DNA from: a virus
IMG/VR virus record: IMGVR_UViG_3300042112_000233
Span: 1-43,101 of that record
Length of the DNA: 43,101 nt
Direction: 5' to 3' (one strand)
Positions 1-43,101 of this stretch are shown here, one piece after another. The position numbers were made by a program, and so were the translations under genes. The notes beneath the pieces were generated by a model, which saw only the letters and a list, made by a program, of their open reading frames with translations, did not search any database and was not told the origin of the DNA. How positions within the stretch are numbered: the stretch's first letter is position 1; the number at the start of each line of letters is the position of its first letter.

Positions 1-126
1 GCCACACAAATTTCGATATTCAGCAAAGTCTTTACAGTTTCCTTCAGCCATCGCCTCACTTACTTCCCGCTCTCGTTCTTTGAGCCTGTTAAATAAGTGA
101 TCCAGCATTTGCCTTTCATGGGTCAT
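1..126 (-). CDS. Small phage protein downstream of portal (partial)
   Basis: This reading frame starts at an ATG at 126 that overlaps the portal stop codon as ATGA and runs off the left edge of the window after 42 codons without a stop. The visible peptide begins MTHERQMLDHLFNRLKERER and is charged and probably helical. A short conserved protein often follows the portal gene in podovirus-like phages, but I cannot assign a role. The coupled start and the late-gene position make it a likely real gene. Its 3' end lies outside the window. Confidence 0.6.
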   Translation of the reverse strand, partial: MTHERQMLDHLFNRLKEREREVSEAMAEGNCKDFAEYRNLCG

Positions 127-2510
127 TCAGTTTTCCTTTTTGCCATCGCTGTTTTAAGTAAATCGGCCTGAATCTTTTTATCAGCCTGTCGGTTCTGATT
201 CATTAACCGCACATTCTCTTTCTGTGCATCAATCTGGATGCGCTTATCCTCGTTCTGCAACCTAGCGGCTGCAAGTGCGGTGTCGGCTTGGTCTTTCTGA
301 GCTTTGCGCTGCTGCTCCATCATCTTGATCTGAAGCTCTTGTTGCTGCAATTGAACCAGCGGATCTTGAGCAACTGCCTGTGCTTGCTGCTGTGCAGCTT
401 GGGCTTGGTGTATCTGTAGAACTTGCTGGGCTGCTTCTGCTACGTACTTAGCCATCGCCAGCTCTTCGGCTTCAGACACTTCCTGATCTGGCCCAGGCAA
501 CGGAGCACCCACACGCTGTTCGATTTCTTGACGGTATCTAAACCCTAAGTGCTCGGCAACGTGAGCCATCATCGCACCCTGCATCTGCTGCGCCATCGGG
601 TTTTGTCCTATGGTCTGCATAATGCTTGGGTCTTGCAAGAAGGTCATATGTGCTGTGATGTGCGCCTGATGATCCTGATAAATGAACGCTTTTAGCGGTA
701 CACCTTTGAGCACATTCATGTTCTCGGTTATAGGATCTTTGGGCTTCTGGTCATCAGGCAGGGGTACTAGTTTGTCGGCGTTAGGAATACCCAGCACATC
801 CAACATCTGCCTATGAAGGCGAGGCATGTCATATAACTGAGGCGCACCTTGGGCTAGTTGTAAAGCGGCTTGATACTGCACAACCCGCTGAGCCATCGTC
901 GAGGCGTTGGGGTCAGACACAGGAATAACTTCTACGATGTCGTAGTCCTCAGCCTTAACCTGCGGTGTGCCATCCTGCGGCACGTAGCTGTAATCAGGTG
1001 AGGTGTACTCCCTGATAATTTCTTTGAGCAGCTTAAACTCTTCTTTCATCGCCGCATGGATGCGAGCCTGTACAGCACCCATCGTTTTTAACTGCCGCTC
1101 AAGGAGAGCCAGCGTCGTACCCACCGGAGCCTGACTCGACATATCGCTGATCTTCATATCAGCCATACCACTGAGTCTTCGCGCTTCTTCGGTGATTTGG
1201 TTTAGTAAGGCGAGGAGAACCTGACTAGGTTCTTTGTAAGGCAACGGCAGAATGTTGTCTCTGATCGCACCCCCCGGCACATCTACATCTCGCCATTCAC
1301 CCGGAGCGATGGGCGTGTCATCGCCTTTGATCCTCAGCCCACGAGCCTTTAACCCACCGGGAAGATTAGAGAGCGAACCTGCATCCACCAACTGACGGAT
1401 CAGCATGGTGCCTGCTGTGGCGTAGCCACCGATAATATGTATTAACCCGAAGCCATAAGCACCAAACCCAGGGATGTACATATAGTGCACAAAGTGCTGC
1501 CGCGCACGTTTCTGAGGGTCGTCTTCTTTATAGTTACGTCGTATAGCCAGAACTTTGTTGGTATTTTTGTCGATAGTAATGACGTAGGGCAGTGGCAGTT
1601 CTTCCTCATATCCCGGCAAGTCATACTCGATATGCACCTCGCATATCTGATACCGCTCATCTTTAGTCGGCTCTTGGCCTTCTTTCTGCGCCTTGGCTTT
1701 CTCAATATCGGTCTGACTAGCGTAAGGCTCACCAAGATCAACATCCCGATAAAACCCACTTACCTGTAACTTCTTAACGTCATTCTTAGTCTTACGCATG
1801 ATGTGCGTAAGGCGGTCTGTACGTCTAATATTTGTTACACCATAAGGAAGAATGACATCTTCGGCAGGTACATAGAACGAAACTTGACGTTCTAACGATG
1901 GGTCGTAGTAGACCTTCTTAAATGACGAACCTGCCAGCGCAACACCCCATAACGCACGCTCGTGCTCTGACCGATACTCAGGCATCTTGTCAGTTAGCTG
2001 ATAGTTCATATCAGCCTTCACGCGCTTACCTGCTTCCTCGATCTCAGGGGTAAACTGACCAATGATCTGTGTCTTTACGGGGCCAGCAGCCGGGAATGTC
2101 TCCATGATGGACTCGCTTTGGAAGCGAATCGCTGCTTCAGTTAGCAGTGTTGAAAACACCCCACAAGCACCATCCCAAGGCTCAGTTACCTCGTCATAAC
2201 GTAGGCCCAGCACATCCAAGCCCTTAACATAGGTGTCGGCCCAATCCTTACGCGAAGTAATGTCCGCTTCAACCATCTCCATCACATCGCTAGCAACTTT
2301 CTGTAAGTCACCTTCTTTCATGAACTCGGCTAGATTAGAGTCAAACTCTTCTTCCTCGTTTTCATCCCCCGGCTCAATCTCAAGCTCAAGTCCACCTACA
2401 CCAATCGTTACGGATTCAGGGTCTTCGATCTCAATCTCAATAGGTGCTTCTTCAAGTGCCAAGGCTTCAAGTCCTTCGGGCATCTCGTACAGTGCTTTAT
2501 CAATAGCCAT
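123..2510 (-). CDS. Portal protein
   Basis: This 795-residue protein is probably the dodecameric portal, which forms the head vertex for DNA packaging and exit. The N-terminal 60 residues are very acidic. The following region, with the motif SRKDWADTYVKGLDVLG near residues 86-102, resembles portals of podovirus-like phages. The C-terminal quarter is rich in Gln and Ala and is probably a long helical barrel or coiled coil. The length fits the large P22-type portals rather than the shorter HK97 type. It lies just after the large terminase, with a 9-bp gap, in the canonical order TerS-TerL-portal. The identification rests on sequence character and synteny; the exact family is not certain. Confidence 0.88.
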   Translation of the reverse strand: MAIDKALYEMPEGLEALALEEAPIEIEIEDPESVTIGVGGLELEIEPGDENEEEEFDSNLAEFMKEGDLQKVASDVMEMVEADITSRKDWADTYVKGLDVLGLRYDEVTEPWDGACGVFSTLLTEAAIRFQSESIMETFPAAGPVKTQIIGQFTPEIEEAGKRVKADMNYQLTDKMPEYRSEHERALWGVALAGSSFKKVYYDPSLERQVSFYVPAEDVILPYGVTNIRRTDRLTHIMRKTKNDVKKLQVSGFYRDVDLGEPYASQTDIEKAKAQKEGQEPTKDERYQICEVHIEYDLPGYEEELPLPYVITIDKNTNKVLAIRRNYKEDDPQKRARQHFVHYMYIPGFGAYGFGLIHIIGGYATAGTMLIRQLVDAGSLSNLPGGLKARGLRIKGDDTPIAPGEWRDVDVPGGAIRDNILPLPYKEPSQVLLALLNQITEEARRLSGMADMKISDMSSQAPVGTTLALLERQLKTMGAVQARIHAAMKEEFKLLKEIIREYTSPDYSYVPQDGTPQVKAEDYDIVEVIPVSDPNASTMAQRVVQYQAALQLAQGAPQLYDMPRLHRQMLDVLGIPNADKLVPLPDDQKPKDPITENMNVLKGVPLKAFIYQDHQAHITAHMTFLQDPSIMQTIGQNPMAQQMQGAMMAHVAEHLGFRYRQEIEQRVGAPLPGPDQEVSEAEELAMAKYVAEAAQQVLQIHQAQAAQQQAQAVAQDPLVQLQQQELQIKMMEQQRKAQKDQADTALAAARLQNEDKRIQIDAQKENVRLMNQNRQADKKIQADLLKTAMAKRKTE

Positions 2511-2519
2511 GATTCATTC

Positions 2520-4049
2520 CTAATTCAAGTAGTAACCGCGCTTAGCGCCACGGAACCCACGGAAGTATTGCACCTCATCGGGCTCGTCAGTGGGAAGACG
2601 TAAGAAGCCACCATTTCTAAAACGTGCTAATGCTAACGTAGATGCGTCCACATAGTCATCATGCTCGCCTGCGGGAAAAGCTGCAATCTCATCGATTAAT
2701 TCTTCTGCCCATCTGGTGTTCGGCACCCACACCCGCCCCGACTGAATGATGTCGGATACTGAATTAAGTCTAGTTATCTTGTCGTTGCCCTTGCTGGGGG
2801 TGAACTCTGACACCGGCACACCCATACGACGTAGCTCTTGGTAAAGCGATATACCTGATACCTTCTTCTCCACAATCAGCGCATCAGGTTCGTACTCCTT
2901 ATGCAGCTCAAGCACTTTCTTTTTCAGCTCAAAGAACTCAAGCCTTGCTTTATAGGCATCTAGAAGAATGATATTTGTCTCACCCTCCTCAGTTGTCCAT
3001 ACACCCCACGTTGTGCACGCTGAATAGTCCGAACGAGTAGTCGTTTCGTACGCCGTATCCCACGACTGAATAATGAAATCGCATCTTGGGGGGTCATCTT
3101 TCTCCCAAAGCTTCCACCATTCGCGCTTAACGATGGCACCTTCTTCAGAAGTTGGCTGTTGCTGGTACTGAGCCTGCCATTTTGAGTTAGGAAGCTCCTC
3201 TTTTAACGCAGAAAGCTCGTCTAACGACCAAAATTCAGGCCAAAGTGGGTTCCCAGAGGGCAAAATCGCAGGAAATTCGATCACTTCCCACTCATCACCC
3301 CCTCTTTGCAGTGAATTTTTGATAACTTGACCCGTTAAATCCCTCAAACCCCACCGAGTCATCACAATAACAATCGATCCCCCCGGTTGCAGACGCTGTC
3401 TTGGGCCTGATGTGTACCACTCATACACTTTGTCGTAGATTTCTGGGTTGGTTGCAGCCAGCGCAGCCTCTTGTTCTGAGTGTGGATCGTCAATAACTAG
3501 CAAATCCGCACCCTTACCTGTCACTGCACCACCTACACCGATAGCAAAATACTCACCAGCCTTGTTTGTGTTCCATCGACCGGCAGCTTTGGAGTCGGCT
3601 TGCAGCGAAACACCGGGGAAAATCGTCGAATAAACATCAGAATCCACAAGATTTCGCACTTTTCTACCGAAGCCAACCGATAATTCTGCTGTGTGCGCTG
3701 TCTGAATAACCTTCTTATTAGGAAACTTCCCTAAAAACCAACTTGGTAAAAGGTATGAAGCAAACTCTGATTTAGTATGGCGGGGCGGCATATTAATAAT
3801 TAACCGCTTTGTTTTACCTTCTGCCACTCTTTCAAAAGCAGCAGCCATTCTAAGGTGGTGCCTGCCTGATATAAATGTCGGCCAAACTTTCTGCACGTAT
3901 TTAATAAATTTAGTTTGTGCAAGCTCGCGTTCTTTTAGTTTTTCATATAATGCCAGCTCTGCATCAAACTTTCTTTTTTCCGAATCAGAAAGCTTCGGAA
4001 GTACTTTCTTTACATCAGTTAAAGATAAATTAGTAAACCTATGCTGCAT
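2520..4049 (-). CDS. terL: Terminase large subunit
   Basis: This 509-residue protein is the packaging motor ATPase and nuclease. The ATPase half shows a Walker A-like loop MPPRHTKS at residues 87-94, a Walker B LLVIDD at 183-188 and a coupling motif VMTRWG at 229-234. The C-terminal RNase H-like nuclease shows SWDTA with Asp331, IVEKK with Glu394, and DDYVDA with Asp465 and Asp468, the acidic residues expected to bind metal. The length is usual for the family. Its start overlaps the 3' end of the small terminase gene by 11 bp, so the two are probably translationally coupled. It should act with the portal on the procapsid. Confidence 0.96.
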   Translation of the reverse strand: MQHRFTNLSLTDVKKVLPKLSDSEKRKFDAELALYEKLKERELAQTKFIKYVQKVWPTFISGRHHLRMAAAFERVAEGKTKRLIINMPPRHTKSEFASYLLPSWFLGKFPNKKVIQTAHTAELSVGFGRKVRNLVDSDVYSTIFPGVSLQADSKAAGRWNTNKAGEYFAIGVGGAVTGKGADLLVIDDPHSEQEAALAATNPEIYDKVYEWYTSGPRQRLQPGGSIVIVMTRWGLRDLTGQVIKNSLQRGGDEWEVIEFPAILPSGNPLWPEFWSLDELSALKEELPNSKWQAQYQQQPTSEEGAIVKREWWKLWEKDDPPRCDFIIQSWDTAYETTTRSDYSACTTWGVWTTEEGETNIILLDAYKARLEFFELKKKVLELHKEYEPDALIVEKKVSGISLYQELRRMGVPVSEFTPSKGNDKITRLNSVSDIIQSGRVWVPNTRWAEELIDEIAAFPAGEHDDYVDASTLALARFRNGGFLRLPTDEPDEVQYFRGFRGAKRGYYLN

Positions 4050-4644
4050 TATCTTCTTCTTTATCTTCTTCTGTTGTCTGTTCTATAATTTTGGGTTCTA
4101 AAGCAGGTGTACCTAACTGAGCATCTAAATCATCAAGCGGCACAACATCGACTGTATCTGAATGCAGCAGCCTTTTAATTCTTTCAGTAATTGATACTTC
4201 AATGTCATTAGAGTTTTTATAATGCACAGTTACTTCACTACGTTCAGTGAATATACCAATATCGCTGTGCTTTCCTAATAACTCCAAAGCTTTAATTTCA
4301 ATCTTTGGGTCGCCGCACGTACATAATTCCACAAGCCTATTAGTAATAAATGTTCTGGCTTGTTGTGCATCATTAATAACCTGATGGTCGTACTGCGAAA
4401 GTATTGCAGCTAACTTAATAGCTACCCCTGGTTTAGTAACTGTCTTTTCAACACGTTGTGTGCCCTTGATTAACGCTTGGGCTTTGTGTTCGTCTTCGGG
4501 GCTGAAGTCTAATGACCCACCTAGCTGCTCAATAAGTGCCGCAGTATTTGCAGCGACAGCAACTTTGTCTTTATCTGTTGCCGGTACTTCTGGGTCCAGA
4601 TCGTATGGGATGGGGTGCTCTGCGGTTGGTTGTACTGTAATCAC
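4039..4644 (-). CDS. terS: Putative terminase small subunit
   Basis: This 201-residue protein lies directly upstream of and overlaps terL, the usual place for the DNA-recognition subunit. Its central part, around residues 115-140, contains IKALELLGKHSDIGIFTERS, a segment typical of terminase small subunits. The C-terminal tail is highly acidic, as is common where TerS contacts TerL. The only possible start in this frame is a GTG at 4644, with no clear Shine-Dalgarno sequence before it. As the first gene of the leftward block, it would be the first late gene transcribed. The role is inferred from position and family resemblance. Confidence 0.8.
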   Translation of the reverse strand: MITVQPTAEHPIPYDLDPEVPATDKDKVAVAANTAALIEQLGGSLDFSPEDEHKAQALIKGTQRVEKTVTKPGVAIKLAAILSQYDHQVINDAQQARTFITNRLVELCTCGDPKIEIKALELLGKHSDIGIFTERSEVTVHYKNSNDIEVSITERIKRLLHSDTVDVVPLDDLDAQLGTPALEPKIIEQTTEEDKEEDNAA

Positions 4645-4677
4645 GGGAATAGGGGCACCGAGATTGAGATGCCCGCA

Positions 4678-4706
4678 ACTGTATATATAAATACTGGGTT
4701 TGTAAA
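4678..4706 (-). promoter_or_regulatory. Weak candidate leftward promoter for terminase genes
   Basis: On the minus strand, TTTACA (4706-4701) is separated by 17 bp from TACAGT (4683-4678), inside an AT-rich run. This is the best sigma70-like match I see upstream of the small terminase gene, but the -10 matches the consensus at only four of six positions. A phage-modified promoter is equally possible. Confidence 0.3.
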
Positions 4707-4887
4707 GAGGAGGTTGGGACTCCTGACGGGGGGTGTTTCTATATAGAGGGGGTGGGGGTATTACAAAGTTATTTTGAGTTGGGGGAGGGGTGTTGACTGA
4801 GCGTCACAGTGTGTAGGCCGTGCCCCTGGTTCCATCGCTAGTTGCTAGTGGGGTGCGGATAGGGTACGGTCGCAGTCTGGAACAATT

Positions 4888-4906
4888 CGTAATTGAGAAT
4901 GATTCT
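4888..4906. promoter_or_regulatory. Fur-box-like direct repeat, copy 1
   Basis: The sequence CGTAATTGAGAATGATTCT matches copy 2 at 18 of 19 bases. Its core TTGAGAATGATTCTT resembles the 7-1-7 Fur box TGATAATNATTATCA and variants with GAGAAT/ATTCTC arms. The match is by eye; an operator for a phage repressor would look similar. Confidence 0.45.
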
Positions 4907-4955
4907 TGTTTGCGATACGTTCTTATCTGTACTAGCTTACCAGTCTAGAGCGAGC

Positions 4956-4974
4956 CGTAATCGAGAATGATTCT
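4956..4974. promoter_or_regulatory. Fur-box-like direct repeat, copy 2
   Basis: This is the second copy, CGTAATCGAGAATGATTCT, 68 bp downstream of the first. It contains the palindrome GAGAAT-G-ATTCTC and continues into CAATT, giving nearly full dyad symmetry. It lies 9 bp before the first CTAACAWTGTTAG copy. Confidence 0.48.
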
Positions 4975-4982
4975 CAATTAGC

Positions 4983-4997
4983 CCTAACATTGTTAGG
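4983..4997. repeat. CTAACAWTGTTAG palindrome, copy 1
   Basis: Perfect CCTAACATTGTTAGG, centre T. It lies in the divergent control region, upstream of the promoter at 5068. Confidence 0.93.
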
Positions 4998-5067
4998 CTA
5001 CCATTCATCGGTCAATCCGACCGTTCATCCCGTTCGACAAACGGTAGAGAAAAGCCGACGAATAGCA

Positions 5068-5096
5068 TTGACTTCTGGGTTTGTTTGTAGTACATT
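5068..5096 (+). promoter_or_regulatory. Sigma70-like promoter, first rightward early promoter
   Basis: TTGACT (5068-5073) is followed after 17 bp by TACATT (5091-5096). The spacer ends in TTTGTAG, a feature shared with the promoter at 9410. It is placed to transcribe the gene at 5179, with a palindrome copy about 35 bp downstream of the predicted start. Confidence 0.62.
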
Positions 5097-5136
5097 ATAG
5101 TCATGGTTAGGTAATACAGAAGCCTAGTCATGCCCC

Positions 5137-5151
5137 CCTAACATTGTTAGG
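5137..5151. repeat. CTAACAWTGTTAG palindrome, copy 2
   Basis: Perfect CCTAACATTGTTAGG, centre T. Flanking C and G runs extend the symmetry to 5134-5154 (10-bp arms), the longest dyad of the set. It lies in the leader of the 5179 gene, 13 bp before its Shine-Dalgarno sequence. Confidence 0.94.
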
Positions 5152-5178
5152 GGGTAACAAACCAAAGGAGGTTTTACC

Positions 5179-5691
5179 ATGTCTATTACTATTCCCGATA
5201 CTTTAGTGGCCGCACGCCAAGCCGAGCTCCAAGCCGTTGAATCCGGTTACGGTGCAAGGATCCAATACGCTCAGGCTTTGGTCGATAACAGCGGCGGAGT
5301 GCTTTGGTTTACTGACGGCGTGAAAATGCCTGAGCTAATCGAAGCCGAGAAAGCTGAGTATTATAAAGGGCTCAAGGCTATCGGTTACAGTAACGCAAGT
5401 AACGCTTGGCGCATGGTCAAGAAGTATGCGCTAGACTATGCGACCCAAATTGGGTTGATCGCTAAGCCTGAAGCCGAGGGCGGCGAAGGCGGCGGCGAAG
5501 CCGAGTCTAGCGGCGATGCACGGCATACCCGCTCGTTTTCCCTTCGCGTAATCGAAGACGTCGGCGGCATTTTTAAAGCAGGGCGTCGGCTCGAAAAGGA
5601 GGGCACTCTGACCGAGAAAGAAAAGCAGTGTTTGGTGCACCTTGGCAGTGCGCTCAGTGCTTTGGGTATCGACCTGAGCACACTTAAGTAA
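5179..5691 (+). CDS. Early protein of unknown function
   Basis: This 170-residue protein is the first gene of the rightward block and has a strong ribosome binding site, AAAGGAGG at 5164-5171, 7 nt before the ATG. Residues 1-95 look like a helical, aromatic-containing domain. A Gly/Glu-rich linker (about 98-110) joins this to a basic C-terminal helical region ending in HLGSALSALGIDLSTLK. I do not recognise the family. The strong translation signals and the dedicated promoter suggest high early expression. As the gene nearest the control region it is a candidate for the factor that reads the palindromes, but no helix-turn-helix is evident. Confidence 0.78.
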   Translation: MSITIPDTLVAARQAELQAVESGYGARIQYAQALVDNSGGVLWFTDGVKMPELIEAEKAEYYKGLKAIGYSNASNAWRMVKKYALDYATQIGLIAKPEAEGGEGGGEAESSGDARHTRSFSLRVIEDVGGIFKAGRRLEKEGTLTEKEKQCLVHLGSALSALGIDLSTLK

Positions 5692-5696
5692 ACCTA

Positions 5697-5718
5697 AGGC
5701 CTGCCGAAAGGCAGGCCT
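5697..5718 (+). promoter_or_regulatory. GAAA-tetraloop hairpin overlapping a palindrome
   Basis: AGGCCTGCC (5697-5705) and GGCAGGCCT (5710-5718) form a 9-bp stem closed by GAAA, just after the stop codon of the 5179 gene. No T-run follows, so it is not a standard intrinsic terminator. The last three stem bases, CCT, are also the left end of palindrome copy 3, so the two hairpins cannot both form fully in one RNA. Confidence 0.7.
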
Positions 5719-5730
5719 AACATTGTTAGG
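5716..5730. repeat. CTAACAWTGTTAG palindrome, copy 3
   Basis: Perfect CCTAACATTGTTAGG, centre T. Its right arm runs into AGGGG (5728-5732), which serves as the Shine-Dalgarno sequence for the gene at 5739. Confidence 0.94.
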
Positions 5731-5738
5731 GGCAAAAA

Positions 5739-5933
5739 ATGGAACTACATGTAACGCCCGCATACGGGCGCGACTATAAAAGCAAGGCGGCGGCACTGGC
5801 CGATTGGCAAGCGGGCAAGGACTTTCGGGATTCCCGCACTGGCCAGTACTTAAGTATCCGCGACGCGAAAGCTCACGGGTTAACGGTATGGATACGCTAT
5901 CAAAAGGGTTGGAAAATCTGCAAAGCAGATTGA
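5739..5933 (+). CDS. Small early protein of unknown function
   Basis: This 64-residue protein starts with ATG 6 nt after AGGGG, which belongs to palindrome copy 3. The sequence is basic and aromatic, with a compact pattern around DWQAGKDFRDSRTGQYLSIRD, and ends in RYQKGWKICKAD. No transmembrane segment is visible. It lies between two hairpins (5697-5718 and the terminator at 5952), so it forms a short transcription unit with the 5179 gene. I do not recognise the family. Confidence 0.72.
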   Translation: MELHVTPAYGRDYKSKAAALADWQAGKDFRDSRTGQYLSIRDAKAHGLTVWIRYQKGWKICKAD

Positions 5934-5951
5934 CCACCAAACCAGAAAACC

Positions 5952-5976
5952 AAACCCGCCGAAAGGCGGGTTTTTT
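5952..5976 (+). terminator. Intrinsic terminator after the 5739 gene
   Basis: AAACCCGCC and GGCGGGTTT form a 9-bp GC-rich stem with a GAAA tetraloop, followed by a T-run to 5976. This is a textbook rho-independent terminator, 18 bp after the stop codon. Confidence 0.93.
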
Positions 5977-5981
5977 GTTGC

Positions 5982-5996
5982 CCTAACATTGTTAGG
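5982..5996. repeat. CTAACAWTGTTAG palindrome, copy 4
   Basis: Perfect CCTAACATTGTTAGG, centre T, 5 bp past the T-run of the terminator and at the left edge of the putative origin. Confidence 0.93.
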
Positions 5997-6008
5997 TTCG
6001 GCCTTGCC

Positions 6009-6036
6009 GCACCAGTTCCCGAAGCGGCGTTAGCTT
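6009..6036. repeat. 28-bp direct repeat, copy 1
   Basis: It begins GCACCAGTTCCCGAAGCGGC and ends in TAGCTT. It matches 6129-6156 at 26 of 28 positions. Its last base is the first base of the DnaA box at 6036-6044. Confidence 0.85.
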
Positions 6037-6128
6037 GTGGATAACTGATATGCTGCGTGCAGCATATCATTATTTCTTGCGTTTGTCAAGCGTTTTTTCG
6101 GCATTTTTTCGCCTTTTTTGCGGTTTTA

Positions 6129-6156
6129 GCACCAGTTCTCGAAGCGGCGGTAGCTT
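6129..6156. repeat. 28-bp direct repeat, copy 2
   Basis: This second copy of the 6009 repeat has two mismatches and lies 120 bp away, just before the palindrome TGTTACGTAACA (6161-6172). Confidence 0.85.
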
Positions 6157-6309
6157 ATAATGTTACGTAACAATACAAAGTTACGTATAATGTTAATATC
6201 GAAAAAAGCGTAAGTGCTTGATTTTTAAAAGGAAAAGTATATTGTTACAATGTTACGCCGAAAAAATAGAGGGTAGGGGGTAAATGCAGCGCAAGAGCTT
6301 ATCGGCAAG

Positions 6310-6327
6310 TGTTAGTGAGCACTAACA
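6310..6327. repeat. Inverted CTAACA half-sites (18-bp dyad)
   Basis: TGTTAGTG and CACTAACA flank a 2-bp centre. The half-site CTAACA is the same as in the dispersed palindrome but the arms point the other way with wider spacing. It lies in the putative origin region. Confidence 0.6.
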
Positions 6328-6543
6328 AAAAATAAATTTTACCCCCCCTCTCTCTTGGAAACAGCATAACATTGTAACATTATTACTTTAAAATACATAT
6401 ATATATATAACTCATTGATTTTGCTCAACAATTTTTTTGCCTTGCCCTTGCCCCTATTGTGACGTTCTAGTTCTTATATTTCTCACAATGTAACATTCCA
6501 AAACCCCTTTTTGCTCCCTGAAGCTATAACTTTGTGCTTCATA

Positions 6544-6572
6544 TTGACTTGTCTGTAACTTTGTGGTACACT
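6544..6572 (+). promoter_or_regulatory. Sigma70-like early promoter
   Basis: TTGACT (6544-6549), 17-bp spacer, TACACT (6567-6572). The spacer reads TGTCTGTAACTTTGTGG, nearly the same as at 9410 (TGTCCATAACTTTGTAG). It is placed to transcribe the operon beginning at 6630. Confidence 0.68.
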
Positions 6573-6622
6573 GTTACATAGTGGGAACTTACCCACTACA
6601 ACCCCAACCAAGTCAGAAGGAG

Positions 6623-6637
6623 CCTAACAATGTTAGC
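6623..6637. repeat. CTAACAWTGTTAG palindrome, copy 5, spanning a start codon
   Basis: CCTAACAATGTTAGC, centre A, last base changed. The ATG of the 6630 gene is the centre of the dyad, and the Shine-Dalgarno AGAAGGAG (6615-6622) abuts its left arm. Confidence 0.93.
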
Positions 6638-6986
6638 CAACATCACTAAGCAGTACATCGTCACAACCCTAGGCGTGCCCAAACCCCACGACGAAGATGA
6701 CGAGTGCACCTATCTGCACAAAGCCCCCTACTTCATCCGTATGCGGAGTGCCGAACCCCAAATCATCGAAGAGCGACTCAAGGACGAGATGGACGAGCAA
6801 ATCAAGAAGTGGAAGAAACTGCTCAATCAAGAAGCCATTCGCACCATGCACATAACACTGCTGACACAAGAGGACACCATAACCAAAGAAGCCAAAGTCA
6901 TTGCCGACTACGACGGGTTCAAGTTTCGTGTGTGGCCGCACCGAGTGCCGCATCTGTTTGTGCCGGAGGTGGTCGATGGAGAATGA
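6630..6986 (+). CDS. Early protein of unknown function
   Basis: This 118-residue protein has its ATG at the centre of palindrome copy 5 and a good ribosome binding site, AGAAGGAG, 7 nt upstream. It is acidic in the first third (DEDDE near 21-25), then helical and charged, ending in a possible beta-rich segment (YDGFKFRVWPHRVPHLFVPE). There is no signal peptide or membrane segment. It is the first gene of an overlapping operon (6630-8100) downstream of the promoter at 6544. I do not recognise the family. Codons 1-3 are dictated by the palindrome. Confidence 0.78.
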   Translation: MLANITKQYIVTTLGVPKPHDEDDECTYLHKAPYFIRMRSAEPQIIEERLKDEMDEQIKKWKKLLNQEAIRTMHITLLTQEDTITKEAKVIADYDGFKFRVWPHRVPHLFVPEVVDGE

Positions 6987-7218
6987 GAACACCCCTAACA
7001 ATGTTAGGGCTACCACCGAATGCCTAGCTTGTGCCGAGCCTGTCGCACCGGCACGTTGGAAGATTGGCTACCGTGTGTGTCTTGAGTGTGGCGAGAGTCG
7101 CGCTGCCCTGGCAAGAAAACATTGGTGCATCGTACCTATGCACAAGAGCAATTACTTCTTGTGCACTGACACAGCAGATTTGAAAGGCATCAACAACAAA
7201 GGAGGGATTATCAGATGA
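6976..7218 (+). CDS. Small zinc-ribbon-like phage protein
   Basis: This 80-residue protein has two CxxC pairs, Cys16/Cys19 and Cys35/Cys38, that could bind one zinc ion in a DksA/TraR-like or zinc-ribbon fold. The C-terminal part, with MHKSNYFLCTD and GINNKGG, resembles a small zinc protein seen in many podovirus-like phages whose role is unknown. The start at 6976 has GGAGGTGG just upstream and overlaps the previous gene by 11 bp. Palindrome copy 6 lies inside it and encodes Pro-Asn-Asn-Val-Arg at residues 7-11. Zinc binding is inferred from the cysteine pattern. Confidence 0.75.
   Translation: MENENTPNNVRATTECLACAEPVAPARWKIGYRVCLECGESRAALARKHWCIVPMHKSNYFLCTDTADLKGINNKGGIIR
6994..7008. repeat. 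CTAACAWTGTTAG palindrome, copy 6, intragenic
   Basis: Perfect CCTAACAATGTTAGG, centre A, symmetry extended by one base each side. It is in frame as codons CCT AAC AAT GTT AGG of the 6976 gene. Confidence 0.94.
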
Positions 7219-7535
7219 GCAAGATCGAAGAGGCGTTGATTGAATACTTGGGCGAAAGATGCACAGATTTTGAACCGGAATGCCCTGTATGCCAAGGTTG
7301 GTTGGAGTTTGATCAGTTGAAAGGGAATACGAATACTGAAGAAACAGGCAAGTGGGTGCTGTTGCGCCACAGGAATTATGAGCCGATGGATGTTTACGGA
7401 TTTTTTAACAGTGAAAAGGAGGCGATTGACTACGGTATGAAGTATGGGTTCGACCAAATGGGTGATGCGATGGAAGCACACATGGTGCTCAACGCTCACT
7501 ACCAATACAAGTGGAGGAGGGAGCCGTGGGAATGA
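7215..7535 (+). CDS. Hypothetical protein with CxxC pair
   Basis: This 106-residue acidic protein starts at an ATG that overlaps the previous stop as ATGA, with AAAGGAGGG (7198-7206) as ribosome binding site. A single pair, ECPVCQ near residues 22-27, could bind metal with other residues. The middle (FFNSEKEAIDYGMKYGFDQMG) looks like an alpha-helical small domain. No family is recognised. It is coupled to the genes on both sides by 4-bp overlaps. Confidence 0.75.
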   Translation: MSKIEEALIEYLGERCTDFEPECPVCQGWLEFDQLKGNTNTEETGKWVLLRHRNYEPMDVYGFFNSEKEAIDYGMKYGFDQMGDAMEAHMVLNAHYQYKWRREPWE

Positions 7536-7744
7536 CTAACATTGTTAGGGGTAGCGCGTTAGCGCACGAGCTGAAAACATACGAAGTGGAGTTCAAGAAA
7601 ACAAGTTGGATGATCGTAACGGTTGAAGCCGAGAGTCAAAGTGTTGCGGAGGACAAAGCCTTCCAACACTTGGAAGACGAGGGCATTCTTAAAGATGCGG
7701 TTTGGGAAATTGCCAGTGTAGGTGAACTTGGAGGTACGAAATGA
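7532..7744 (+). CDS. Hypothetical small protein
   Basis: This protein has 70 residues when started at the ATG at 7532, which overlaps the previous stop as ATGA and follows a GGAGGAGGG-type ribosome binding site. A GTG at 7511 is a less likely alternative. The body pattern, KTYEVEFKKTSWMIVTVEAES followed by AEDKAFQHLEDEG, suggests an alternating beta-strand and helix fold. Codons 2-6 are fixed by palindrome copy 7. Function unknown. Confidence 0.7.
   Translation: MTNIVRGSALAHELKTYEVEFKKTSWMIVTVEAESQSVAEDKAFQHLEDEGILKDAVWEIASVGELGGTK
7535..7549. repeat. CTAACAWTGTTAG palindrome, copy 7
   Basis: ACTAACATTGTTAGG, centre T, first flank base A instead of C. It follows directly on the ATG of the 7532 gene and encodes Thr-Asn-Ile-Val-Arg. 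Confidence 0.92.
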
Positions 7745-8100
7745 ATGCTAAAGATGCGGAGTACATACGCAAGTTGTTGGAAGGTTTCCACTTCAAGGAA
7801 GTGCAGACCGACTTGTGGCAGTGCGGTGAGTTTGTGATTGAGCGCAAGGAAGAACCGATCAGTTCATTGAAGAAGGTATCAGTGGAAAGGTTCTACCTGT
7901 CGCAGCATATGTGCATCCCAAGTATGGATCGGGATGAGGAGGACTATTGGGATTCCATCGAGATGGGTTCGTTTGCTTCGTTGCGTGATGCCATGCGGAA
8001 AGCGTTTATGGAAGCAGTCACTCAGGTGTTTCGAGCAAACGACTCAGACGAAGAATTCATTGCATCGATGGATGATGTATTCCGAAGTCTCAAAAAGTGA
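7741..8100 (+). CDS. Hypothetical protein
   Basis: This 119-residue protein starts at an ATG overlapping the previous stop (ATGA) with GGAGG about 7 nt before it. It begins MNAKDAEYIRKLLEGFHFKE and has a strand-rich middle and an acidic C-terminal helix (ANDSDEEFIASMDDVF). No membrane segment or metal motif is seen. It ends the tight four-gene overlap series begun at 6976. Function unknown. Confidence 0.72.
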   Translation: MNAKDAEYIRKLLEGFHFKEVQTDLWQCGEFVIERKEEPISSLKKVSVERFYLSQHMCIPSMDRDEEDYWDSIEMGSFASLRDAMRKAFMEAVTQVFRANDSDEEFIASMDDVFRSLKK

Positions 8101-8120
8101 GAGTTATTGCTTGTGAAGTT

Positions 8121-8147
8121 ACTGCGTGTTAGTGACGTACACGCAGT
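8121..8147 (+). promoter_or_regulatory. 9-bp stem hairpin after the 7741 gene
   Basis: ACTGCGTGT and ACACGCAGT form a perfect 9-bp stem with a 9-nt loop, 20 bp after the stop codon. No T-run follows, so it may be a weak terminator, an RNA stability element or a protein site. Confidence 0.55.
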
Positions 8148-8176
8148 GTACTCAGATTTATGAATAAAACCCACGC

Positions 8177-8191
8177 CCTAACAATGTTAGG
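8177..8191. repeat. CTAACAWTGTTAG palindrome, copy 8
   Basis: Perfect CCTAACAATGTTAGG, centre A, extended to a 19-bp dyad (8175-8193). It lies 14 bp upstream of the small membrane-protein gene at 8206. Confidence 0.94.
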
Positions 8192-8205
8192 GCTACGTTA
8201 CTCAC

Positions 8206-8322
8206 ATGCAGTACATCTTTTATGGAGCTTTTGTCAATTTTATGGACTCAGATGAAATGGTTGCGTTCGGGATGCTGATCGTTGCGATTGGCACTTTCTT
8301 TGTTCTTTTAATTTGGGGGTAA
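8206..8322 (+). CDS. Tiny single-pass membrane protein
   Basis: This 38-residue frame begins MQYIFYGAFVNFMDSDEMV and continues as a hydrophobic segment (FGMLIVAIGTFFVLLIWG) that is almost certainly a membrane helix ending at the C-terminus. It sits between palindrome copy 8 and the next gene, whose start it overlaps or abuts as TAATGATG. No strong ribosome binding site is seen. Its size and topology would allow a toxin, an inner-membrane effector or a lysis-related role, but nothing identifies one. Confidence 0.5.
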   Translation: MQYIFYGAFVNFMDSDEMVAFGMLIVAIGTFFVLLIWG

Positions 8323-8324
8323 TG

Positions 8325-9398
8325 ATGCGTTCTCCGATAGCAAGAGTGGCGAGGCTACGTTCATACGACGAAGCCTTAAAGTTTATGCAAAAGACTGCAC
8401 AAACAAGGGGTACGAACTACGTACCGCTCGGTGATAGGCGATACCACGCCGACTACAACGTCGAAAGAGTGGTGACTGCCGACTCGGACAAGATTGTGGT
8501 GAATATGTTTAAGCAACCCTTTATTGAGTTCGTCAAGGGTACGGATGTAGTCACAGTTAACCCGAAGGGATGGGGGATACACACTGCGTCTTGCGACATG
8601 CTGAGCACGATGCTGGCGTTGAAGTGCAGTACGGCGACCAAGGGTAAGTTTGTGCTGTATGTCAATGCGGTGGAGGAAGGCAAAAACTTATTTAGCCAGA
8701 AAGTTGTGCTGCCTTCGAGGGCTAAGTTTTGCCTTGTGCCGTCACTTGGCAATTGGAACCTGCTCGAAAAGCCTGTGATGTTTACGCACCACATAAACAA
8801 ACGGGAGACTAACATTGTTAGGGAGTCAACCAGACGGTTCAGGGATCATGTCGAGCTGATGCTCAAGGTGCGTGACCGTTTAACTGTAACTACTCATCAA
8901 GATAAGGTTTTCCCTCTATACATATTCCCTCAAAGCGAGTTTGAAGAAACATTCGGTGGAGATGATGCACAGCCCATGCGAACAGGAATAAACGGTTGGT
9001 TCGTACTCATACGTAAACCCACACAAGGCACGTCGCTCAGTGTTCCTGTAGAAAAAGTGTGGCCGACACTGCGTGGGCAACTGACTAATTACGAGTCGGG
9101 CATGACCGAGTGGCAGTTTTACAGGCACAAGGCAAACGAGTTTATGCGATTGGTAACGAGTGAGGATACGACTGACTTTTATAAAGCCATGCTCATAGTT
9201 GCACATTGTGCAACGCAAAGCCAGCGCAGACACTTTTATAAAGACCAACAAATAACCGTGTCTTTCATTGCCATGCTTGAAGCACTCGACGAAATCATAT
9301 TGAAAGCAAACAGCAATAAGTGCTTCAGTATGGTCGAAGTACCACAAGGGGTTGTGCCGACGGACAAGTACACAAGCTATGTCTTTTGGCAGGACTAA
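8325..9398 (+). CDS. Hypothetical protein (357 aa)
   Basis: The ATG at 8325 is chosen because GGGGG (8315-8319) lies 5 nt upstream; an ATG at 8322 would also be possible. The protein is basic at the N-terminus (MRSPIARVARLRSYDEALKF), with a beta-rich middle and helical C-terminal third. No catalytic motif is recognised. Palindrome copy 9 lies inside and encodes Thr-Asn-Ile-Val-Arg. It precedes the promoter at 9410, so it ends one transcription segment. It may belong functionally with the AAA/VWA module downstream, but only proximity supports this. Confidence 0.75.
   Translation: MRSPIARVARLRSYDEALKFMQKTAQTRGTNYVPLGDRRYHADYNVERVVTADSDKIVVNMFKQPFIEFVKGTDVVTVNPKGWGIHTASCDMLSTMLALKCSTATKGKFVLYVNAVEEGKNLFSQKVVLPSRAKFCLVPSLGNWNLLEKPVMFTHHINKRETNIVRESTRRFRDHVELMLKVRDRLTVTTHQDKVFPLYIFPQSEFEETFGGDDAQPMRTGINGWFVLIRKPTQGTSLSVPVEKVWPTLRGQLTNYESGMTEWQFYRHKANEFMRLVTSEDTTDFYKAMLIVAHCATQSQRRHFYKDQQITVSFIAMLEALDEIILKANSNKCFSMVEVPQGVVPTDKYTSYVFWQD
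8808..8822. repeat. CTAACAWTGTTAG palindrome, copy 9, intragenic
   Basis: ACTAACATTGTTAGG, centre T, first flank base A. It is embedded in the 8325 gene as ACT AAC ATT GTT AGG. Confidence 0.92.
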
Positions 9399-9409
9399 GC
9401 TATACGGAC

Positions 9410-9438
9410 TTGACTTGTCCATAACTTTGTAGTATAAT
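9410..9438 (+). promoter_or_regulatory. Strong sigma70-like promoter for the AAA/VWA operon
   Basis: TTGACT (9410-9415), 17-bp spacer, perfect TATAAT (9433-9438). It is the best -10 box found in the window. The spacer shares TAACTTTGT with the promoter at 6544. Palindrome copy 10 lies about 30 bp downstream of the predicted start. Confidence 0.82.
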
Positions 9439-9474
9439 ATGTACTGTAGTAGAAGAGTGTTTGTTAGTAGCGGG

Positions 9475-9489
9475 CCTAACAATGTTAGG
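9475..9489. repeat. CTAACAWTGTTAG palindrome, copy 10
   Basis: Perfect CCTAACAATGTTAGG, centre A, in the leader between the 9410 promoter and the AAA ATPase gene. Confidence 0.94.
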
Positions 9490-9517
9490 TCTAATCCAAC
9501 CATCAGAGGATCAGAAA

Positions 9518-10588
9518 ATGTCAGAGTTAAACTTTGGTAAAACAGTGTCGCTCAAGCAAGCGGCGAATCTCATCATCACAAACCCCGACGTTGTGTTCAT
9601 GCTCAGGGGTGAGCCTGGAATCGGCAAGAGTTCCATGCTTCAGTACATAGCCGACGCGGTTGGTTGCGATTGTGCATACATTGATGTACCTAACATGGAC
9701 TTGGGCGATATTGCGATGCCCGTTATTGACCATGCGACCAAGACGACTCGGTACTATCCCAACGCTCGGTTCAAGTTCCACGAGGGCAAGCCTGTAGCGA
9801 TCATGCTCGATGAGTTCTCGAAAGGCGCCGAGCCTGTTAAGAATATGTTGCATCCGCTATTCGAGAAGGCGAACCCAAGGCTTGGTGATTTACCGCGCCC
9901 CCAAGGTTCCTACTGCTTTCTTACGGGCAACTTGAGCACTGATGGTGTTGGCGATAACTTGAAAGCGCACAGTTGGAATCGTATTGTGCCTATCGTAGTA
10001 CGCAAGCCTAGCTCCGAGGAGTGGATCGAGTGGGCGATCAACAGCACAAAGCAGATTGCCCCTGAGATCATTGCTTGGGTGCATCAGTTTCCGCATTGCA
10101 TGGCTTCGTACCTTGATGGGGATCAGAAGGAGAACCCCTATATCTTCAACCCGAAGAACACTCAACGTGCGTTCGTATCCCCACGCTCGCTTGAGACTGC
10201 CTCTAACATTGTTAGGACTCGATCCAAGAATGACACCGAGGCAGTCATTGCGGCGTTGTCGGGTGCAATCGGTGAGGCGGCGGCGCGAGACATGCAAGCG
10301 TACATCGAGTTCTCCGATCAGCTACCAACGTGGGAGCAAACTACCAAAGAACCTAAGACTGCGCGTGTGCCGGATAGCGCAGGGGCGTGTGCCATTGTGG
10401 TGTTCGGTGGTATCGCTAGGGTTACTAAGGAAACCATAAAGCCTTTCATGGACTACATCGAGCGGTTCGAGGCTGAGTGGCAAGCAGTATTCGCTGTGAA
10501 CATTGCACGTACACCGAGCAAGCAAGCGATTGCATTCGGGTCGGAGAAGTTCGCGGCGTGGGTAGCTAAGAACCAAGACTTGCTGTGA
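9518..10588 (+). CDS. MoxR-like AAA+ ATPase
   Basis: This 356-residue ATPase has Walker A GEPGIGKS at residues 31-38, Walker B VAIMLDE at 93-99 and a sensor 1 TGN at 136-138. This pattern fits MoxR-type AAA+ proteins, which work with VWA-domain partners as chaperones or remodelling motors. The ATG at 9518 follows AGAGGA by 7 nt; an upstream start would have to translate the palindrome. The next gene encodes a VWA-like protein, the usual partner. It has its own strong promoter at 9410. Palindrome copy 11 is internal and encodes Ser-Asn-Ile-Val-Arg. The substrate in this phage is unknown. Confidence 0.9.
   Translation: MSELNFGKTVSLKQAANLIITNPDVVFMLRGEPGIGKSSMLQYIADAVGCDCAYIDVPNMDLGDIAMPVIDHATKTTRYYPNARFKFHEGKPVAIMLDEFSKGAEPVKNMLHPLFEKANPRLGDLPRPQGSYCFLTGNLSTDGVGDNLKAHSWNRIVPIVVRKPSSEEWIEWAINSTKQIAPEIIAWVHQFPHCMASYLDGDQKENPYIFNPKNTQRAFVSPRSLETASNIVRTRSKNDTEAVIAALSGAIGEAAARDMQAYIEFSDQLPTWEQTTKEPKTARVPDSAGACAIVVFGGIARVTKETIKPFMDYIERFEAEWQAVFAVNIARTPSKQAIAFGSEKFAAWVAKNQDLL
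10202..10216. repeat. CTAACAWTGTTAG palindrome, copy 11, intragenic
   Basis: TCTAACATTGTTAGG, centre T, first flank base T. It lies inside the AAA ATPase gene as TCT AAC ATT GTT AGG. Confidence 0.92.
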
Positions 10589-10593
10589 TTAAA

Positions 10594-10608
10594 CCTAACA
10601 TTGTTAGA
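10594..10608. repeat. CTAACAWTGTTAG palindrome, copy 12, overlapping a Shine-Dalgarno
   Basis: CCTAACATTGTTAGA, centre T. The final A replaces G and creates AGAGGA (10606-10611), the ribosome binding site of the 10616 gene. Confidence 0.93.
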
Positions 10609-10615
10609 GGACAAT

Positions 10616-11806
10616 ATGGACGCAGAACGTAAACTCAAGAAAGTAAAAATCTCCATCATGCGTAACCCGAAGTTCGCACTTTGGCAAGGCGTATTGATGA
10701 TTGGTAAAACAAAGGTAGCCGACGATGTTGCATCGGCACAGACTAACGGGCGTGACGAGATCTACGGACGGGCGTTCGTAGACAGCTTGACTGAATCCGA
10801 GCTTGCCTTCGTTGTACTTCACGAGGCATTGCACAAAGCACTACGGCACTTTTCAACGTGGAGAAAACTCAGCGAAGAGAATCACTTGCTATGCAATGCC
10901 GCTTGCGACTACGTCATTAACCTCATGCTCTATGACCTGGACAAGCAAGAGCAAACGATCCGTATGCCAAGGTACAAGGACGGGCCGAAGAAGGGGGAAC
11001 GGCTTGGGCTCATTGATGAGAAGTACAGAGGCATGAATACCAAGCAAGTCTTCGACTTACTTAAGAAGGAGTACGAAGATGGCGGCGGTGGAAGTGGTGG
11101 TGATCGGTTCGATGAGCATGATTGGGACGGGTTCAATGGACTAACCGACGAGCAAAAGCGTGAGCTTGAGCGCGAGGTCGATGCTGCAATTAGGCAAGGA
11201 CAGATAGCCGCGCAGAAAGTAGCGGGTAAGGGTTCACTTGGAATGCCAAGAGAGTTGGCCGACTTGCTCGAAGCCAAGATCGATTGGCGCGAGGAGTTGC
11301 GCGAGTTCATCAAAGCGTTTTGTTTTGCAAAAGACAAGAGCAGTTGGCGTAGACCAAACCGTCGATTCATTTCTCAGGACGTTTACTTACCTACGTTGAT
11401 AGGTGAGAAGGTTGGGCATTTGGTGTTTGGCGCTGATATGTCAGGAAGTATCGTTGATGAGTTGGCTATGTTCTTTTCAGAGATTCGCTATATCTCAGAA
11501 GAGATAATGCCCGAGAAGGTTGATTTGATTTATTGGGACTGCGAAGTCACGGGACATGAGGAGTATGACAGTGCGACTGTGCCTAACATTGTTAGCTCGA
11601 CACAACCAAAGGGTGGAGGCGGCACTGCACCAAGCTGTGTTAGTCGTTACCTCAAAGACAAAAAGATTGTACCGGACTGCATCATCATGTTCACTGACGG
11701 ATACGTTGGTAGCGATTGGGGCTCAGATTGGGAGGCTCCGATCCTATGGGTCATTGTGGGTAACAAGAAAGCACAAGCTGCACACGGTAAAACCATACAT
11801 ATTTGA
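10616..11806 (+). CDS. VWA-like/metallopeptidase-like partner of the AAA ATPase
   Basis: This 396-residue protein resembles the DUF2201 type: a putative zinc metallopeptidase-like N-terminal domain followed by a VWA-like domain. HEALH lies at residues 69-73. A metal-site motif with Asp274, Ser276 and Ser278 (DMSGS) starts the VWA-like part, and FTDG with Asp361 provides a later acidic position. A Gly/Asp-rich linker lies around residue 160. The ATG at 10616 follows AGAGGA, which is part of palindrome copy 12; an upstream TTG is less likely. Gene order with the AAA ATPase is typical of MoxR-VWA pairs. Palindrome copy 13 is internal. Proteolytic activity is not shown by the motif alone. Confidence 0.85.
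   Translation: MDAERKLKKVKISIMRNPKFALWQGVLMIGKTKVADDVASAQTNGRDEIYGRAFVDSLTESELAFVVLHEALHKALRHFSTWRKLSEENHLLCNAACDYVINLMLYDLDKQEQTIRMPRYKDGPKKGERLGLIDEKYRGMNTKQVFDLLKKEYEDGGGGSGGDRFDEHDWDGFNGLTDEQKRELEREVDAAIRQGQIAAQKVAGKGSLGMPRELADLLEAKIDWREELREFIKAFCFAKDKSSWRRPNRRFISQDVYLPTLIGEKVGHLVFGADMSGSIVDELAMFFSEIRYISEEIMPEKVDLIYWDCEVTGHEEYDSATVPNIVSSTQPKGGGGTAPSCVSRYLKDKKIVPDCIIMFTDGYVGSDWGSDWEAPILWVIVGNKKAQAAHGKTIHI
11582..11596. repeat. CTAACAWTGTTAG palindrome, copy 13, intragenic
   Basis: CCTAACATTGTTAGC, centre T, last flank base C. It lies inside the VWA-like gene as CCT AAC ATT GTT AGC. Confidence 0.92.
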
Positions 11807-11819
11807 TACGGGGGTAAGC

Positions 11820-12071
11820 ATGGTTGTTATAAGTCTTGGCTACAACTCAACACTTGCTGTGACTAAGGAAGATGCAATGATCTTAGCTGGCATTTTTGAG
11901 CGAGCCTATAAGTGGGAAGAGAAGTGGGTTTCCAAAGCAGATTCGGAAACAGGGGAGTCGCATTATTTGTACTATGCGTATCCCCAAGATGATATGCCGA
12001 CCATGAAGATTGTGCATGATCGCATATATGAGATGGCAAAGTTGGCTGGCAAGCCTATCAGTAAATCTTAA
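11820..12071 (+). CDS. Small hypothetical protein
   Basis: This 83-residue protein starts at an ATG 5 nt after GGGGG (11810-11814). It begins MVVISLGYNSTLAVTKEDAM and contains an aromatic, charged middle (YKWEEKWVSKADSETGESHY). No known domain is recognised. It sits between the VWA-like gene and the 12097 gene in the same transcription unit, so it may belong to that module. Its stop codon is directly followed by palindrome copy 14. Confidence 0.7.
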   Translation: MVVISLGYNSTLAVTKEDAMILAGIFERAYKWEEKWVSKADSETGESHYLYYAYPQDDMPTMKIVHDRIYEMAKLAGKPISKS

Positions 12072-12086
12072 CCTAACATTGTTAGA
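12072..12086. repeat. CTAACAWTGTTAG palindrome, copy 14, overlapping a Shine-Dalgarno
   Basis: CCTAACATTGTTAGA, centre T. As in copy 12, the changed last base makes AGAGGA (12084-12089), the ribosome binding site of the 12097 gene. Confidence 0.93.
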
Positions 12087-12096
12087 GGAAAATCAA

Positions 12097-12951
12097 ATGA
12101 GTATTAGCGCATCAGCAGTATTGGTCGAACTGAATATCAGTGTGTGGCCTGCTACGATCAAAGACAGCAAAGTCAGCGATCAAATCACGAGTGCTGCATC
12201 AGCGATTGCCGACGCAGGACAATTTCGCAAGAACTTGTTTGCGGGTACGTCCTTACGCAAGGACATTGAGAACTACGCAGCTCGCGCTCGCTTGTACAAC
12301 AACCAACGCACAATGCCTTGGGCCGACAAAGGCGAGCGGTTGTTGCCGACTAAGTTGTTCATGGATTACAAGATCAGCATGAACACGTTTCAGCATACCT
12401 TCGATAGTATGTGCAACACGTTCTTTCAGAACTACGCAGTGCTTATTCAGCAAGCACAAACTAACTTAGTAGGACTGTTCAACCCTGACGACTATCCCCC
12501 TCTTGATGAGGTGAAGGAGAAGTTTGCGTTCAATCTAACGATCAAGCCTGTGCCTGAGTCGGGAGACTTTCGCTTGGACATTCCTGCTACGGACTTAGAG
12601 GAGATCAAGCAATCGTTTGAGAACCAACAAGCTGAGAAGATGGCAGAGGCTATGCGTACGCCGTGGGAGCGGTTGCATACAGTGCTCACTGCAATGTCAA
12701 CTAAGTTGGCTAAGGGTAGGGACGAAAAAGCAAACATGCGTTGGCATGACTCATTCATTACCAACCCGTTGGAGCTGTGCCAATTGCTTACTGCTATGAA
12801 CATAACCAATGATCCCAAATTGGAGGAAGCAAGACAGCAACTGGAGCTAACAATGTTAGGCACAAATCTCAACTCGCTGAAAGAAGACGTACATGCGCGT
12901 GAAGATTTGAAATCAAAAGTCGATGGCATCCTTGGCAAATTTTCTTGGTAA
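12097..12951 (+). CDS. Hypothetical protein of the MoxR-VWA module
   Basis: This 284-residue, mainly helical protein starts with ATG 7 nt after AGAGGA. The N-terminus (LVELNISVWPATIKDSK) and the arrangement beside MoxR and VWA genes recall DUF3150-type proteins found with such pairs in mobile elements, but this is a weak resemblance. The rest shows helical segments rich in Gln, Glu and Leu. Palindrome copy 15 is internal and here is read in a different frame, giving Leu-Thr-Met-Leu-Gly. A structural or substrate-adaptor role in the module is inference. Confidence 0.72.
   Translation: MSISASAVLVELNISVWPATIKDSKVSDQITSAASAIADAGQFRKNLFAGTSLRKDIENYAARARLYNNQRTMPWADKGERLLPTKLFMDYKISMNTFQHTFDSMCNTFFQNYAVLIQQAQTNLVGLFNPDDYPPLDEVKEKFAFNLTIKPVPESGDFRLDIPATDLEEIKQSFENQQAEKMAEAMRTPWERLHTVLTAMSTKLAKGRDEKANMRWHDSFITNPLELCQLLTAMNITNDPKLEEARQQLELTMLGTNLNSLKEDVHAREDLKSKVDGILGKFSW
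12846..12860. repeat. CTAACAWTGTTAG palindrome, copy 15, intragenic, shifted frame
   Basis: GCTAACAATGTTAGG, centre A, first flank base G. Read as CTA ACA ATG TTA GGC, it uses a different codon phase from the other intragenic copies. Confidence 0.92.
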
Positions 12952-12960
12952 GAGGTAAGT

Positions 12961-13839
12961 ATGGAACAGCACGAAATCCTTTCTAATCGGTCGCTTGCTA
13001 ACCAAGCGATGTTGCAATCCAACGTACGGCTTGTAAGTGTTGACGTAGTAGATAAGCAAACCCTTGAGTTTGAATTTGCTGGAATGCTTGCCGATGTTGC
13101 ATGGCCTTTGGTTACGAAGTTTCCTCATATCGAGTGGGTAGTACGGGCGCGAAAGCTAAACAATTCTCATAGGTACAGAGTTACAGACCTTGAAGCATTC
13201 AAGGAGGGTAAAGAAGTTGGTAAGGTCAGCACAGTTTACTCTCGCGCATACGGTTCGGCGTTTGCGTTGTACAGCGAAACCATAAGTGAAGAGCGGGAGC
13301 GTGGCAGCTTTCTACGTACACAGAAGCATGACGTTGTGCTGGCTACGGTTAAGAAGAAGTTTAACCCTCGCTCTGTACAGAAAATGTGTCAGGAGGCAAT
13401 TAAAGCTGTTATTAGCATACTAGGTACTTACACTTGGACAGCGGAGCGTCAGAGGAGAGATGCAAAAACTTCTATGGTTGACGATCTATTTACACGCATG
13501 GAGGCAAACCCACAGATTGCCGACCATATTGCTCCGTTTATTAGAGCGGCGGACATGCTCAAGTATGAACAAGCATGTTTTGAGATGCGTAGCATTGAGG
13601 ACTTGCGTGAGATGGTTCAAACCTCAAACAAGCGCACTGCCTTGGTGTTACTTGACAGGGGAGGTTATATTGTACGTGCTGAAGAACAAGTCGCAATCTA
13701 TAACGACGAGACACTGCCGATGGGGGTGCGTAAATCTTTAGGTTTACTTAAGCTGATACAGAACGACGAGCAGTTTGTTCCTGATGTTGGCGTACGAGTA
13801 AACGACCATACCTTTTTAGTTCTAGTGGATGAAGCCTAA
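12961..13839 (+). CDS. Hypothetical protein (292 aa)
   Basis: This protein starts with ATG after AGAGG (12952-12956), 9 bp past the previous stop. The first 150 residues look mixed alpha/beta, with HIEWVVRARKLNNSHRYRV and a Tyr/Ser-rich segment. The middle is helical (AKTSMVDDLFTRMEANPQ) and the C-terminus returns to beta-like character. No catalytic motif is recognised. Its stop TAA (13837-13839) lies within palindrome copy 16. It is the last larger gene of the palindrome-bearing block. Confidence 0.75.
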   Translation: MEQHEILSNRSLANQAMLQSNVRLVSVDVVDKQTLEFEFAGMLADVAWPLVTKFPHIEWVVRARKLNNSHRYRVTDLEAFKEGKEVGKVSTVYSRAYGSAFALYSETISEERERGSFLRTQKHDVVLATVKKKFNPRSVQKMCQEAIKAVISILGTYTWTAERQRRDAKTSMVDDLFTRMEANPQIADHIAPFIRAADMLKYEQACFEMRSIEDLREMVQTSNKRTALVLLDRGGYIVRAEEQVAIYNDETLPMGVRKSLGLLKLIQNDEQFVPDVGVRVNDHTFLVLVDEA

Positions 13840-13849
13840 CATTGTTAGG
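13835..13849. repeat. CTAACAWTGTTAG palindrome, copy 16, containing a stop codon
   Basis: Perfect CCTAACATTGTTAGG, centre T, extended to 17 bp (13834-13850). The TAA that ends the 12961 gene is part of the left arm. Confidence 0.94.
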
Positions 13850-13873
13850 CTACTTGACAACACGGAGATAATG

Positions 13874-14056
13874 ATGAGCGTTAAGACTACTTCAGAATCC
13901 ACAAACGTGTTGGCTACCTTTGTTCGGCAGTGGGAGAAGATAGGACAACTCCCACCTTGGAAAGACCCCAAGGTTTTAGCCGAGCGGCAAAGGGTAGCCG
14001 ACTTAGATCAACAACGAATTGTTGAAAGGCTTGCGACTGAGTATGGACGAGTCTAA
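13874..14056 (+). CDS. Small hypothetical protein
   Basis: This 60-residue protein starts at ATG 13874, 6 nt after GGAG (13864-13867); ATG 13871 and ATG 13829 are alternatives, the last reading through the palindrome. It is helical and charged (FVRQWEKIGQLPPWKDPKVL, then AERQRVADLDQQRIVERL). It overlaps the next gene by 14 bp. Function unknown. Confidence 0.62.
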   Translation: MSVKTTSESTNVLATFVRQWEKIGQLPPWKDPKVLAERQRVADLDQQRIVERLATEYGRV

Positions 14057-14237
14057 GCCTAAACGAAAGGGTCGGGGGAAAGGTAAGAAGCCATCCATGT
14101 TGGGCACGAGTATACGTCTACCTGAGTATGTGCACACTTGGTTCAAATCAAACCATCCCTATGACATGCAGTCTGCAATTAGAGCAGTTTTAATTAAACA
14201 TATTGAGGATAGTAATCATGGCCAAAGCCACATCTAG
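14043..14237 (+). CDS. Putative ribbon-helix-helix DNA-binding protein
   Basis: This 64-residue protein has a very basic N-terminus (KPKRKGRGKGKK) followed by GTSIRLPEYVHTWFKSNHPY and a helix ending in a basic tail. The strand-helix-helix order fits Arc/CopG-type regulators, which bind short DNA palindromes as dimers. It overlaps both neighbours. Its size and place at the end of the palindrome-bearing block make it a candidate reader of the palindromes, but this is inference. A nucleoid-like DNA-coating role would also fit. Confidence 0.6.
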   Translation: MDESKPKRKGRGKGKKPSMLGTSIRLPEYVHTWFKSNHPYDMQSAIRAVLIKHIEDSNHGQSHI

Positions 14238-21315: not shown

Positions 21316-21980
21316 ACACAGCATGGTCATACAGCAGTCTCAAAACATTCCAAGACTGCCCAAAGAAATACTATCACTTAAAGGTAGTTAAAGACTTTGT
21401 AGATAAACCAACCAAAGCAACTTTGTACGGCAACGAGCTGCACAAAGCGGCAGAAGAATTTGTAAAGAACGGAACCCCTATACCCGCTAAGTTTGATAAC
21501 ACGCATATTAAACCTACGTTAGAACAACTTATGGAGTTGGAGGGGGAAAGATTTTGTGAATACCGCATGGGGCTGACCAAAGATTTAGAACCGTGCGGTT
21601 TCTTTGACAAGCATGTGTGGTGGCGTGGCATTGCAGATTTGTTAATTGTTAACAGAGAAAAGGGTCTGGCCTACTCCCTAGACTATAAGACAGGTAAAAG
21701 CGCAAGGTACGCTGATGTGCAGCAGCTAGACTTGGTAGCCGAAGGGGTCATGGCGCACTTCCCTGAAATCACACGGATCAAGTCGGGGTTGTTGTTTGTG
21801 GTGAGCAACGAGTTTGTGAAGGCATATCAAACAGCAGATAGCCGAGGGCGTTACATGGAGAAGGTAAAGCCTGATTTGCACAGGCTGCAAAGTGCATTTG
21901 AAAACGGCGTGTGGAACGCTTCACCTAATAACTTATGTGGTTGGTGCCCTGTTAAGACTTGCGAACATAACAAAGGGTGA
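21312..21980 (+). CDS. PD-(D/E)XK nuclease with probable Fe-S cysteines (RecB/Cas4-like)
   Basis: This 222-residue nuclease has the RecB-family pattern: SYSSLKTFQDCPKKYYH at the start, GNELH with His44, GIADLL with Asp109, and LDYKTGK with Asp124 and Lys126, followed by Gln137-138. Four cysteines (Cys16, Cys209, Cys212, Cys217) are placed as in Cas4 and AddB proteins that hold a [4Fe-4S] cluster. The start is probably TTG 21312, overlapping the previous stop. It may process DNA ends in phage recombination or replication. Cluster binding is inferred from the cysteine positions. Confidence 0.88.
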   Translation: MNTAWSYSSLKTFQDCPKKYYHLKVVKDFVDKPTKATLYGNELHKAAEEFVKNGTPIPAKFDNTHIKPTLEQLMELEGERFCEYRMGLTKDLEPCGFFDKHVWWRGIADLLIVNREKGLAYSLDYKTGKSARYADVQQLDLVAEGVMAHFPEITRIKSGLLFVVSNEFVKAYQTADSRGRYMEKVKPDLHRLQSAFENGVWNASPNNLCGWCPVKTCEHNKG

Positions 21981-21982
21981 CA

Positions 21983-22333
21983 ATGGAAAGAGACGAGGCG
22001 TTAGCCATTATTTATCAAGTGCAGCAACAATACCCTGACTTGACTGCGAGCGGGTTTTCAAACGAGCGCCATGCAAGAGGTCATAGCCTAGACCCAAAGG
22101 CAGTTGGTTTATGTATTGAGTGGCTTTTGAGGCATGACGCATTTGAGCGCCGTAAAACTATAAACACCAGACGTACTAGCTATTCGTGGAAGCACATAGT
22201 GGAACGACACTTCGACACATACATAGCTAACGGTGATTTCATATGCGCGGCTCTTTATCTAAAATATAAAATGAAAAAACGAAGACTCAATGCGTACTTT
22301 AATATAAAGGAATTGAAAAATGCCTTACGTTAA
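21983..22333 (+). CDS. Conserved phage protein of unknown function
   Basis: This 116-residue protein starts at ATG 21983, about 6 nt after AAAGGG; a GTG at 21977 is possible. The C-terminal part WKHIVERHFDTYIANGDFIC and the final FNIKELKNALR are typical of a conserved phage family without a known role. It lies between the nuclease and the HNH-like gene and overlaps the latter by 14 bp. Confidence 0.72.
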   Translation: MERDEALAIIYQVQQQYPDLTASGFSNERHARGHSLDPKAVGLCIEWLLRHDAFERRKTINTRRTSYSWKHIVERHFDTYIANGDFICAALYLKYKMKKRRLNAYFNIKELKNALR

Positions 22334-22634
22334 CAAACCGCGCCCGTATAAGAAGGAATACAAACAGCAAGTTGCACGAGGCGAAGCCGACGAACGGTTA
22401 GCCAGAGCCCGTGCACGGTACTCCATCGACAAGAAGGGTACTGATAAAAACGGCAACGGCAAGGCTGATGCCCGTGAGGGTAAGGACGTAGCGCATAAAG
22501 TAGCACTAAGTAAAGGAGGAACTAACGAGCAAGGGCTGCGTATTGAAAGCCCCGCAAAGAACCGATCATTCAAACGAAACTCAGGTCATAAACTTGTATC
22601 AGAAACCAGTAAGAGGGAACGTGGAAAAATATGA
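22320..22634 (+). CDS. HNH-like basic phage protein
   Basis: This 104-residue, very basic protein contains GKDVAHKVALSKGGTN followed by NRSFKRN, recalling the His and Asn positions of HNH nucleases in phages. The expected second His and cysteines are not clear, so it may be a degenerate or structural variant. It overlaps the helicase start by 14 bp. DNA binding is plausible from charge. Nuclease activity is uncertain. Confidence 0.55.
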   Translation: MPYVNKPRPYKKEYKQQVARGEADERLARARARYSIDKKGTDKNGNGKADAREGKDVAHKVALSKGGTNEQGLRIESPAKNRSFKRNSGHKLVSETSKRERGKI

Positions 22635-23997
22635 TTGGCCCCGTCCACCGGGGTTTGAACCGTTCGCGCATCAGAAGACAACATCAGAGTTTTTAGTTAC
22701 CAGACGCAAAGCGTTCTGTTTCAACGAGCAAGGTACAGGCAAGACTGCATCCGTTATCTGGGCCGTTGATTACTTAATGAAGCTCGGCTTATTGCGCCGT
22801 GTACTGATTGCTTGTCCGTTGTCTGTGATGCGCTCTGCGTGGCAGGACGACTTCTTTAAGTTTGCCATCCATCGATCCGTTGATATTGCTTACGGCACAG
22901 CAGATAAGCGCAAGAAAATTATCAATAGCATGGCCGAGGTGATCATCATCAACTTCGATGGGATCGGCATCGTCAAGAAGGAAATAATCGCAGGAGGCTT
23001 TGACTTAGTTGTCATTGACGAGGCGTCAGCTTATAAAAACGTGCAGACCGAAAGATGGAAAGACCTGCGCGACGTTATGAAAACAGTCAAAGGTTTATGG
23101 ATGTTGACAGGCACACCAGCCGCTCAATCGCCTGTGGATGCTTACGGACTAGCTAAACTCATCAACCCCGTCAATACGCCTAAGTTCTTTGGGCAGTTCA
23201 GAGATATGGTGATGGACAAAACATCTATGTATCGATGGACGCCAAAAATCGGAGCCGACAGGACAGTGCACAAGATACTGCAACCCGCTATAAGGTTTGA
23301 AAAGCATCAGTGCCTAGACCTGCCGCCACTAACATACGTTGATCGAGAAGCACCGCTAAGCTCACAGCAAAACTCATACTACAACATGCTCAAAAAGCAG
23401 ATGGTGATTCAAGCAGACGACGAGGATGTGACTGCGGTGAATGCGGCGGTGCAGATAAATAAGTTGCTGCAAATATCAGGTGGTGCGGTGTACACCGACA
23501 ACAAAGAAGTGCTTGAGTTTGATGTGTCAGGTAGGCTGAACGTAGTCAAGGAAGTCATCGAAGAGGCTTCGCACAAGACGCTGGTGTTTGTTCCGTTTAC
23601 GCATACGATACAGATACTGAAGCAATTCTTGGATAAGCACAACATATCAAACGAAGTAATCAGCGGCGACACACCTGTGAAGAAACGCTCAGATATTGTT
23701 AAGGAGTTTCAATCGCACCCCAACCCAAGAGTGCTTGTCATTCAACCTATGGCTGCATCACATGGGCTGACTCTTACCGCCGCTGATACCATCGTATGGT
23801 ACTCACCTGTCACCAGCGTAGAAACGTACCTGCAAGCCAATGCACGTATTGATCGGCCTGGGCAAAAGAGCAACATGACGGTTGTGCATATCAAAGGCTC
23901 GCCTGTCGAAGATCGACTGTACAAATTGCTGCGTAGCAACATGCGGCAACATGCCAAAATCATTGACCTGTACAAACAGGAAATACGAGTAGCTTGA
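22621..23997 (+). CDS. SNF2-like superfamily 2 helicase
   Basis: This 458-residue ATPase has Walker A EQGTGKT at residues 36-42, Walker B VIDEAS at 131-136, LTGTP at 162-166 and a C-terminal QANARIDRPGQ arginine-finger motif near 405-415. The pattern is SNF2/DEAD-like, as in phage replication-associated helicases. The start is probably GTG 22621, just after AGAGGGA. The stop codon lies inside the promoter at 23994. It may remodel DNA or displace bound proteins during replication; DNA translocation rather than unwinding is usual for the family. Confidence 0.9.
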   Translation: MEKYDWPRPPGFEPFAHQKTTSEFLVTRRKAFCFNEQGTGKTASVIWAVDYLMKLGLLRRVLIACPLSVMRSAWQDDFFKFAIHRSVDIAYGTADKRKKIINSMAEVIIINFDGIGIVKKEIIAGGFDLVVIDEASAYKNVQTERWKDLRDVMKTVKGLWMLTGTPAAQSPVDAYGLAKLINPVNTPKFFGQFRDMVMDKTSMYRWTPKIGADRTVHKILQPAIRFEKHQCLDLPPLTYVDREAPLSSQQNSYYNMLKKQMVIQADDEDVTAVNAAVQINKLLQISGGAVYTDNKEVLEFDVSGRLNVVKEVIEEASHKTLVFVPFTHTIQILKQFLDKHNISNEVISGDTPVKKRSDIVKEFQSHPNPRVLVIQPMAASHGLTLTAADTIVWYSPVTSVETYLQANARIDRPGQKSNMTVVHIKGSPVEDRLYKLLRSNMRQHAKIIDLYKQEIRVA

Positions 23998-24021
23998 CAA
24001 TGTCAAAAGTTGTGATATGAT
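23994..24021 (+). promoter_or_regulatory. Second promoter with TTGACAWTGTCAA operator
   Basis: TTGACA (23994-23999), 16-bp spacer, TATGAT (24016-24021). The palindrome TTGACAATGTCAA (23994-24006) includes the -35 box and the stop codon of the helicase gene. The stretch TGTCAAAAGTTGTG is identical to the promoter at 14647. Confidence 0.8.
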
Positions 24022-24046
24022 TGTGTCTTTATCAGAGGAGTTAGCT

Positions 24047-24454
24047 ATGGAAGAAGTTGTGCTTGATTTACCAATGGATCAGTTAGCGAAAACGTACGTC
24101 AGAATTAGGGACGAGCGAGCGAAGCTAAAGTCAGAGTATGAGTCACAAGACAGCGATTTAAAAGAGCAAATGGCAGTGATCGAGCAGGAGTTGCTTAACG
24201 CTTGCAACCGTATCAAAGCCGATAGCATCCGCACCACGCATGGAACAATCATTCGGTCGATCAAATCACGTTACTGGACGAACGATTGGGGTTCTATGTA
24301 TAAGTTTATAAAAGATAACGATGCGTTTGCGTTGTTAGAAAAGCGTATACATCAGACCAACATGAAAGAATTTCTGAGCGAAAACTCGGACTTGCTACCT
24401 GCGGGTTTGAATGTAGAGAATGAGTACACCATTGTTGTTAGACGTTCCAAGTGA
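24047..24454 (+). CDS. Hypothetical phage protein with coiled coil
   Basis: This 135-residue protein starts at ATG 24047, 6 nt after AGAGGAG (24034-24040), the first gene after the promoter at 23994. Residues 10-60 are a probable coiled coil (YVRIRDERAKLKSEYESQDS onward). The C-terminal half has THGTIIRSIKSRYW and a small mixed domain. Its place just before a putative ssDNA-binding protein suggests a replication accessory role. Function unknown. Confidence 0.75.
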   Translation: MEEVVLDLPMDQLAKTYVRIRDERAKLKSEYESQDSDLKEQMAVIEQELLNACNRIKADSIRTTHGTIIRSIKSRYWTNDWGSMYKFIKDNDAFALLEKRIHQTNMKEFLSENSDLLPAGLNVENEYTIVVRRSK

Positions 24455-24462
24455 GGACATAA

Positions 24463-25323
24463 ATGAGTAACCTTGTATTAAGCCAAGAAACCCCCGACTT
24501 CCTTCAGAAAGCTGGCATCAGCGCACTGACTAAACAGCTTGCTGGAAAGAGCGGCGGTGTAAAACGTATCGTGCCTAAGAACGGCATCTTCCGCAAAATG
24601 GCTGGTGGCGAAGAAGTCGGCAAAATCAAAGGCCCGTTGGAAGCTATCATTGTTGACGCATCTCCAGACGTTGGGCGTATCTACTACGAAAAGCAGTGGA
24701 GCCCTGATGCTGAGCCGACTGCGCCGACTTGCTTCTCAAACGATGGACGTATGCCAGATGATTCGGTTGAAAATCCACCCGCAGATCGTTGCGATATGTG
24801 CCCTAAGAACATCAAAGGTTCGGGCATGGGGTCTTCTAAAGCCTGTCGGTATTCACGTAGGTTGGCGTTGATGTTGCTTGAGGATTTTGGTACTGCACTT
24901 GAAGGGCAGGTGTACCAGATGAATCTTGCATCGAAGTCGTTGTTTGGGGATTCAAATGTTGAGAACGCTTATACGTTTGAGAACTACTCCAAGGTCTGCA
25001 TGAACAACGGCAAGAGCGTTGACCATGTTGTTACCAACATTTTCTTTAATGAAGATAACGACAATCAGTCAGTGCTGTTTATGCCCATGCGCTGGATCAG
25101 ATCGGAGGAATATAACGCTGCCCTAAAGCTCACCGAGTCTGGCGTTACAAGACGCATCGTTACGATGACGCCCTACCAAGCAGATACTGCGAAAGCTCTA
25201 CCTGCTCCCGTAGCCGAAGAAGCACCTGAACCCAAGAAGCGCGAAAGCAAAAAAGCAGAGGCTACACCAACAGCAAAGGCTGACCTCGACGCTGTTTTGA
25301 AAGCGTGGGCCGACGAGGATTAA
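24463..25323 (+). CDS. Putative ssDNA-binding-like replication protein
   Basis: This 286-residue protein has a central Cys-containing segment (CFSNDG, CDMCPKN, KACRYSRRLAL) and a beta-rich body, followed by a Lys/Glu/Ala/Pro linker and a short acidic tail ending in DAVLKAWADED. An acidic tail after a flexible linker is typical of single-stranded DNA-binding proteins. The place just before the HTH and primase-helicase genes supports a replication role. The Cys residues may bind zinc. The identity as an SSB is inferred, not proven by motif. Confidence 0.62.
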   Translation: MSNLVLSQETPDFLQKAGISALTKQLAGKSGGVKRIVPKNGIFRKMAGGEEVGKIKGPLEAIIVDASPDVGRIYYEKQWSPDAEPTAPTCFSNDGRMPDDSVENPPADRCDMCPKNIKGSGMGSSKACRYSRRLALMLLEDFGTALEGQVYQMNLASKSLFGDSNVENAYTFENYSKVCMNNGKSVDHVVTNIFFNEDNDNQSVLFMPMRWIRSEEYNAALKLTESGVTRRIVTMTPYQADTAKALPAPVAEEAPEPKKRESKKAEATPTAKADLDAVLKAWADED

Positions 25324-25324
25324 T

Positions 25325-25564
25325 ATGTCCTATGGATATAGCCAAAGTTTAGTAACCACATTGCTTGATGCGGACTCTGAACATCTTGGCATTACGCTTG
25401 GGAAACATTGCGTGAAGTTGGGCATCCCCGTAGCTGAAGTTGCTGACTCCTTGGGGGTCAGCAGGGCTACGGTCTACAATTGGTTTTGGGGGTTAAACAC
25501 CCCCCTTGCCAAGCATGAAAAGCCCATCCGAGACTTCATTCGTGCTAACCGCAAACGCCGCTAA
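25325..25564 (+). CDS. Small helix-turn-helix DNA-binding protein
   Basis: This 79-residue protein has a probable helix-turn-helix at residues 36-56 (VAEVADSLGVSRATVYNWFW), close to Cro/CI-like or transposase HTHs, and a basic C-terminus (RANRKRR). The ATG is 1 bp past the previous stop. It sits between the putative SSB and the primase-helicase. It is a candidate for reading one of the palindrome families (inference). An origin-binding role is also possible. Confidence 0.72.
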   Translation: MSYGYSQSLVTTLLDADSEHLGITLGKHCVKLGIPVAEVADSLGVSRATVYNWFWGLNTPLAKHEKPIRDFIRANRKRR

Positions 25565-25588
25565 ACCCCTAGCTTTTCACGAGTTGCC

Positions 25589-28435
25589 ATGTCCAATTTT
25601 GATCTATTGGATGCCGTGCTGCCCTCTGAGGGTCGGTACTGCATATTGGGGATTGGCAAGTATGTAGACCAGAGATTAGTAAATACCAAAGAAGAAGCTG
25701 TCGCTTGCGTTGAAGAGTTTACTCAGTCTTTCAACGTGTACTTTGGGTGTGCCAAGTTTGGCTCACTAAACAATCGCAAACACGAGAACGCTCTGTATTT
25801 TAGGGCGCTGTGGATTGACATTGACTGTGGCCCCGAAAAAGCTGTGCCTGATGAAAAGGGCATCATCAAAGGGTACATAGACCAAGCTACAGGAATGAGC
25901 GAGTTCAAAAGGTTTTGCAGGGAAGTTAACTTGCCAAAACCTATCTTGGTAAATTCAGGTTACGGTATACATGCTTACTGGTTGTTGGAAGAAACATTAA
26001 ATCAAAAGGAATGGAAGCCACTAGCTAAAAGACTTAGACAGCTTTGCGATAAGCACAATCTGATTGTTGACCCCTCAGTATTTGAAGCATCAAGAGTGCT
26101 GCGGGTTCCGGGTACGTTTAACCACAAAGACGCAAACAACCTAAAACAAGTTACGGTTATCAATGAAGTCTCAGACCGTATAAGCGTTGCAGCTTTAGCC
26201 GAGCTACTCGGCGCACCAGAAGCAGAACCGGGGGATGATCGCCCCGACTTCATACCTGCAAGCATGAGCCCCATGATGGAAGCTCTTGTAAAAAATAAGG
26301 TGAAGCGGTTCAAAACAATTATGGTTAAGTCGGTACAAGGCACAGGATGCGCCCAGCTACTGCACTGCTATCAGAACCAGCACTCTATTGATTACAACCT
26401 GTGGAGGTCAGCGCTTTCGATTGCGGCGTTTTGCGTCGATAAAGATACAGCAATACACAAAATATCAGAAAACTACCCCGGCTATGATCGCTACGAAACA
26501 GAAGCAAAAGTTGAAGATTTGATACGGACAGGCGCTCCGCACTACTGCACAACATTCCAGCGATGGAATCCCGGAGGTTGCAACGGTTGTACACACAAAG
26601 GACGTATCAAGACCCCCATCATGCTTGGGGTTGAGATAGCCGAGGCCGACACTGACGAAGTAGAGGTGGTGTCTGAAGACGGTGAAGTTACCGTTGAGCA
26701 TATACCTGAGTATCCGTTTCCATTTTTCAGAGGTAAAAACGGTGGCGTGTACAAGCGCCCTCCACCAGATGCTGAAGAAGAAGCAACACAGGTTTACGAG
26801 CATGATTTGTATATACATAAACGGATGGTCGATCCTGCACTTGGTGATACAGCAGTAATCAGGCTACGACTACCACGAGATGGGCTAAAAGAATTTGTGC
26901 TAACAGCCAACGAGGTTTTTTCAAAAGACAAACTGAGGCAAGCATTAGCACAGCACGGCGTGTATACCCATAAGAAGCAATACGATGACTTGTCCATCTA
27001 TCTTATTGGGTCACTTAAGACAATGCAATTTGATAAAAAGGCAGAAACTATGCGCACACAATTTGGTTGGACAGAAGCAGACAGCAAATTTATTTTGGGG
27101 GACCGCGAGATAACTAAGGACGGTGTTTTTTATAGCCCTCCTTCAAGCTACACAAAAGATGTAGCCGAGATGATTTCCCCCGTTGGGTCGTACGAAAAAT
27201 GGAAAGAGGTCTTTAACCTATATGGTCGGCCTGGGCTTGAAGCAAATGCGTTTGGTGCATTGACTGCATTCGGTTCGCCACTGCTGAAGTTTACTGGGAT
27301 GAAAGGCGCGATCATCAACTTGATTCACCAATCAGCAGGTACAGGTAAATCAACCGTGCTCTACTTATGCAACAGTGTGTATGGGCATCCGACTGAGCTG
27401 GGCTCTATATGGAAAGACACATTCAACGCCAAGATTCACAGGCTTGGTGTGCTGAACAACTTACCCAATACGATTGACGAGATAACGAACACAACTTCGC
27501 AAGAGTTCTCCGATCTGGCTTACAGCATATCGCAGGGTCGTGGAAAAAACCGTATGAAGTCAAACGCTAACGAGGCACGGTTAAACCTGACAAGTTGGAC
27601 GGGCATCACGCTTTCATCAGCTAATGCAAGTTTTTACGAGAAGTTATCGACACTGAAAAGCTCACCAGATGGCGAAAACATGCGCTTACTTGAGTACCAC
27701 GTACACAAGTCGGACGCCATTGAAACGCAAGAAGGCAAGGAGATGTTTGATCATCAGTTGCTGGAAAACTATGGTCATGCGGGTGACGTTTACATTCAAT
27801 ACTTGGTCAACAATCTTGAAGATGTAAAAGAACTAATCCGTAAAGTGCAAGCCAAGATTGATAAGGAAGTGCAGTTCACAAGTCGTGAGCGGTTCTGGTC
27901 GGCGGTAGCAGCTTGCAACATAACAGGGGGTTTGATTGCTAAAGACTTAGGCATCCACAACTGGGATATGCCGACCATCTACGCATGGCTTGTTAAAACA
28001 CTGAACAACATGCGCGAAGAAATTAAGCCTCCAACGCTGAACCCCTTGATGGTCATCGGTGACTTTATTAATACCAACATTCAGAAGGCTTTGGTGGTCA
28101 ATGGCAAAGAGGATAAGCGTACCAACATGACTGCCAACCCCACACTTATGCCAAAGGGTGAGCTATACATACGTTACGAGCCGGATACCAAGTATCTTTT
28201 TATCACGGTCAACAGCTTTAAGAAATACTGCACCGACCAACAGGTCAACTACAAAGATACGCTCAAGCAACTGAAGGATCTTCAGGTCTACGTGGAGAGC
28301 GTGAACAAGCGTATGGGTAAAGGCACTCAGCTTGATTCCCCTGGCGTAAGGGTGTTGGCCTTCGATGCGTCTAACTCTGAGTATTTGCAAATGGATTCAC
28401 TGGCAAACCATGAGGATCGAGACAGTAACGTATAA
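25589..28435 (+). CDS. Primase-helicase (AEP-like primase fused to DUF927-like ATPase)
   Basis: This 948-residue protein has an archaeo-eukaryotic-primase-like N-terminus: LWIDIDC with Asp77 and Asp79, SGYGIHAYW at 123-131, and SRVLRVPGTFNHKD near 168-181. Its C-terminal half is a helicase-like ATPase with Walker A SAGTGKST at 582-589 and a Walker B-like TIDEIT near 629-634, as in DUF927 proteins. Together they would prime and unwind DNA at the fork. The predicted start is ATG 25589 with a weak ribosome binding site. It replaces the T7-type primase-helicase often seen with a family A polymerase. Confidence 0.9.
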   Translation: MSNFDLLDAVLPSEGRYCILGIGKYVDQRLVNTKEEAVACVEEFTQSFNVYFGCAKFGSLNNRKHENALYFRALWIDIDCGPEKAVPDEKGIIKGYIDQATGMSEFKRFCREVNLPKPILVNSGYGIHAYWLLEETLNQKEWKPLAKRLRQLCDKHNLIVDPSVFEASRVLRVPGTFNHKDANNLKQVTVINEVSDRISVAALAELLGAPEAEPGDDRPDFIPASMSPMMEALVKNKVKRFKTIMVKSVQGTGCAQLLHCYQNQHSIDYNLWRSALSIAAFCVDKDTAIHKISENYPGYDRYETEAKVEDLIRTGAPHYCTTFQRWNPGGCNGCTHKGRIKTPIMLGVEIAEADTDEVEVVSEDGEVTVEHIPEYPFPFFRGKNGGVYKRPPPDAEEEATQVYEHDLYIHKRMVDPALGDTAVIRLRLPRDGLKEFVLTANEVFSKDKLRQALAQHGVYTHKKQYDDLSIYLIGSLKTMQFDKKAETMRTQFGWTEADSKFILGDREITKDGVFYSPPSSYTKDVAEMISPVGSYEKWKEVFNLYGRPGLEANAFGALTAFGSPLLKFTGMKGAIINLIHQSAGTGKSTVLYLCNSVYGHPTELGSIWKDTFNAKIHRLGVLNNLPNTIDEITNTTSQEFSDLAYSISQGRGKNRMKSNANEARLNLTSWTGITLSSANASFYEKLSTLKSSPDGENMRLLEYHVHKSDAIETQEGKEMFDHQLLENYGHAGDVYIQYLVNNLEDVKELIRKVQAKIDKEVQFTSRERFWSAVAACNITGGLIAKDLGIHNWDMPTIYAWLVKTLNNMREEIKPPTLNPLMVIGDFINTNIQKALVVNGKEDKRTNMTANPTLMPKGELYIRYEPDTKYLFITVNSFKKYCTDQQVNYKDTLKQLKDLQVYVESVNKRMGKGTQLDSPGVRVLAFDASNSEYLQMDSLANHEDRDSNV

Positions 28436-28604
28436 CGTCAACTGGGCTAGGTTTAAACCGGGGACTTCTTTCTTTGTACCTTGCATAGACCACAGGTCGG
28501 CAAAGACCGCAATCAATGAAGTAATGCGCCGACTACGTATGAAGGTGGTGATGAAGGTGGTAATTGAAGAAGGGATAAAGGGCTTGCGTGTGTGGAGGGT
28601 TTAG
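28410..28604 (+). CDS. Small conserved phage protein
   Basis: This 64-residue protein overlaps the 3' end of the primase-helicase gene by 26 bp. It begins MRIETVTYNVNWARFKPGTS and includes FFVPCIDHRSAKTAINEVMR and a beta-rich VVIEEGIKGLRVWRV end. Similar small proteins follow replication genes in other phages. It is the last rightward gene before the terminator. Function unknown. Confidence 0.7.
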   Translation: MRIETVTYNVNWARFKPGTSFFVPCIDHRSAKTAINEVMRRLRMKVVMKVVIEEGIKGLRVWRV

Positions 28605-28662
28605 GCTATATTGCCTTCGCAGTTCCATGACTGCGTCCTCCTTTGGGAAACGCAACTTCCCC

Positions 28663-31600
28663 TTACTCCCGACCCTCCGTCGGGATTTTTTTCGCCTCAC
28701 GCTCACGCTCGGCAACTGCTTTACGCGACACTGTGGCAGCAGGGGCAAGCAACGCTGCATTCTTTTCTGACAACCGCAGACCACGCCAAGACTCACCACG
28801 GTCTTTAGCTCTGCGCTCCAACGAGTCTTGAAGCTGGTCAGCCTCAATTTTGAACGAGGGATACTTTTTGTTGAACTCAACAAGGTCTTTGGTAATTAGT
28901 TGGTTGTAAGCCTTAAAGTTTTGTTTGCGGTATTCACGGTCGATGTTGTCAAACAACTTCTGACGTTCGTTCTCAATACGTTGCTGAATACCAATAAGTT
29001 TGAAGGTTACGTTTTGCGTGTTGGCAAGAAGGTCTGAACGGAACCCAATAGCTTGACCGACAAGCTCACCCGTCGTAAACGCATCCTTACTCAAAATCTG
29101 AGCGCCTTTGTTATCTTTAGCGCCTTCAGTGGCGTACTTATGAGTAAGTATAAAGTTACGTATTAACGCAGGAGACATTTTCTCCACGCCCTTTTGGTAA
29201 TCTCCGTTTCGGAAAGCCTCATATGAGTCGGCAAGATTGAGCACCATGTTTACACCGGGGCCAGCTTTCTCAATAGCGTAGGCTTGCAATTCCTCTCTAG
29301 GTGTTTTGGTTTCCTTAATATCACGGAACCACAAGTCATTGAGCTGCGTACGAGAAGACAAATCCCACCCAGTGAGCGCGTTCATAGGCCCACGCTCGAC
29401 AATCTCGCTCAAGCTTTTACCGTTAATTTTGTAATCCCCAAGCACTTCGGGTAGGAATATCGTGCGGAACCAAAGCTCAAAGCTTAAATCTTTAACATCT
29501 TTTGGTTTTTCGTCATCGTCGGCGTTACCCCAAGCCCACCCTAGCAAGCCCATTACTGCACTAAACATAGGCAGTCCAGCAGCACCAGCAAGCATCCAAG
29601 TGCTTGCCATCGTACCCCAGAATATTTTTGCAGCCTCGGCCTTACCTTCTTTGTTAAGGAAAGGAATCATGCGTTTAAAGTTCTTCATTAAGTACAAAGT
29701 CACATGCAGTGGGTACATCTGAAACTGCAACATGATTTTGCCGCCTGCATTACGCATAATCATCGGGCGGTTGTATTCACCGTAATTGCCGAGCGCATCG
29801 TTAGTGTCTTGAACGGCTTGGTCTATAGCGTCTTCTTCAGGTATGTTTGGGTTTTTTCTTTTAGACAACCGATACGAAGCTAAGAACAAAATTTCACGGG
29901 AAAGTCTTTCAGTTGAGTGCAACAGCCCACCAACTACCATATTTGCGTAATACTTTCCGCGCTGCGCTACAGAACCAAATTCTTCCGTAGGTACGTTTTT
30001 GTAATCAAACAGTGCACGCGCATAAGTGTTTTGAGTTACGTCCCTAGCCAGCATACTTTCTACAGCAGCACGTTCGTCTGCTGTAAGGCCAGAAGCATTC
30101 ATTATTGAGGGTGGTGACCAAACGGAGCTGCCTGTTGCAGTCTTACGCATAACGCCGTATTGATCCCATATCTTCATCAACTTGGTCATTTCTGCGGCTG
30201 TGGCTCCGTACCCATGACGAGCACCAAGTATGGGTATGCCTGTTTGAACGATGCCAAGTGGCTGCAACAACGCAGAAGATGCACCAGAAAGATAATAGAT
30301 AAACGAAGCTTTGTTAACAAAGCTGGCTATTTTGTCGAGCACACCGGGAATATTTGGGTTGAGTGTTTGCGCTACCCGTGTTTCCATCTGAGATACAAAG
30401 GGCTCAAGCTCCGGTCTATTTTGTATAGAGTCACGCGCAGCCGACAACGTATTACGCAACTTAGGTGCGTACTTAAGCCGAGCAAGTTGCAACGACATTC
30501 TTAACGATGTTTCGTTAAAGTCGCGGAGCAAATCGGTGCGAAAGCCTGCGTATCCTTTACGCGCAATGAACTGCTTTCTAAAGGACTGTTCTGGCATTGT
30601 GCGTAGATACAATTGATACACAGCATCTTTCATATCTTCACGAGCGGTAATGTCTGTGAAGTCGGCGTTATCAATTAAGTCAAAAGTAGCTTTCAATATT
30701 GCGCTAGGATGTTGACCGTTTATCGCCCTTGTAGATGATTCCCGTAACTTACGTAAGTCGTTGCCGATTTCAAACCGTTTGGTTTCAAGTAAGTTATCTA
30801 GATCATCTTTACGATCAGCAGCCATTTGAGCAGCAACAGCATCACGCTCAGCCATTGTTGGGAACATAAAGAATTGCTTTGTGTTTCCTACATACACAGA
30901 AAGCCAAAAATCTCCATCCCGCATCAAAGGGAAGTAAGGGTCAAGCCGACCTTCACCTTCGTACATTTTTCTAATTGAAGCTAACAACTTCTTTTTTGCT
31001 TCAGGCGGTATGTTAGCGTCGTTAATTTGGTCATCAAGCAGTGAGCTGTAAAGCTCAGCCATATCATCATAGTATTGCTTTACGTCGTTATATATGCGCT
31101 TACCTTCTGGCCCAAGGCTTTCAAACATTTTGTTTATACGCTCACTGCGAATTTCAGCAGTGGGATCAACCTGTGCAAGGGTTGTTACTTTTGTAATTTC
31201 ATCTAGCTTAGCGCGAAGCGTAGGGTCTTGGCTAAACGCATTATTAATACTACGCGAGAGATCAGCAGCCGCACCCATAAGTTTTTGTGCCATGCCGCTT
31301 AGTTGTTGCAGTTGTTTGTTAACTTCTAGCAAACGAGGTATATCCTTCCCAGCCCATTCAGCTAGGAAATCGTTTGTTACTGGCTTAACTAAACCTTGGC
31401 GAATGCGGTAGTTTGTACCGCGCCATATCGCTGCAAGTGCGGGGAAAATATTTTTCCCATTACGCAGTTTGTATATAAGTGAAGCTTGCTTTGCTAAACC
31501 CTCAGCGCGTTTAGAAGTTTCGTATTTCTCAACGGCTTCATCTACTGCATTGTCGATTTCTTTTTGGGTTCTTGCTGCTCTTCTCTCCGCAGCTTCGCCA

Positions 31601-34600
31601 GAAACTCCGGCAGGGAGGCCGACCGATTCAACACCTTGAGGGCTTTGTTTAGCGCCTCCGGGTACTCCTTGCTTCCCTTCTCCTTTTCCGCCAGCGACTT
31701 CCACTGGCTCAGTAATGCGACCATCTCCGACTTGTTCGTTGCTAGCGTCCGAGAAGCGCTTTCCAACAGACTCAAGATCTCCACTTCTAAACTCCTTGTT
31801 CAAGAACTGATAAATGTCCATGTTCTTAGCTAAGAACTTGGCAAAGCTGTTCTTTACGTCTGCCAGATCAAACCCAGGCATCGTCTCTAAATACATAATG
31901 TCGCGTTGCATTTCCTTAGCAAAATCTGAACCATGATTACGTACTTTAAAATGCGCTAATTCATGGATCATCGTGCCAATCATGGATACAGCAATTTGGG
32001 CAGGCGTTCCCTTATCTTCTAAATCCGTAGACGCAGGGTTTAAGAAAGACCCACTAAACGGAACACGTATACTTACCCCAAGATACTCTTTATCAAAACT
32101 TACTCCAATTGCTTCTTTTTCTAAGTTAGCGTAACTTGGGTCAGATATTACCAACACTTCACGCAACTGCATGAATATATCGCCTACTTCTTTTAAGTAA
32201 GCATCAAACCGAGCGCCAAATTTTTCTCGTGCTACCGCCGTAAACGGTACTGTACCGCCAATGATGACTCCGGTGTCATCTTTCTCGTAATTAATAACAT
32301 CTGTTCGAGATATGGATGATGCGTTTAATTCATCCGCACTTAGTTTTTTAGCAAGGTTGTCGTGAACCATGACCCGTGTTGAGTCAATTTTGTCTTGTGG
32401 AATTTTAAGTTCATCAATATCTATTTTAACTTTAGACAAATCGTCTACGGACAACTCTGGGACTTGCCTGTTATTAATAGACATTACCCCATCTTTGACT
32501 TCTACTTTGTCCGTAGGTTTAATGAGTGTAAGCCCAGTTGGGGCTGGTGGTATTTCAGGCTTAAGCTCTTCAGGAGAACTTAATTTACCATCAGGTTCTA
32601 TATACTGCACCACCCCAAAACTTTGTACCTCTTTACCATACTCAGCTTGAGCAAACGTAAGAGTTATGTAGTTGAAAATATTATCAAAATCTTTTTGAGC
32701 AACAGGGGAAAATCTTTGCCTATTTAAATCAAATGGATAGCCAGGGTCTTCTGGTTTTACATTTTCGTTAGGTGATACGTCAATGTAAAAATTTCTTTTA
32801 ATCTTTTTTCCGTCATACCCAGGTTTGTCTTTAATTGCAGTACCAAATTGATATATGCCATTTGACAATATATAAGTATTTTCAAAAGGTGCGTAAGGTA
32901 ATTCGTCTTTTGATATATAAATACGTGCTTCGCCCCAATTAAATTTAACTTTAGAAAAGACAGTATATTCATCTATTGGGAAAGCATTGCCTAACGGAAG
33001 TGTACTGTAGCCCCAGCCTTGGTCTAACAGCACATTAATATTTTCAAACAACGGACTATGCTCAAGAGAATTACTACGTGCTAAGTTCCATGTATTAAAT
33101 GATATATCTTTGGTTTCCCCAGTTGATTCATCAAGGTAAGTTTCAGGGATTACAACACGTATTAACGTACCATGCCCTTCAGGAAATGTTGAATTTATAT
33201 ACTGTTTAACAACTTTAGGGTCGGAAGTAATTTCAATTTTAGGAGATTTACTGGGGTCATCAAACGATTCTTTAAGCTCGTCTCCACTCGTAACCATACG
33301 AGCTATGTCGCCATTGTTTAAAGACAATACTTCTAATTCTTTGTTTTCAAACAAGAACAACATTTTTGCAACGCCAAGTCCACCGGACGCACGTTTTGTC
33401 TTTTTTACAGTCCCAGCAATTTGTAAAAATTGATTGCCCATAACACTAGCTGGCATACCAGGGCCGTCATCAATAACAGTAATAGACCTATTTGCTCCAT
33501 CTATTTTTATTTTTACGTTACCTGTCGTTTGAATCCCTTCTTCAAAACCACCCTTAATTGCGTCAAAAGAATTTTGAAACAATTCTTTGATTGACACTTC
33601 AGCTATTTTGTCTGGGGTACCATAAAGCTTAGCGCCCAACATTTTTGCCATGCGCTTTACATTTGCAGAAGGCGTAGCTGTTATTGTTTTTGAAGCTGGC
33701 TTCTTTGCAGCCAACGATGGTTTCTGTTGTTGTGCACGTTCTTTAGCTGTCTTAAGCTGCCTACCGCGCAGGCCAATAACTTCTTGTGCAGGCCGAACCT
33801 GCATGGATGCAATCCTGTCGGTGATGTCGAACAAATCAGCAAGCGCGTTGAATTGATTAGGTGCAAGCCCAAGAATCTTACGAACAGCTTCAACAAACTT
33901 AGTAAACAGTGTCTTGTCTCGACCTGTTGAGCTATACCTAGCTGGCGTTTTAACTGATTTAAGAAACTTAACAAAGTATGGGTTAGATGTGCCGTAGGCT
34001 GCAAACTCACGGGGGCTATCAAATACGTTAAGTGTTTCGCCAAGCTCAAGCACTTCGGGATCAATAGTGCCGTCTTTTACCGCTTCGTCGTATGCTTGCT
34101 GAGCAAGCATCATCGTTTCTTGCAGCTCTGCGTACCCTTGTACTAGCGGGTCTTTGCTTACCCCAGCAATAACGCCTTGGGTTTCTGCCATGTTCTCGGC
34201 AGTAATTAACTTCTTATCGAGCGCAGCATGGGCACTCTCATGCAGCATGTCTACATTGTTAATACTTTGCTGATCACCAAACGAAGCACCACGTAAATAT
34301 ATAGTCGGCTGACCGTACGCTGGGCCGACGTACATGGCATTAGCAACATCCCAGCTATCTTTTAGTGCTGGGTTATCTGCAATTTGTTTTGGTAGTGGCG
34401 TGTTCTGTTCAAGCACAACAACAGGCACGTTCGTAGCTACAGACTTAAATCTGTTAGCCAGTGCTTTTTGTAAGTCGTCACCTGTTTGTGCAACAACCGT
34501 TAACCCTTGAACAGCGTTGTTGACTTTATTTAGGCGCTCATTAACAGGCGCACCACTTAATGCAGTCGAAGGGCTTGCACTTTCAAATGGACGTTGATAC

Positions 34601-37227
34601 GGGAAAAATAAATATTGCTGACCTGTTGAGCTTTTAAACGTAATACCGTCATACCCCTTATCAGATGCAGTTTGCATCAAGGTAGACATTTTTGCCGATT
34701 CGGGCAGACCAAGCTTTACCTTAGCTTGGTTCATAGTCGGCGCAATCAATAGACTTTCAAAGTCAACTTGTTCTAATTCTGGGGGTTTATTTTCTTTACC
34801 ATACGCTGCTGCTGTTTCTTCATTGTCTACATACGTAATGAAACCATTACCTGTTAAAACAGGAAAAAGATCAAATGTTGCTGCGCCTCGTTTTTGCCGA
34901 GTAACTTGCCGTTCAATATCTTTTACTAATTCGTCAAGGTCTTCATCAGCGTAGTTGGCTATTGTTTCTTTGTTTACTTCTGGGTCGATCTCATTGGCAA
35001 AACCCGTAAGTTTGTCTGACTCTAGTTTCCTAGCTTCTTCTGTGAGTTCTGAAAGTCGTTTGATAGCCTTGGCTCTAGGAGTTTCTGCGGCAGGTTCTGC
35101 CACTTCTGCTCCTTCAACAGGCGTTGCTGCTCGCGTTTCTTCTGCTTCGACGGTTTCTGTGGGCGCAGTGACACTGGGGGCTTCCTCTTTAGGCGTTGGC
35201 TTTTCAACTAAAACTGAACGGACAAGATTGGCGTCTTTTGCAGAAACTACACCTTCTGCTTCTAACTGCTCAAGAATACGTTGTGCGCGGTTGTACCCAA
35301 CTCTTAACCCACGTTGAATTAACGAAACGCTTGCTCGTTGGCTTTCAATTACTAGATTTTTTGCTTGGTCGTACAGCGTATCGCGTGTAGTTTTTAATTC
35401 AGCAGGTGGAGGCTCTTCTCGTGGTACAGTTGGTTTAGCAGCAGGCTCAGCGCCTGCCACTCCAGTGTCGATAGATGGTGCAACTCCTCCGGGGGGCTCT
35501 GCTCCAGGGGGTCCGCCAGAAATTGAAACGCCCTCTCCACCTCCTGCAACGGTAGGTTCAATAACATCTTCTGCACCTGCTGCATCTGCGGCCTCCTCAT
35601 CAGCGACCCGTTTTTTGGCTAACGCAATAGCTTCAGCTTTAGTGCTAACGATATTATTGTCAAGTAGCTCCCCAGCGTAAGCCTGCACTCTTGGGTCATC
35701 ATCAGGTATAACCAACCCTTCGCGTAGCTTTGCTTTTCTTTCTTCTTCAGCTTCGGTTTCACGCCTTTGAGCTTCTACGGCTAATGCGTTTACCCGCATG
35801 GTGGCAATTTTTCTGGCGTCTTCTTCAGCCATCCCACGAGTCTGAACAAGCTGCTGAGTTAAAGCATTTATTTGTTGTTCTTTAGTTAGCTCTGCATCAA
35901 GCGTGCGTTCTTTGCGCTCTGGTGGAGCAACGTCAGTTTTTATTTCTGGTTCTACACGAGGAACAGCCCCAGGCTCCACAGTCGGCACACGTTGTGCCTC
36001 AAGTTGTTTTGCTTCACGTAAGGCACCTCTAGCTTCTAGGGGTGCAGTAAATGTTTCCGCTATACCTTCTAGCAAAATATCAGCAGGTTTAAATTCTTCC
36101 CCAGCAACTTTTTGCGCTAATGCTTCACCACCCGCGCCACCACCCGCTTGAAGTGCTAATTCTTTTGCCCAAGCCGATACGGTTGCTTTTCTTGCTGCAT
36201 TACCTGCGAGCTTTCCTTCTGCAATAAGTTGTCGAGCTGGTTGAGCAAATCGCCCAGCAAGTCCAGCAGTTAACCCATCAACAGCACCAACAACCAAACC
36301 GCGTTTTGCGGCTCGGTCTTTCATTTCTGCAATTATTTTTGGATCAGAAAGTGCTTTACCTACTTGCTCTGCGTTTAACAGATCAACACCTTTGTCCTGA
36401 AGTACGTCAGCCATAACACTGCCATACTCCAACCCGCCCGAACCAAGACCAGTTGCAATTCCTCTAGTAACCGCAGACGCCCCAAGAAAAGGAGCCATCG
36501 CCGCCATGCTTGGCGCAGACACAAGTAAAGAATCCACAAGCATCGTAAAAGTAGCCCGTGGATTAAGAGCTAAGTTTGTTGCTGCCTCTCCAAATGTTTT
36601 GGAGTCGGCAATCTTCATCATGCCTTCTTGTATATCAGCTTCAGGGGCAGCGGCGGCACGCTGCTTTGCGTTTCTAGCTAATAAGCGCCCAGCATCATCA
36701 GGATCAATAGCGCCTGTCTGGAACAAATAACTTGTAGCTACATCACTAAGACTAGCCCCTGCGCGTTTGAACGCATCCGTTGTGGCTTTGACTGCGCCTT
36801 TTTCAGGGGATGGTTTGATTTCGCCAGATGGAGTAGTAGACACCGCAGTGCCAGGGGGTATAGCTTCGGTTTTAAAATAATCACTACCACGAGCTTGCCC
36901 GTGTTTAATAATTTCGGGCCATTTAATTCCAGCCTGTTCAAACCGCTGCCGAACCAACTCAGCAGGCGCACCTTCTTCAATTAGGTTTACTGCGTCATCA
37001 AGAGCTTCTGTTTTTGACTTATACGGCTGCGGTTGTGCTGCTGGTGCGGACGTAGTCGGCGTAGTGGGTTTTGCAGCTACTTCATCCACCATCCATTCGT
37101 TGTTAACCAAATAGGCTTTTGCCCCGGTTTTTGGATTAGTGGCTGTCTGGGTTATGGGCACCCATTGGTTACCAACCAGCGCAACGCTTTCCCCAGTTTG
37201 GGGGTTAGTAGCTGTTTGAAGTGCCAT
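28663..37227 (-). CDS. Giant polyvalent (PLxRFG-type) putative ejection protein
   Basis: This 2854-residue protein is the last gene of the late block. The N-terminus carries two tandem copies of a 23-residue repeat (QTATNPxTG...). An FtsK gamma-like winged helix (SLIQRGLRVGYNRAQRILEQ) lies near 629-665, an ART/PolyVal-like region near 790-885, and HESAH at 996-1000. A GHKL-type ATPase region has KELFQNSFDA near 1213-1222, DDGPGM at 1253-1258 and GGLGVAK near 1278-1284. A second zinc motif, HELAH with a later His (1755-1765), is SprT-like. PLMRDGDFW near 2100 resembles PLxRFG, and a hydrophobic stretch lies near 2530-2563. Large polyvalent proteins of this type are thought to be injected with phage DNA and to counter host defences. 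The domain calls are by eye; injection is inferred. Confidence 0.85.
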   Translation of the reverse strand: MALQTATNPQTGESVALVGNQWVPITQTATNPKTGAKAYLVNNEWMVDEVAAKPTTPTTSAPAAQPQPYKSKTEALDDAVNLIEEGAPAELVRQRFEQAGIKWPEIIKHGQARGSDYFKTEAIPPGTAVSTTPSGEIKPSPEKGAVKATTDAFKRAGASLSDVATSYLFQTGAIDPDDAGRLLARNAKQRAAAAPEADIQEGMMKIADSKTFGEAATNLALNPRATFTMLVDSLLVSAPSMAAMAPFLGASAVTRGIATGLGSGGLEYGSVMADVLQDKGVDLLNAEQVGKALSDPKIIAEMKDRAAKRGLVVGAVDGLTAGLAGRFAQPARQLIAEGKLAGNAARKATVSAWAKELALQAGGGAGGEALAQKVAGEEFKPADILLEGIAETFTAPLEARGALREAKQLEAQRVPTVEPGAVPRVEPEIKTDVAPPERKERTLDAELTKEQQINALTQQLVQTRGMAEEDARKIATMRVNALAVEAQRRETEAEEERKAKLREGLVIPDDDPRVQAYAGELLDNNIVSTKAEAIALAKKRVADEEAADAAGAEDVIEPTVAGGGEGVSISGGPPGAEPPGGVAPSIDTGVAGAEPAAKPTVPREEPPPAELKTTRDTLYDQAKNLVIESQRASVSLIQRGLRVGYNRAQRILEQLEAEGVVSAKDANLVRSVLVEKPTPKEEAPSVTAPTETVEAEETRAATPVEGAEVAEPAAETPRAKAIKRLSELTEEARKLESDKLTGFANEIDPEVNKETIANYADEDLDELVKDIERQVTRQKRGAATFDLFPVLTGNGFITYVDNEETAAAYGKENKPPELEQVDFESLLIAPTMNQAKVKLGLPESAKMSTLMQTASDKGYDGITFKSSTGQQYLFFPYQRPFESASPSTALSGAPVNERLNKVNNAVQGLTVVAQTGDDLQKALANRFKSVATNVPVVVLEQNTPLPKQIADNPALKDSWDVANAMYVGPAYGQPTIYLRGASFGDQQSINNVDMLHESAHAALDKKLITAENMAETQGVIAGVSKDPLVQGYAELQETMMLAQQAYDEAVKDGTIDPEVLELGETLNVFDSPREFAAYGTSNPYFVKFLKSVKTPARYSSTGRDKTLFTKFVEAVRKILGLAPNQFNALADLFDITDRIASMQVRPAQEVIGLRGRQLKTAKERAQQQKPSLAAKKPASKTITATPSANVKRMAKMLGAKLYGTPDKIAEVSIKELFQNSFDAIKGGFEEGIQTTGNVKIKIDGANRSITVIDDGPGMPASVMGNQFLQIAGTVKKTKRASGGLGVAKMLFLFENKELEVLSLNNGDIARMVTSGDELKESFDDPSKSPKIEITSDPKVVKQYINSTFPEGHGTLIRVVIPETYLDESTGETKDISFNTWNLARSNSLEHSPLFENINVLLDQGWGYSTLPLGNAFPIDEYTVFSKVKFNWGEARIYISKDELPYAPFENTYILSNGIYQFGTAIKDKPGYDGKKIKRNFYIDVSPNENVKPEDPGYPFDLNRQRFSPVAQKDFDNIFNYITLTFAQAEYGKEVQSFGVVQYIEPDGKLSSPEELKPEIPPAPTGLTLIKPTDKVEVKDGVMSINNRQVPELSVDDLSKVKIDIDELKIPQDKIDSTRVMVHDNLAKKLSADELNASSISRTDVINYEKDDTGVIIGGTVPFTAVAREKFGARFDAYLKEVGDIFMQLREVLVISDPSYANLEKEAIGVSFDKEYLGVSIRVPFSGSFLNPASTDLEDKGTPAQIAVSMIGTMIHELAHFKVRNHGSDFAKEMQRDIMYLETMPGFDLADVKNSFAKFLAKNMDIYQFLNKEFRSGDLESVGKRFSDASNEQVGDGRITEPVEVAGGKGEGKQGVPGGAKQSPQGVESVGLPAGVSGEAAERRAARTQKEIDNAVDEAVEKYETSKRAEGLAKQASLIYKLRNGKNIFPALAAIWRGTNYRIRQGLVKPVTNDFLAEWAGKDIPRLLEVNKQLQQLSGMAQKLMGAAADLSRSINNAFSQDPTLRAKLDEITKVTTLAQVDPTAEIRSERINKMFESLGPEGKRIYNDVKQYYDDMAELYSSLLDDQINDANIPPEAKKKLLASIRKMYEGEGRLDPYFPLMRDGDFWLSVYVGNTKQFFMFPTMAERDAVAAQMAADRKDDLDNLLETKRFEIGNDLRKLRESSTRAINGQHPSAILKATFDLIDNADFTDITAREDMKDAVYQLYLRTMPEQSFRKQFIARKGYAGFRTDLLRDFNETSLRMSLQLARLKYAPKLRNTLSAARDSIQNRPELEPFVSQMETRVAQTLNPNIPGVLDKIASFVNKASFIYYLSGASSALLQPLGIVQTGIPILGARHGYGATAAEMTKLMKIWDQYGVMRKTATGSSVWSPPSIMNASGLTADERAAVESMLARDVTQNTYARALFDYKNVPTEEFGSVAQRGKYYANMVVGGLLHSTERLSREILFLASYRLSKRKNPNIPEEDAIDQAVQDTNDALGNYGEYNRPMIMRNAGGKIMLQFQMYPLHVTLYLMKNFKRMIPFLNKEGKAEAAKIFWGTMASTWMLAGAAGLPMFSAVMGLLGWAWGNADDDEKPKDVKDLSFELWFRTIFLPEVLGDYKINGKSLSEIVERGPMNALTGWDLSSRTQLNDLWFRDIKETKTPREELQAYAIEKAGPGVNMVLNLADSYEAFRNGDYQKGVEKMSPALIRNFILTHKYATEGAKDNKGAQILSKDAFTTGELVGQAIGFRSDLLANTQNVTFKLIGIQQRIENERQKLFDNIDREYRKQNFKAYNQLITKDLVEFNKKYPSFKIEADQLQDSLERRAKDRGESWRGLRLSEKNAALLAPAATVSRKAVAEREREAKKIPTEGRE
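28667..28692 (+). terminator. Intrinsic terminator of the rightward block
   Basis: TCCCGAC (28667-28673) and GTCGGGA (28679-28685) form a 7-bp stem with a 5-nt loop, then seven T. It lies 62 bp past the last rightward gene and inside the 3' end of the convergent giant gene. Confidence 0.92.
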
Positions 37228-37232
37228 AATTT

Positions 37233-38849
37233 TTAACGTGAGTTAGGAACAAACCCAGGGGGTGGGGGTGGGGTATTTGACCTTTGTGGATAGGGTATAG
37301 CACCGGGGGGCATACCGCCACTAGCTGGGAACCGTGCACGTACTGCGTCTTCTAGTTCCTTCTTTTCCGTAGCACTAGCTTCAATATATGTAGGGTCGTA
37401 TCTTAGTCTATTCATCGCCTCGCTTAATGTTTTGGAGTTAAACACTTCAGCTCGCAGCATACTTGCTGCTGCACTTGTACGCCTAGACCCAAGTAATGCG
37501 TTTTCTGCTAGCCCAAACGCTTTGTCTCTTAGTTGTGCATCGGATTTTCTTTGGTCTAGAGGAAGCCTAGCGTTTTCTTCTTTCAGTACCTCATAGGCAA
37601 CGTTAGCACGAGTTTGTAAATCAGTTTTACCTCCACGTTCAGCTTTTGCAATTTCGGCCCGTACCTTTGCTAATAGAATCTCATTTCTAGCATCTGCTAT
37701 TTGTTCTCTAGACCTTCTATCAGCCGCTGCTATTTGCTGTCTTGCTTCGGCTTGTGTTTTGGCTACTTCTTCTTTGAGTTGTAGATCACCAATCTTCTGT
37801 TCTGCACCCAGAGCAGTAGAGATAACACCTTTGCGGAGTTCAAACGCTTTGGCCAAATCAGATTCCGCACTGGCGACAAGTTCATTAGCACGTTTAGTAC
37901 GGCCACGTTCTTCTTCAAAATCAGCAAGAGCTTCTTTACGTTTGGCTTCTGCCATATACATAGCTGCTTTACTAGCACGATCTCCGTAGGCTGCTTGTTG
38001 GGCATTTACACCTTTAGCCATACCAAGGATTACATCCGAAACTCTACGCCCACGTTCAGTGGGTATACCGGCAACAATCCCAGAAAGTAAATCAGGTTCC
38101 TTACCTAATATGGCTTTAACTGTTTGCTCGTCTAGTCCAGCAATACCTTGTTTAAACTTTTCATACTGCCCACGATCTTTTGCTTCGGCTTCTTCTAAGC
38201 GCCGTTTCTTTTCTTCGGGGGAAAGACGCGCTGATTTTTCAGCCTCTTCAAGCTCGGCTACACCACTTCTAATTCTGCCAATTGTTGAACGTATGGGGTC
38301 TTCTTCAACTTCAGGTAAAGGTTCTTCTTTTTCTAACCCAGCAAGTGCTAGTAGCCCCGGCCTACTTGGAGTGTATTGCCCTACCATACCTCTACTTGCA
38401 TACCCTTCAACATCGCCACCACCAGCAAATACGATCCCGCCATCCATAGCGGTAAACATATCAGGGCGCATAGGTAAAGCAGCTACACCCATCTCTCGTG
38501 CTTGAAGTTCTTGAGCTTTTTTAGCCATAAGCGCACCAGCTAAACCTAGCTGTTGTTCTTTTTGTTGTAATGCTTGCATGGCCTGCTGAATCTGCATGTC
38601 CTTCTGTTGAAAGATAGTTGAGTCGCTTACCTTATTGTTCATAGCTTGTTGGCGCTGACTAGCCGCACCACTAGACCCACGTTCTGCCAAAGCTAATGCA
38701 GGCGCACCCCCCGGTCCTGGAGTGGCTTGTCCTGTCGGTTGAGGAGGAGTACCTGCTGCATAATTTTGCAGCACACCCCCAGGCATCTTTGACATTGCTG
38801 CCTGAACTTGGGGGCCGTCGGGTGGGAATGGAATCGGCATATCAGTCAC
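37233..38849 (-). CDS. Putative internal virion protein with coiled coil
   Basis: This 538-residue protein has a Gly/Pro/Ala-rich start (MTDMPIPFPPDGPQVQAAMS), a long Gln-rich helical stretch (residues 65-120) and the motif MDGGIVFAGGGDVEGYASRG near 133-152, common in phage internal or scaffold-like proteins. The middle is a long charged coiled coil. It lies 5 bp before the giant gene in the late block, so it is probably also a head-internal or ejected protein. The precise role is not recognised. Confidence 0.72.
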   Translation of the reverse strand: MTDMPIPFPPDGPQVQAAMSKMPGGVLQNYAAGTPPQPTGQATPGPGGAPALALAERGSSGAASQRQQAMNNKVSDSTIFQQKDMQIQQAMQALQQKEQQLGLAGALMAKKAQELQAREMGVAALPMRPDMFTAMDGGIVFAGGGDVEGYASRGMVGQYTPSRPGLLALAGLEKEEPLPEVEEDPIRSTIGRIRSGVAELEEAEKSARLSPEEKKRRLEEAEAKDRGQYEKFKQGIAGLDEQTVKAILGKEPDLLSGIVAGIPTERGRRVSDVILGMAKGVNAQQAAYGDRASKAAMYMAEAKRKEALADFEEERGRTKRANELVASAESDLAKAFELRKGVISTALGAEQKIGDLQLKEEVAKTQAEARQQIAAADRRSREQIADARNEILLAKVRAEIAKAERGGKTDLQTRANVAYEVLKEENARLPLDQRKSDAQLRDKAFGLAENALLGSRRTSAAASMLRAEVFNSKTLSEAMNRLRYDPTYIEASATEKKELEDAVRARFPASGGMPPGAIPYPQRSNTPPPPPGFVPNSR

Positions 38850-38852
38850 CTA

Positions 38853-40634
38853 TTAGCCAGGAGGAAGCCCAAGAGCTTTTCTAAGGTCTGCCATATAAGT
38901 TGGATTATTAATGATGCTGTTTACTAAAGAAACACCGCCAGCACCGCCAGCAATTGCTTCAGCTAACGAGCTAGTTCCAGTATCTCCAGCTTTAATTGGC
39001 AAACCTGTCAAAAGTTGACTAGCATACCCAAGCTCACGAAATGGGTCTAAGTAAGTATCACGCGCTTGCGTGTACTCAAATTGACGAGTGGCTTCAGCAG
39101 CACGATTGGCTTCCGCAAGTTGTTGCAGTGCAAGATTAGCTGCAAACTGATCGCCTCTAGCTGTAGCTTCTTCAGCACGTTGTTGTAAGTCTCGTGCAAG
39201 TTGTTGGTACTGAGCTTCATTCGCAGCACCTGTTAATCCTTGCCTACCAGCTTCCTGTCTTGCTCTTTCAGTCTCAACACCTGCGGTTAACTTGCGACCC
39301 TCTTCGGCTTCAAACGCACGAAGCGCAGCGTCATAAGCTTCTTTCTGACCTTTACCGTAAATGTCACCGATCTGCGTTGCAAGGTTTCTACCTAACTCGT
39401 TTTCAGCAAGAATACTTCTAGACCCACCAAAAGCACCGGCTTGTGAAAATTTTGCAGCCTGAGATTGTCTTGCAAGTTCAGCTTGGCGTTTAGCTTCACG
39501 GACTTGTGGATCAGTAACTGCGGTTGCATATGGGTTAGTAAAACGACTAATTGCGGCTGGGTCAAATGAACCTGTAGTAATACCTGAGTCACCGGGACCA
39601 GAGTAAATATTAGTTGGAGCGTTATAAGTAGAAGGTACAACTTGAGCACCTTGCGTTCCACCGGCAATGGTATCTGAACCTACACCCCCGCTAGTAGTAA
39701 CCGCAGCGTTGCCTACCGCACCTCCATCGTCATAGTGATCCACTAAAGACATTACCCCACCACTTTTTGCAGGTTTAGGGGCGAACGAATATTTATAGGG
39801 TTGGAACACAGCAGATTTATCTTCGCCTATGCCCATCATGGCTTCACGTCGGGCTTGAAGATCTTTTAAGGTTTGTGCTGTTTCAGTGCCATACCCTCCA
39901 GCACCTGTACCGCCAAACTGTGGGCCTGTGTACGTGGGTTCTCCGGTTACTGGGTCCACATTACGTCGTGCTAAAAGCCCAGACGCTCGTTGAAGCATAT
40001 CCTGAACGTAGTCGGTGTACCCCTCACGAAGCCCAGATTCACCTTCAACTTTTACGCCAGTATCCCCAGTAACAGATTTAAAAGGTTGTGGTTGCTGTTG
40101 CTGTGTATTAGATTTGACTAAATCAAGAACTGCTTTATTACCAACACCCGTAGTTGCTATTCGATCTGCGGCGCTTTTTAATTGAGAAAGCGGTATATCA
40201 GCAAGATTGTAGCTACCTTGGTTAGCGTCATATACTTCTTTTACAGCGTCATACCCACCTAATTTAGCAAAAGCATAAGGGTCTATTGTTCCAGTAGTCA
40301 TAGACTGCTGCATTAGCTTTGTTGCTACGTCAGGAGCTACCGTATATTTAGCTCTGATTGCCTCGTCAGATAACCCTGCGTTTATATCAGCAGCAATTTT
40401 AAATTTAGGTATATGGTCAAACTCAGCCGCGAGTGTATCAACTCGGTCCCCTACACTTTCTAATCCTTGCGTTTTAAACCACGGCGCTTCATCTGCTGTA
40501 ATGGCTCCAGCACTTATTAGATCTTCTATAGTTACACCGTGGCTCTTAAACCAAGCAATTTTTTCATCTGCTTCGTCGTAAGGTCCGCCCTTTACGCCCC
40601 AGTTAGCAGGTAAATCTTTTTCACTTATAGCCAT
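38853..40634 (-). CDS. Putative internal virion/ejection protein
   Basis: This 593-residue protein starts MAISEKDLPANWGVKGGPYD and has an N-terminal helical region, a Gly/Ser/Thr-rich middle and a strongly helical C-terminal half (about 400-510) with many Ala, Gln and Arg. The final DTYLDPFRELGYASQLLTGLP is a signature of phage structural proteins in ejection-protein positions. It is packed 2-4 bp from its neighbours. The role is inferred from position and composition. Confidence 0.7.
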   Translation of the reverse strand: MAISEKDLPANWGVKGGPYDEADEKIAWFKSHGVTIEDLISAGAITADEAPWFKTQGLESVGDRVDTLAAEFDHIPKFKIAADINAGLSDEAIRAKYTVAPDVATKLMQQSMTTGTIDPYAFAKLGGYDAVKEVYDANQGSYNLADIPLSQLKSAADRIATTGVGNKAVLDLVKSNTQQQQPQPFKSVTGDTGVKVEGESGLREGYTDYVQDMLQRASGLLARRNVDPVTGEPTYTGPQFGGTGAGGYGTETAQTLKDLQARREAMMGIGEDKSAVFQPYKYSFAPKPAKSGGVMSLVDHYDDGGAVGNAAVTTSGGVGSDTIAGGTQGAQVVPSTYNAPTNIYSGPGDSGITTGSFDPAAISRFTNPYATAVTDPQVREAKRQAELARQSQAAKFSQAGAFGGSRSILAENELGRNLATQIGDIYGKGQKEAYDAALRAFEAEEGRKLTAGVETERARQEAGRQGLTGAANEAQYQQLARDLQQRAEEATARGDQFAANLALQQLAEANRAAEATRQFEYTQARDTYLDPFRELGYASQLLTGLPIKAGDTGTSSLAEAIAGGAGGVSLVNSIINNPTYMADLRKALGLPPG

Positions 40635-40636
40635 GA

Positions 40637-42121
40637 TTACCTCGGCATGAATTTGTCAGGGTTAATCTGTTTACCCTGTTTGGGGTTGCCCGTTCGTGCA
40701 GCACGAATATCATCCATCATTTTGTAAAGGCGTTTCGCACCAGCGTTAGAGTTACCATTACCAAGATGACTAACAACATCAGCAGGAATAACAAACTCGC
40801 CATCACTAAGCGCAGCAGGTCGCCTACCGTCAATGTTCGCTGGTACTTTGTCTGCCATACCATCTGAGTGTCCGTCGAGGTATCGTGGTGGTAGTGTACG
40901 TCCTCCCCGCGCCATTTCCAATGACCCAATTCCACCTCCTATTGCAGCTTTTTTAAACCCAGTAACACCACCTGCACCTGTAACTGTCTGATACCCAGAG
41001 CTGCTTTTGAATGGTTTACCTTTGGCTGCTTCACGCGCAGCTTCGGCATCTTTATAACTAGCGTAGCCAGTAAGTAAGCCAGCACCACCTTTTAAAAGCG
41101 TCTTTAAAGTGTCTTCGCTAAGCCCAGTAGCATCAGCTAGTTGTTTTAAAATTGAAGCACCGGCAGCAGTAGTTGCAACGGTTGCGGGGGAACCTAGACT
41201 CCCACCCCCAGGAATTTGTGTTCCTTGTCCACCTGTGACGTTGTATTCATCTATAACATCTGGAGTTGTTCCACTTGTTCCACCTGCTAAAGCAGCCCCA
41301 CCTAAAACCCCAGCCGTAGCAAGTTCAGGTATGATTGAAGTAGCAGCAGGTAGGGAAGAAGCCGCAACCGTTAAAGAAGCAGGCGTACTTAAAGCAGCCG
41401 GAACACCAGCACCCGCACCAGCCGCAGCAAGTTCAGGGGCAGTCAAAGCAGCCGGAACACCAGCACTACCTCCAAGCGTTGTAGCCCCTGCTGCTTCAAG
41501 TGCCTCAGTCGCAGCCATAATATCTGCTGCGGTAGTACCCGCAAGAATACCTTCTCCAGCAGTGGCAGCAAGAACACCCTCACCAGCAGCGGCAGCACCA
41601 GTTCCTGCGCCAGTTGCACCAAGAGCTTCCATCACAATTGGGCCACCAAAATAAATGGCGGCAGCGGCAGCGGCAGCTTTAGCTGCATCGTTTACAAATC
41701 TATCAAGGCTAGTCAAGCTTCCTTTGAAATACTGCCCTTGCCCCATAGGAACAAGATTGCCTCTATCGTCTTCAATATAAGTATTAACGTACCGTTCACG
41801 GTTAGACCCACCTGTTTTCCCAGCAATCGTAAACATACGTTTGCCATCAGGTGTTTTTGTTTCTGTTACATAAGTGTCGGTATGAAGCTTGCCTTTGTCC
41901 CCAATAAACATATCGTAAAGAGGATTGCTTTTACCTTCTTTTTGCAATTTGTCTATTAAATAATCGTAAGCGCCCCTTGCTGTTTCTTCCTGCCCTACGA
42001 CGTTGCTTAGCTCTTCACCTGTACCGTATATATCGATTGTTTTTTTGCCGTAGTCAGACACTCCAGCAAAAGGATTAAGTAAGTTTATTCCGGGGCCAAG
42101 GTTTCTAGATGTGGTTGCCAT
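40637..42121 (-). CDS. Putative virion protein with Ala-rich hydrophobic region
   Basis: This 494-residue protein starts at ATG 42121, after AGGGA, 1 bp past the previous stop; an upstream TTG is less likely. Residues about 148-285 form an Ala/Gly-rich hydrophobic region with repeated GVPAAL and AGEG units, which could insert in a membrane. The C-terminal region YLDGHSDGMADKVPANIDGR and LSDGEFVIPADVVSHLGNGN is a well-known signature of phage structural proteins. A role in DNA ejection is plausible (inference). Confidence 0.75.
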   Translation of the reverse strand: MATTSRNLGPGINLLNPFAGVSDYGKKTIDIYGTGEELSNVVGQEETARGAYDYLIDKLQKEGKSNPLYDMFIGDKGKLHTDTYVTETKTPDGKRMFTIAGKTGGSNRERYVNTYIEDDRGNLVPMGQGQYFKGSLTSLDRFVNDAAKAAAAAAAIYFGGPIVMEALGATGAGTGAAAAGEGVLAATAGEGILAGTTAADIMAATEALEAAGATTLGGSAGVPAALTAPELAAAGAGAGVPAALSTPASLTVAASSLPAATSIIPELATAGVLGGAALAGGTSGTTPDVIDEYNVTGGQGTQIPGGGSLGSPATVATTAAGASILKQLADATGLSEDTLKTLLKGGAGLLTGYASYKDAEAAREAAKGKPFKSSSGYQTVTGAGGVTGFKKAAIGGGIGSLEMARGGRTLPPRYLDGHSDGMADKVPANIDGRRPAALSDGEFVIPADVVSHLGNGNSNAGAKRLYKMMDDIRAARTGNPKQGKQINPDKFMPR

Positions 42122-42122
42122 G

Positions 42123-42761
42123 TTATTCAATCCCTGAGACAAGGGTGGCAGTCAGGATGACTGATGGTATCGCAGGTCGCGTCGGTGAGGAAGGGGCAGT
42201 ATAGTATTCGATGTAAGTGTTGGTGTTGGAACTGCGCCAGTAAAGCTGAATGTAGTCGTTAGGCGTTACGCTTACAATAAAGTTTAAGGCGGCAATCACA
42301 TGGTATGGATCGCCAGCAGACTTACGTGGGGCTAAACCAAACCGGCTGTTGGAGTCGGCAATATCCTGACCATTCTTACGAAACCAAATATCTACGTCTT
42401 GAGTGGCGTTGTCGTTGTTAGAAAGCTGAACGCTGAACTGAATATTGTACAGACCGGGGTAATCAAAGTGGATCTCGGAGCTATTTAGAATTTTAACGCC
42501 GTTAGAAATGCTTGTTGTGTTGTACGTAATAACGTAAGCCGTTGTAGTTGAAGCAGCCGTTTGATCCGTCGTATCGTAAAAAGACCCCAGCGGAAGCTGC
42601 ACATACTGCCCGCCATAAGTGCCGAAAAGAGAAAGTAAGTTGTTATTGAGCCTGTTGAAGTACAGACGCAAAACGTTATTAAATTGCTCCTGATAACGCG
42701 AGTCGTACTGCCCCGGTGCCAGCGGTAAGTTAGGCGCAGCAGGATGTTGGATAAAACTCAT
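42123..42761 (-). CDS. Tail-associated protein with C1q-like jelly-roll C-terminus
   Basis: This 212-residue protein starts at an ATG overlapping the previous stop as ATGA. The N-terminal 50 residues (PLAPGQYDSRYQEQFNNVLR) are helical, and the rest is beta-rich. LYNIQFSVQLSNNDNATQDV and IWFRKNGQDIADSNSRFG fit the C1q/TNF-like jelly roll of phage tail proteins. It probably trimerises and could be a fibre tip or decoration. The host receptor is unknown. Confidence 0.75.
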   Translation of the reverse strand: MSFIQHPAAPNLPLAPGQYDSRYQEQFNNVLRLYFNRLNNNLLSLFGTYGGQYVQLPLGSFYDTTDQTAASTTTAYVITYNTTSISNGVKILNSSEIHFDYPGLYNIQFSVQLSNNDNATQDVDIWFRKNGQDIADSNSRFGLAPRKSAGDPYHVIAALNFIVSVTPNDYIQLYWRSSNTNTYIEYYTAPSSPTRPAIPSVILTATLVSGIE

Positions 42762-43101
42762 CGTCTACCATCCGGCCTAATATCGATACGGGGCGCACCA
42801 AGTTGCCAAGTTGTACCTAGACCATCCGAAGCAATCTTAATGATCATCTGCCGCCCACGGATGCGGGTGTAAATAATATTGGTGAACTGCTCAATCGTAA
42901 CGGTGGACGTACGGGCAACAGCTTTAGCAGCCTCAGTGTTAAACCCAGACCCTGAACCATTCATACCGTACATGGTCATAGTGACTTGCGGTGTATTGGC
43001 AGTTGAGCCTTGGAATGTTAGATCCGGCACCATGCGCCATATAAATCCAAACTTTTCACCATCGTCGATGTCAAATTCAGCAGACTCAATATAAGCTTCA
43101 A
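42758..43101 (-). CDS. C-terminal part of a large tail protein (partial)
   Basis: The frame is open to the right edge of the window, where upstream codons read EAYIESAEFDIDDGEKFGFI before WRMVPDLTFQGS. The visible part ends in beta-rich sequence (TSTVTIEQFTNIIYTRIRGR). The motif RMVPDLTF is typical of a large podovirus-like tail or stabilisation protein whose exact role I cannot assign. The start codon is outside the window, so the internal Met at 43033 is not the true start. Confidence 0.7.
   Translation of the reverse strand, partial: EAYIESAEFDIDDGEKFGFIWRMVPDLTFQGSTANTPQVTMTMYGMNGSGSGFNTEAAKAVARTSTVTIEQFTNIIYTRIRGRQMIIKIASDGLGTTWQLGAPRIDIRPDGRR

Follow-up and report, generated by a model that had tools for sequence, protein, structure and literature searches.

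A GHKL ATPase and the zincin domain behind it (zincin 2) form one obligate cassette in giant proteins of uncultured phages, which is kept while most of the neighbouring domains are swapped. One such protein is encoded in the window, i.e., the whole stretch of 43,101 nucleotides analysed here (IMG/VR record IMGVR_UViG_3300042112_000233, positions 1 to 43,101), the carrier of which is a virus of bacteria. The reading tentatively favoured, to which we give somewhat less than an even chance, is that of an ejected polyvalent protein with a GHKL domain and a WLM-like protease as its core, which would be switched by ATP and would process cargo and/or host proteins; the same estimate covers, jointly, the podovirus-like nature of the carrier phage. 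The features of the protein and its surroundings are given in Table 1.

Table 1 Features of the giant protein and of the genes upstream of it, with positions in the window
Feature	Residues	Position	Strand	Basis
Polyvalent protein gene, 2854 aa		28663..37227	-	ORF; full-length relatives in many IMG/VR contigs
N-terminal twin short motifs ATNPQTGESVALVGNQW / ATNPKTGAKAYLVNNEW	1-50	37078..37227	-	Many relatives open with other duplicated short motifs
Variable N-terminal region	51-604	35416..37077	-	Comparison with relatives
FtsK gamma winged helix	615-674	35206..35385	-	Pfam PF09397, E=1.7e-22
Proposed ART region, not confirmed	740-895	34543..35010	-	Pfam, PDB, phage and hhalign comparisons
Zincin 1	900-1185	33673..34530	-	Conserved motif; homology to phiNV3 and LUZ19 internal core proteins
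HESAH (zincin 1)	996-1000	34228-34242	-	Conserved in relatives
PREF E1074, conserved	1074	34006-34008	-	Zincin 1
GHKL ATPase with S5-like transducer	1186-1545	32593..33672	-	Pfam; AF2; Foldseek
GHKL N box KELFQNSFDAIK	1214-1225	33553..33588	-	Invariant residues in 45 diverse members
GHKL G1 box DDGPGM	1253-1258	33454..33471	-	Motif and 45-member alignment
GHKL G2 box SGGLGVAK	1281-1288	33364..33387	-	Motif and 45-member alignment
GHKL G3 GHGT	1351-1354	33166..33177	-	Motif
NRQ, R1503 invariant	1502-1504	32716..32724	-	Aligned with HtpG SRE arginine
Zincin 2, WLM/YgjP-like	1560-1830	31738..32550	-	Profiles, AF2
HELAHFKVRNH, third His at 1765	1755-1765	31933-31965	-	Zinc motif
LPD39	1947-2088	30964..31389	-	Pfam PF18858, E=1.4e-6
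PLxRFG / DarB-like C-terminal 'tail-700' domain	2097-2823	28759..30939	-	NF032893, E=3.3e-113; phrog_10089, E=8e-63
Structural/ejection operon upstream of giant gene (538, 593, 501 and 212 aa)		37233..42761	-	Likeness to DSL-LC04 genes
Tail stabilization protein, C-terminal end at contig edge		42758..43099	-	DSL-LC04 stabilization protein, E=5e-14

The giant gene is a single intact ORF starting with an ATG at 37227. It was found again across many independent IMG/VR contigs, and dN/dS values of 0.06-0.3 were obtained for the GHKL-zincin 2 module in comparisons with two close relatives; this recurrence and these values place the ORF and its domains beyond chance. When IMG/VR was scanned with the module as seed, loci with modules of 32-92 % identity were returned, which after removal of duplicates comprised 69 distinct modules in 45 clusters with less than 80 % mutual identity. 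GHKL and zincin 2 adjoin in 69/69 of these and are never split. Zincin 2 was free to be absent, since the search patterns of the wider scans lay in the GHKL half; it directly follows GHKL in every covering ORF except that of L078, which ends at the contig edge. All 69 modules lie within giant ORFs of uncultured phages, mostly of 2.2-3.4 kaa where complete. Two scans of 84,980 bacterial and archaeal genomes yielded pattern matches but no relative of the module, and tblastn gave no match to the window's module in 50,697 isolate phage records and none to the module of L134 in isolate phages. Among viral structures, the closest match was to A0A516L4L2, which is related to the module over its full length (31 % identity in 666 columns). 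In L140:5500-14219 the chain is split into an ORF of 1895 aa, which ends past the cassette, and an overlapping ORF of 1021 aa, as a consequence of either natural fission or a frameshift. In L134:1-15654, the cassette occupies approximately residues 3000-3700 of an ORF that is 5218 aa or longer, and ART-PolyVal and LPD39 come after it.

The first-pass annotation had proposed a GHKL ATPase with N, G1, and G2 boxes, and this assignment was borne out by motifs, including a G3 motif, and by Pfam, structure prediction and Foldseek. In the full chain, the Pfam GHKL match (residues 1210-1318, E 4e-5) was slightly under the gathering score; using a 656-residue slice, both HATPase_c (2.7e-6) and HATPase_c_3 (9.6e-6) were above the Pfam cut-offs. 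GHKL was matched by Pfam in 24/24, 17/17, and 16/17 of the relatives. Invariant in the alignment of 45 members are K1214, E1215, Q1218, N1219, and D1222 of the N box as well as D1253, G1257, M1258, G1272, T1273, K1275, G1282, G1285, K1288, G1353, and R1503; exceptions to the motif patterns among the 69 modules were mostly conservative substitutions or a truncated copy. AlphaFold2 (AF2) modelling of residues 1185-1840 (pLDDT 84, pTM 0.72) predicted a GHKL fold in the proposed region, and a Bergerat fold and an S5 transducer are present in the predicted structure. Foldseek with this model gave Hsp90 as the top match (1.8e-11), and closed Hsp90, TRAP1, GRP94, MORC2, SMCHD1, and GyrB were all matched with probability 1.00. 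Against viral models, it retrieved many phage RIIA proteins, Hsp90-like proteins of giant viruses, and topoisomerases.

When the family profile was compared with six proteins, an Hsp90-like ATPase of Salmonella Infantis (EHB39743, the best scoring) and HtpG came first, followed by rIIA, MutL, and GyrB, with E=6e-4 for HtpG and E=7 for MutL. A MutL-type or gyrase-type GHKL as nearest kin was rejected on these scores, and of the MutL/Hsp90/Morc-type kinship put forward earlier, the Hsp90 and MORC parts stand and the MutL part falls. From the models, the domain is predicted to be Hsp90/MORC/rIIA-like with an S5 transducer. It shares with Hsp90/HtpG an N-terminal helix with 'LY', the N, G1, G2, and G3 boxes, and an S5-like transducer. 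The SRE arginine of Hsp90 contacts the gamma phosphate of ATP. R1503 (in NRQ, or SRQ in L110) falls on the SRE arginine of HtpG in a global profile alignment, a correspondence that is suggestive only because this alignment is forced. Unlike Hsp90/HtpG, which has a C-terminal dimerisation domain, the giant protein was seen to have none; a zinc protease-like domain follows directly, and the module is embedded in a phage chain of 2.8 kaa. The EHB39743 gene (L163:3956-8103) adjoins that of a 769-aa protein, and weak PADLOC matches to TmtA were noted at this locus; PADLOC gave no match on the giant protein itself.

The module also resembles rIIA in being a phage-encoded GHKL ATPase, and tblastn with the module of L075, a divergent member, reached rIIA of T4-like phages (E=6e-6). 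However, rIIA is a separate gene of approximately 725-750 aa, without PLxRFG and without zincin 2. Identity with rIIA, which has its GHKL at the N-terminus and lies beside a partner gene, was rejected, as the module is always inside a giant ORF. In L038, identity to the window protein is 87 % for GHKL (compared over residues 1185-1560) but 97-99 % for the domains on either side, which suggests local recombination or diversifying change.

Both zinc motifs noticed at first, HESAH at 996 and HELAH at 1755 with its third His, are conserved in relatives, and the HExxHxxxxxH zinc-binding helix of zincin 2 is present in 69/69 modules. Modelling of zincin 2 alone, with 45 sequences, gave a pLDDT of 89.8. 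Pfam matches below E=1 were obtained to YgjP-like in 43/45 members and to WLM in 38/45, the best being 7e-6; the Pfam scores of the window's own zincin 2 stayed under gathering, for WLM under the cut-off of 26 bits. A profile of the 45 members matched, on the zinc helix, the adamalysin-type metzincin atragin (E 0.0055) and yeast Wss1 (E 0.06) in PDB; the same search with a narrower alignment of 24 members gave no match. The helices align as TMiHElaH.....Hd..F in zincin 2 and TMLHELTHNLFGPHDKKF in Wss1. Among the best Foldseek matches were three Wss1 structures, all with E>1, and Wss1 was the best relevant class, with a probability of 0.38 and an E value of 1.3 that is not significant. Zincin 2 therefore shares its zinc helix with the DNA-protein crosslink proteases Wss1 and SPRTN (WLM, SprT) but differs from these in that the domain around the helix is without a significant structural match, and we regard it as WLM-like (Wss1), a candidate rather than a proven member of this family. 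The SprT assignment made initially holds as far as a SprT/WLM-type zinc helix is concerned; the exact family is another one, nearer to WLM (Wss1)/YgjP.

GHKL and zincin 2 are the best-conserved part of the N-terminal half. In L037, a close relative, residues 79-413 are replaced by a different sequence (26 % identity) and the later domains are 90-97 % identical; beyond the close clade, conservation extends to the cassette and the C-terminus but not to the first approximately 900 residues. Domains carried as cargo by other relatives include ddrB-ParB, phage lysozyme, LPD22, LPD38, and ART-PolyVal; in L112:7201-8998 the lysozyme domain lies close to the N-terminal end of the protein. As read from these comparisons, cargo exchange surrounds a constant core in the giant proteins. 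Short motifs occurring at least twice were observed at the N-termini of many family members (ATNP.TG...W, MKFVPLSE, DFSDLVP, NFFDTFD, DLSAELFG, and WEVVSEAP), and the duplicated motifs are possible virion-docking signals. The FtsK gamma-like winged helix recognized in the first-pass annotation is a clear case (79 bits against a cut-off of 30.6). Together with residues 740-895 it was found only in the window protein and its close relatives. These residues had been put forward as an ART/PolyVal-like region, which was not confirmed because they gave no Pfam, PDB, or phage match and hhalign aligned just 16 columns around 'GYDGI' with the true ART-PolyVal of relatives, at a probability of 0.3 %; an ART domain at this position was rejected. 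True ART-PolyVal domains were recognized by Pfam downstream of the module in L134 and L130, and partial matches to ART-PolyVal were obtained in L045, L055, and L061, in the stretch that separates zincin 1 from GHKL.

Of the 45 clusters, 16 show zincin 1 strongly, and it usually precedes GHKL. Across the family it is located upstream of the cassette, downstream of it (as in L060/L105), or is missing. It is homologous to the phiNV3 internal core protein (E=1e-10 and 1e-12) and, weakly, to LUZ19-type internal virion proteins. The phiKMV-like internal core proteins phiNV3 p38 and LUZ19 gp37, the latter annotated as internal virion protein / DNA ejectosome component, carry the same domain with HExxH and a downstream Glu; p38, of 1310 aa, has no further blastp match to the giant protein beyond zincin 1.

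The giant gene is the last one of the structural operon. The C-terminus of the 501-aa upstream protein resembles the DSL-LC04 tape measure protein (E=2e-8), and the 593-aa protein resembles the product of a small gene beside the DSL-LC04 tape measure gene (E=1e-3). The gene order in the window, with the end of the stabilization protein followed by the 212-, 501-, 593-, and 538-aa genes and the giant gene, parallels that in DSL-LC04, the last structural gene of which is named 'DNA transfer protein' and occupies the same slot; its equivalence with the giant gene follows from position, not from sequence similarity. No PHROGs match was obtained for the window's genes immediately upstream of the giant gene. 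Upstream of theirs, relatives carry, among others, genes for a virion structural protein (phrog_3287) and a DNA ejection protein (phrog_4287). The homology of zincin 1 to internal core proteins and the last place in the structural operon make packaging into the virion likely, and the giant protein is probably virion-internal and ejected. A DarB-like protein of 4515 aa was detected in virions of phage JC1 by mass spectrometry, with 51 unique peptides (PMC9144972).

Elsewhere in the window, the near-palindrome CCTAACATTGTTAGG occurs in nine exact copies at 4983-14609, all in the early region (chance expectation 0); these are putative operator-like sites, or sites linked to promoters, at which a phage regulator would act. 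Two copies of GAGAATGATTCT (chance 0.01), at 4895-4906 and 4963-4974, lie between the divergent terminase and early genes; this sequence resembles a Fur-box or operator palindrome. Rfam gave no match.

The protein had been classed as polyvalent, and both the domains of disparate activity in one chain and the 'tail-700' domain agree with this and with the DarB/PLxRFG type. Its PLxRFG-like C-terminus was recovered with the NCBIfam model NF032893 'PLxRFG domain-containing protein' (379.5 bits, cut-off 100), although the literal PLxRFG string is absent from the 2854-aa protein, and residues 2097-2823 match the end of the 4647-position 'DarB-like antirestriction' PHROGs profile. It has in common with polyvalent/DarB-like PLxRFG proteins (PMC5512222), such as gp69 of the Bcep22-like phage JC1 (PMC9144972), a giant multi-domain chain with a DarB-like C-terminus, LPD39, metallopeptidase domains, swapped cargo, and a place at the end of the structural operon. 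Unlike those described, it has a GHKL ATPase in the chain. The main text of the 2017 polyvalent survey, as distinct from its supplementary lists, mentions no GHKL, Hsp90, histidine kinase, or SprT (PMC5512222). In the literature searchable outside supplements and subscription journals, GHKL combined with polyvalent or metallopeptidase returned only a jumbo-phage review on rIIA and topoisomerases. The polyvalent ejected protein is of a known kind, and the obligate GHKL-WLM-like cassette appears to be new; it adds the GHKL class to the polyvalent repertoire.

We infer the ATP switching, the protease activity, and the substrates of the cassette as follows. The C-terminal PLxRFG tail region would probably serve packaging or ejection, and the N-terminal half would be exchangeable cargo, here zincin 1 and the DNA-binding FtsK gamma winged helix. 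Once threaded into the cell, the chain would meet ATP, which in the cytoplasm would act as the trigger through GHKL. As happens in Hsp90 and MORC, the GHKL dimer would be closed by ATP, the gamma phosphate of which Arg1503 would sense, and the movement would expose or align the attached zincin 2 protease. This protease might cut linkers of its own chain first, by which the cargo would be freed, and possibly host proteins after entry. Iyer et al. (2017) have proposed a processing of polyvalent proteins by metallopeptidases, either before delivery or after it (PMC5512222). That the GHKL-zincin 2 pair stays the same while the cargo changes speaks for a function of general use, of which processing would be the simplest. 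The obligate pairing does not prove mechanical coupling, and conservation of the cassette could equally reflect one conserved host target.

A function in anti-defence or DNA stripping, in which a Wss1/SPRTN-like protease and a MORC-like clamp on the incoming DNA would proteolyse bound host proteins such as restriction enzymes and nucleoid proteins, with the FtsK gamma winged helix helping to tether the protein to DNA, is in our view rather unlikely. The Wss1/WLM-like character of zincin 2, MORC2 among the top Foldseek matches, the winged helix, and the PLxRFG/DarB-like tail all fit with it. However, only the close clade has FtsK gamma, and in most carriers the cassette must function in its absence; the cassette itself yielded no DNA-binding element, and the antirestriction function of DarB is not transferable from the C-terminus alone. 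The best structural match, Hsp90, with HtpG among the best sequence matches, would suit a chaperone for the giant chain, or for other ejected proteins, that restores their fold past the tail channel, which is presumably narrow, with the zincin as a maturation protease only. This is unlikely, as the C-terminal dimerisation domain of Hsp90 was not seen and a zincin is fused in every member.

That the protein would be a cytosolic factor like T4 rIIA, made in the infected cell and not delivered with the virion, is an explanation to which the rIIA match of L075 and the many rIIA proteins in the structural search lend themselves. We consider it distinctly unlikely, given the place of the gene in a structural/ejection operon, the PLxRFG tail, the zincin shared with internal core proteins, and the score of rIIA below that of HtpG with the whole profile. 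Proteins with a GHKL-like fold may be pseudoenzymes, and the domain might be a decayed ATPase or structural filler of the internal core with no enzymatic role; conservation of the catalytic Glu/Asn of the N box, of G1, G2, G3, and R1503, and a dN/dS of 0.15-0.3 in GHKL (against two close relatives) make this very improbable.

In the favoured reading of an ATP-switched processing protein, the further claim that the cassette represents a previously undescribed class of metalloprotease, carried in virions, activated by ATP on entry, and acting as the constant processing/attack engine of the ejected polyvalent proteins of widespread uncultured phages, is one that we hold as doubtful. The 656-residue module, with its confident structure prediction, has a size fit for expression and assay. 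Ejected giant proteins act at the very start of infection, before phage gene expression, and function is untested for most of their domains. The constant union of an Hsp90-like ATPase and a zinc protease offers a concrete hypothesis of how such a protein may sense its arrival in the cell, through ATP, and activate itself.
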